Shown here piece after piece: positions 1-48,541 of a stretch of DNA of 48,541 bases. Position 1 is the first letter of the stretch. Each line of letters begins with the position of its first letter. The stretch is from an uncultured Prochlorococcus sp. (GTDB taxonomy: Bacteria > Cyanobacteriota > Cyanobacteriia > PCC-6307 > Cyanobiaceae): NCBI GenBank assembly GCA_902624085.1, contig CACNWD010000006.1, forward strand, positions 1-48,541, read 5' to 3'. A program made the position numbers and the translations under genes. The notes below the pieces were generated by a model that saw only the letters and a program-made list of their open reading frames with translations, was not told the origin of the DNA and ran no database searches.

Positions 1-233
1 AATGTAGGTATGCTTCTTATTCCATATTGACTAGCCACATTGGGATTCTCATCTGTATTTAATTTGAAAACTTTAATTTTCCCTTCAAAGTCTTTAGAAA
101 TTTCTTCAACTATTGGGGCAACCATTCTACATGGTCCACACCAAGGAGCCCAAAAATCAACCAGAACAGGTAGATCACTTTGTAAGACCTCTTTGTCAAA
201 TGAAGAGTCAGTAACGGCTGGAGCTGATGACAT
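1..233 (-). CDS. trxA: Thioredoxin (3' part cut off by window edge)
   Basis: Small dithiol-disulfide oxidoreductase that reduces disulfides on cytosolic enzymes, including light-regulated Calvin-cycle targets in cyanobacteria. Translation from the ATG at 233-231 gives about 77 residues with the thioredoxin active site WCGPC near residues 31-35, preceded by the usual VDFWAP strand, and the RSIPT motif with its conserved cis-proline just before the edge. The last 30 or so residues lie outside the window. The start is supported by an AAGGA Shine-Dalgarno (245-250 on the complement) and by a promoter-like pair further upstream. It lies downstream of Yfr1 and guaB3 on the same strand, a conserved cyanobacterial order. 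The family assignment is very secure; which thioredoxin type (m-like is expected) is an inference. Confidence 0.95.
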
Positions 234-288
234 AATTTATATATTCCTTTAGAAAATTTAGCAGTCTATTTTTCTTAGTGATGACTTC

Positions 289-317
289 ATTACAGATATA
301 GAAAATATAAGTAACAA
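289..317 (-). promoter_or_regulatory. Candidate sigma-70-type promoter for trxA
   Basis: On the minus strand a TTGTTA element (312-317) and a TGTAAT element (289-294) are separated by 17 bases. This is a good match to -35/-10 spacing and composition. A start near 282 would leave a leader of about 50 bases containing the AAGGA ribosome site. It lies downstream of the Yfr1 terminator, so trxA probably has its own promoter. Called by eye only. Confidence 0.4.
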
Positions 318-325
318 ATTGTATT

Positions 326-349
326 AAAAAAAAGCCCGATAAATCGGGC
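326..349 (-). terminator. Intrinsic terminator of Yfr1
   Basis: A 7-bp GC-rich stem (GCCCGAT 334-340 with ATCGGGC 343-349, two-base loop as written) is followed on the minus strand by eight consecutive U (complement of 326-333). It forms the 3' hairpin of Yfr1 and would also stop read-through from guaB3 before trxA. It is one of very few clear intrinsic terminators in the window. Confidence 0.85.
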
Positions 350-381
350 GATTTGTGTGTGAGGAGTATGGGGTTTCCCCC
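326..381 (-). ncRNA. yfr1: Yfr1 small regulatory RNA
   Basis: On the minus strand a short 5' hairpin (GGGG-GAAA-CCCC type, 370-381) is followed by an unpaired segment carrying ACTCCTCACAC (357-367). A second GC-rich hairpin with arms GCCCGAT/ATCGGGC (334-349) and a run of eight U follow. This is the architecture of Yfr1, the cyanobacterial functional RNA whose conserved single-stranded CUCCUCAC segment base-pairs near ribosome sites of target mRNAs, for example outer-membrane porins in Prochlorococcus. The position between guaB and trxA is the known location. The 5' end at about 381 is estimated from the TATTAT -10 box at 390-395 and may be off by a few bases. The length of about 56 nt fits the family. 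Confidence 0.93.
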
Positions 382-389
382 ATTTTTTA

Positions 390-395
390 ATAATA
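390..395 (-). promoter_or_regulatory. -10 box of the Yfr1 promoter
   Basis: TATTAT on the minus strand ends 8 bases before the predicted first G of Yfr1 (about 381). It lies in the 36-base stretch between the guaB3 stop codon and Yfr1, so Yfr1 is transcribed from its own promoter. No convincing -35 element is seen, which is common in Prochlorococcus. Confidence 0.5.
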
Positions 396-437
396 GCTCC
401 TCAATAGTATTTTGTTCTCTTTCTCTAACACTTTATT

Positions 438-1601
438 TTATTTACCCATTCCGAGTTGTTGAGCTTTTTGATAAACTTTTCCTTCAGTTAACAGAGCCGG
501 AGCAATAACAATTTCTACATTTTGCATTTCTTTAATGTTTTTGGCACCAAGAGTACTCATTGAAGTCCTTATCGCTCCATAAAGATTATGCGTCCCATCA
601 TCAAGTAAAGCTGGGCCTTTTAATATTCTCTCTAATGATCCGGTGGAACCAACTTCTATACGAGTTCCTCTTGGTAAGATCTGACTTGGTGTGGCCATAC
701 CCCAATGAAATCCATTGCCTGGTGCTGTTGTTGCTCTCGCTATGGGGGATCCAATCATTACGGCATCAGCTCCGCAAGCGATGCATTTGCAAATATCTCC
801 ACCTGTCACTATACCTCCATCACCAATTATAGGAATATATTTTCCGCTTTCATTAAAGTAATCATCTCTTGCTGAACTACAATCCGAAATAGCGGTGGCT
901 TGGGGCACTCCTATACCCAATACTCCCCTTGAAGTACATGCGGCGCCAGGACCGATACCTACCATTAAGCCCGCAACTCCTGCCTTCATTAGCAGTTTAG
1001 CGACTTCATATGTTACACAATTACCTGCAATAATCGGAATATCGAGAGATTTACATAGATCCTCTATATCTAATGATTCTTGTCCATTGGCTCCTACATG
1101 TTGAGTCGATACAACAGTACCCTGCAAAAAAAATAAATCTAGATCTGAATCTCTCAATGTTTCTCTAAATTTGATTGCTGCTTGAGGTGTGCCACTTAAT
1201 GCCGCGATTCCGCCCTTTTCTTTTATTTCGCTTACTCTTTTTTTTATTAGCTCTATTTTTACGGGTTCACTGTAAATCTTTTGCATTAAGGGAACAAATT
1301 CAGATTTTCCTACCGAAGATATTTGACTTAGAACGCTCTCAGGATCTTCATACCTTGTTTGTATCCCCTCCATATTTAATACTCCTAATGCTCCCATATT
1401 AGAAAGCTCAATAGATGTCTTAACGTCAACTACGCTGTCCATTGCACTTGCAATAATTGGGATTTCTCTCTCAAAATTCCCTATAGTCCAAGATGCATTG
1501 GTTAGTTCATAATCCAATGTTTTTTCTCCTGGGACTAAGGCTATTTCATCTATCCCGTAAGCTCTACGGACGATTTTGTTTAAACCAAGTTTAATATTCA
1601 A
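438..1601 (-). CDS. guaB3: GuaB3-family IMP dehydrogenase-related protein
   Basis: Related to IMP dehydrogenase, which oxidises IMP to XMP with NAD in guanine nucleotide synthesis. The protein has 387 residues and is a plain TIM barrel without the tandem CBS domains of classical GuaB (about 490 residues). The catalytic loop reads GIGPGAACTSR with the nucleophilic Cys at residue 222, the GuaB3 variant of the usual GSICTTR. A DGGI phosphate-binding motif follows at about residue 260. It is common in cyanobacteria and often simply annotated guaB. The start at 1601 gives a conserved N-terminus (MNIKLGLNKIVRRAYG). Yfr1 and trxA follow downstream and gyrA is divergent. Enzymatic IMPDH activity is inferred from the family; a canonical GuaB with CBS domains is not in this window. 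Confidence 0.9.
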   Translation of the reverse strand: MNIKLGLNKIVRRAYGIDEIALVPGEKTLDYELTNASWTIGNFEREIPIIASAMDSVVDVKTSIELSNMGALGVLNMEGIQTRYEDPESVLSQISSVGKSEFVPLMQKIYSEPVKIELIKKRVSEIKEKGGIAALSGTPQAAIKFRETLRDSDLDLFFLQGTVVSTQHVGANGQESLDIEDLCKSLDIPIIAGNCVTYEVAKLLMKAGVAGLMVGIGPGAACTSRGVLGIGVPQATAISDCSSARDDYFNESGKYIPIIGDGGIVTGGDICKCIACGADAVMIGSPIARATTAPGNGFHWGMATPSQILPRGTRIEVGSTGSLERILKGPALLDDGTHNLYGAIRTSMSTLGAKNIKEMQNVEIVIAPALLTEGKVYQKAQQLGMGK

Positions 1602-1769
1602 TTTTTTAATAATATATTTCGATTAAATTAACAACTAAAGGTGTATAAAGCCAATATTTGTTCAAGAAAAAAAAGAATTATTTATTATTTGAATTTCTTA
1701 TGTGAGTATTTGACAATTTTTAACAAAATTTTTTTTATTCATTATTGATTAAAACCACTATTATTGGAT

Positions 1770-1776
1770 AAAGGAT
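1770..1776 (+). promoter_or_regulatory. Shine-Dalgarno for gyrA
   Basis: AAAGGAT lies 7 bases before the ATG at 1784 and supports this start. A TATTAT hexamer at 1759-1764 could be a -10 box, but it would give a leader of only about a dozen bases, so the promoter is left open. The 182-bp divergent region between guaB3 and gyrA (1602-1783) is otherwise AT-rich with no ORF or clear hairpin. Confidence 0.5.
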
Positions 1777-1783
1777 TTTTTAT

Positions 1784-4381
1784 ATGGCTGATAATAAAGA
1801 CACCGGAGATAATGACTTGAATGATGATAATAATCGCATTATCCAAACTGATCTAAGAAACGAAATGTCACGCTCCTATCTTGAATATGCGATGAGTGTC
1901 ATTGTTGGTAGAGCGCTGCCAGATGCGAGAGATGGACTTAAACCTGTTCATAGAAGAATACTTTATGCCATGTATGAACTAGGCTTGACAAGTGGTAGGC
2001 CTTACCGGAAATGTGCAAGAGTCGTTGGTGAAGTCCTTGGTAAATATCATCCACATGGAGATACTGCTGTATATGATGCTCTCGTAAGGATGGCACAAGA
2101 TTTCTCTATGAGAATGCCTCTAATAGATGGCCATGGGAATTTTGGTTCAGTAGATAATGATCCTCCTGCAGCAATGCGATATACAGAATCGCGATTGAAA
2201 GCTTTAACAGATGAAGGATTGCTTGAAGATATTGAATCAGAAACTGTTGACTTCTCTGATAACTTTGATGGCTCACAACAAGAACCAACTGTTTTGCCAG
2301 CCAGAATTCCACAACTTCTTCTAAATGGCTCCTCTGGAATAGCTGTCGGTATGGCCACTAATATACCTCCTCATAATTTAGGCGAATTAATCGATGGTTT
2401 AGAAGGTCTAATCAAAGATCCTGAAATGCAAGAAAAAGATTTGTTTGAATTCATCAAAGGACCAGATTTTCCTACAGGTGGTCAAATATTAGGAAAAGAA
2501 GGTATCAGAGAAACATATATTTCTGGAAAGGGATCAATAACTATGAGAGGTGTTGCTGAAGTTCAACAACTAAAGTTTCCAGGAAGACCTGAAAGAGATG
2601 CTGTAATTATTACCGAATTACCTTTTCAAACAAATAAAGCAGCTTTAATTGAAAGAATTGCAGATTTAGTAAATGATAAAAAATTAGAGGGAATATCAGA
2701 CATAAGGGACGAGAGTGATAGAGACGGAATGAGAATTGTTATTGAGTTAAAAAGAGATTCTTATCCACAAGTTGTTTTAAATAATTTATTTAAATTAACT
2801 CCTCTACAAAACAATTTTAGTGCAAATATATTAGCGCTTGTTAATGGAGAGCCTACAACACTTTCACTTAAAAGAATGTTAGAGGTGTTTTTAGATTTCA
2901 GGATTGAAACGATACGAAGAAGAACTACTTTCTTACTGAGAAAAGCTGAAGAAAGGGATCATATTATTCAAGGTTTGTTAATGGCTCTTAATAGTATGGA
3001 TGAAATTATTAACTTAATAAGAGGCGCAAAAGATACCACTTCTGCTAAAGAGCAGTTGCAATTAAATCATGAATTATCTGTAATTCAGGCTGATGCTATT
3101 TTGCAAATGCAGCTTCGTAGATTGACAGCACTTGAGGCAGATAAAATCAAAGATGAACATGATGAACTTACAAAAAAAATTTTAGAATATAAGCATATTT
3201 TGAATAATAAGGATAAGATTTTTGAGATAATTTTGAACGAACTAAAAAAAATAAGAGAACGATTTGATTCCCCAAGGAAGACAGAAATACTAAATTTAGG
3301 TTCAGGATTAGATGATATCGATTTAATAGCCAATGAAAGATCCGTCGTTTTGTTAACAAAGACCGGTTATTTGAAAAGAATGCCTGTTAGTGAATTTGAA
3401 TCAACCAGTAGAGGTTCAAGAGGTAAAGCTGGAACAAAAAATCAAGGAGATGATGAAGTTAAGTTATTCATAAGTTGTAATGATCATGATACTTTATTAC
3501 TTTTTAGCGATAGAGGTGTAGCTTATGCTCTCCCCGCCTATAGAGTTCCACTTAGCAGTAGAACTGCAAAAGGAACTCCCTCTGTACAATTACTTCCAAT
3601 CCCGAGAGAAGAACAAATTACTTCATTGTTATCTGTTGAATCTTTTGAAAATGATTATTATTTATTGATGCTAACTAAGGGTGGTTTTATAAAACGAACT
3701 CCTCTTTCAGCTTTTTCAAAAATACGTTCAAACGGTCTTATAGCTATAAGTTTAGAAGAGGGAGATGCCCTTACTTGGGTCAGGTCTTCTAGTGAAGGTG
3801 ATAGTGTCTTAATTGGTTCAAGCAAAGGTATGACGATTCATTTCAGACTAGATATAAACGAATTAAGACCACTAGGTAGAACAGCTAGAGGGGTGAAATC
3901 AATGAATTTGAGGGATGGAGATCAATTAGTATCAATGGATGTATTAACCTCTGAACTTGTAGAGCAATTATCTACTCTCAGTGATATGGACATCGATGCT
4001 AATGATGACTCTGAAAATAACTTATCAGAGGGACCATGGGTTTTAGTTGCTAGTTCATTTGGCTTAGGTAAGAGAGTTCCAGTAGCTCAGTTTAGATTAC
4101 AAAAAAGAGCAGGGATGGGTTTGAAAGCTATAAAATTTAGAATTAAGAATGATGTTCTTGTAGGATTAAAAGTCCTTGGTAAAGGTGAGGAGATTCTTCT
4201 TGTTACAGAGAAAGGAGTAATAGTAAGAACAAATGCTGATAAGATTTCTCAACAATCTAGAGCAGCTACTGGGGTGAAACTTCAGAAACTTGATGAAGGA
4301 GATCATTTAGCAGAAGTTGTCTTGGTCCCTCATGAACAATTAGAAGATGAAAAAATTGAAGAAATAAATAATAAGCAATAA
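1784..4381 (+). CDS. gyrA: DNA gyrase subunit A
   Basis: Breakage-reunion subunit of the type IIA topoisomerase that negatively supercoils DNA with ATP hydrolysed by GyrB. The protein has 865 residues, close to the 875 of E. coli. The N-terminal winged-helix/tower part carries the catalytic Tyr at residue 133 in AAMRYTE, and the quinolone-region loop [10 protein letters not shown] has Thr94 where E. coli has Ser83. The C-terminal beta-pinwheel starts around residue 510 with several repeated blades ([32 protein letters not shown]). The GyrA-box that normally reads QxRGGxG is here TSRGSRGK (about 541-548), which is degenerate. An acidic tail closes the protein. crtL follows after 29 bases on the same strand. 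GyrA rather than ParC is favoured by overall similarity and the pinwheel, but the box variant deserves checking. Confidence 0.95.
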
Positions 4382-4410
4382 ATAAGTAAAATATATGACG
4401 TAACTTTTTT

Positions 4411-5631
4411 ATGAAAAATATAGAAATACTAGACATTATAATTTTAGGTTCTGGTCCAGCAGCTCTATGTTTGGCGGCTGAATTAGCAAATCAAGATTTA
4501 AATATTCAGTGTATATCTACTAAATCTCCTTATGACAAATGGAGTAATACTTATGGTATTTGGGCTTCCGAGCTTGAGGAATTAGGATTGGAGTCACTGT
4601 TGTCTCATCGATGGTCATCCACTGTAAGTTTTTTTGGCAATGGATTAGATAAAAAAGGTAATTTACCTACAAATCATAAATATGATTATGGATTAATAGA
4701 CAGAGAGTCCTTTCAGGAAGCTTTACTAAAAAAATGTAAGGGTATTAATTGGGTAAATGATAAAGCTATAGAAATTTGCATAATAAATAAAATCTCTCAA
4801 GTAGTTTGTGAATCAGGTTTGAAATTAAAATCAAGGTTAGTAATTGATGCTAGTGGGCATAAAAGTAAGTTTATTAAGAGACCTGTTTCTAAGAAAGTAG
4901 CTCAACAAGCTGCATACGGAGTTGTGGGTAAGTTTTCCTCTCCACCAGTTCATAAGGATCAATTTGTCTTAATGGATTATCGTTCAAATCATTTAAGTAA
5001 GAAAGAATTATCTGAATCACCTTCATTCTTATATGCCATGGATCTTGGGAATGATGTTTTTTTTGTAGAAGAGACTTCGTTAGCAAGTTTCCCTGCACTC
5101 TCCTTTGATTATTTAAAAAATAGATTAATTAATAGATTGAAAAAAAGAGGGATTACTATCGAAACTATTATTCATGAAGAGAATTGTCTTTTTCCTATGA
5201 ATATGCCACTACCTTTAAGGACTCAGCCAATATTGGCTTTCGGAGGAGCTGCAAGCATGGTCCATCCCGCTTCTGGATATATGGTAGGTTCTCTTTTGAG
5301 AAGAGCACCAATGCTTGCTAAACAGTTAAGTATCTTTTTGAAGGACCCTTCTTTAACTTCAGTGCAATTAGCTCAAAAAGGATGGAAAATATTATGGCCT
5401 AATGAACTTATTCAAAGACATAAGCTATACCAATATGGATTAAAAAGGCTGATGAGTTTTGATGAAAAAATGCTAAGGAGCTTCTTCTTGAATTTTTTCC
5501 AGTTGTCTACAAATGAATGGGCAGGCTTTTTGACAAATACTCTTCCATTACCGAAGCTTATTTATGTAATGACAAAAATGTTTGTTAAATCTCCATTAAA
5601 TATAAAACTTGGAATGTTAAAAATTAACTAA
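4411..5631 (+). CDS. crtL: Lycopene cyclase (CrtL type)
   Basis: FAD/NAD(P)H-dependent flavoprotein that closes the ionone rings of lycopene to make carotenes, acting at the membrane. The protein has 406 residues, with a Rossmann dinucleotide motif GSGPAAL at residues 13-19, the lycopene-cyclase signature NTYGIW at 46-51, a DASGH motif mid-protein, and FGGAASMVHPASGYM near residue 285. The last is typical of plant-type CrtL-b/CrtL-e enzymes. Prochlorococcus encodes two such paralogues, a beta and an epsilon cyclase. I favour the beta cyclase because of the gyrA/leuA/crtE neighbourhood, but the sequence alone does not let me separate them. The stop codon overlaps that of the convergent GH57 gene by four bases. 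Confidence 0.87.
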   Translation: MKNIEILDIIILGSGPAALCLAAELANQDLNIQCISTKSPYDKWSNTYGIWASELEELGLESLLSHRWSSTVSFFGNGLDKKGNLPTNHKYDYGLIDRESFQEALLKKCKGINWVNDKAIEICIINKISQVVCESGLKLKSRLVIDASGHKSKFIKRPVSKKVAQQAAYGVVGKFSSPPVHKDQFVLMDYRSNHLSKKELSESPSFLYAMDLGNDVFFVEETSLASFPALSFDYLKNRLINRLKKRGITIETIIHEENCLFPMNMPLPLRTQPILAFGGAASMVHPASGYMVGSLLRRAPMLAKQLSIFLKDPSLTSVQLAQKGWKILWPNELIQRHKLYQYGLKRLMSFDEKMLRSFFLNFFQLSTNEWAGFLTNTLPLPKLIYVMTKMFVKSPLNIKLGMLKIN

Positions 5632-7217
5632 ATATTTTTAAACCAATCTGTAAGGTTAATGTTTGGGAAGATTTTATCTTCCTTTTCAATAGTCTCTAAA
5701 TAAGTTAAATCTATTGATTCATTTTTATTTAAACTTTTAATTAATTTCCAAAATCTAGAAAGATGCCTTTCAATTCTCTCTTTTGCTAATTCAGTTGTGG
5801 TTCCTGCACGTAATATAAAACTCCAATCTGATGATTCTGAAAGAAGCAGTTCTCTAGCGGCTTGCATTAAAATTCTTTTCGATAATTCATCCTCAATATT
5901 TCTAGAATTTACTTTAATAAAAGTTGATCCTGCTTTTGTAATTTCTGCGACAACCCAAGCATTTGTATCATTTATCCAATAATTATGAAAACCGCCTTGT
6001 CCCCAACTAGATGGTGAAGGTTCGCAAACTTGAATTTGGGGAGATAAGGACAAAATCTCTCTAAGGTGAGTTAATTCAATTAAATGTTTTTTTGAATTTT
6101 TAAAAATATTTTTTAAGAATATTGGTCCTTCATACCACCAATGACCAAATAATTCTGCATCAAAAGGAGCAATTAGTATCGGATTGAATTTGTAATCTAA
6201 TCTTAACCTTTTTAATTGTTCAGATCTTCTGGAAAGATAAATTTCTGAGTGTTCTTCAGCTTTTTTTTCAGCTAAATTTTCTTTATAAAATTCTTTTTCA
6301 CCTAATGGTGTTGAATTATTAGTTATCCTATAAAATTTCAATCCTAGAGGTCTTACACTTTTAATACCATTATCTTTTAATTTATTTAAGGGCAACTCCC
6401 ATCCTAAATCTTTATGATATTCCCTATACAATGGATCACTAGGGAATCCATCTTTTGCTGACCATACAGGTAAAGTTGATTGGCTATCTCTCCCAAAAAA
6501 TGCAACACCATTTTTAGAACAAATTGGAGCATATACTCCATATCTTGGTCTAGGCTTGGAATTTAAAATCCCATGTCCATCTAAAACAGCATATCTAATT
6601 CCACATTTGGAGAGGATTTTGTCAAGATTTTCATAATAAGCACATTCTGGTAACCATATGCCTAAAGGTTTAACGTTAAAAGTTTTTTGGTGATGTCTTA
6701 CAGCAGTCTTGATTTGACCTACAACAGTTTCTGGGTTTTCTCTCAGTATTGGTAGATAGCCATGAGTCGCAGCACAAGTAATAATATCTAAACAGCCACT
6801 ATCTAATAAATGTTTAAATCTGTTTAGTATTTCACCTGAACACTTTTCCCAATAGATTAATTGATCTGTCAAGTTTTTTAAAAGAAATTGAGCGGCATTT
6901 TTTTGTTCCTCTGGCAATTCATTTAATAACTTGATTCTTGTATTTATCCATTCAGGGAATTTGCCTTGAAGCTCTGAACTCTGAAATAGTGAGATTAAGG
7001 TAGGAGATAAACTTATAGTTAATTTTGTATTGTCAGGTTCTAATTTTATGGATTCTTCCAATACCTTAATCAAAGGAATATAGCACTCTAATACTGCTTG
7101 AAAAAACCAATCCTCCTCTAAAGAATTCTTTTCGTTTTTTCTTACGTATGGAAGATGTGCATGAAGAATAAATGCTAAGCTTCCTAGATTTTTATTGTTA
7201 GTGAGATTATCCTTCAT
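5628..7217 (-). CDS. Glycoside hydrolase family 57 (DUF1957), probable 1,4-alpha-glucan branching enzyme
   Basis: Probably transfers alpha-1,4-glucan chains to form alpha-1,6 branches in glycogen. The 529-residue protein begins with the GH57 strand FILHAHLPYVR (about 16-26). It carries the predicted catalytic nucleophile Glu191 in GIWLPECAY and the acid/base Asp353 in PFDAELFGHWWYEGP, and ends with the helical domain typical of GH57 branching enzymes (SSWGQGGFHNYW, then LLSESSDWSF). The length matches this family (about 520-560). Family and active site are clear. Branching activity is inferred from the DUF1957-type architecture; Prochlorococcus also usually carries a classical GlgB, so the in vivo division of labour is unknown. 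It is convergent with crtL, with a four-base overlap. Confidence 0.85.
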   Translation of the reverse strand: MKDNLTNNKNLGSLAFILHAHLPYVRKNEKNSLEEDWFFQAVLECYIPLIKVLEESIKLEPDNTKLTISLSPTLISLFQSSELQGKFPEWINTRIKLLNELPEEQKNAAQFLLKNLTDQLIYWEKCSGEILNRFKHLLDSGCLDIITCAATHGYLPILRENPETVVGQIKTAVRHHQKTFNVKPLGIWLPECAYYENLDKILSKCGIRYAVLDGHGILNSKPRPRYGVYAPICSKNGVAFFGRDSQSTLPVWSAKDGFPSDPLYREYHKDLGWELPLNKLKDNGIKSVRPLGLKFYRITNNSTPLGEKEFYKENLAEKKAEEHSEIYLSRRSEQLKRLRLDYKFNPILIAPFDAELFGHWWYEGPIFLKNIFKNSKKHLIELTHLREILSLSPQIQVCEPSPSSWGQGGFHNYWINDTNAWVVAEITKAGSTFIKVNSRNIEDELSKRILMQAARELLLSESSDWSFILRAGTTTELAKERIERHLSRFWKLIKSLNKNESIDLTYLETIEKEDKIFPNINLTDWFKNI

Positions 7218-7416
7218 GTAAAAATATCAAAAAGATTATCAAAGGCTCTGAAATTGTCTCAGTAGCATTATTAATTAATTTTTTTAGAATACTTTAGTTA
7301 AGCGAATAAATGATTTTTAATAAAAATAAATTAACTAATATTTGTTATTGATAAATTGTTATTTCATTTTTTATCTGCTTTCTAAGCAAGTTCTAGTAAT
7401 TTTTTTTTAATTCAAT

Positions 7417-7422
7417 TATGAT
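7417..7422 (+). promoter_or_regulatory. Candidate -10 box for leuA
   Basis: TATGAT, one mismatch from consensus, lies 21 bases before the leuA ATG in a T-rich stretch and would give a leader of about 15 bases. No good -35 element is visible. The rest of the 226-bp divergent region 7218-7443 is AT-rich without ORFs or hairpins that I can support. Confidence 0.35.
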
Positions 7423-7443
7423 ATCTTTAGAGATTTTAAACTA

Positions 7444-9072
7444 ATGTCTAAAGATCCTGGAAGAATATTGATCTTTGATACTACTCTTAGAGATGGAGAA
7501 CAATCTCCAGGGGCTAGTTTAAATCTTGAAGAAAAACTTGCTATCGCTCATCAATTAGCAAGATTAGGGGTAGATGTTATTGAAGCTGGTTTTCCTTTCG
7601 CAAGTCCAGGTGATTTTAAAGCGGTTAATAAAATAGCTGAAGTGGTAACTGGAGAAAATGGTCCCACCATTTGTGGATTAGCAAGGGCTTCGAGGCATGA
7701 TATAAAAGCTTGCTATGAGGCCTTAATCCCAGCTCCTAAGAAAAGGATTCATACATTTATAGCAACCAGTGATATTCACTTAGAGCATAAATTAAAAAAA
7801 TCTAGAAAAGATGTTCTTTCGATTGTCCCTGAAATGGTTAACTATGCTAAATCATTTGTAGAGGATGTGGAATTCTCTTGTGAAGATGCCTCAAGAAGCG
7901 ATCCGGAATTTCTTTATGAAGTAATTCAGGCGGCAATCTCTGCAGGAGCAACCACTATTAATATCCCTGATACCGTTGGATTCTCAACTCCGAGCGAATT
8001 TGGAAAATTAATCTCTGATATCAATTATCATGTCCCAAATATTGATGAAGCAATCCTATCTGTTCATGGTCATAATGATTTAGGCCTTGCCGTAGCAAAT
8101 TTTTTAGAGGCTGTAAAAAATGGAGCAAGACAACTTGAATGTACAGTGAATGGTATTGGAGAAAGAGCTGGCAATGCATCTTTGGAAGAATTAGTAATGG
8201 CACTACATGTAAGAAAAAGATTTTATAATAAATTTTTTGATAGAAATGAAGATTGTCCTACGCCTTTAACAGCTATTAGAACAGAGGAAATTACTAAAAC
8301 TTCAAGGCTAGTTTCCAATTTAACGGGAATGAATGTTCAACCTAATAAAGCTATTGTAGGTGCGAATGCTTTTGCACATGAATCAGGAATTCATCAAGAT
8401 GGTGTTTTAAAGAATCGATTGACTTATGAAATTATTGATGCCAAAACTGTTGGATTGAGTGAAAATAAGATTTCCCTTGGTAAACTCAGTGGAAGAAGTG
8501 CTGTTAGAGCAAGATTAGAAGAAATGGGATACGATCTAAGTAGAGAAGATCTTAATGATGCATTCGCAAGATTCAAAGATTTAGCTGATAGGAAAAGAGA
8601 AATAACTGATAGAGATTTAGAGGCAATAGTTAGTGAACAAGTACAATTGCCAGAATCTAAATTTCAACTCAAACTTGTCCAGGTAAGTTGTGGTAATGAA
8701 TCCAAACCTACAGCTACTATTACTTTGTTTGATACTGAAGAACTTATTGAGAATACTGTAGTTGCTTTAGGAACCGGACCAGTAGATGCTGTTTGCGAAG
8801 CTTTGAATACACTTGCTAAGGTTCCTAATGAACTAATAGAGTTTTCCGTTAAATCAGTTACTGAGGGGATTGATGCTCTTGGAGAAGTAACAATAAGAAT
8901 TCGTAATAATGGAAGGATATATTCTGGTCACTCTGCTGATACAGATGTGGTTGTCGCGGCTGCGAATGCTTATGTTAATGCTCTTAATAGACTTATTTTT
9001 TCAGAGAAAAAGAATTCTATTCATCCACAATATGACGATTTAAATAAATCTAAAAATTTATTATCTAACTAA
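7444..9072 (+). CDS. leuA: 2-isopropylmalate synthase
   Basis: First committed enzyme of leucine synthesis: condenses acetyl-CoA with 2-oxoisovalerate. The protein has 542 residues. The TIM-barrel domain opens with the DTTLRDGEQ signature (residues 12-20) and carries the metal-binding HGHNDLG motif (about 213) and the conserved [14 protein letters not shown] segment. The C-terminal part, from about residue 390, matches the allosteric leucine-binding LeuA dimer domain, ending with [17 protein letters not shown]. It is full-length for the bacterial family and transcribed alone or with the small membrane-protein gene 86 bases downstream. Confidence 0.96.
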
Positions 9073-9158
9073 GGAGAGTAAAATTTTATTTTAAATATTT
9101 AATCATTCTTTGATTTGATCAAGTGTTATTGTAGATTTAATCAAAATCCAGGAATTTA

Positions 9159-9551
9159 ATGAGAGATAGGATTATTGGTTATTGGACACTCTCTTGGATT
9201 GGTTTGATTTCCAATATAGTTGCTTTACCCGTCATCGCTTTAGTAATAAGTAATGGTCCCCCTTTAAAGGTTGCAAATATGACTTTGGCAATTAGCTTAG
9301 GATGGCCTGCTGCAATAGTGGGGATTGTTTCATCTTCAGCTTTGTTAGCAGAGAGAAAATGGGGTGTAACTCTAACTTTAATTTCACTATCAATGGTTAT
9401 TTCAGGAGCTTTGCCTTACTCAATAGTAAGGTTAATAAATTTACAAGACTATTCCGGACTAGGAGGTTTAACTCTAATAACTTCAATTTTCAGCGTTTTG
9501 GCCTTATTATATTGGTGTTTACCAAATCATAAGAAAAGTATTAGATTATAA
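9159..9551 (+). CDS. Small four-helix membrane protein, unknown function
   Basis: A 130-residue, strongly hydrophobic protein with four likely transmembrane helices (about 8-31, 41-62, 69-91 and 100-121) and short basic ends (MRDR at the start, NHKKS near the end). No catalytic motif or family is recognised. It lies 86 bases after leuA on the same strand and its stop is only two bases from the stop of the convergent HD-domain gene. Base composition is like the neighbours, so it is probably a conserved picocyanobacterial membrane protein. Confidence 0.75.
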   Translation: MRDRIIGYWTLSWIGLISNIVALPVIALVISNGPPLKVANMTLAISLGWPAAIVGIVSSSALLAERKWGVTLTLISLSMVISGALPYSIVRLINLQDYSGLGGLTLITSIFSVLALLYWCLPNHKKSIRL

Positions 9552-9553
9552 AA

Positions 9554-11029
9554 TTAAGAGTAATTATTATTTTTTGCAGTAGGGTATTGAATCCTTCTAT
9601 GCCTTACTCTTTTCCATACTTTTAAAAAAGATATTTTAATAAGATAAATTTCTCCCCTTGAAAAATTACTATCTAAAAGCTGACCATCTTGTATCCTGGA
9701 GTTTATTATTTTTGAGATGATTTTTAAAGCTTCTTTGTCTGAAGCATTTATATCCATTGCTCTTAGAGCTGCTTCACATCCATCAGCTAGCATTAGGATA
9801 GCTGTCTCTTTTGATTGAGGGATTGGTCCTTTATATTTAAAATTGTTTTCCGAAATATTTTTATCTTTCTCTTTAGCTTTAAATAAAAAGTATCCCATTT
9901 TTAATGTGCCTTGATGTTCTGGAATAAAGTTTGTAACGGGATTTGGAAGTCTATATCTTCTGGCAATCTGTATCCCTTTATCGACATGATCTTGTAAGAT
10001 TTTTGCGCTCTCTAATGGATTATCTAGTTCATCATGCGGATTTTTATTGCCATTTTGATTCTCAATAAACCAATTTGGGGCATGTAACTTCCCAATATCA
10101 TGATATAACGCTCCAGCTCTTACAAGATCAACATTACCACCGATCATTCTTGTGGCTTCTTCTGCTAGCCCACAAAGGAGTAAAGTGTGTTCAAATGTTC
10201 CAGGGGCCTCTATTGAGAGTCTTCTTAATAGTGGTTTCTCTTGATCTGCTAGCTCAAGTAACCTGGCTTTTGTTACTAATCCAAATATTGATTCAAGAAT
10301 TGGCATGAAAATTATAGCCAATAGCATAAGTGTTGCTAATAAAAAAGAATCTGAGACAATATTTCCTTGATTTGAGATTAAATTTTGGATATTTAAATTG
10401 TATAAATCACTATTATTAATTCCTAAAAGTAAATATTGACCGATAAATGCTCCTAGAGGCACGAATATTGATACTTGTAATAATTGTGCTCTACTCCTGA
10501 TCTTTCCACCGAGAATAGCAACTATGCATGATGAAATAAATGTTATGAGTAATAAATATTCATTCATTCCATATCCAGAATTTGGCCAGTTAATTAAAGC
10601 GATTGAAACCCAAGATAATGCTGTAATTGTGCTCATCCCCTGTGCAATTATCAATGTAGGAGTGACAATTATTGATAAGGGACTTATTGTTTTAAAATTA
10701 ACTTTTAGAATCTGTACAATAAGTAAAAGACCAATTAATAAAAAAATTTGCCTTGAATTTATTGCGGGGTTTTCTTTTTTTGAAATATATACAAGAACTC
10801 CTGAGCATATAATGATCTCAAGAAAGTTTATGGTTACTGAGATTATAAAAGGAAAGTTCTGTATTGGCTGAGTGTCTAATTCATATGAAGTAATAATAGA
10901 AATGATTACACAAATAAATAAAATTATAAAGCCATCAATTTTCTTGATATTTGTCAGTTTCTGAGTAGGAGCTTGGCTTTTAATCCATAAATTATTAATT
11001 TTCTTAGTTAGCCTTGTAAGGTTTTGCAC
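9554..11029 (-). CDS. Membrane-anchored HD-domain phosphodiesterase, PgpH/7TMR-HD family
   Basis: The C-terminal cytoplasmic HD domain contains PGTFEHTLLLCGLAEEAT (metal His281), the HD pair His310-Asp311 in LYHDIGKL, and PEHQGT with His372. This is the pattern of PgpH/YqfF enzymes that hydrolyse cyclic di-AMP. The N-terminal half (about 32-255) is a bundle of about seven hydrophobic helices. At 491 residues it is much shorter than typical PgpH (about 700), because the large extracellular 7TMR-HDED sensor domain is absent: only about 13 residues separate the first two helices. c-di-AMP as substrate is inferred from the family and from a c-di-AMP cyclase gene in the same window. The adjacent folD is divergent. 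Confidence 0.85.
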   Translation of the reverse strand: MQNLTRLTKKINNLWIKSQAPTQKLTNIKKIDGFIILFICVIISIITSYELDTQPIQNFPFIISVTINFLEIIICSGVLVYISKKENPAINSRQIFLLIGLLLIVQILKVNFKTISPLSIIVTPTLIIAQGMSTITALSWVSIALINWPNSGYGMNEYLLLITFISSCIVAILGGKIRSRAQLLQVSIFVPLGAFIGQYLLLGINNSDLYNLNIQNLISNQGNIVSDSFLLATLMLLAIIFMPILESIFGLVTKARLLELADQEKPLLRRLSIEAPGTFEHTLLLCGLAEEATRMIGGNVDLVRAGALYHDIGKLHAPNWFIENQNGNKNPHDELDNPLESAKILQDHVDKGIQIARRYRLPNPVTNFIPEHQGTLKMGYFLFKAKEKDKNISENNFKYKGPIPQSKETAILMLADGCEAALRAMDINASDKEALKIISKIINSRIQDGQLLDSNFSRGEIYLIKISFLKVWKRVRHRRIQYPTAKNNNYS

Positions 11030-11103
11030 AGAATATAAGTAAAACTTTTTCTTTGTCTTAAGATTATAAGCATGTTATGTAAAAAAAGGAGAAGTTTTTT
11101 TTT

Positions 11104-12000
11104 ATGTCAATAAAATTAGATGGTAAACATTGCTCTTTAGAAATTCAGGAAAGGTTAAGTAAGACTGTTTCTGAAGGTCTTTTAAGTGCAAAAAGACCTC
11201 CAAGTTTAGCTGTTATAAGAATAGGAGATGATCCAGCAAGTGGTGTATATGTCGCTAATAAAGAGAGAGCATGTGCCAAAATAGGAATAAAAAGTTTGGT
11301 TTATCATCTAGAAGAAAAGGTTTCTAATCAAAAAATAGAAGATTTAATTCATCAATTAAATGAGGATAATGATTTAGATGGGATTTTACTTCAATTACCT
11401 TTACCTAAAGAGTTGAATGCACAAAAATTAATCAGTCAAATTAATCCTTCAAAAGATGTTGATGGCCTTCATGAAACAAATATCGGCAAATTGATAAAAT
11501 GCGAACCAGGTTTAAGATCATGCACTCCTGCAGGAATAATTAATCTTTTAAATTCTAAAAATATAAAAATTGAAGGTAAGCGAGTTGTTGTAGTTGGAAG
11601 GAGTCTTCTTGTTGGTAAACCAATATCTAATATGATGCTTAATCTGAATGCAACAGTAACAATTGCTCACTCTAAAACAAAAAACCTTAAAGATATTTGT
11701 TTACAAGCAGATATCTTAGTAGTAGCAGCCGGGAAGCCTAAATTTATCGATTCAAGTTTTGTAAAGGAAGGTGCGGTAATAATAGATGTTGGCATCCATA
11801 GATTAAAAAGTTCTACTAATAATATGACTCAACTGTGTGGAGATGTAATAATGGAGGATGTAATTTCTAAAGTATTTGCCTTCACACCAGTTCCTGGTGG
11901 GGTTGGTCCGATGACAGTTACGATGTTATTAGTTAACACTATTTTTAGTTGGCAGAAACGTTGTGGACTCATTTCAACTTTGGACGATCTTTTACCATGA
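11104..12000 (+). CDS. folD: Bifunctional methylenetetrahydrofolate dehydrogenase / methenyltetrahydrofolate cyclohydrolase
   Basis: Interconverts 5,10-methylene-THF, methenyl-THF and 10-formyl-THF, feeding purine and formyl-Met synthesis. The 298-residue protein has the catalytic YVANKERAC segment (Lys near 57), the [10 protein letters not shown] signature (about 95-104), the KDVDGLH motif and the nucleotide-binding [12 protein letters not shown] segment (about 163-174), and ends with [14 protein letters not shown]. All are hallmark FolD motifs and the length is normal. The ATG follows an AAAGGAGAAG ribosome site at about 11087-11095. It heads a folD-crtE-DUF212 run with gaps of 36 and 13 bases. 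Confidence 0.97.
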
Positions 12001-12036
12001 AACAAACTTTAAGTTTTAAAATTTGATTTTTAGATA

Positions 12037-12939
12037 ATGGCCCAAATTAATACCCAAAATTTTGATTTTGAAGAATATCTAAAAGAAACAAAAAAGGTTG
12101 TTGAAGAAGCTCTTGATTCTTCTTTATCTCCTGAAAAGCCAGAAATCCTAAGAGAATCTATGAGATATTCATTGTTGGCAGGGGGCAAGAGGATACGACC
12201 AATTTTATGCTTAGCATCTTGTTCCTTGGCAGGAGGAGATCCTAAACTCGCTGTTCCAACTGCGGTTGCTATTGAAATGATTCACACAATGTCATTAATA
12301 CATGATGATTTACCTGCGATGGATAATGATGATTTAAGGAGAGGAAGGCCTACAAATCATAAGGTTTATGGAGACGCTGTCGCTATTCTTGCTGGGGATG
12401 CACTTTTAACAAGAGCTTTTGAAATGGTTTCCTTAAGGAGTCCAGATGTTGATTCTGTAAGATTATTAAATGTTGTTGGTGAATTATCCTTAGTAGCAGG
12501 TGCTCCTGGATTGGTGGGAGGTCAGGTTGTTGATCTTGAATGTGAAGGTAAAAAGGTAGATTTGGAAACCCTTGAGTACATACATTTACATAAAACAGGA
12601 GCATTACTAAAAGCATGCGTAAGAACTGGCGCAATGATTGCAGGTGCTGATGAAAGATTACTTGCAGCCTTAACTAGTTATGCTGAAGGGATTGGCCTGG
12701 CTTTTCAAATTATTGATGATATTCTTGACGTTACTGCAAGTAGTGAGACGTTAGGTAAAACTGCTGGTAAAGATCTTTTGGCAGATAAGACTACTTATCC
12801 TAAATTACTTGGTCTAGAGGAATCAAAGAAAAGAGCTCTTAACTTGGTTAAAAAAGCAAAAGAAGCTATTATCCCGTGGGGGGAAAATGCAAATTACCTA
12901 ATATCACTTGCAGACTATATTACAAATAGAGATAGATAA
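12037..12939 (+). CDS. crtE: Geranylgeranyl diphosphate synthase (trans-prenyltransferase)
   Basis: Condenses isopentenyl diphosphate with allylic diphosphates to make the C20 precursor of carotenoids, the chlorophyll phytyl tail and tocopherols. The 300-residue protein has the first aspartate-rich motif DDLPAMD (Asp90, 91, 96) with the two-residue insertion typical of type II FPP/GGPP synthases, and the second motif DDILD (227-231). GGKRIRP (substrate-binding) is at about 49-55. GGPP rather than FPP as product is inferred from the cyanobacterial context and naming, not proven by the sequence. Same-strand neighbours are folD upstream and a DUF212 protein 13 bases downstream. Confidence 0.92.
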
Positions 12940-12952
12940 ATATTGAGTTAAA

Positions 12953-13432
12953 ATGACAGAATTATTTGAATTAATTAATAATAAACTACTCTTTTGGAGT
13001 TTGATCTCCTGTCTCACAGCCCAGGTTTTAAAGATAGTTTTTAACTTTTTTTCTGAAGGTGAACTTAGAATCGGTATCATTTTTGAAACAGGAGGTATGC
13101 CTTCAAGTCATTCTGCTTTAATTACTTCTTTAACAGCTGGATTGGGTCTTGATTCAGGTTTTGATGATCCAATATTTGCTCTGGCTGTAGGTATTTCATT
13201 AATAGTTATGTATGACGCTAGTGGCGTGAGAAGATCTGCTGGATTAAATGCTAAGGAGATAAATAAATTATCAAAAAGTTTTGATGAAAAATCGACTTTA
13301 AATTTAAAGGAAACATTAGGTCATTCAAAATTAGAAGTTATTGTAGGCAGTATGTTAGGACCTTTGATTTCCCTGCCAGGCATTGTTTTTATCGGTTCCC
13401 CTTTAAATATCTATCGGTATATTTTTAATTAG
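12953..13432 (+). CDS. Divergent PAP2 family (DUF212) membrane protein
   Basis: A 159-residue protein matching the DUF212 / acid phosphatase-vanadium haloperoxidase-related family. It has the conserved GGMPSSHSAL motif (about 45-54), followed by a glycine-rich helix and YDASGVRRSAG (about 84-94). Four to five hydrophobic stretches suggest a membrane protein. Plant and algal members are poorly characterised; a lipid or prenyl-diphosphate phosphatase role is plausible next to crtE but is inference. The last 8 bases overlap the 3' end of convergent cbiA. Confidence 0.85.
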   Translation: MTELFELINNKLLFWSLISCLTAQVLKIVFNFFSEGELRIGIIFETGGMPSSHSALITSLTAGLGLDSGFDDPIFALAVGISLIVMYDASGVRRSAGLNAKEINKLSKSFDEKSTLNLKETLGHSKLEVIVGSMLGPLISLPGIVFIGSPLNIYRYIFN

Positions 13433-14795
13433 AATTGCTTTTTTGATGATTAGTTAGCAAATTTTTTAAAGCTTCTTTATTACTTGGTAAATGTAAATGG
13501 ATCCAGCTAGCATGCAAATTGTGATTTGACCATCCTTCTTTTTTATATGTTGTTCCCCATGATTTAATCTTCCATGGAGCGGAAAAGAAGGAACTCAAAT
13601 ATTTGTTATTAAGGTGAGGTTCTATTTGCCAATAATGAAATTCATGACCTTTGATTTGTTGATTTTTTTTTATAATTACTGAATCTTTTTCCCCTTTTAT
13701 GTATCTATATCCTACAGATAAACGACCTTTCCTTGCTTTAAAGGGCAGAATCCCCGCCATATCATGAGAGTAGCCATTCTCATCTACTATGGAATCTCCC
13801 AATATCATCATTCCTCCGCACTCTGCGTAAATAAAATTTTTTTTATAAAATTCCCTCAAAGATTTTAAACTCCTTTTTGAATTACTAATTTGTTGAGCGT
13901 ATCTTTCGGGAAATCCTCCAGGAATTATTAGAGATTGTGCTTCTTTAGGAATCTCTTGATCATCATATATATTCCATGAAAGTAGGGGAATTCCAATCGC
14001 ATTTAAATATTCTTTAGTTTCTGGATATTGGAAATGAAAAATCTTATCCTCTGCAATTGCTATTGGTTTAATATTAGAAAAATGTTTTAAATCAAAAGGT
14101 TTCTTTATATTATTTTTTTTCTTAATAGGTTTAAGCAGATTTAAAAAACTTGAAAAATCTAAATGTTTTTCTGCAAACTTAGCAAAATATTCAACATTGA
14201 TTTTTGTTTTTAATTCTAGAGGTGAAATTAAACCAAGATTACTTCTACTCAAATTAATATTTTCATCAAATGGGAGAAATCCAAGAATTTGTATAGGTTG
14301 GTTTTTGAAAACTTCTTTGATTAAATCTTTATGTCTATTAGAGTTAACATTATTGAAAACTATTCCTTTTATGTTTATCTTATTATCTAATTCTTGAAAA
14401 CCTTTGAAAATGGCAAGTAATGAACCAACTTGACCTTTAGCATTTACAATTAGTACTATTGGAAGAGATAAAATTTTTGCAACATTTGCAGTACTTGAAT
14501 AATGTGTTGAACCTAATCCATCAAATAATCCCATTGCCCCCTCAATTAGGACTAGATCATATTTATTGGATTGTTCATTAAATGAATTTTTAACCCATTC
14601 TTCTCCACTTAAAAATATATCTAAATTACGACATATCGGATGACCAATTGAACTTAGTTGTTCTTGATCAAGATAATCAGGCCCAACTTTAAATGTTTGT
14701 AATTTTAAGCCTTTTTTATAAGCCCAACAAGAAATTAGTAATGATAATGTTGTCTTTCCTGCATCTGTTGATGGAGCAGATATAATACATGACAT
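13425..14795 (-). CDS. cbiA: Cobyrinic acid a,c-diamide synthase
   Basis: Amidates the a and c side chains of cobyrinic acid using glutamine and ATP, a step toward (pseudo)cobalamin. The 456-residue protein opens with a dethiobiotin-synthase-like P-loop APSTDAGKTT (7-16) and VGPDYLD (about 38-44). The C-terminal half is a class-I glutamine amidotransferase with LIIPGGFPE and the nucleophile Cys in YAECGGMM (about residue 327), and an HLH near the C-terminus. The length matches CbiA/CobB (about 450-460). The gene is often labelled cobB in Prochlorococcus. Its start is one base after the opcA stop, so it is the last gene of a zwf-opcA-cbiA operon. Confidence 0.93.
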   Translation of the reverse strand: MSCIISAPSTDAGKTTLSLLISCWAYKKGLKLQTFKVGPDYLDQEQLSSIGHPICRNLDIFLSGEEWVKNSFNEQSNKYDLVLIEGAMGLFDGLGSTHYSSTANVAKILSLPIVLIVNAKGQVGSLLAIFKGFQELDNKINIKGIVFNNVNSNRHKDLIKEVFKNQPIQILGFLPFDENINLSRSNLGLISPLELKTKINVEYFAKFAEKHLDFSSFLNLLKPIKKKNNIKKPFDLKHFSNIKPIAIAEDKIFHFQYPETKEYLNAIGIPLLSWNIYDDQEIPKEAQSLIIPGGFPERYAQQISNSKRSLKSLREFYKKNFIYAECGGMMILGDSIVDENGYSHDMAGILPFKARKGRLSVGYRYIKGEKDSVIIKKNQQIKGHEFHYWQIEPHLNNKYLSSFFSAPWKIKSWGTTYKKEGWSNHNLHASWIHLHLPSNKEALKNLLTNHQKSNSN

Positions 14796-14796
14796 G

Positions 14797-16101
14797 TTAT
14801 TGGTAATTAATACTTTTATAAATTATTGAGGCTATTTTTATAGTTTCTTCAAACAAAGGACTTGTACTACCTCTACTGCTAGCTAATAATTTACTTACAT
14901 CTGCTTCTGATGATAAAAATGAACTTGGAACGACTTCCTCAATCAAATGCATATCTGCCATCCCTCCAGCCTCCAATCTCATGCACTCAGCCGATTCTGA
15001 ACCAAGAATAATGCATGTATTTTTTTTTGGATCCTTACTTACTTTGGATATCAACCTTAAACCGATAACTTGACCTGAATGGATACTTGGATTGCCAACC
15101 GGTAATGGATTAATAGACGTTAAAATCTTTTCTCCATTATTACTTTTAAATCTTACGATAAGTGAATCATCTTTATAAGATGTGTCAAGGAAATTCCAAC
15201 CTAATTTTGCGCTAATCCAAGATATTAAGAATAAAGCTTGAATAATATGATCGCCCTCAATATCTACATCAACTTGTGAGATGTGATCCAGTAAAGTTCT
15301 TCGAAAAGGGGGATCAAATATCATAGCGAGAGATTCTCTCCAGCTTTTAAGTCTCAACCAATTTAAATCATTAATAGATTTTTTATTTATCAATGCATTC
15401 TCAAGGATATTAATACATCTTTTTAATGAACCGTTAGCAGTGTCAATGATTAATCTTTTGCCATTCTTGGTAAAATAGTCAAATATTTTGGGAGAGTCAT
15501 CTAGGCTACTATTCCACCAAAGCCATGAAGGGAGTTCCTGGATGACTAATTCATCGACGATTTCTAAACCTCTCTTTAGTATAGAATTTGCACCACCTCT
15601 AACTACAACAAGATCACCGCAAATAGTCTGATCTTTATTTTCTTCATTAAGTGGGCAATAAGCTGATACGAAAGTTTTAATATCAGAATTATCAGAGAAT
15701 GTTGGTGCGAGAGTTATCAATCTTCTTGGATTAAGAGTACTAATTGATGCCTCAAAAAATTGCCCTCGAAGATCTTCTGAGGAATCATCTCGTACATTAA
15801 CTTTAATTAAATCAAATAAATCTTTGCTGTATAAAGATGTTGCCAAAGGCAATCCATTTTTTAATATTAAATTTTTAGCTGCAATTATGACCTCCTCGCT
15901 TAAATTTCCAGTTATTGGTCCATTTATTAAATTGCTTTTAACTAATCTTTGCTCAAGCCAAGCTGGTTGCCAAACAATTAATGAAAAAGTATTTGCACCT
16001 GCATTATCTTCTCCTTCAGAGATCCATAATTTATTTAAATAATTAGATATTTCTTCTGAGGGAAGTTCTAATGGGGTTTGGAGAGTTAGTTGAGGTTTCA
16101 T
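14797..16101 (-). CDS. opcA: Glucose-6-phosphate dehydrogenase assembly/activator protein OpcA
   Basis: Allosteric partner that promotes oligomerisation and activity of glucose-6-phosphate dehydrogenase in cyanobacteria, linking redox state to the oxidative pentose phosphate pathway. The 434-residue protein has the family's N-terminal helix-rich segment and the conserved RGGANSILKRGLEIVDELV and WWNSSLDDSP regions in the middle. It has no known catalytic motif, as expected. It starts five bases after the zwf stop, the conserved zwf-opcA pairing, which strongly supports the assignment. Confidence 0.94.
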   Translation of the reverse strand: MKPQLTLQTPLELPSEEISNYLNKLWISEGEDNAGANTFSLIVWQPAWLEQRLVKSNLINGPITGNLSEEVIIAAKNLILKNGLPLATSLYSKDLFDLIKVNVRDDSSEDLRGQFFEASISTLNPRRLITLAPTFSDNSDIKTFVSAYCPLNEENKDQTICGDLVVVRGGANSILKRGLEIVDELVIQELPSWLWWNSSLDDSPKIFDYFTKNGKRLIIDTANGSLKRCINILENALINKKSINDLNWLRLKSWRESLAMIFDPPFRRTLLDHISQVDVDIEGDHIIQALFLISWISAKLGWNFLDTSYKDDSLIVRFKSNNGEKILTSINPLPVGNPSIHSGQVIGLRLISKVSKDPKKNTCIILGSESAECMRLEAGGMADMHLIEEVVPSSFLSSEADVSKLLASSRGSTSPLFEETIKIASIIYKSINYQ

Positions 16102-16106
16102 ATGAA

Positions 16107-17630
16107 TCAGGGTCTACGCCAAAAAATATTATCTTTGGAGAGTAATTGGTCAGATTCTGAGGGCCCCCATGTTTTGGATTCATATTTATGAATAGGAAGT
16201 TTCCAGGGAGCGTTTTCCATTAATTCAATAAGAGGGGTATATAATTTCCAGGCAGCTTCAACTTCGTCACTTCTAGTGAATAAAGTAGGATCGCCCAACA
16301 TCGAATCTGCTAATAATCTTACGTAACCTTCATCCGAGGGTTCACCAAAAGATTCATCATAAGAAAATTCCATTTCAACTGGCCTTGATCTCATTCCAGA
16401 GCCTGGAGATTTTACTTCAAATTTAAATGTTGCCCCTTCATTTGGTTGAATTCGTATGATTAATTGATTTGGAGCTGGATTTATTATTGTTGATTCAAAT
16501 AAATGTACAGGTACATCTTTAAAAGTTAAAGCAATTTCACCTAATCTTTTAGGTAACCTCTTGCCTGTTCTTAAATAAAAAGGGACTCCTTGCCATCTCC
16601 AGTTATCTATAAATACTTTGGTAGCGATATACGTTTCTGTTGTGCTATTGGGATCAACTCCTGGCTCCTCGCGATATCCTCTTAAAGGATTAACATCATT
16701 ACCTCCCTTCTGATATTGTCCTCTTATACAACATCGCCAAGGTTCCTCTTCGTCAGCAAGTTTGGTTGCCTGAAGAACTTTAGCTTTTTCATCCCTAATA
16801 GCTTCAGGATCAAATCTACCAGGAGGTTCCATAGAAATAACAGCAAGCATTTGCGTCAAATGATTTTGAAGCATATCTCTAAGAGCTCCTGAGGTTTCGT
16901 AATAACCAGCTCTATCCTCAACTCCCACGGTTTCTGAAGATGTTATTTGTATATTAGAAATATAATTTCTATTCCAAATTGGTTCAAATATTGTATTAGC
17001 AAATCTTAGTACAAGAATATTTTGAACAGTTTCTTTTCCTAAATAATGGTCAATTCTATAAATTTGGCTTTCATCAGCACAACTTTGTACGATTCTATTT
17101 AGCTTTTTAGCACTAGAATAATCTCTGCCAAAAGGTTTTTCTATTACAACCCTACTTTTTGCTGGATCTTCCAATAAACCAGCTTTTTTTAAAGCTTTGC
17201 ATCCACTTCCATAAAAATTTGGTGATACAGATAGATAGAATGTTTTATTTCCATGAGTAGCTTGTAGCTTATCAATATTAATTAATCTTTTAGCTAGCCT
17301 CTCTACATGTAATTCTTGTTGCAGATCTACAGGTTCATAAAATAAATATTTTAAAAACTGCTTCCATTCATTTTCATTTTTAGAGATTTTTTTAGCAAGT
17401 TTTATGCTCATTTTATCTTTAAATTCTTGGTCACTCCATGGTCTTCTCGCGCATCCAATAATTGCAAATTCACTTGGAATTCTTCTTTGAAGAAAAAGTT
17501 CAAACAAAGCTGGTATAAGTTTCCTGTGAGTAAGATCTCCGCTAGCTCCAAAAATTATTAAACATTGGGGTGGAATGACTCTTTCTTGGCGCAAACCAAG
17601 CCTTAATGGGTTGCTTATGGAAGTTTGCAT
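16107..17630 (-). CDS. zwf: Glucose-6-phosphate 1-dehydrogenase
   Basis: Oxidises glucose-6-phosphate with NADP to 6-phosphogluconolactone, the entry of the oxidative pentose phosphate pathway used for NADPH in the dark. The 507-residue product has the nucleotide motif GASGDLTHRKL (near the N-terminus), the active-site RIDHYLGKE segment with its catalytic His nearby, and the C-terminal beta+alpha domain. I chose the ATG at 17630 (product MQTSISNPLRLG...), because homologues begin with the SNPLRxGLRQERVIPP block shortly after Met. An in-frame ATG at 17657 would add nine residues. opcA and cbiA follow with gaps of 5 and 1 bases; petH lies 89 bases upstream on the same strand. Confidence 0.96.
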   Translation of the reverse strand: MQTSISNPLRLGLRQERVIPPQCLIIFGASGDLTHRKLIPALFELFLQRRIPSEFAIIGCARRPWSDQEFKDKMSIKLAKKISKNENEWKQFLKYLFYEPVDLQQELHVERLAKRLINIDKLQATHGNKTFYLSVSPNFYGSGCKALKKAGLLEDPAKSRVVIEKPFGRDYSSAKKLNRIVQSCADESQIYRIDHYLGKETVQNILVLRFANTIFEPIWNRNYISNIQITSSETVGVEDRAGYYETSGALRDMLQNHLTQMLAVISMEPPGRFDPEAIRDEKAKVLQATKLADEEEPWRCCIRGQYQKGGNDVNPLRGYREEPGVDPNSTTETYIATKVFIDNWRWQGVPFYLRTGKRLPKRLGEIALTFKDVPVHLFESTIINPAPNQLIIRIQPNEGATFKFEVKSPGSGMRSRPVEMEFSYDESFGEPSDEGYVRLLADSMLGDPTLFTRSDEVEAAWKLYTPLIELMENAPWKLPIHKYESKTWGPSESDQLLSKDNIFWRRP

Positions 17631-17719
17631 ATTTACGCTGATCTTATTTATGTACAATCATCTATTTTTTTTGCGAATGCTATGTATTGTGTCTAAATCA
17701 AAAATTAAAAAGTTAAGAG

Positions 17720-19113
<1,394 letters not shown>

Positions 19114-19232
19114 ATAAATGGTTACGTTTTGAGATCGTAATAAATTAATAAAATTAGTTTTTTTTAACAAATTTAATTAATTTTATGAGTATAGTTACCT
19201 AATAATAATTTTCTTACAAAAGAGATTTGTTA

Positions 19233-19769
19233 ATGAAGCTTTCTGAAGAATCAATAAATCAAGGTCAAATTAATGATTTTAAGACCATAGAGCAAACTAT
19301 GGAAAAGTTATCTGATGGAGCTAGAAGACTCGCCGCTCAATTAACTACAACAGCCTCTTTTGATTCACTCTGGTCAGTACTAACAGATTATGATCGCTTA
19401 AATCTTTTTATTCCCAATCTTTTGTCAAGCAAGAAAATTTTTAGAAAAGAAACTAATCTTCATGTAAGACAAGTTGGCTCACAAGATTTTTTAGGTTTAA
19501 AATTTTCAGCAGAAGTATTATTGGATTTGTATGAAGAAAAAGATAATGGGCTAATAAAATTTAATTTAATAAAAGGTGACTTTAGAAAATTTGAGGGTTA
19601 CTGGAAAATACAATCAATAGCAAATTCAGGTAAAAACTCTTTAATTTATGATCTAACTGTCAAAGGATGTCAGTGGATGCCTATACGAATGATAGAAAAA
19701 AGATTAAAAAGAGACCTCAGCGATAACTTGATAGCTGTTGAGAGACAAGCTAAACTCGTTAAATATTAA
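19233..19769 (+). CDS. SRPBCC-family (polyketide cyclase/COQ10-like) protein
   Basis: A 178-residue protein with a START-like helix-grip fold signature: TTTASFDSLWSVLTDYDRL near residues 45-63, the LFIPNLLSS segment typical of COQ10/cyclase-dehydrase members, then alternating strands and a long C-terminal helix. Such proteins bind hydrophobic ligands; the ligand here is unknown. I use the ATG at 19233, since the in-frame TTG six bases earlier is a weaker choice. The stop codon is five bases before the end of the convergent tRNA-Glu gene. Confidence 0.75.
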   Translation: MKLSEESINQGQINDFKTIEQTMEKLSDGARRLAAQLTTTASFDSLWSVLTDYDRLNLFIPNLLSSKKIFRKETNLHVRQVGSQDFLGLKFSAEVLLDLYEEKDNGLIKFNLIKGDFRKFEGYWKIQSIANSGKNSLIYDLTVKGCQWMPIRMIEKRLKRDLSDNLIAVERQAKLVKY

Positions 19770-19774
19770 ATTGA

Positions 19775-19847
19775 TAGCCCCAAGGGGATTCGAACCCCTG
19801 TCGCCTCCGTGAAAGGGAGGTGTCCTAGGCCTCTAGACGATGGGGCC
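19775..19847 (-). tRNA. trnE: tRNA-Glu (UUC)
   Basis: A 73-nt cloverleaf on the minus strand: a 7-bp acceptor stem starting GGCCCCA and closing TGGGGCT (G1-U72 as in other cyanobacterial tRNA-Glu), anticodon loop CTTTCAC with anticodon TTC, and T-loop GTTCGAATC. CCA is not encoded. In cyanobacteria charged tRNA-Glu also feeds tetrapyrrole synthesis through glutamyl-tRNA reductase. It lies between the SRPBCC gene and sasA. Confidence 0.97.
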
Positions 19848-19889
19848 AAGGTCATTAAAATATTACCTATTAAAAAATTAAGAGTAAAG

Positions 19890-21008
19890 CTAGCCTTTCG
19901 TCAAGTCTTGTTGAGCTTTATTTTGACCTTGCCACACAGGTACTGTGAAATGGAAACATGAACCCTTGCTAAGTTCAGATACCACCCATATTCTGCCTCC
20001 ATGGACTTCCACAATTCTTCTGCATACTGATAGTCCAATACCAAAACCTGAAGTCCCTTCAGAAGTTTGTGGCAGCCTTACTTTATCTAGAAATATTCTT
20101 TCTTGTTCATTTTTTGGTATACCTGGACCTTTGTCACAAATTGTGACTTCAACCCATTGATTAGTTTTATGGATCATTGTTATTTTTATTGATCCTGAGT
20201 CAACAGAAAATTTTAATGCATTTTCAATTAAATTTAAAAAAACTTGTCTCATCCTCCTTTGGTCAGCATAAACACTTGGTAGATCAGAAGGAATATCTGT
20301 ATCAATTACTATTTTTCTTAGTCTCCAAAACTTTTCTAATTCGAGAATTGCTTCCGCTGAAATATTACCCAAATCTATTTTTTGAGGATTGAAAAGAGCT
20401 TCCCATCTTGTCGTCCCTACCTCTAAAAGATCTTGAGATAAAAGTTCAATTTCTTCAAGTCTTCTTTTTATGACTTCTTGTAATTTCTTTAAATTTATTT
20501 GACCAAGTTTTTGGCTTTGGACTGCTAAAGTTGCTGCTGTAAGCGGTGTTCTAAGTTCATGAGCAACCATTCTAAGTAATCTTTCTTGAGACTCTATCCT
20601 TTTTGTCAAGGTTTCATTCTCCTGGCGTAAAACAAGTAATTCATCTTCTAAAAGGATTTCTTTTTGCGTCCTAATACTATCTATTTTGGATGCTTGAATA
20701 TTTATTCCAAGATTTTTGATTAAACCTTCTTGTTTCCATCTTGGGAGCCAAGTTTGAAGTTGTGAAAAAATGTTACTACCAGCAAATATTTGTTTTGGAT
20801 TTGGAGAAATTTTTATTAAAGCCGGAATAGCAACTAATCTATGTAATTCTAAAAGTTCTGGTTGTTCCGTTGGATCTGAAATTTGTAACGATATCTTAAA
20901 TTCGCAATTATCGCTCTCTAAATAATCAACTAGAGACCTTAAATCCCCTCTAGAGAGATGGCTTCTTGCCGCAACTAATATTAATTTTAGCTCTTTTTTA
21001 TCATCCAA
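19890..21008 (-). CDS. sasA: Circadian clock-associated sensor histidine kinase SasA
   Basis: Relays the KaiC phosphorylation state to the response regulator RpaA. The 372-residue protein has an N-terminal thioredoxin-like KaiB-fold sensor domain (about 6-95, including the [21 protein letters not shown] region). A coiled linker and the H-box with phospho-acceptor His150 ([10 protein letters not shown]) follow, then N ([10 protein letters not shown]), G1 (DKGPGIP) and G2 (GFGIGLS) boxes of the HATPase domain. This domain order is diagnostic of SasA. Prochlorococcus lacks kaiA, so SasA would act in a reduced, hourglass-like clock. Its leader contains a hairpin and a CACCTCCTT sequence (see findings). 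Confidence 0.95.
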
Positions 21009-21020
21009 TAGTATTTAAGG

Positions 21021-21055
21021 AGGTGTTGAAAAGCTGTCAATGCTTATAAACACCT
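21021..21055 (-). promoter_or_regulatory. Hairpin in the sasA leader
   Basis: Arms AGGTGTT (21021-21027) and AACACCT (21049-21055) enclose a second small stem AAGC (21031-21034)/GCTT (21042-21045). The structure ends 12 bases before the sasA ATG. Read on the sasA strand, the proximal arm runs into CACCTCCTT (21017-21025), identical to the 3' tail of 16S rRNA. Structure is by eye; function unknown. Confidence 0.35.
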
Positions 21056-21113
21056 TAAGATATTTAAACTAATTTTACAGATAAGCTATGAAATATATAG
21101 AACTTATTAGCAA

Positions 21114-21656
21114 ATGATAGCCATTAATTCAAATAATAATTTACAATTTGGGGCATTTGATTCTCCAGAGGTAACAATTAATAGCAATCTTAGACGGTGG
21201 TTTAAAAGAAATATTGGTCTTTGGAATTCACAGAGAATCTATTTTTTAAAAGATAAGAACAAAAATTACAATATTTCCATGAATTTGAAAATTGAAAGTC
21301 TTGAAAGCAAAAATGCTTGGGAATCTTATTACAAATTCACTTGGTACCCGTCCGATAAATATACTTTTTTTGAAGATAACCCAGAATTTAAAGAGAAAGG
21401 GGAAATGATAGCATATTTGCAAGGCCATCAATTAATTAGAGAAAAATTTTATTTAAGTGATAAAAAGGGAATTTCTAATATAAAACAAGTTGATGAACAC
21501 GAAATGATATTTGAATCAACTTATGATGATTGGTATATACTTGAACATACAAGACTTGTTGATATTGATAATTTAAGGTTTAGAGTAATATATTCTTGGA
21601 ATAAAAATAATCTTAAAATAGTGGAAAGTCATCATGAGACAAGAATAGTTTCATGA
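21114..21656 (+). CDS. CpcS/CpeS-like phycobiliprotein lyase family protein
   Basis: A 180-residue protein resembling the lipocalin-like CpcS/CpeS bilin lyases. Near the N-terminus it carries RRWFKRNIGLWNSQRIYFL (27-45), matching the family's FF...GxWxSxRxxY pattern. A series of strands with alternating aromatic residues follows (FTWYPSDKYTFF, YDDWYILEHTRL, RFRVIYSWN), ending in ESHHETRI. Such enzymes attach phycobilins to phycobiliprotein cysteines. High-light Prochlorococcus lack phycobilisomes, so a remnant phycoerythrin subunit or another tetrapyrrole would be the client. Family call is moderate; the paralogue (CpeS or other) is not resolved. It is divergent from sasA. Confidence 0.6.
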   Translation: MIAINSNNNLQFGAFDSPEVTINSNLRRWFKRNIGLWNSQRIYFLKDKNKNYNISMNLKIESLESKNAWESYYKFTWYPSDKYTFFEDNPEFKEKGEMIAYLQGHQLIREKFYLSDKKGISNIKQVDEHEMIFESTYDDWYILEHTRLVDIDNLRFRVIYSWNKNNLKIVESHHETRIVS

Positions 21657-21709
21657 TCAGTAAATTTAAAATATTAAGTGTTATGTTTGTAATACTAAGA
21701 TAAAAATTA

Positions 21710-22159
21710 ATGAAATTTAAACTAAAAATGTTTTCTTTTTATAGGAAGTTATTAGTTCCATTCTTTTTAGTTGGACTTCTTTATGATTTAAATATTTATA
21801 AAAGGCCAGTTTTCGCTAATTCTGATTTAAAACCCGCTAATGAAGAAGACATAGCACTTTATGAGGGTATGGGTGTCTCATACGTATGTTTAGCATCTCG
21901 TAAAGAAATAAATTTAGATTTTCAGAAATCACTTGGTGTAGCTGCTTCTACATTTGTAGCTGTAATTCAATCTAAACATGGAAATAAGGTAAAAGATAAA
22001 AATAAAGAAATTTCAATAGAAAATAAAATTTTATTTGAAAATGCAACGTTTAGAATTCTAGGAAGAGCTATTCAGACTTGCCCTGACAATGTCCCAAAGA
22101 AATCAAAAGAAGAATTTAATAAATTTATTAAACAATTACAAAGTTCGAAAAAGAAATAA
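21710..22159 (+). CDS. Secreted/periplasmic protein of unknown function
   Basis: A 149-residue protein with a probable signal peptide: basic start (MKFKLKMFSFYRK), hydrophobic core at about 14-25 and a plausible cleavage after VFA36. The mature part has two cysteines (60 and 124) that could form a disulfide, an acidic EEDIALYEGMGVSYVC segment, and a Lys-rich tail. I do not recognise a family. It follows the CpcS-like gene by 53 bases on the same strand and ends four bases from the convergent prs stop. Confidence 0.7.
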   Translation: MKFKLKMFSFYRKLLVPFFLVGLLYDLNIYKRPVFANSDLKPANEEDIALYEGMGVSYVCLASRKEINLDFQKSLGVAASTFVAVIQSKHGNKVKDKNKEISIENKILFENATFRILGRAIQTCPDNVPKKSKEEFNKFIKQLQSSKKK

Positions 22160-22163
22160 AATC

Positions 22164-23159
22164 TTATCTAAACATTGAGCTAACAGAGCTTTCTTCATGA
22201 ATTCTCCATATAGCTTCACCCAGCATATTGGCTACTGACAAAACTTTTAATTGAGGAAAATATTCTTTTGGGGATACTGGAATACTATTGGTAACAATTA
22301 CTTGCTCAAATAAATTCTTTGCACTGAGTCTTTCATGACAGGGAGGTGAAAAAACTGCATGAGAAGCACAAGCAAAGACTCTTTCTGCTCCCTCTTTTTT
22401 CAATAAATTTGCACCAGAACAGATGGTCCCTCCAGTATCAATCATGTCATCTATTAAAATTGCTGTTTTACCTTTTACTTCACCAATTACAGTTAAGCTT
22501 TCAGAAATATTATGAGCGGATCTCCTTTTATCAATAATTGCTAAAGGGGCATCTTTCATAAGTTTTGCAAAGGCTCTAGCTCTAGCAACACCTCCAACAT
22601 CAGGAGAAACTACAACTACTTCTTTTAGATTTAGGGACTCTAAATAATCAATTAAAACTGGTGAACCATAAATGTGATCACAAGGGATATCAAAGTAACC
22701 TTGTATTTGTGCAGAATGCAAATCCATTGCTAATACTCTATCTACTCCTGATTTCTCTAATAAATTAGCAGTTAATTTTGCCGTAATCGATTCTCTCCCA
22801 GAGGTCTTTCTATCTGCTCTTGCATATCCGAAATAAGGAATAACTGCTGTTATTTGTCTTGCTGAAGCTCTTTTACAGGCATCAACCATTATCATTAGTT
22901 CCATTAAGCTATCATTTACTGGAGCACATGTTGGTTGTATCAGAAATACATCACAACCTCTTATGGATTGTTGAATTTGAACATAAAGTTCACCATCAGC
23001 AAATCTTTTCGAAATCAGAGGCACATTTTTTATCCCTAAATAAGTTGCAATTTCATTAGCTAACTTAGGATTTGAGGTTCCACTTACTAGTCTAAGACGA
23101 CTATTATTTAAATTAAAGTTTGGCTGATCGCTTTGCACTGCCGTGATAAAACTTGTCAC
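22164..23159 (-). CDS. prs: Ribose-phosphate pyrophosphokinase (PRPP synthase)
   Basis: Makes PRPP from ribose-5-phosphate and ATP for nucleotide, His and Trp synthesis. The 331-residue class I enzyme has the flexible-loop region PYFGYARADRK (about 109-119), the VVVSPDVGGVARA segment (about 176-188) and the PRPP-binding loop AILIDDMIDTGGT (about 233-245). All are canonical and the length is normal. A promoter-like element with an inverted repeat lies in the 263-bp divergent region upstream. Confidence 0.97.
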   Translation of the reverse strand: MTSFITAVQSDQPNFNLNNSRLRLVSGTSNPKLANEIATYLGIKNVPLISKRFADGELYVQIQQSIRGCDVFLIQPTCAPVNDSLMELMIMVDACKRASARQITAVIPYFGYARADRKTSGRESITAKLTANLLEKSGVDRVLAMDLHSAQIQGYFDIPCDHIYGSPVLIDYLESLNLKEVVVVSPDVGGVARARAFAKLMKDAPLAIIDKRRSAHNISESLTVIGEVKGKTAILIDDMIDTGGTICSGANLLKKEGAERVFACASHAVFSPPCHERLSAKNLFEQVIVTNSIPVSPKEYFPQLKVLSVANMLGEAIWRIHEESSVSSMFR

Positions 23160-23188
23160 GAAATTTGCAATTTAAAGTACACACTTGT

Positions 23189-23218
23189 ATCGTAGTCTTA
23201 ATTGTGAGTTTGTCACAA
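23189..23218 (-). promoter_or_regulatory. Candidate prs promoter overlapping an inverted repeat
   Basis: TACGAT (23189-23194) is a possible -10 box, with TTGTGA (23213-23218) 18 bases upstream on the minus strand as a -35. The -35 is one arm of TTGTGA-N5-TCACAA (23202-23218), an operator-like palindrome. The rest of the divergent stretch 23160-23422 is AT-rich with no ORF that I can support. Confidence 0.35.
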
Positions 23219-23422
23219 GTTATTTATAACTAAAGTTAAAAACTTCATAACTATATAAATATTTCTTTATTTTTATCAATTTATTTTATATTTCAAAATT
23301 TAGTAATACATTTTTATAAAGATGTTCACAAAAATTGTTTACATTTAATCTTTTCGATATTTTAAAAAAAGGGGTATTTAAAAATAAACTTTAGTGTTCT
23401 CTAAAACTATATATTATTGATT

Positions 23423-24940
23423 ATGTTTTTGAATTTTGATCCATTAAAAAGATACTCAGGAATTCTTGTGCATCCATCAAGTCTTCCTGGAGGCAGTTAT
23501 TGCGGAACATTCGGCAATTCTGTAAGAGATTGGATTGAAATATTGTCGATTTGTAAAATTAATACTTGGCAATTTTTGCCTTTATCCCCTACTGATTCAA
23601 TGGGGTCTCCGTATAGTTCTCCATCAAGTTTTGCAATTAATCCTTGGTTCTTAGATTTTGATGAATTAATAAAGAGCAACTATATAAAAGAGTCCCATCA
23701 AGCCAAAATTTTTCAATTAAAATCTGCAAAATTGAATGTTTTTCAATTTAAGGTAGCTGATGAATTATCAAAAATAATTGGAAATCTTTTGATGGATTCA
23801 TGGCATTTATTATCTTTTGATGAGAAAGATAAATTTTATGTTTGGTGTGAAAATAATTCTTGGGTTAATGATTTTTCCGTATTTATGACTCTTAAGGAGA
23901 AATTCGATTTTTCTGCATGGTGGAATTGGCCAGAAGAATTTAAATGCAAAAATAAGCATGCAATTGAAAAATGGGAAAAAAATAATGTTAAACCTATTCT
24001 TAAAATTAAATTAATTCAATGGCATCTAGATAGGCAATGGTTAAAAATAAAAAAATTTGCAGAAATTAAGGGAATAAGATTGATTGGCGATCTACCATTT
24101 TATGTTTCTAAAGATAGTGTGGATGTTTGGAGTGATAAGTCTCTATTCTCGATATCTCCAAATGGAGAATTATATTTTCAAAGTGGAGTTCCGCCAGATT
24201 ACTTTTCTTCAACTGGGCAACTTTGGGGGACACCAGTATATGTATGGGAAAAACATAAAGAAACAGACTTTGAATGGTGGAAAAAAAGATTCAAAAGACA
24301 GTTTGAATTAGTAGATATTTTAAGATTAGATCATTTTCGCGCATTGTCTGGCTATTGGAGGATAGATGGGAAAGCTAAAGATGCAATAAATGGGAATTGG
24401 ATAAATTCTCCTGGTAAAGAGTTGCTAACTTCTTTAAAGGATTCTTTAAATGTTGAAAATTTACCTATCATTGCAGAAGATTTAGGGATAATCAATCAAG
24501 ATGTTACTAATTTAAGGAGACAATTTGGATTGCCTGGAATGAAAATATTGCAATTTGCATTTGATGGTAATGAAGATAATCCTTATTTACCCAAAAATAT
24601 AAACGGTAATAATTGGGTGGTTTATACCGGCACACACGATAACCCCACAACTTTATCTTGGTGGAATGACTTAGACAAAACAATCAAAGAAGGTTTAGAA
24701 AAAGAATTCTCTTTTGCAAATAATCCATCTTGGGAATTGATAGAATTAGGAATGAAAACGAATGCAAATTTATTTATTGCACCTATTCAGGATATTTTAT
24801 GCTTGGATGATTCCAGTAGAATTAATAAGCCTGGGACTACGCAAAATAATTGGAAATGGAAAATTAATTCATCTCTCTCAGAAATCAAACCATTCTTGAG
24901 AATGTATGGTGAACTTGGGAAAAAATACAAAAGATTTTGA
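23423..24940 (+). CDS. malQ: 4-alpha-glucanotransferase (amylomaltase, GH77)
   Basis: Disproportionates malto-oligosaccharides during glycogen breakdown. The 505-residue protein has the GH77 signatures RYSGILVHPSSLPG near the N-terminus, GDLPFYVSKDSVDVW, the nucleophile Asp in LRLDHFRALSGYW, the acid/base Glu in IIAEDLGII, and the third carboxylate in YTGTHDNPTTLSWW. The length is normal. I use the ATG at 23423 rather than an in-frame TTG at 23417. It pairs functionally with the GH57 branching enzyme at 5628-7217. Confidence 0.96.
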   Translation: MFLNFDPLKRYSGILVHPSSLPGGSYCGTFGNSVRDWIEILSICKINTWQFLPLSPTDSMGSPYSSPSSFAINPWFLDFDELIKSNYIKESHQAKIFQLKSAKLNVFQFKVADELSKIIGNLLMDSWHLLSFDEKDKFYVWCENNSWVNDFSVFMTLKEKFDFSAWWNWPEEFKCKNKHAIEKWEKNNVKPILKIKLIQWHLDRQWLKIKKFAEIKGIRLIGDLPFYVSKDSVDVWSDKSLFSISPNGELYFQSGVPPDYFSSTGQLWGTPVYVWEKHKETDFEWWKKRFKRQFELVDILRLDHFRALSGYWRIDGKAKDAINGNWINSPGKELLTSLKDSLNVENLPIIAEDLGIINQDVTNLRRQFGLPGMKILQFAFDGNEDNPYLPKNINGNNWVVYTGTHDNPTTLSWWNDLDKTIKEGLEKEFSFANNPSWELIELGMKTNANLFIAPIQDILCLDDSSRINKPGTTQNNWKWKINSSLSEIKPFLRMYGELGKKYKRF

Positions 24941-24949
24941 TCTTATGAT

Positions 24950-25429
24950 TTATTTACTTGACTTCTCTATATATTTAAATTCAATAACCCTATTATTTAA
25001 GTAATAACTATTTAGAACAAATATTGAAATAACTATTAGAAATAAATAGATAAAACCTCCTTGCCAAGAATTGAAAAGGTCAATCTTCGAAAAGCTGAAA
25101 TTTCTTTTCATTCTTTTTTTAATTGGGATATGATCTTTTTGAATTAATTTAATAAGTTCGAATTTCTCTAGAGAAAGACATTCTTCTAATTTTAATAGAA
25201 TTGACCTGGTAAAAGGATATGGCGGTATTAATTCTTTTAAATTATTCTCTATTCCTAAAATCGTGGAGATCGGTATTTTTGAGAGGAATGATAAATCTTC
25301 AATAGATAAATTTTTTTTAACTCTACTTTCTTTGATAATATTTCCAATATTTATATAAGGATCCACGATACTCTCTTTATTCTTTTTTATCTTAAATCCT
25401 TCAAATTTTTGAAAACAAAATAACCTCAC
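24950..25429 (-). CDS. RodZ-like helix-turn-helix membrane protein
   Basis: A 159-residue protein with an N-terminal HTH_25-type domain (about 28-100; IGNIIKESRVKKNLSIEDL, then IPISTILGIE and YPFTRSILLKLEE). A basic juxtamembrane stretch and one transmembrane helix (about 124-144) follow, with only about 15 residues outside. This is the layout of RodZ, which links MreB to the membrane and shapes the cell, but without the large periplasmic domain. The start used is a GTG at 25429; an in-frame GTG at 25366 gives a protein starting close to the domain and is also possible. RodZ function is inference. Confidence 0.7.
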   Translation of the reverse strand: MRLFCFQKFEGFKIKKNKESIVDPYINIGNIIKESRVKKNLSIEDLSFLSKIPISTILGIENNLKELIPPYPFTRSILLKLEECLSLEKFELIKLIQKDHIPIKKRMKRNFSFSKIDLFNSWQGGFIYLFLIVISIFVLNSYYLNNRVIEFKYIEKSSK

Positions 25430-25555
25430 TTAATAGCCCCAAAATTAAAAGCTTTTATTAAAAAATTGATAAATCACTCATGTAGATATTATATGCTTAA
25501 TTTTTAATTATATTAAATATTAAGTCGAATACTAATCTGAGATTTAAATATCCAA

Positions 25556-27214
25556 CTACACGGGAGAAATTATCTTCTTAACTGCATTTTTAGCTAGTTT
25601 CATTGGACTAAATGTTTCCTTAAGTAGAGAGAATAATTTTTCTGCATCTTTCAATTCAATTTTATCATTTTTGATAAGGCTCAATAAAAGGTTTTTTCTT
25701 ACTTCTGATCCCTTTTCTCCAGCAAATAATTTGAGACTTGCGTTTGCAACTGGAATTAAATCAGCATTAATATCTACAGATTCTTTAAAAAGAATATTTA
25801 AAAGACTTTCTAATTTATCAACTTGAATTCTGCCATTCTTATCAAAAATTACTTCAAGTAAAATATCAACAATTTCATCTGAATTATCAGTTAAAAGTTT
25901 CTTCGCGATGTATGGATATGCAATTCGCACAATTTTGAATTCGGGATCTAGTCTAAGAGCTAGGCCTTCCTGGCTTACAACTGCTCTAATTATTAGTGCA
26001 AATCTGCTTGGAACTCTAAAGGGATAATCATACATTAATTGTGAAAATTTATCTGTGATCTCTTTGAAATTAAAATTTCCAACCTCTTTACCAAGAGAAT
26101 CTCCTAAAACTTCTTTTAGAGGATTAACGAGTGACTCAAGATCTTGATCTTCGTTTAAAAAACCTAACTTTTGGAAATCTTTGGCTAATAATAGAAACTC
26201 ATTATTAATAAGATGAACAATAGCTTTAATAAGGGTTAATCTATCAAAATCAGAAATAGAATCCATCATTCCAAAATCTACATAAGCTATATTTCCATTC
26301 TTTTGATCACCACCTCTAAGAGCAAACATATTACCGGGATGAGGATCCGCATGAAAATATCCATGTTCGAAAAGTTGTTGAAGACCACTAATTACTCCTG
26401 TTCTGATAAATGATGATGGTATTAGGTTATTCTGTTCTATTTCATTGCGATCTTTTAATTTGACCCCTTCAATCCAAGATGTAGTGATTACTTTTTGTGA
26501 TGAAAAAGATTTTTCTACTTTTGGAATAATGACTTGAGGATTATTTTTAAATAATATTGCAAATTTCTCTGCATTTTTTGCTTCTTTCTCGTAATTAATT
26601 TCTTCGAACAAAGCCCTGCCAAATTCATCTATTATTTCTCCAATACCGACACCTATATTTAACGGCAAGAAAGGAGCTAAAAAGTTTGCAAGTAATTTTA
26701 AAATGACAATGTCTCTTCTAATAATAAATTCTAAATTTGGCCTTTGTACCTTAACTGCAACATAATAATTATTATTTATTTTGGCTTTATACACTTGCCC
26801 AAGACTTGCTGAAGCTATTGGCTTGTTAGGAAATTCATCAAATAAAATATTTGCTGGAGAACCAAGTTCTTTTTCTACTATTTTTAAAGCAATTTTATGA
26901 TCAAATGGTGGCAAATTATCTTGTAAATTTGTTAGCTCAGTAAGCCAATCTTGTCTAACTAAATCTGGTCTTGTAGATAAGGCTTGCCCAAGTTTTATAT
27001 AACAGGGTCCTAAATCAGTTATTACGTTAAAAAGATATTTTGAAAGATCTTTTTGAACATTTCTATCTTTACTTGCACCTTGAAATATTAATCTTAATAC
27101 AAAGAAAAAAATAGTCAGCAGTATATATATAACTCTTGGGAGTAGAATCCATGGTCTTAATAAAAGCCAAATGAGATTTTTGTAAGGAGTATATTGCATT
27201 TCTAAATCATTCAT
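25556..27214 (-). CDS. ABC1/AarF/UbiB family atypical protein kinase-like protein
   Basis: A 552-residue protein of the UbiB/ADCK family. The N-terminal extension is characteristic (LGPCYIKLGQALSTRPD, about 65-81, the KxGQ motif), the A-rich loop is ASASLGQVYKA (about 133-143), the invariant Lys follows in VAVKVQRP, and the catalytic loop is HADPHPGN with YVDFGMM. Cyanobacterial and plastid members act in prenylquinone or lipid homeostasis. The substrate is unknown. A basic hydrophobic stretch near the N-terminus (about 15-42) may anchor it to the membrane. Confidence 0.93.
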   Translation of the reverse strand: MNDLEMQYTPYKNLIWLLLRPWILLPRVIYILLTIFFFVLRLIFQGASKDRNVQKDLSKYLFNVITDLGPCYIKLGQALSTRPDLVRQDWLTELTNLQDNLPPFDHKIALKIVEKELGSPANILFDEFPNKPIASASLGQVYKAKINNNYYVAVKVQRPNLEFIIRRDIVILKLLANFLAPFLPLNIGVGIGEIIDEFGRALFEEINYEKEAKNAEKFAILFKNNPQVIIPKVEKSFSSQKVITTSWIEGVKLKDRNEIEQNNLIPSSFIRTGVISGLQQLFEHGYFHADPHPGNMFALRGGDQKNGNIAYVDFGMMDSISDFDRLTLIKAIVHLINNEFLLLAKDFQKLGFLNEDQDLESLVNPLKEVLGDSLGKEVGNFNFKEITDKFSQLMYDYPFRVPSRFALIIRAVVSQEGLALRLDPEFKIVRIAYPYIAKKLLTDNSDEIVDILLEVIFDKNGRIQVDKLESLLNILFKESVDINADLIPVANASLKLFAGEKGSEVRKNLLLSLIKNDKIELKDAEKLFSLLKETFSPMKLAKNAVKKIISPV

Positions 27215-27280
27215 TTCATTAACGATAGCGAAAAGAGCAAATAATCTTTACATCAATTCTATAAGAGTCAAAATTACTTT

Positions 27281-28678
27281 ATGAGTATTTCATCTTTTCT
27301 AAGAAAAAAATTTTCAATGCCTCTGTTTTTCCCCTCTCATAGTAGGGGAAAAGCTCTTCCTAAAAAATTAGTTCAATTGTTAAGAGAGGAACCTGGCCTT
27401 TGGGATATTCCTGAATTACCTGAGCTTGGAACTCCTTTGTCTGATTTTGGTTTAATTAAAGATTCTCAAGATTATTTCGCAAAAAAATTTGCTGTTAATA
27501 GTTGCTGGTTTGGAGTAAATGGTGCCTCTGGATTATTACAATCCTCAATTCTATCAATGGCTAACCCAGGGGAATATATATTACTACCAAGGAATATACA
27601 TATTTCTATTATCAAAATTTGTTTAGTAGCCAATATAATTCCCATATTTTTTGATCTGGAGTATTCTGAAATTACTGGTCAATATTTGCCAATAAAAGAA
27701 GCATGGCTTAAAAAAATATTAAAAAGCAATTTACTAAATAATATAAAAATATCAGGAATTGTTTTAGTAAATCCCTATTATCAAGGTTATTCCTGTGAAA
27801 TAAAGCCTTTAGTTGATCTTTGTCATGGATTTGAAATTCCTGTACTTGTAGATGAAGCACATGGTTCTTACTTTTTATTTTGTGAGGATTATGGTTTACC
27901 TAATTCAGCTGTTATGGCGAAAGCAGATTTAGTAGTTCATTCCTTGCATAAGTCATTAAATGGATTAACACAGACCGCGATGTTGTGGCATCATGGAAAC
28001 ATCATAGATAAAAGTAAAATAGCAAAAAAGATTAATTTACTTCAAACTACAAGTCCAAATTCTTTACTTATCGCCTCTTGCGATGAATCTATTAAAGATT
28101 GGTTAGAAAAAGATAGTCTTGAGGAATACAAAAAAAGGATAAAAGAAGCAAGAAATATTTATAAAGAACTTGTTTCTAGAGATGTCCCATTGATAAAAAC
28201 AGATGATCCATTAAAAATTATTTTAAATACCGGTTCTTATGGCATTGATGGTTTTACTGCAGATAAGTTCTTTTATAAAAAAGGAGTAATTTCTGAATTA
28301 CCAGAAATGATGACATTAACTTTTTGTTTAGGATTTGAGGAACAATCAAATTTTATTGATATGTTTGAGAACTTGTGGAAAAGTTTACTTTCATCAATAA
28401 AAGAAAGAAAAGATCTTCAACCAATAAAGCCACCATTTAGTTTAATTCAAATTCCAGAAATACCTCCTTCAGAATCTTTACTAAGAAATTCTCAGAAAGT
28501 AAATCTTAACCAATCAATTGGGAGGATTTCTGCTGATATTATTTGCCCCTATCCTCCTGGAATACCTCTAGCTATTCCTGGGGAAAGGATTGAAAAAGAG
28601 AGAGTTGATTGGTTGATTAACCAAGGATTAAAGGGAGAAAACCTGTTAAATTTTTATATAAACGTACTTATAACTTAA
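27281..28678 (+). CDS. Orn/Lys/Arg decarboxylase family, PLP fold type I
   Basis: A 465-residue PLP enzyme of the short Orn/Lys/Arg decarboxylase group (YaaO/Ldc-like, without the N-terminal response-regulator wing). It has VDEAHGSYF (PLP-binding Asp/His, about 190-198) and the Schiff-base Lys in VHSLHKSLNGLTQTA (about 222-236). The C-terminal part has CPYPPGIPLAIPGE, typical of this family. Substrate (Arg, Lys or Orn) cannot be told from the sequence; polyamine synthesis is the likely role. cdsA follows 10 bases downstream. Confidence 0.88.
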   Translation: MSISSFLRKKFSMPLFFPSHSRGKALPKKLVQLLREEPGLWDIPELPELGTPLSDFGLIKDSQDYFAKKFAVNSCWFGVNGASGLLQSSILSMANPGEYILLPRNIHISIIKICLVANIIPIFFDLEYSEITGQYLPIKEAWLKKILKSNLLNNIKISGIVLVNPYYQGYSCEIKPLVDLCHGFEIPVLVDEAHGSYFLFCEDYGLPNSAVMAKADLVVHSLHKSLNGLTQTAMLWHHGNIIDKSKIAKKINLLQTTSPNSLLIASCDESIKDWLEKDSLEEYKKRIKEARNIYKELVSRDVPLIKTDDPLKIILNTGSYGIDGFTADKFFYKKGVISELPEMMTLTFCLGFEEQSNFIDMFENLWKSLLSSIKERKDLQPIKPPFSLIQIPEIPPSESLLRNSQKVNLNQSIGRISADIICPYPPGIPLAIPGERIEKERVDWLINQGLKGENLLNFYINVLIT

Positions 28679-28688
28679 TGAATATTTT

Positions 28689-29558
28689 ATGAGATTTAAA
28701 AGTGGCTTAATTATTGGTTTATTTGGACTATTAGTGGTGATTCTGGGTGATTTTTATTTTGCTATTGGTATTACAGTTCTAACTTATTTTGCCCTATTGG
28801 AATTATTTAGAATGGCTGAATTTACAGGTATTAAGCCTGCTACAAAAACTACTTTGTTTTCATGCTTCATGCTCATTATCTCAACTTATCTTGAATTAAA
28901 GGGAATAATTGGGGAAGAGATCTCAAATGCAATTTTGCCGATTTCTTCAATTGGTATATGCACATGGTTATTACTTCAGCCAAAGCCAGGAAAAATTTCT
29001 GATATAGCGACTTCTATCTTTGGATTATTTTATTTAGGCTTTCTACCAAGTTATTGGATAAGATTAAGAGAATTAGATTCTATTTTTATAGATTCTAACT
29101 ATCAAGGGAATGGATTCTCTGACTTAGGCTATATTTCTGGATTTAATATAACTTTAATAACATGTTTGATTATTGTTTCTAGTGATATTGGTTCTTATAT
29201 TTTCGGTAAAATTTTTGGAAAAAAATCGCTTTCATCTATATCTCCTAGTAAAACAGTTGAAGGATTAATAGGAGGCATATTTTGCTCCATCGCAACAGGT
29301 ATTTTGTTCACTTATCTATTTAATTGGAATAACTATTTAATTATAGGAATTGTTTTTGGAATAATAATTTCTTTAATGGCTTTAGTAGGAGATTTAATTG
29401 AATCGATGATGAAAAGAGATGCAAAACTCAAAGACTCTGGGAATTTATTGCCAGGTCATGGAGGGATACTTGATAGAATAGATAGTTATATATTTACACC
29501 TTCTTTAATTTATTATGCTATTATCGCACTTGATTTCTTGAGAGTAACAACTAATTGA
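28689..29558 (+). CDS. cdsA: Phosphatidate cytidylyltransferase (CDP-diacylglycerol synthase)
   Basis: Makes CDP-diacylglycerol from phosphatidate and CTP, the precursor of phosphatidylglycerol, which photosystems need. The 289-residue integral membrane protein has about seven to eight hydrophobic helices, the SSDIGSYIFGK and SPSKTVEGLIGG segments, and the family signature LKDSGNLLPGHGGILDRIDS near the C-terminus. It is full length. The last eight bases overlap the 3' end of the convergent DUF2993 gene. Confidence 0.96.
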   Translation: MRFKSGLIIGLFGLLVVILGDFYFAIGITVLTYFALLELFRMAEFTGIKPATKTTLFSCFMLIISTYLELKGIIGEEISNAILPISSIGICTWLLLQPKPGKISDIATSIFGLFYLGFLPSYWIRLRELDSIFIDSNYQGNGFSDLGYISGFNITLITCLIIVSSDIGSYIFGKIFGKKSLSSISPSKTVEGLIGGIFCSIATGILFTYLFNWNNYLIIGIVFGIIISLMALVGDLIESMMKRDAKLKDSGNLLPGHGGILDRIDSYIFTPSLIYYAIIALDFLRVTTN

Positions 29559-30138
29559 ATATAATTTTCGAACCTATTTCAAGTTCGATGTGACGTTCAC
29601 AAAAAAATAAATTTTTTATAATAATATTTTTATCATTGAATATTGATAATTTTTCTTGGTTAATATTATTTACCAATGAAATAGTATTTTTATCAAACTG
29701 CAAAATATAATTAATATTTTTATTAGATAATCCATCAGAGGAAATGAAATATATTGATTTATTATAAATTTCTACACTTTCAAAACTCATTGAAATAAAA
29801 GATTCTATTGAAGTTTTTAAACTTTTCCATTTATTATTAGATAAGGTTTTATTAATATTATCTCTTGTTAATCTCATATTTATTAAAGCATAGGAATTTT
29901 CAATAAAAGATTTTTTATTATTAAAAGCTAATCTAAAAACTAAGTCGCTTAACTTAATATCTATATCACTAATATTAATTTTGTTGAAAATTATACTTTC
30001 TGCTTTTATATATAATTCATCTATTACTCCGCTAAATTTATTATTTTTATTGATTATTAGAATATTCCTAATTATTATTTTTTCGCAAATTATTTTTAAT
30101 AAATTTTCAACTCCTAATCTAATCAATTTAGAAATCAT
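29551..30138 (-). CDS. DUF2993 (LmeA-like) protein
   Basis: A 195-residue protein of the DUF2993 / LmeA phospholipid-binding-protein-like family. It shows alternating short strands (INKNNKFSGVIDELYIKAESIIFN), then SDIDIKLSDLVFRLAFNN and LTRDNINKTL, the pattern seen in cyanobacterial DUF2993 proteins. I chose the ATG at 30138: a longer reading frame to 30216 would overlap the end of the hydrolase gene by 73 bases, while 30138 leaves a normal five-base gap. The gene is exceptionally rich in Asn, Ile and Lys codons. Lipid binding is inference from the family. Confidence 0.75.
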   Translation of the reverse strand: MISKLIRLGVENLLKIICEKIIIRNILIINKNNKFSGVIDELYIKAESIIFNKINISDIDIKLSDLVFRLAFNNKKSFIENSYALINMRLTRDNINKTLSNNKWKSLKTSIESFISMSFESVEIYNKSIYFISSDGLSNKNINYILQFDKNTISLVNNINQEKLSIFNDKNIIIKNLFFCERHIELEIGSKIIFN

Positions 30139-30143
30139 ATTAT

Positions 30144-31043
30144 TTAATTTAGTAAAAAATCTATTATCATCTTTTCGGTAAGTTGCGGCAAATCTAAATG
30201 TGGTAGATGCCCACAATTCTTTAGTCTCACTAAATTTAAATTATTAATTTTTTGGAATTTATTTAATTCATCAACTCCGAGTATCCTATCATCTATTCCA
30301 CAAATTGTTTTAATTTCAATACCATTGAAGTTTTCATAAGTTCCTCCAAAACCTCCACTTTTTGCAAAGCTTGCTAGCGAATTTCTCCATCCTTTACAAC
30401 CTAAATGTATAGAAGCTATTTGTTCTTCAGCAATCCCAACGCTTTGATCAGGTGAAGCAAAAGCTTGTCGACAAAGATTCTTCCTCACTATTGGTAAACC
30501 AAGAAAAGCTGCTCCAATTTGGTTAAAGGGCCTGGGTATTTTTTTTGGTTTTGCAAATAAACCTGCTGGAGATAAAAGTATCATTTTATTTATATCCGTT
30601 TTAATCTTTTTAGTTAAAGAAAACGCAACGGAGCCACCCATTGATGCTCCAACCAAATTAATTTTTTGAGTAATTTTTAGTTTAGATATTATGTCAGTTA
30701 AGTTCATAATTAAATTTTCAGAATTATAATTAAGACTTGATATCCTAGGCGAGAATCCAAAGCCTAATAAATCTGGGATAATTAATTTAAATTTATTTTT
30801 TAATAAAGGATATATTCTTCTGAACTCCAAAAAACTGCTATCAAATCCATGAAGACATAATAAAGGAGGACCTTCTCCTCCAATTACCACTGGAAATTTT
30901 GATAATCCCCATTTTTTTTCTAACTGTATCCAATGTAAATCATCAGCTATGTTTTTCCCTAAAGGATCAATTATAGAATTCTTTAATTTCATTAAATAGC
31001 TGAAATTAGAGCTATTTAAATCTTTATGATTACTTATATTCAA
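30144..31043 (-). CDS. Alpha/beta-fold hydrolase
   Basis: A 299-residue alpha/beta hydrolase with the oxyanion LCLHGFDSSFLEFRR segment (about 63-77), the PDLLGFGFSPR strand-loop, the nucleophile Ser in VGASMGGSV (about 136-144), Asp in GIDDRIL and the catalytic His in GHLPHLD near the C-terminus. The triad looks complete. The substrate is unknown. The gene lies in a tight minus-strand run clpC - gldA-like - hydrolase - DUF2993 with gaps of 14, 6 and 5 bases. Confidence 0.9.
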   Translation of the reverse strand: MNISNHKDLNSSNFSYLMKLKNSIIDPLGKNIADDLHWIQLEKKWGLSKFPVVIGGEGPPLLCLHGFDSSFLEFRRIYPLLKNKFKLIIPDLLGFGFSPRISSLNYNSENLIMNLTDIISKLKITQKINLVGASMGGSVAFSLTKKIKTDINKMILLSPAGLFAKPKKIPRPFNQIGAAFLGLPIVRKNLCRQAFASPDQSVGIAEEQIASIHLGCKGWRNSLASFAKSGGFGGTYENFNGIEIKTICGIDDRILGVDELNKFQKINNLNLVRLKNCGHLPHLDLPQLTEKMIIDFLLN

Positions 31044-31049
31044 AATAAT

Positions 31050-32141
31050 TTAGATAGTTATCTTCAGTGATTCAAATTTTGAGATGACTTGAACAATATC
31101 ATCTTTTGAAAATTCAAAAGGAAGGAAATGTATCTCAGACTCTTTTCTGCATGTAAAAGAAGCTATTTTTTGAAGATTATCATTTTCAAAAACATTAATA
31201 CCAAGTTGTGATATCGTGGTTGGTAAATTTAAGTTCTTCATGAATTTAACTAATTGATTTATAGATTGATTAGCTAATTTATTATTATTTTTACTTTCTT
31301 CTAATCTTAATTGGATCAGGATCCCAACACCCACAATCTCACCATGCAGTGGTCTCTTATTGGAATATATTTGAGTAATTGCATTATGAATAGCATGAGC
31401 TGCGGCAGTTCTACATTTCTCTCCCCCAATGCCTCCAATAAGGCCAGCTGTTAGGGTATTCGCTTCCACAATGTTGCTCCAAGCCAAATTATCTTCTGAT
31501 GGATTATTGTAAGCATCTTCACCCTGAATAAATAATTGGTCTCTTAGAACTCGTGAAATTTGTATGGCCTGTTGAATTATTCCATCTTTGTTTGATGAAC
31601 TTGTGATAGATGATTCATACCATTTTGCTAATGAATCAGCTATGCCACTAGATAATGTTTTTTTAGGAGCTGAATTTATGAAAGAATGATCACAAACTAA
31701 TATATTTGGACAAGATTTAAGTTTTATATCTCTTACAAATTTTCCCTCGGTTGTATAAATATTTCCTAAGGCTGTCCAACCTGCACATGTTGAAGCACTT
31801 AATGGGACCGTAATACATGGTATTGAGAGATAATCTGCTAAGAGCTTCCCTGCATCTAACACTTTCCCACCACCTGCAGTAATAATTGAATCGCATTTCT
31901 GTTCAATGGCAAGATTATAAATTCTTGTTAAATCCTTTTCGCAGCAATCAAATTCTAATTCGGAATTATAAACTTTTAGATTTAATTCTCTCAAATCTCT
32001 GGATATTAGTGATCTTAAAGGCCTTGTTGAAAGACTTCTCCCTAGTAGTAAAGGTGATTTAGAGATCTTTACAATTTCAGGTAAAGATCTTTGCCAAGCA
32101 TTTTTACCTCTAATAACTTTATCAGGAGAGATTATCTGCAT
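31050..32141 (-). CDS. Glycerol dehydrogenase-like iron/zinc alcohol dehydrogenase
   Basis: A 363-residue member of the GldA/glycerol-1-phosphate-dehydrogenase superfamily. The NAD-binding loop is ITAGGGKVLDAGK (about 90-102), followed by PLSASTCAGWTALG. Metal ligands fit Asp in SGIADSLAKW, His in AAAHAIHN and His in RPLHGEIVG. The physiological substrate in cyanobacteria is not established, and glycerol is a family-based guess. It starts 14 bases after the clpC stop. Confidence 0.85.
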   Translation of the reverse strand: MQIISPDKVIRGKNAWQRSLPEIVKISKSPLLLGRSLSTRPLRSLISRDLRELNLKVYNSELEFDCCEKDLTRIYNLAIEQKCDSIITAGGGKVLDAGKLLADYLSIPCITVPLSASTCAGWTALGNIYTTEGKFVRDIKLKSCPNILVCDHSFINSAPKKTLSSGIADSLAKWYESSITSSSNKDGIIQQAIQISRVLRDQLFIQGEDAYNNPSEDNLAWSNIVEANTLTAGLIGGIGGEKCRTAAAHAIHNAITQIYSNKRPLHGEIVGVGILIQLRLEESKNNNKLANQSINQLVKFMKNLNLPTTISQLGINVFENDNLQKIASFTCRKESEIHFLPFEFSKDDIVQVISKFESLKITI

Positions 32142-32155
32142 TAGCTAAATTTTAA

Positions 32156-34684
32156 TTAAAAATTAGCACCAGCTAGCTCTTGAGGAGACTCCTCTGTTGA
32201 TATCTTTACTGTAACTTTTTTATTCTCATCAATATCAACTAGGGCCACATCTCCATCTTTAATACGACCTGAAAGGACTTCCTCTGCGAGACTATCTTCG
32301 AGCAACCTCATGACAGCTCTCCTAAGAGGTCTTGCTCCATATGAAGGATTATATCCTTCTTCTACCAGTCTTTCTTTAAATGCATCAGTTACATTTAATC
32401 TTATACCTTTCTCATTAATTCTAGAGAAAACCTCTTTTAGCATTATTTCTGCAATGTCTTTAACTTCGTGTTTTGTTAATTGTCTGAATACAATAATTTC
32501 ATCTAATCTATTCAAAAATTCAGGTCTAAAGTATTGCTTTAGTTCTTCATTAACTAATGATTTAATGCGGTTGTATTGACTATCTTCAATAGATTCTCCT
32601 GAAAATTCAAAACCAAGCCCACCACCACCTTTTTCGATAACTTTTGATCCAATGTTAGAAGTCATTATCAATAGTGTATTCTTAAAGTCAACAGTTCTTC
32701 CTTTAGAGTCAGTAAGTCTACCTTCCTCTAGTAATTGTAAAAGTAAATTGAATACATCAGGATGAGCTTTCTCAACTTCATCAAATAAAACTACAGTATA
32801 TGGTCTCCTTCTAACAGCTTCTGTCAACTGTCCTCCCTCGTTAAAACCTACATAACCTGGAGGAGAACCTATTAACTTACTTACAGTATGTCTTTCCATG
32901 AATTCAGACATATCCAGTCTTATCATGGCATCTTCACTACCAAAGAAATATGAAGCAAGCGCCTTTGTTAATTCTGTTTTACCAACTCCAGTAGGTCCAG
33001 AAAAAATAAAGCTTGCTATTGGCCTATTTGGATTTTTCAAACCAACTCTTGCGCGTCTAATTGCTCTTGATACAGCTTTCACTGCTTCATCTTGACCTAT
33101 TAATCTTTTGTGAAGAGTATCTTCCATGTTAAGAAGTTTTACTGACTCAGTTTCGGTCAGTTTTTGAACAGGTACTCCTGTCCAAGAAGCAACTATATGA
33201 GCAACATCTTCTTCACTTACTACAGGATTATGTGCGATATTAAGTGAACTTTTTGTAACATTTTCATCATCAGAAGAAGTATTTTCATTTTGAGATTCCT
33301 TCTTATTTTCTAATAACTCCTTAATCTTGGAAGATAATGCAATCTCCTTTTCTCTCAATTGTCCTGCTTGATCAAAATTTTGTTCTCTAACAGATTCTTC
33401 TTTTTGTTTTTGGATCTCTCTTAATTCTTTATCAATTTGTTTAGCCTCAGGGGGGAGTTTTGAATTTATTAATCTAACTCTACTTCCGGCTTCATCTATT
33501 AGATCAATCGCTTTATCTGGTAAAAATCTGTCAGATATATATCTGTCACCTAAGTGAGCTGCAGCATCAAGAGCTTCATCTGTGATCTTCAACCTATGGT
33601 GTTGTTCGTATCTCTCTCTTAAACCCTTAAGAATTTCAATGGTATCCTCTATTGAAGGCTCACCAACCATAACTGGTTGAAATCTTCTTTCTAATGCTGC
33701 ATCACGTTCAATATGCTTCCTGTATTCATCTAGTGTAGTAGCTCCAATACATTGAAGCTCTCCTCTCGCTAATGCAGGTTTCAGGATATTAGCAGCATCT
33801 ATAGCTCCTTCCGCAGCACCTGCTCCAATAAGTGTATGAACTTCATCAATAACTAAAATTACATTACCTGCAGATTTTATCTCTTCCATAATTTTTTTTA
33901 GTCTCTCTTCAAATTCACCTCTGTATTTTGTTCCTGCAACCAAAAGTCCAATATCTAAAGTAAGAACTCGTTTGTCTTCCAAAATATCAGGAATTTCGCC
34001 TTGCTGAATTCTTTGAGCTAAACCTTCTGCAATAGCAGTTTTTCCTACACCGGGCTCACCTATCAAAACAGGATTATTTTTAGTTCTTCTTCCAAGTATT
34101 TGGACTACCCTATCTATTTCAGCATGTCTACCAACAACAGGATCAAGTTTTGATTCACTTGCTAATTTAGTTAAGTTTGTACCAAACTCGTCTAATGTTG
34201 CTGTTTTTACACTACCTTTACTAGAACCAGCACCAGATCCAACTTCAGCGGTCTCTCCAAGCATTCTTATTACTTGTGTTCTGACTTTTGTCAAGTCTAT
34301 ACCAAGATTTTCTAGAACTCTTGCTGCTACTCCCTCACCCTCTCTAATTAAGCCTAGAAGTAAATGTTCTGTTCCAATATAATTATGACCTAATTGTCGA
34401 GCTTCTTCTAAAGAAAGTTCTAGTACTCTTTTCGCTCTCGGGGTAAATGGAATTTCCACTGCAACAAAGCCTGAACCTCTTCCAATAATTTTTTCAACTT
34501 CAATTCTAGAATCTTTTAAATTTACTCCTAAAGATTTTAAAACCTTAGCTGCAACACCAGTACCCTCGCCAATTAGTCCTAAAAGTATTTGCTCTGTTCC
34601 AACAAAGTTATGGCCAAGTCTTCTAGCTTCTTCTTGAGCAAGCATTATGACTTTAATAGCTTTTTCAGTGAATCTTTCAAACAT
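32156..34684 (-). CDS. clpC: ClpC AAA+ chaperone/ATPase of the Clp protease
   Basis: Hexameric unfoldase that feeds substrates to ClpP/R and supports protein import and quality control. The 842-residue protein has two Clp_N repeats (about 1-145). The first AAA module has Walker A GEPGVGKT (209-216) and Walker [13 protein letters not shown] middle region carries a UVR motif ([15 protein letters not shown]), and the second AAA module has Walker A GPTGVGKT (about 563). A UvrB/C motif and this length mark ClpC rather than ClpB. The upstream region contains repeated TTTTGTG and an inverted repeat. It is the first gene of a four-gene minus-strand cluster. Confidence 0.97.
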
Positions 34685-34727
34685 AACATGTTGAGTTCCT
34701 ACTAATAACCTACCAGTATTGAGCCTA

Positions 34728-34775
34728 TTTTGTGTTCACAATGAGCTTTTGTGAATACCTAATGTGTTTTTTGTG
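34728..34775 (-). promoter_or_regulatory. Repeats upstream of clpC
   Basis: TTTTGTG occurs three times (34728, 34747 and 34769) and an inverted repeat TTCACAA-N7-TTGTGAA spans 34735-34755. They sit 44-91 bases before the clpC ATG in the 181-bp divergent region 34685-34865, where operators would be expected. No CIRCE element is present. Confidence 0.3.
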
Positions 34776-34865
34776 TTGACCAAATACTACATTATCAGCG
34801 GGATTGGCTAAATTCACTAGTGTTTCAAGGATTCTGGTTATCCGCACAATAAAAAAACTTAATTA

Positions 34866-35303
34866 TTAATTTAATATTTTTTTTTCTTTTAAAAGAGCAT
34901 CAGAACCATCTTTATAATATTTCTTTCTAATACAAATTGTCTCAAACCCTAAGTAGTCATAGAAGCTTAAAGCCTGCTTATTTTTTAATGATACTTCTAA
35001 AAAAATTCTTTTAATATTCTCATTTTTGCATTCTTGTAAGATCTTATAAATTAATTTTTTGCCTAGACCTCTTCTTTGATAAGAGGGATGAACTGATAAA
35101 TATCTTATTTCTGCTTCATCGTAAATTTTATGGAGAACGCATACTCCTAAGATTATGTTATTTATATAAATTCCTTTTGCAGTTATATAATCCTTCCCAA
35201 GCTCATTTTTCCATTGATTTTGATTCCAATGTTTTATCGATTTTAAATCCAGTTCATAACAAATTTTTGAATTTTTAGCATTAATTTCTCTTATATTGAT
35301 CAT
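34866..35303 (-). CDS. rimI: GNAT N-acetyltransferase, RimI-like
   Basis: A 145-residue GNAT acetyltransferase with the acetyl-CoA loop SYQRRGLGKKLI (about 74-85), the preceding AEIRYLSVHP strand, and the EVSLKNKQALSFYDYLGF motif, which closely matches RimI (N-terminal acetylation of ribosomal protein S18). The N-terminus is consistent with a full domain. Substrate is inferred from similarity to RimI; other alanine/peptidyl acetyltransferases look alike. It is divergent from lysA and from the clpC cluster upstream. Confidence 0.82.
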   Translation of the reverse strand: MINIREINAKNSKICYELDLKSIKHWNQNQWKNELGKDYITAKGIYINNIILGVCVLHKIYDEAEIRYLSVHPSYQRRGLGKKLIYKILQECKNENIKRIFLEVSLKNKQALSFYDYLGFETICIRKKYYKDGSDALLKEKKILN

Positions 35304-35381
35304 GATTTTTGATACCCAAAAATAAAAAAAGTTTTTCTTAATTGATAAACTTATATAATGTTGCTGATAAAAGGATTAAAA

Positions 35382-36749
35382 ATGAAAGAAAAGTCATTTA
35401 TTAACAATAAAATCGATTTTGAAAGTCCAAATAAAAATATTGTACCTTTAACTACCTCAATTAATAATGGCAAGCTATTCCTTGGAGGATGTTCAGTAGA
35501 ACAGCTTATAAAAAATTATGATTCACCGTTATATATTTTAGATGAATTGACTCTGAGAAATTCTTGTAAAGCATATAAAAATGCACTCGATAAATTTTAC
35601 CCTGGAAATTCCCTTCCTATATATGCATCTAAAGCCAATAGTTCTTTATTTATGAGTAATTTGATATCTTCGGAGGGATTTGGACTAGATGCTGTTTCTG
35701 AAGGTGAATTATTAACAGCTCTCAAGGGTGGAGTCTCTTATGAAAAAATTGTTTTTCATGGTAATAATAAATCTGATAAAGAATTAGAGTTTGCGGTGAC
35801 AAATAAAATTAAAGTGGTTGTAGATAATAATTATGATTTGGAGAGGATGATTAGTTATTCAGAAGTGTTGGATAGAAGTATCAAAATAATGATCAGATTC
35901 ACACCTGGAATAGAATGTCATACCCATGAATATATTAGAACTGGTTCTTTTGATAGTAAATTTGGATTTGGCTTGGAAAATTTAACTTATGTTTTTGAAG
36001 AGATTAATAAAGCCAAAAACTTAGATTTAGTGGGTTTACATGCTCATATAGGTTCTCAAATTTTTGAATTAGAACCTCATCGTGATCTAGGAGAAATATT
36101 AGTCAATTTTGCAATTGAAGCTCAAAAATATGGTCATCAAATAAAGGAATTAAATGTTGGAGGAGGTTTAGGAATTAAATATACAAATGACGATGATCCT
36201 CCTTCAATAGAGGACTGGGTTAAAACCGTATCAGAATCAGTTTCAAAAGCATGTACTAAAAATAATTTTGAATTACCATTACTTATGTGTGAACCTGGTC
36301 GATCAATAGTTTCAACTGCAGGAGTAACTATATACAAAATAGGATCATTTAAAGAGATTCCTGGATTAAAAACATATATTTCTGTTGATGGTGGGATGAG
36401 TGATAATCCAAGACCAATTACATATCAGTCAAATTATTCCGCTTGTTTAGTCAATGATCCGCTTAATAAAAACCATAAAAATAAATATACAATAGCTGGA
36501 AAGCATTGTGAGTCTGGAGATGTTTTATTTAAAGAAATTGAGATTGGAAGCTGTAAAACTGGAGATTTATTATGTGTTTTTGGAACTGGAGCTTATAATC
36601 TCTCAATGAGTTCAAACTACAATAGAATTCCAAGGCCTGCTGCATTGTTAGTTTCAAATGGGAACGCTGAATTAATTCAAAAAAGAGAAACATCAGATGA
36701 TCTACTAAAGCTTGATGTCTTACCAGATCGCTTTATTAAACAATCTTAG
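35382..36749 (+). CDS. lysA: Diaminopimelate decarboxylase
   Basis: Decarboxylates meso-diaminopimelate to lysine with PLP; DAP is also a peptidoglycan precursor. The 455-residue alanine-racemase-fold enzyme has the PLP Lys in YASKANSS, FHGNNKSD, HAHIGSQI, GGGLGIKY, EPGRS and the C-terminal CESGD and GAYN motifs. I chose the ATG at 35382 because AAAGGA (about 35369-35374) lies eight bases upstream; an in-frame ATG at 35358 adds eight residues without a ribosome site. It begins a plus-strand run through cdaA, uppS, bioB, trhO and an unknown gene. Confidence 0.95.
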   Translation: MKEKSFINNKIDFESPNKNIVPLTTSINNGKLFLGGCSVEQLIKNYDSPLYILDELTLRNSCKAYKNALDKFYPGNSLPIYASKANSSLFMSNLISSEGFGLDAVSEGELLTALKGGVSYEKIVFHGNNKSDKELEFAVTNKIKVVVDNNYDLERMISYSEVLDRSIKIMIRFTPGIECHTHEYIRTGSFDSKFGFGLENLTYVFEEINKAKNLDLVGLHAHIGSQIFELEPHRDLGEILVNFAIEAQKYGHQIKELNVGGGLGIKYTNDDDPPSIEDWVKTVSESVSKACTKNNFELPLLMCEPGRSIVSTAGVTIYKIGSFKEIPGLKTYISVDGGMSDNPRPITYQSNYSACLVNDPLNKNHKNKYTIAGKHCESGDVLFKEIEIGSCKTGDLLCVFGTGAYNLSMSSNYNRIPRPAALLVSNGNAELIQKRETSDDLLKLDVLPDRFIKQS

Positions 36750-36779
36750 GTAAGTTTAAAATAAGTATTTAAATTTAAT

Positions 36780-37667
36780 GTGAGTTTTTGGGGTTTTTTA
36801 AATTTAAAACTTTTACTCGATGTCCTTTTCGCAGCAGGTTTCGGAATGTTGCTTTTCTCACGAGTCAAAGAGCAAAGAACTTTATGGCTTCTTAGAGGAT
36901 ATTTATTTTTGGTATCTCTAGCTTGGTTTGTCCAGAGATTTGCTTCGCTACCCTTAACTTCAAAGTTAATTGACGCCTTGGTCATAGCATGTTCTTTATC
37001 TCTTGCAATTTTGTGGCAAGGAGAACTTAGGAGATTAATGGAATTATTAGGTACAGGAAGATTAACGGTCCTTTTAGGTAATCCTCCCAAGGAATTTAGA
37101 GCTAATTCAAATGCGGTGAATCAGCTCGTAGATGCAGCTGGAAAACTTTCTCAAAACAGAAGAGGAGCTCTTATGGTTGTTGATTTGGGAAGTGATTTAA
37201 GACCAGAAGATTTTTTATATTCAGGAATAGAAATAGATGCACTGCTTTCTACAGATCTGTTGATAAATTTATTTGCTACGGATACGCCTTTGCACGATGG
37301 TGCTATTTTAGTTAAAGGTAATAAAATTATTTCTGCAGGCGTAATACTTCCTTTATCTCGTCAAGGTATTAGTAGATATGGAACTAGACATTTGGCTGCT
37401 TTAGGCATTACTGAAAGATTTGATAGATGCATTTGCATTGTCGTCTCAGAAGAGACAGGAACATTATCACTTGCTAATCAAGGAAAACTTGAAAGACCTA
37501 TCACAAGTAGTAGATTACAAGAGTTATTGAATGAGTTTATTGGAGGATTAAATAATCAAACCATTTCAAAATCTTCTACAAATAGAAATGTTTCAATGCC
37601 AAAAAAGGAGACAATTGATATCATTTCAAGTATTGGTGTAGATAAATCTGTAAAAAATTCTGATTAA
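36780..37667 (+). CDS. cdaA: Diadenylate cyclase (CdaA/DacA family)
   Basis: Makes cyclic di-AMP from two ATP. The 295-residue protein has about three N-terminal membrane helices (about 10-27, 38-52, 62-80) and a DAC domain with the DGA motif (173-175), the RHLAA variant of RHR (203-207) and SEETG (223-227), all the active-site elements of CdaA. The start is a GTG at 36780 overlapping an out-of-frame ATGTGA; no good ribosome site is seen, and expression may depend on coupling to lysA, 30 bases upstream. In Firmicutes cdaA neighbours glmM; here lysA and uppS flank it. A Lys/Ser-rich tail of about 40 residues follows the domain. Confidence 0.92.
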   Translation: MSFWGFLNLKLLLDVLFAAGFGMLLFSRVKEQRTLWLLRGYLFLVSLAWFVQRFASLPLTSKLIDALVIACSLSLAILWQGELRRLMELLGTGRLTVLLGNPPKEFRANSNAVNQLVDAAGKLSQNRRGALMVVDLGSDLRPEDFLYSGIEIDALLSTDLLINLFATDTPLHDGAILVKGNKIISAGVILPLSRQGISRYGTRHLAALGITERFDRCICIVVSEETGTLSLANQGKLERPITSSRLQELLNEFIGGLNNQTISKSSTNRNVSMPKKETIDIISSIGVDKSVKNSD

Positions 37668-37688
37668 ATCAAACACTTAATATCGATT

Positions 37689-38498
37689 ATGAAATTAAAA
37701 AATTCAACAAATAAAATAAGAGATTTATCTCTAGAAATTGATAAACTCAGAATCCCTAATCACATAGCTGTAATAATGGATGGTAATGGTAGATGGGGAC
37801 TAAATAAAGGTTTGTCAAGATCACATGGTCATAATAAAGGTGTGTCAGTTTTAAAAAATATAATTAAAGTTTCCAAAAAACTTGGTGTAAAAGTTTTAAC
37901 TGTTTATGCTTTTTCAACTGAGAATTGGACAAGACCACTTGAAGAGGTGAAATTTCTTTTAAATTTATTCGAAAAAGTTTTAGAAAAAGAGATTGATGAA
38001 TTGAATAAAGAGTTAATTAGAATCAAATTTATTGGTGACTTATCTCCTTTCTCTGAAGATTTAAGAAAAAAATTTATTGAGGCTGAAAATATTACTCATT
38101 GTAATGATCAATTTATTTTAAATATCTGCACAAATTATGGGGGGAGGCAGGAATTGGTAAAAGTTGCAAAAGAATTATCGAGGAAGTCAATCTCAGGAGA
38201 AATCAAACCTGATCAAATAAATGAAGAAATGTTCGAATCTCATTTGCTTACATGTGATTTTCAAGATCCTGACTTGTTAATAAGAACTAGCGGTGAAAAA
38301 CGCATAAGTAATTTTTTACTTTGGCAACTTGCTTATTCTGAAATTTACATAACTGATGTTTTATGGCCTGAATTTGATGAGAATGAATTTTATAAAGCTA
38401 TTATTGATTACCAATCAAGGAAAAGAAGATTTGGTGGAATTACATCAGTCTCAAATCAATCTTTAAAAAGTTCTTTTCTTATGGGTAATACAAAATGA
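37689..38498 (+). CDS. uppS: Isoprenyl transferase (undecaprenyl diphosphate synthase)
   Basis: Cis-prenyltransferase that makes the C55 lipid carrier for peptidoglycan and O-antigen. The 269-residue protein has [13 protein letters not shown] with catalytic Asp31, the SHGHNKG segment, [10 protein letters not shown] (about 77-86) and the signature [20 protein letters not shown]. The length and motif order are canonical. The stop overlaps the bioB start by four bases (ATGA). Confidence 0.96.
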
Positions 38499-39502
38499 TT
38501 AAATTAAATAAAGATTCATCACTAGATGTAAAATATAACTGGGGCAGAGAAGAGATTCTTGAAATTTTAAATCTTCCTCTTATAGATTTAATGTGGCATG
38601 CACAAATTGTACATCGAAAATTTAATAACTATAGAGTTCAGTTATCTACACTTCTAAGTGTAAAGACAGGAGGATGCACAGAAAATTGTTCATATTGTAG
38701 TCAATCTATTTATAGCTCTAGCCAATTAAAAAGTAATCCAATTCAGGAAGTAGAATCTGTATTAAAGAAGGCAGAAATAGCTAAGAATCAAGGAGCAGAG
38801 AGATTTTGCATGGGGTGGGCTTGGAGAGAGATAAGAGATGGAAGTGCTTTTAATTCAATGATAGAAATGGTTAAAGGCGTAAGAAATTTAGGAATGGAAG
38901 CGTGCGTAACTGCAGGAATGCTGAATGATGCGCAAGCTTTAAAATTAGCAGAAGCAGGTTTAACTGCTTATAACCATAATCTTGATACAAGTCCAGAATA
39001 TTATCAGAATATAATTACTACAAGAACTTATCAAGATAGATTAGATACTCTTAAAAGGGTGAGAAGTGCAGGAATTAATATTTGTTGCGGCGGTATTATT
39101 GGATTAGGTGAATCTAATAAAGATAGAGCCTCATTATTGGAAGTACTTTCTAATATGAATCCACATCCTGAGAGTGTTCCAATAAATGCTTTAGTGGCTA
39201 TTGAGGGCACTAAATTAGAAAACTCTAAAGAGGTTGATTCAATAGACATGATTAGAATGGTTGCTACTGCAAGGATTCTTATGCCTAGGAGTAAAGTACG
39301 TCTAAGTGCAGGTAGAGAAAATCTCTCTAAAGAGGCACAAATTTTATGTTTTCAATGTGGAGCAAATTCTATTTTTTATGGAGATGAATTGTTAACCACC
39401 TCAAATCCTGCTTGTGAAACTGATAGAAAACTTCTAGAAGAAGTTGGAGTTTCTTATAATAAAAATTTTGTTTTAGATAAAAAAGCACTCTCCTCTAAAT
39501 GA
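38495..39502 (+). CDS. bioB: Biotin synthase
   Basis: Radical SAM enzyme that inserts sulfur into dethiobiotin. The 335-residue protein has the 4Fe-4S motif CTENCSYC (Cys61, 65, 68), the YNHNLDT segment with conserved Asn, and RLSAGRENL near the C-terminus. The auxiliary-cluster cysteines ([15 protein letters not shown]) are present. It shares four-base ATGA overlaps with uppS upstream and trhO downstream, so translation is probably coupled. Confidence 0.97.
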
Positions 39503-40404
39503 ACGATTCTTATAAAATTGTCTCTCTTTATTGTTTTAGTCCAATCTCAGAAAAAAATTTACAGAATTTAAGAAATAAATTAGAAAAATTTGAAGAGAAA
39601 GGACTAACTGGCCTAATGATTTTGGCAAAAGAAGGAATTAATGGAACAATTTGTGGTTTGGAAACAATAGTTAATATTTTTCACAGAGAAATAAAAAATT
39701 TTCTTAGAGATCAAGATTTGAATGAAAAGATAAGTTTTTCTGAAAAGAAAATTTTTAAAAAACTAAAAATAAAAATTAAGGCTGAAATTGTAACAATGGG
39801 TATTAATGATATTAGCCCAGAAATAAAATCTGGCATTTATGTTGATTCTGAAGAATGGAATAATTTACTATCAGATGAGAAAACTATCGTAATTGATACT
39901 AGAAATCATTATGAAGTTTCACTAGGCAGTTTTGATAATGCTATTAATCCAAACTTAAAAAACTTTAGAGAATTTCCTGACTGGCTTGATAAGAATCTAA
40001 ATAAAATTACTAATAATAATGAAAATATTAATATTGCAATGTTTTGCACAGGTGGGATAAGATGCGAAAAGGCAACATCATTACTTATAAAGAAAGGATA
40101 TCAAAATACTTATCATCTTAAGGGAGGCATACTTAAATATTTTGAGGATATACCTGCAAATAGTAATAAATATAAAGGTGAATGTTATGTCTTTGATGAA
40201 AGAGTCTCAGTGGATAATAACTTAAAAAAGGGTTCTTATTCAATTTGTCATGCATGTGGAATGCCATTATCAGTTGAAGATAAGAAAAAACTTCATTATA
40301 TAGAGGGTGTTCAATGCCATTTATGTATAGATAAATTTTCTGATGCTGATAGGGCAAGGTTTGCGGAGAGACAAAAGCAAATTGAAGATAAAATAGAAAA
40401 ATAA
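39499..40404 (+). CDS. trhO: tRNA uridine(34) hydroxylase TrhO (rhodanese-like)
   Basis: Family of oxygen-dependent tRNA-U34 hydroxylases (YceA type). The 301-residue protein has an N-terminal acylphosphatase-like half with [13 protein letters not shown] (41-53). The rhodanese domain carries the active Cys183 in [12 protein letters not shown], and the C-terminal region has two CxxC pairs (CHACG and CHLC), likely zinc-binding. All are typical. Function is inferred from the E. coli and Bacillus orthologues. Confidence 0.9.
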
Positions 40405-40431
40405 AATTACGATTAAGAAAGATTTTTATTT

Positions 40432-40941
40432 ATGGATGTTAATCAATTACAAAGAATTGCAGATTCAAAAAATCTAACAATAAAAATTCAAGTTAGAGAA
40501 GTTTTAGGGTTAAAAATTTTCAGAATTATTGTTGCTCACGTAAATAATAATTCTGTAAAGATTTGGGGGGAAATTAAAGGTTGGACATTACCTTTTAGAG
40601 ATGGACTTCAACTGGATACACTTAGAATCCTAAATGGTTCTCCAAAGTTTGTTTCAGAATTAATTTGGGCAACAACTATGGCATGGGCTTTAGAAAAGAC
40701 TAAATGTAAATTTGCAAGATTGTTAGCTATTTATGATTCTGAAGGATATAGTAAAAAACTTGTCAGGTATTTTAGATTAATTGGTTTTACTTTTATTAAA
40801 GAAGTCGGTGCTTCTCCTTCAGATCTTTTTTTAAGATTAATATGGGGTGGCGCTGGTACTTTAATGAAAGGTGATTGTTCAAAAATACTTAAAAAGTTAG
40901 AAGAAAAATTACTTAAAGAAGATTTAATTTATCCTGCGTGA
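40432..40941 (+). CDS. Conserved protein of unknown function
   Basis: A 169-residue protein at the end of the lysA-to-trhO run, 27 bases after trhO. It contains WGEIKGWTLPFRDGLQLDTLR (about 45-65), a run suggestive of a GNAT-like core (FARLLAIYDSEGYSKKLVRYFRLIGF, about 98-123), then SPSDLFLRLIWGGAGTLM. I cannot assign a family with confidence; an acetyltransferase-like fold is one possibility. The last 13 bases overlap the 3' end of convergent lipA, the longest overlap in the window. Confidence 0.7.
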   Translation: MDVNQLQRIADSKNLTIKIQVREVLGLKIFRIIVAHVNNNSVKIWGEIKGWTLPFRDGLQLDTLRILNGSPKFVSELIWATTMAWALEKTKCKFARLLAIYDSEGYSKKLVRYFRLIGFTFIKEVGASPSDLFLRLIWGGAGTLMKGDCSKILKKLEEKLLKEDLIYPA

Positions 40942-41828
40942 TAACTACTCCTAATTAAAGGACCACATGAAACTTTATTAAAACCTATCTGCTTTGAAAA
41001 TTTTTCAATATATTCAAATTCTTTTGGCTCCCAATATTTCTTCACGGGTAAATGATTTAACGATGGTCTTAAATATTGACCAATTGTAATTTGATTACAG
41101 TTAACTTCCTTTAGGTCTTCAATTGTATTTTTAATTTCTTCTAAACTTTCTCCCAAGCCAAGCATGATTCCTGACTTGGTTTCAATATTTGGATAAATAT
41201 TTTTCGCCATTTTTAACAAATTTATTGAACTTTTGTAATTTGCTCCTCTTCTCACTTCTCTCTGAAGTCTTTCTACTGTCTCAAGATTATGGTTGAAGCA
41301 TACTGGTTTTTTATCAAGAATTTTTTTTAACCGCTGTCTCTGAAGTTCCTCTCTTTCCTTCAAATTTTTTCCGCCACCCCATAAATCTGGTGTTAAAACT
41401 TCAATTTTTATTAAGGGATTTATTTTTCTAATTTCATCAATTGTAGAAGTAAATAAAATTGCACCATGATCGTGTAAATCATCTCTTGCTACAGAAGTAA
41501 GGACAACATATTTTAAATTTAAATGCCTTACAGCTTGTGCAACTTTTGTACTTTCTAATTGGTCGAGTTCTGTCGGTTTGCCTTTATTCACCTGGCAAAA
41601 TGCACAAGCTCTTGAACAGGTTGAACCTCCTAATAAAAAAGTAGCAGTTCCAGATGCGTAGCATTCAGCTCTATTCGGACATCTGCCCTCTTCGCAAATG
41701 GTGTGAATATTAGATTTTTTAATAAGTTTTTGAATTCTCTCGAATTCAGAAGCTCTACTAATAGGGAAGTTTATCCAAGGTGGAAGCCGTAATAGATTAT
41801 CTTCTTTAGTGAAATTAAAGGATCCCAT
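40929..41828 (-). CDS. lipA: Lipoyl synthase
   Basis: Radical SAM enzyme that adds two sulfurs to octanoyl chains on E2 and GcvH proteins. The 299-residue protein has both cysteine motifs: the auxiliary cluster C45-x4-C50-x5-C56 (CEEGRCPNRAEC) and the SAM cluster C71, C75, C78 (CSRACAFC). RSSYHAG at the C-terminus carries the conserved RSSY. The start is two bases after the recR stop. Confidence 0.97.
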   Translation of the reverse strand: MGSFNFTKEDNLLRLPPWINFPISRASEFERIQKLIKKSNIHTICEEGRCPNRAECYASGTATFLLGGSTCSRACAFCQVNKGKPTELDQLESTKVAQAVRHLNLKYVVLTSVARDDLHDHGAILFTSTIDEIRKINPLIKIEVLTPDLWGGGKNLKEREELQRQRLKKILDKKPVCFNHNLETVERLQREVRRGANYKSSINLLKMAKNIYPNIETKSGIMLGLGESLEEIKNTIEDLKEVNCNQITIGQYLRPSLNHLPVKKYWEPKEFEYIEKFSKQIGFNKVSCGPLIRSSYHAG

Positions 41829-41830
41829 AT

Positions 41831-42436
41831 CTAAAGAATATCTCTTCTTCCTTCAAGTGCACGAGCAAGTGTCACTTCATCTGCATACTCTAACTCGCTA
41901 CCCATTGGCAGCCCGTAAGCAATTCTAGTGACCTTAGTAAATGGAGTTAGCAATTTAGCTATATATAGACTTGTAGTATCTCCCTCTACACTTGGAGTAA
42001 GTGCCAATATTATTTCCTTAATGTCATTTTTACTAACTCTTTCAACTAAACTTTTTATTTCAAGTAGCTCTGGCCCAATTGAATCCATTGGGGATATTAA
42101 TCCTCCAATTACATGATAAATTCCTTTAAATTCTCTTGCTCTTTCTAAAGCCAGTAAATCTCTGGCTTCTGCTACAACGCAAATTACTTCTTGATCCCTA
42201 TCAGGATTTTTACAGATTTCGCATTCCGTTTCAGAAGTAAGATTAAAACATTTTTTGCAATGCCCGACATTATTATGAGCTTCTAAAAGTGCTTTAGAAA
42301 AGTCCTTTATCGTCTGTTCAGGTTGTTTTAAAATATAAAGTGCTAATCTTTGTGCCGTTCTTGGCCCTATCCCTGGAAATTTCTCAAAGTGAGCTATTAA
42401 TTTCGCCAGTGGTTTAGTAAAAGTTATCAAAATCAA
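41831..42436 (-). CDS. recR: Recombination mediator protein RecR
   Basis: Acts with RecO/RecF to load RecA at gaps. The 201-residue protein has the helix-hairpin-helix [16 protein letters not shown] (about 17-32), a C4 zinc finger (Cys60, 63, 72, 75), the Toprim motif [14 protein letters not shown] and the C-terminal [20 protein letters not shown]. The length is normal. The start at 42436 is TTG; no in-frame ATG exists near the N-terminus and a second TTG at 42430 is equally possible. lipA follows after two bases. Confidence 0.95.
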
Positions 42437-42502
42437 ATATTTTCTAAGAATAATCTAGGCATATAATTAAGAATTGGCTCTATTTGTTTGCTTTTAATGT
42501 CT

Positions 42503-42508
42503 TATGAT
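42503..42508 (+). promoter_or_regulatory. Candidate -10 box for the psbP-family gene
   Basis: TATGAT lies 28 bases before the ATG at 42537 in the divergent recR/psbP-like gap. It would give a leader of about 22 bases. No convincing -35 is visible. Confidence 0.35.
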
Positions 42509-42536
42509 AGTCATGGTTATAACCTATTATTAGAAA

Positions 42537-43085
42537 ATGAAAAAAAATCTCTTTAAAAATTTTTTAATTTTATCAATATGCTTTCTTTTGAGTGCTTGCG
42601 GTGGTGGGTTAAGTGCTGGCCTAGAAGCTTATCAAAGTCCTGATGGAAGGTATGGATTTTTCTACCCAACAGGATGGACGAGAGTTAAGGTAGATGGTGG
42701 TCCAGAGATTATTTATCATGATTTAATTAATAGTAATGAGACGTTAAGCTTGGTTATTTCTGATGTAAATAAAGATGTTGAGTTGGATCAACTTGGTACA
42801 CCTTCTGAGGTGGGTCAAACGTTAATTGATAAAGTGATAGCACCTGAAGGTTCAGGTAGATCTGTAAAATTAATAAATGCAAATCAAAGAGAAGATGAAA
42901 AACATGTATTTTATGATTTGGAGTATGAGCTTAATCTAAACGAGCAAGATAGACATGAACTTGCAACCGTTGTTATAGATAGAGGAAGTTTATATACTTT
43001 TGCGGTTGGTACAAATGAGGAAAGATGGAATAAGGTTGAAAAAATGTTTAAAAACGTAATTGAATCTTTTAATTTTTTAATATAA
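42537..43085 (+). CDS. psbP: PsbP-family (CyanoP-like) lipoprotein of photosystem II
   Basis: Lumenal PSII-associated protein. The 182-residue product has a bacterial lipoprotein signal with lipobox LSAC (lipidated Cys21). A PsbP domain follows: YQSPDGRYGFFYPTGW near 32-47, then NETLSLVISDVNKDVELDQLGTPSEVG (about 62-88), and ERWNKVEKMFKNVIESF at the end, all typical of PsbP/CyanoP. Cyanobacterial members are dispensable assembly or stability factors. It is divergent from recR and convergent with the ABC transporter, with only five bases between stops. Confidence 0.93.
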   Translation: MKKNLFKNFLILSICFLLSACGGGLSAGLEAYQSPDGRYGFFYPTGWTRVKVDGGPEIIYHDLINSNETLSLVISDVNKDVELDQLGTPSEVGQTLIDKVIAPEGSGRSVKLINANQREDEKHVFYDLEYELNLNEQDRHELATVVIDRGSLYTFAVGTNEERWNKVEKMFKNVIESFNFLI

Positions 43086-43090
43086 AAAAT

Positions 43091-44869
43091 TTAAATTCCA
43101 ACTTGCACTTTCCATAGATCTGCATAAATTCCTCCTTTTTCCAATAATTGTTGATGTTTCCCATTCTCAATTATTTTCCCTTTATCCATAACAATAATAT
43201 TATCTGCTTTTTTAATTGTGCTTAGCCTATGAGCGATAACGATTGTAGTTTTTTCTAAAGTTAACTTAGCAAGGGATTTTTGAATTAAAACTTCAGTTTC
43301 ATTATCAACAGATGCTGTTGCTTCATCAAGAATTAAAATTGGAGCATTTTTTAAAATAGCTCTAGCTAAAGCTATTCTTTGTCTTTGGCCTCCAGAAAGT
43401 ATTTGTCCTCTTTCACCGACTAATGTTTTATATCCCCTTGGCAGTTTTGTTATGAAATCATGAGCCTCTGCAATTTTTGCTGCTTTTTTAATCTCTTCTA
43501 AGCTTGAAGTATTTGATCCATAAGAAATATTCTCTAAAACAGTTCCATCAAATAAATAGGTTTCTTGACTAACTAAGGAAAAACATTTTCTTAATTCTTT
43601 TAGATTGATTTCCTGAATGGGCAAACCATCAATAGATATTGTTCCTTTATTTTTATCATAATCGTAAATTCTCAGAAGTAATTTTATTAGAGTACTTTTT
43701 CCAGAACCTGTTAAACCCACAATACCTATTGTCTTTTTTGCCGGTATTTTGAAATTAATACCTGAAATAGTTGAATCTCTTTCGGGATAATTAAAATAGA
43801 TATTTTTAAAAATTATTTCACCTTTAACTCTTTCAAAATCTATTTTTTTATTACCATCTTTAATTTCTATTGGAGTATCTATCAGATCGATAACTCTGTT
43901 TATAGAGGCAAGTGATCTTTGGAAATCATCTAACACATGCCCCAATGTAGTTAAAGGCCATAAAAGCCTTTGCGTTATAAAAACTAGAAAACTATAAGTT
44001 CCTACATTTAGTGTTTTATTCCATACTTGAAATCCACCAATTAGTAATATAGAAATAAATGCAAACAAAATTGCAAATCTTATTAGAGGGATAAAAGCTG
44101 AAGATAGTTTAATAGCAGATTTATTACTCTTTTGATAAATTAAACTTTCTTTCTTTAACCTTTCTAATTCCCATCTCTCAGTTGTAAAACTTTTAATAGT
44201 TAGTATTCCCCCTAAATTATTGTTTAATCTTGAAGCTAATAATCCTGCTTTAGATCTTACATCTCTGTATTTAGGAGCAAGTTTTTTTTGGAAATTTATG
44301 GAGCCCCAAAAAATTAGTGGAATTGGTAAAAAAGCGAAAATAGCGATATTTGGAGCAATCCATAGCATTGTTCCGCCAATTATTATTACTGAAACAAATA
44401 ATTGGATAATCTCGTTAGCACCATGATCTAAAAATCTTTCAAGTTGATTTATATCATCGTTTAAGATTGAAAGTAATCTGCCCGTATTATCTTTATCAAA
44501 AAATTGCATATCTAATTTTTGAATATGTTCATAGGCTTTGATTCTTAATTTGTGTTGGGAAATTTGAGCAAGATTTCTCCATAAGACTGCATATAAATAT
44601 TGGAAAACAGATTCTGCACTCCAAATTAATCCTGATAATATTGATAGAATAATTAACTGAGTTGGCACTTCATTGAATCCCAAATTTGAGATCCATGAGT
44701 TTTCCTCCTTTACAACTATATCCACTGCAAGTCCAATAATTACAGGAGGAGCTAAGTCAAGAATTCTATTAATTATTGAACTACAAAAAGCAAAAAATAT
44801 TAGATTTCTTTCTTTTGATAAATTTAAATATAATCTTACAATTGGATTTTGATTTTTTAACTTGCTCAT
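43091..44869 (-). CDS. ABC transporter, fused permease-ATPase (MsbA/multidrug type)
   Basis: A 592-residue half-transporter with six N-terminal membrane helices (about 20-320). Its ATPase has Walker A GLTGSGKST (about 385), Q-loop SLVSQETYLF, signature LSGGQRQR, Walker B ILILDEATASVD and the switch His in VIAHRLSTI. It would homodimerise and export lipids, drugs or a peptide; the substrate is unknown. It is downstream of the small Cys-rich protein and deaD on the same strand, with a 46-base gap. Confidence 0.94.
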   Translation of the reverse strand: MSKLKNQNPIVRLYLNLSKERNLIFFAFCSSIINRILDLAPPVIIGLAVDIVVKEENSWISNLGFNEVPTQLIILSILSGLIWSAESVFQYLYAVLWRNLAQISQHKLRIKAYEHIQKLDMQFFDKDNTGRLLSILNDDINQLERFLDHGANEIIQLFVSVIIIGGTMLWIAPNIAIFAFLPIPLIFWGSINFQKKLAPKYRDVRSKAGLLASRLNNNLGGILTIKSFTTERWELERLKKESLIYQKSNKSAIKLSSAFIPLIRFAILFAFISILLIGGFQVWNKTLNVGTYSFLVFITQRLLWPLTTLGHVLDDFQRSLASINRVIDLIDTPIEIKDGNKKIDFERVKGEIIFKNIYFNYPERDSTISGINFKIPAKKTIGIVGLTGSGKSTLIKLLLRIYDYDKNKGTISIDGLPIQEINLKELRKCFSLVSQETYLFDGTVLENISYGSNTSSLEEIKKAAKIAEAHDFITKLPRGYKTLVGERGQILSGGQRQRIALARAILKNAPILILDEATASVDNETEVLIQKSLAKLTLEKTTIVIAHRLSTIKKADNIIVMDKGKIIENGKHQQLLEKGGIYADLWKVQVGI

Positions 44870-44915
44870 GAAAAATTATTAATCTTTTAAGTATAAATTA
44901 ATTTTCTTTAAATTT

Positions 44916-45170
44916 TTATAATTTACATTTAGAAATTGATTCTTTATGACTAACATTTTTTGATATATTTTTCAAATAACAATTACAAACATCTTCACCA
45001 ATACTTTCTTCATATACAAAGTTATTTTTCATGTATTCTGATTTAACGCTTTCTTTACAAAATATTTTTATGATCGCATTTGTTTTTGTATCGGATAGTA
45101 AATTATCGGCATAAGTTAAATTTATTAAAAGTACTAAAGAAGAAATTTTTGCTAATTTATTAAATTTCAT
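44916..45170 (-). CDS. Small secreted cysteine-containing protein, unknown
   Basis: An 84-residue protein with a likely signal peptide (Lys-rich start, hydrophobic core at about 9-19, cleavage after TYA21). The mature part has four cysteines (38, 62, 64 and 82), the middle pair as CNC. It starts two bases after the deaD stop, suggesting co-transcription, and lies upstream of the ABC transporter. No family is recognised; four cysteines in about 60 mature residues could form two disulfides. Confidence 0.7.
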   Translation of the reverse strand: MKFNKLAKISSLVLLINLTYADNLLSDTKTNAIIKIFCKESVKSEYMKNNFVYEESIGEDVCNCYLKNISKNVSHKESISKCKL

Positions 45171-45172
45171 GA

Positions 45173-46930
45173 TTAGTAACTTTTTATTTTTAAATTTTTT
45201 AATTTATTAATAGTGTCCCTGTTTAAATTTTTTGGCAAATCAACAAGACTAAAATCATTAAAAACTTGAATTTTACCAATCGCTCTCCCATTTATGTTTG
45301 TTGATGAACAGATTGAAGAAATTATATTTGGAATTCTAATTTTATTAACTTTCCCATATTCAAATCTAAAAGTTTCAAAACCACTATTATTATGGGTTGA
45401 CTTTTTGTTGGAGCCCCTCGATTTATTTTGTCCTTTTCTAGTGAATCGATCGCGATCAGGTATGTTTTGTTTATTGATCCATGATTCATCTTCTTCAATA
45501 AAAAATGGTTTATTACCTACTATTAGATTTATTGCTGCCATAGCAATTTCTTCATCTTGCATTGAGTATTTGACTTTGAGTGTATCTAAAATATCAATCA
45601 TTAATGCTTTATTCTCTTCATTTTTTTCAGATATAGAGTTTATATTTATATCTTTAGTTAATTTATCCATCCTTTTCTCATTAATTGATTGATTACTTGG
45701 TATCTCTAGTTCCTCAATCTTTGTTTTTAATGAGTTTTCTAAATTCCTTAAAAAATGTTTTTCTCTTCTATTAACAAATAATATTGCCTCTCCGGATCTG
45801 CCGGCTCTACCAGTTCTTCCAATCCTATGTGTATAAGTTTCTGTATCAAAGGGGAAGTCATAATTAATAACTAATTTAATTCTTTCTACATCAAGACCTC
45901 TAGCTGCTACATCGGTTGCAACTAAAATATCAATAAAACCTTTTCTTAATCTATCAACTGTATTTTCTCTTTGATTTTGAGGGATATCTCCGTTAAGAAC
46001 TGCAACACTGTGTCCTGAAGTCTCTAAGGCTTCTGCAATTGATGCTGTAAGTGATTTAGTTCTTACAAATATAATTACTCCTTCATTTTTAATTTCTAAG
46101 ATTCTTTTTAAAGCTTCTAATTTATAATGTCTTTGAATACTTATAAATTTCTGCGAAATTAATTGTGCTTCTTTTTTTATACTTTTAATTTTAATTTCAG
46201 CAGGATTATTAAGATACTTCTTCGCAATATTTTTAATTTCACTTGGCATTGTTGCAGAAAATAAAACCATTTGTTTCTCTTCTGGCAGCTTATCTATTAT
46301 CCATTCAATATCTTCTAAAAAACCCATTTTTAGCATTTCATCAGCTTCATCTAGAACCAAACAACTTATGTTATTTATTTTAAAAGTACCTTGTTTTATA
46401 TGATCAATTATTCTCCCAGGAGTCCCTACGACTACATCTGTTTTCCTCTTTAAACAAGATATTTGATTCCTGAAATCAGTACCTCCATAAATAGCAATAG
46501 TATTAAAATTTCTGGATTCTGAACTATAACTTTTAAAAGAATCAGCAACTTGAGTAGCTAATTCCCTCGTCGGAGTCATAACCAAAACCTTAGCTGCTAC
46601 TTCATTGTTATCTTCGAGTTTTTCAATAATTGGTAAAGCAAAGGCAGCCGTTTTACCTGTGCCAGTTTGAGCTTGTCCTAGAAGATCTCTTCCAAGCATT
46701 AATTCAGGGATAGCAGCTTTCTGAATTGGGGTTGGATTTTTATAACCCTTTTTTTTAAGTGATTCTAATAATGATTTATTAAAACCAAAATTTAAGAAAC
46801 CATGATCATCTTCTAATTGAGTTTCTGTTTTTTCTTCTGAATCATCTTCAGTAATTAAATTATTTTCATAATCTTTAGTAAGATTACTTCCCTCAATATC
46901 TGAAGGAATCGATTTTCTTTTTGAAATCAT
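45173..46930 (-). CDS. deaD: DEAD-box ATP-dependent RNA helicase (DeaD/CsdA type)
   Basis: Unwinds structured RNA in ribosome assembly, translation and RNA decay, often cold-induced. The 585-residue protein has an acidic N-terminal tail of about 45 residues and the Q motif GYKNPTPIQ. Motif I is AQTGTGKT, motif II LDEADEML, motif III SAT, and motif VI HRIGRTGRAGR. The C-terminal DbpA-type RNA-binding domain (GRAIGKIQVFNDFSLVDLP) completes the DeaD/CsdA architecture. The 5' leader carries a strong hairpin directly before the ATG. A small Cys protein and an ABC transporter follow. Confidence 0.95.
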   Translation of the reverse strand: MISKRKSIPSDIEGSNLTKDYENNLITEDDSEEKTETQLEDDHGFLNFGFNKSLLESLKKKGYKNPTPIQKAAIPELMLGRDLLGQAQTGTGKTAAFALPIIEKLEDNNEVAAKVLVMTPTRELATQVADSFKSYSSESRNFNTIAIYGGTDFRNQISCLKRKTDVVVGTPGRIIDHIKQGTFKINNISCLVLDEADEMLKMGFLEDIEWIIDKLPEEKQMVLFSATMPSEIKNIAKKYLNNPAEIKIKSIKKEAQLISQKFISIQRHYKLEALKRILEIKNEGVIIFVRTKSLTASIAEALETSGHSVAVLNGDIPQNQRENTVDRLRKGFIDILVATDVAARGLDVERIKLVINYDFPFDTETYTHRIGRTGRAGRSGEAILFVNRREKHFLRNLENSLKTKIEELEIPSNQSINEKRMDKLTKDININSISEKNEENKALMIDILDTLKVKYSMQDEEIAMAAINLIVGNKPFFIEEDESWINKQNIPDRDRFTRKGQNKSRGSNKKSTHNNSGFETFRFEYGKVNKIRIPNIISSICSSTNINGRAIGKIQVFNDFSLVDLPKNLNRDTINKLKNLKIKSY

Positions 46931-46937
46931 TAAAAAT

Positions 46938-46959
46938 GCCTGATGTCATCTGATCAGGC
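46938..46959 (-). promoter_or_regulatory. Terminator-like hairpin in the deaD leader
   Basis: Arms GCCTGAT (46938-46944) and ATCAGGC (46953-46959) form a 7-bp stem with an 8-base loop, followed on the minus strand by A, five U, then AATG where ATG starts deaD. A TAGATAAT -10-like sequence (46969-46976) would start transcription just before the hairpin, making it the 5' end of the mRNA. Alternatively it terminates recD transcription. There is no room for a normal ribosome site between stem and ATG. Confidence 0.6.
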
Positions 46960-47060
46960 TTACAACTTATTATCTAGACTTAGATTTTAATTTGTTGTTA
47001 TGCCATTCAGAGCCTTTTATCTAATTTAACATCTAATGGTCACACATAAAAATTAATAAA

Positions 47061-48541
47061 CTAAGTATTCAAATAATAAAGGGTTAAATCTTTCTTGGCT
47101 CTTGTAATTGCTGTATAAAAGAGTCTCTTTTCAAAATTATCTTTGAGTATTATTTTTTTTTGAGTATTAACTTCCATAAGCTTTGTTTTACTTAGGTTTT
47201 GGTTCCATAAAATATATACACTTTCAGATTCACTCCCTTGCGATTTGTGAATTGTTAATGCTATAGCAGGTACAGTATTTTCTAATTTATTTGGTTCAAT
47301 TAAAGCTGCGACTTGTTTATTAAATTTATTAAATTTTCTAAATAGAAATTTTCTTAAGTTTCCCTTTCCTATAACAACACCTATATCTCCATTTGAAATT
47401 CCCAATTCATTATTATTTTCTGTACACATGATGGGCATTCCTTCGTCCCATTTTTCAAAATTATATGGTTTATTTTGATTTAGGATTAATTTATTTATAT
47501 CATTAACACCCCAAATTCCAGAATTTGTTTTACATAGAATTATCTTTGAATTCAATTTCTTAAATATTTCGAGTACTAAATTTTTTTCACAGTTATATAG
47601 ATCTTCTATATCTTCATTAAATATATAACTTTTATTACTTAAAAGGCGAACTGAAGCTTTCATATCTTTAAGGTGTAAATTGATATTATTTATAAGATTT
47701 TCAGGAATAGATTTATTTTTATTTTTATATACCTTAATATTACTTGTAACTTTATTTTTATTAATTTGGTCAAGTTTATAATTAAAAAGATTATTATTTT
47801 TATTAAAAATTAATTTACTTAGTTCAACAATATCTCCACTATTTCTATAAACTTTTTCAAGATTAACAATTGATGTATCAAAAGGATTTTTCGTTAAATT
47901 TGAAAATATATAATTCCAAATTGAACTACTATTAATAGGAGGCAATTGATTCGCATCACCAACTAAAAGTAATTTACAATCCTTAGCTAATGAATTAAGT
48001 ATTATTTCAAATAGGTCTACATTGACCATGGACATTTCATCAATAACAAATATATCTAATTCCTTCAAATCAAATTTTAATTTGCCACTCTTATTAATTG
48101 AGTTATAAATCCATCTATGTAGGGTTTGACATTCTATTTTATCTATTTCATCTTTATAAACAGATTTTTTTTTATAATCAAGAGATTCTTTTAATCTTGA
48201 AGAGGCCTTTCCAGTTGGTGCCGATAGTCCAATATTTATATAATTATCCTTATTTAGATAATATAAAATCGTTTCTAAAATAAGTGTAGATTTACCTGTC
48301 CCTGGACCTCCTTGAAGAAAAACTAAATTTGATTCTTCGAATAAATTTATTATAGTTGTTTTTTTATCGCTGCTATTTAATCTACTTTTTAATAGTGAAT
48401 TAGTATTATTTTGACTTGTTTTTTTCAAAAGAATACCTAAAATTTTTTTAATTTTTTTTGACCACTTTTCGAATGATAATTTTCTATTTTCAAAAATTAT
48501 TGGTGAATCTTCAGAATAAATCAAGCCTGAATTATCTAATG
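47061..48541 (-). CDS. recD: RecD-like exodeoxyribonuclease V alpha subunit (5' end outside window)
   Basis: Fast 5'-3' helicase subunit of RecBCD for double-strand break repair. The visible part has Walker A GGPGTGKST, DEMSMVNVDL (Walker B), LLVGDANQLPP (motif III), and LTIHKSQGSESE with FYTAITRAKKDL at the C-terminus, the superfamily-1B RecD motifs. A TTG at 48524 gives 487 residues, but the frame stays open to the window edge with no stop, and RecD proteins are usually longer, so the true start is probably beyond 48541. The gene is very rich in Asn, Ile and Lys codons, as several neighbours are. The downstream gene is deaD, 130 bases away. Confidence 0.93.
   Translation of the reverse strand, partial: LDNSGLIYSEDSPIIFENRKLSFEKWSKKIKKILGILLKKTSQNNTNSLLKSRLNSSDKKTTIINLFEESNLVFLQGGPGTGKSTLILETILYYLNKDNYINIGLSAPTGKASSRLKESLDYKKKSVYKDEIDKIECQTLHRWIYNSINKSGKLKFDLKELDIFVIDEMSMVNVDLFEIILNSLAKDCKLLLVGDANQLPPINSSSIWNYIFSNLTKNPFDTSIVNLEKVYRNSGDIVELSKLIFNKNNNLFNYKLDQINKNKVTSNIKVYKNKNKSIPENLINNINLHLKDMKASVRLLSNKSYIFNEDIEDLYNCEKNLVLEIFKKLNSKIILCKTNSGIWGVNDINKLILNQNKPYNFEKWDEGMPIMCTENNNELGISNGDIGVVIGKGNLRKFLFRKFNKFNKQVAALIEPNKLENTVPAIALTIHKSQGSESESVYILWNQNLSKTKLMEVNTQKKIILKDNFEKRLFYTAITRAKKDLTLYYLNT

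Follow-up and report, generated by a model that had tools for sequence, protein, structure and literature searches.

Cyclases of the CdaA type and phosphodiesterases resembling PgpH, which make and degrade cyclic di-AMP (c-di-AMP), were described as a pair in cyanobacteria in 2018, together with a lysA-cdaA-uppS operon (PMC5986932, PMC5897029), and lysA and uppS have been tied to cell-wall synthesis (PMC5986932). c-di-AMP itself has been measured in Synechococcus elongatus, Synechocystis, Fremyella, and Anabaena (PMC5897029, PMC5986932). The diadenylate cyclase (DAC) domain is recognized by its DGA and RHR motifs, D171GA and R203HR in Bacillus subtilis CdaA (PMC8573169). Published work regards RHR as indispensable on triple-mutant evidence: three different DACs were inactivated when RHR was changed to AAA (PMC3328451, PMC13022847, PMC4568413). 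On the degrading side, PgpH combines membrane helices and an HD domain with a 7TMR-HDED domain that is extracellular (PMC12072042); the role of 7TMR-HDED has been called unknown (PMC10243994). When the Synechocystis homologue was overexpressed, c-di-AMP fell below detection in salt and, in plain medium, stood on average at half of the wild-type level, a difference that was not significant (PMC5986932). As for receptors, a c-di-AMP pull-down from Synechocystis enriched SbtB, KtrA, TrkA, and MthK (PMC10117731). Here we describe how the corresponding genes of a marine picocyanobacterium compare with these systems.

Results

A CdaA-type cyclase in a Prochlorococcus genome

The window, by which we mean the whole 48,541-nucleotide stretch of DNA analyzed, is one contig (G000:C6) of a 1.06-Mb genome that is 67.7% complete. 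Its CdaA is 99% identical to the cyclase of Prochlorococcus marinus bv. HNLC1, and the organism is therefore a Prochlorococcus. As MIT 9201, MIT 9314, HNLC1, and HNLC2 are among the named relatives of the cyclase, we take it to belong to the high-light lineage.

An earlier note on this DNA had placed cdaA in the window, and the gene is confirmed by its open reading frame, the CdaA equivalog model (NCBIfam TIGR00159; 204.2 bits against a cut-off of 188.8), the DAC domain (Pfam PF02457; 115.9 bits), and its fold. A fold model of the DAC domain matched solved CdaA structures with Z scores of about 25, the best at 25.8 with an rmsd of 1.7 over 151 aligned residues. The N-terminal membrane domain CdaA_N (PF19293) barely passed its threshold, at 24.3 bits against 23.8. 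By sequence family and fold, and in view of the RHR change described below, we file the protein as a CdaA-type variant of putative catalytic competence. The features of the locus are collected in Table 1.

Table 1. Features of the window discussed in the text, with the evidence for each
Feature	Positions	Strand	Details and evidence
Glucan branching enzyme-like gene	5628-7217		below the cut-offs of its models
PgpH-type c-di-AMP phosphodiesterase (putative)	9554-11029	-	491 aa, GTG start; N-terminal helix, 7TM-7TMR_HD, HD
HD metal motif of phosphodiesterase	10097-10102	-	residues 310-311; sequence read
Approximate deletion junction in phosphodiesterase	10862-10867	-	after residue 55, ~208 residues missing relative to a longer relative; pairwise alignment
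OpcA-like gene	14797-16101	-	adjoins zwf; 108 bits, well below the OpcA cut-off of 256
zwf	16107-17657		profile match
Histidine kinase (NCBIfam PRK09303)	19890-21008	-	553.6 bits, cut-off 342
4-alpha-glucanotransferase	23417-24940		profile match
lysA (diaminopimelate decarboxylase)	35358-36749	+	conserved upstream partner of cdaA; profile match, conserved order
cdaA, membrane-bound diadenylate cyclase (CdaA type)	36780-37667	+	295 aa, GTG start; profile and fold matches
DGA motif of DAC domain	37296-37304	+	residues 173-175, intact; sequence read
RHL replacing the signature RHR	37386-37394	+	residues 203-205, third Arg replaced by Leu; sequence read, alignment
uppS (undecaprenyl diphosphate synthase)	37689-38498	+	conserved downstream partner of cdaA; profile match, conserved order

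The check for further DAC genes proposed in the earlier note was run on the window's 67.7%-complete genome, and cdaA is the sole DAC match in it. A DAC domain is present in 194 of 196 high-quality genomes of the window's family. A viral copy of cdaA was also sought: 49 candidate stretches in viral contigs were checked, and no relative is encoded in any of them. None of 101 family genomes matched YbbR/CdaR; among the controls, 4 of 14 matched and that of S. elongatus did not. Around cdaA, a promoter and terminator scan returned sites no more often than in shuffled sequence. An RNA scan of the window found no c-di-AMP riboswitch at threshold, which only tRNA and the cyanobacterial small RNA Yfr1 reached; Yfr1 (331-383, minus strand) adjoins a GuaB3 gene at 438-1601.

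Leucine replaces the third residue of RHR throughout the family

The cyclase had been credited with all DAC-domain motifs. DGA and SEETG are indeed present, but RHR reads RHL, with Leu in place of the third Arg at position 205. This residue is Leu in 128/128 CdaA records of the window's family (the window, 47 whole-genome records assigned by family label, and 80 named records assigned by name and similarity) and Arg in 50/50 records from other families of the class; one genome is counted twice on each side (G002, G433), named records may duplicate species of the whole-genome set, and the f15 group, which has the weakest DAC scores, was left out of this reading. By the listing counts, 22 of the family's 59 genus labels are represented among the whole-genome records, and 24 families among the non-family records. 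Outside the cyanobacteria, RHR stands in all DACs compared, through five plus two PDB alignments.

Further positions separate the two groups. Tyr occupies position 200 in 125 of the 128 family records and in none of the 50 others, and Asp (for Glu) at 135, Asn (for Thr) at 163, and Thr at 228 are each found in 128/128 family records; apart from position 205, the group-separating changes are mostly mild. In an alignment of 38 sequences, a DAC loop is one residue shorter in 13 of 14 family rows and in 0 of 24 other rows. The same alignment is invariant at H77-D78-G79-A80, R108-H109, and S128-E-E-T-G, and T107 is present in at least 90% of the rows (numbering of the 174-residue construct).

Exceptions were sought in 300 family genomes as DNA able to encode GTRHRAA, with a pattern that also allows Ser for either Arg. 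It matched 31 times, in 28 of the 300 genomes. Reversing the pattern as a control still gave matches in about 21 genomes, and no LHDGA frame is present in the 24 loci examined (4 + 20, with G023 twice), which cover 23 of the 31 matches; the matches therefore look like chance. On the same 24 loci, we rejected a hidden RHR cyclase in the family. In the open-licence literature, we found no mention of RHL and no published test of a single change of the third Arg of RHR.

The cyclase is under constraint and keeps three of four residues that contact an ATP analogue in DacA

In Staphylococcus aureus DacA, an ATP analogue is contacted by the Asp and Gly of DGA, by the Thr before RHR, and by a stacking Tyr (PMC6368335). 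The Asp, Gly, and Thr are all kept in the window's CdaA. In the PDB alignments, the position of the stacking Tyr holds a non-aromatic residue; DisA and CdaS lack this Tyr too (PMC6368335). Because the Asp, Gly, and Thr contacts persist, the most likely effect of RHL is to adjust the rate or the dimer rather than to abolish activity.

In Prochlorococcus, purifying selection on the DAC stretch is strong, with a median dN/dS of about 0.012 (range 0 to 0.074) over the 1884 of 3240 pairs that show moderate synonymous difference. Given this low dN/dS, the intact remaining motifs, and the retention of the phosphodiesterase described below, we favor the reading of the window's CdaA as a putatively active cyclase.

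The HD protein is of the PgpH type

The HD protein that had been singled out as the degrading partner is a PgpH-type phosphodiesterase by its 7TM-7TMR_HD and HD domains and by its match to Listeria Lmo1466 (PgpH; 4s1b), which covers the whole HD domain at E 4e-47; hydrolysis is predicted. The 7TM-7TMR_HD domain (PF07698) occurs in 98 of 100 high-quality genomes of the family. All 61 cyanobacterial sequences compared keep the HD-site residues His, His-Asp, His, His, and Asp, which, Asp648 aside, we presume to serve as metal ligands. For Asp648 of PgpH, the ligand role has been reported (PMC12072042). After the fourth His, the same 61 sequences all have Gln (EHQGT), at a position taken in Listeria PgpH by the second His of HHGT. 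Decay of the active site was considered on this account and rejected, as the substitution is class-wide and not local. We call the enzyme a PgpH-type domain-loss variant with putative c-di-AMP hydrolysis.

Across the class, a DAC match without a 7TM-7TMR_HD match was seen in 16 of 116 genomes, 14 of them in groups f15 and f24 (for example G313 and G325); the DAC loci L222-L224, L234, and L235 belong to f24.

The phosphodiesterase of the genus has lost its extracellular domain

A Pfam scan of the window's phosphodiesterase found 7TM-7TMR_HD and HD only; 7TMR-HDED was not found. A complete relative from the same genus likewise has these two domains alone, whereas two longer relatives from other genera add 7TMR-HDED, a difference that the earlier note had overlooked. 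About 208 residues are absent right after the first helix, as one gap relative to L146 and as two gaps of 90 and 118 relative to L150; against L152, the local alignment printed has no gap above 5. These gaps were taken from pairwise alignments, as the N-terminal part was wrongly placed when the phosphodiesterases were aligned with MAFFT.

When search rows for 300 family genomes were combined with genus labels, 7TMR-HDED (PF07697) was found in 0 of 24 genomes of the window's genus versus 246 of 276 other family genomes, and among high-quality genomes in 0 of 23 versus 168 of 173. The 30 other family genomes that also give no match include many incomplete ones and 5 of the 173 high-quality ones. 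The length of the frame separates the groups in the same way: it runs to 493-506 codons in 8/8 genomes of the genus and to at least 598 in the 91 other matched genomes, the 598-codon frame lying near a contig end.

It is scarcely credible that the short protein is an artefact of annotation or assembly, with the extracellular domain encoded elsewhere or upstream: the window's genome is just 68% complete, but the gene retains its N-terminal helix and the deletion is internal, a FolD-type gene on the opposite strand starts 75 bases upstream, and the domain is likewise missing from 23 genomes of the genus with 99-100% completeness, in keeping with the uniform frame length.

In the control genome of Thermotoga maritima, PF07698 matched and PF07697 did not. 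Domain-less forms may therefore exist elsewhere, and PgpH-like proteins with no recognizable extracellular domain may not be unique to the window's genus. The open-licence literature yielded no mention of a loss of 7TMR-HDED.

Gene order and neighborhood

The order lysA-cdaA-uppS was found in 30/30 family loci and in 28 of 30 loci from other families. Of 80 named Prochlorococcus loci, those with enough flank have uppS (77/77) and lysA (78/78) beside cdaA. The central proposal of the earlier note, that cyclase and phosphodiesterase occur together in one window, is correct insofar as both genes lie within it, but they are 26 kb apart and on opposite strands. Complete genomes of the genus, G152 and G095 among them, repeat this orientation and a spacing of about 26 kb, so the nearness is inherited gene order, not a gene pair. 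Opposite strands with a spacing of 26-45 kb were seen in several complete family genomes (for example G152, G095, G010, and G034), though not in all (G062, for one, differs). With the pair and the operon already published and the order conserved here too, the enzyme pair and its gene order are known for cyanobacteria and hence ordinary.

The note had also linked the circuit to dark-metabolism genes nearby and to night survival. Such genes are in the window (Table 1), among them a kinase matching PRK09303, which we take to be the clock output kinase SasA, and they fit a dark-metabolism theme loosely. Their nearness is weak evidence: some 12 to 30 kb separate them from cdaA, which has lysA and uppS as its conserved partners. 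A night role of c-di-AMP has been shown in S. elongatus (PMC5897029) and not in the window's lineage.

Candidate receptors

Receptors of the expected kinds are present as candidate binders. All 101 genomes examined from the family contain TrkA_C (RCK_C) domains. In the window's own genome, a KtrA protein (TrkA_N + TrkA_C) adjoins a TrkH-type (KtrB-type) gene, the frame of which is cut by the end of the locus. This KtrA matches KtrC (6i8v) at E 5.5e-35, and its residues 154-230 match structure 4xtt, presumably a c-di-AMP-related RCK_C structure, at E 4.8e-6. At G000:C5 ~25869-32117 (L254, L262), the TrkH-type and KtrA genes lie near a citrate-transporter-like protein with two RCK_C domains, and KtrA and such a protein are close together in G095 and G152 as well. 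Complete relatives have in addition an ion-channel protein with TrkA_N + TrkA_C (L260).

A short PII-like protein of 93-96 aa stands directly beside a 333-codon frame at L272 and L274-L276. In L274, this frame was scanned as an SbtA-type bicarbonate transporter. By genome, the PII-like protein adjoins an SbtA gene in the relative G095 and a frame of the same length in G056, G010, and G152. Sequence matches of the PII-like protein to SbtB structures are weak (E 0.047 and 0.049). The receptor search suggested in the earlier note gave an RCK_C candidate, KtrA, in the window's genome; the SbtB-like candidate was seen only in relatives, the sole PII match in the window's own incomplete genome being GlnB-like.

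Discussion

A probable pared-down circuit and its alternatives

We consider it probable that this locus belongs to a working but pared-down c-di-AMP circuit of a Prochlorococcus type, with a predicted activity in potassium and osmotic control. The complete minimal circuit that the earlier note envisaged is borne out in that a cyclase, a phosphodiesterase, and a candidate receptor (KtrA) are present, the two enzymes family-wide; the reservation is RHL for RHR. From the genes, residues, and domain loss observed, and from their distribution, we infer the activity, rate, regulation, and receptors of such a circuit as follows. CdaA would make c-di-AMP from ATP at the membrane, from within a cluster of cell-wall precursor genes, using a DAC site that is a family-wide variant with Leu as the third residue of RHR. 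The PgpH-type enzyme would degrade it through a bare HD domain carried on membrane helices. With the extracellular domain removed in the window's genus, the enzyme would lose its response to the cue detected there, and would be expected to serve as a sink that is either constant or regulated from within. By analogy with Synechocystis, c-di-AMP would act on potassium uptake of the KtrA type and, in relatives, perhaps also on the RCK_C-domain channel and the SbtA-linked PII protein.

A broader claim, which we advance only tentatively, is that the marine picocyanobacterial family carries an altered DAC site (RHL and a remodelled loop) that has either relaxed or slowed synthesis or gone with abandonment of synthesis and retention of the protein, to which the genus would have added a phosphodiesterase with no outside domain.

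It is unlikely, in our judgement, that the picocyanobacterial CdaA is dead or nearly so and is kept as a scaffold beside LysA and UppS or as an ATP sensor. Loss of a signature residue in every one of the family records, the inactivity of the three AAA mutants, and the conserved cell-wall gene neighborhood would all suit such a protein. However, the other motif positions show little or no variation, the DAC domain is under very strong purifying selection, and the phosphodiesterase, which would have no substrate of its own without the cyclase, is kept in nearly all high-quality family genomes. Counting against a working circuit, besides the AAA mutants, the Gln in the HD site, and the mixed overexpression result in Synechocystis, is that in the open-licence literature we found no measurement of c-di-AMP or of enzyme activity in any member of the window's family, outside which we take S. 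elongatus, Synechocystis, Fremyella, and Anabaena to lie.

Altered chemistry, in the sense of another cyclic dinucleotide or of c-di-AMP under other control with the whole circuit retuned, strikes us as quite improbable. The family-specific residues at positions 200, 135, 163, and 228 and the shortened loop accompany Leu205, as such a shift might lead one to expect, but the phosphodiesterase site is unchanged at the same branch, its His-to-Gln replacement being class-wide, and a KtrA-type candidate receptor is kept. Moreover, we know of no adenine-reading residue that changes along with Leu205, which also counts against it. Slightly less probable again is that the HD protein hydrolyzes another nucleotide and that c-di-AMP is really degraded by a DHH-DHHA1 protein. 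In favor of this, RecJ has been put forward for S. elongatus as an enzyme that may act as a non-specific phosphodiesterase (PMC5897029). Against this, the PgpH match spans the whole HD domain, and overexpression of the Synechocystis homologue made c-di-AMP undetectable in salt, with no significant drop in plain medium (PMC5986932).

The working, pared-down circuit is thus the reading that we carry forward. The presence of the enzyme pair is no news; it is the two sequence changes, RHL and the domain loss, that bear on motif and domain function. If synthesis is relaxed or slowed, the third Arg of the signature motif would be dispensable, in a group that ranks among the most abundant photosynthetic ones. 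Fixed in a family of ocean phototrophs, the natural single change offers a ready test of the role of the third Arg and also bears on whether Prochlorococcus and its relatives make c-di-AMP at all. The removal of a domain at the level of a genus provides a matched pair, with and without 7TMR-HDED, for asking what that domain senses.

Comparison with known systems

Compared with the CdaA/DacA cyclases of B. subtilis, Listeria monocytogenes, S. aureus, and S. elongatus (Synpcc7942_0263), the window's CdaA is alike in its membrane and DAC domains, its DGA and SEETG motifs, and its fold, and differs in having RHL where RHR stands. The family also differs from these systems in giving no YbbR/CdaR match in 101/101 genomes, although the S. 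elongatus control is likewise unmatched. The neighbors of cdaA are lysA and uppS in the window and ybbR and glmM in S. aureus (PMC6368335).

The phosphodiesterase shares 7TM-7TMR_HD and an HD domain with the same metal ligands with PgpH (Lmo1466 of L. monocytogenes) and with the cyanobacterial homologues slr0104 and Synpcc7942_0779. It departs from PgpH in the absence of 7TMR-HDED, a trait of the window's genus, and in the Gln after the fourth His, a trait common to the 61 cyanobacterial sequences. Like KtrA/KtrC, the candidate receptor of the window's genome is a TrkA_N + TrkA_C protein next to a TrkH-type gene, with putative c-di-AMP binding; what sets it apart is the citrate-transporter-like protein with two RCK_C domains encoded nearby.
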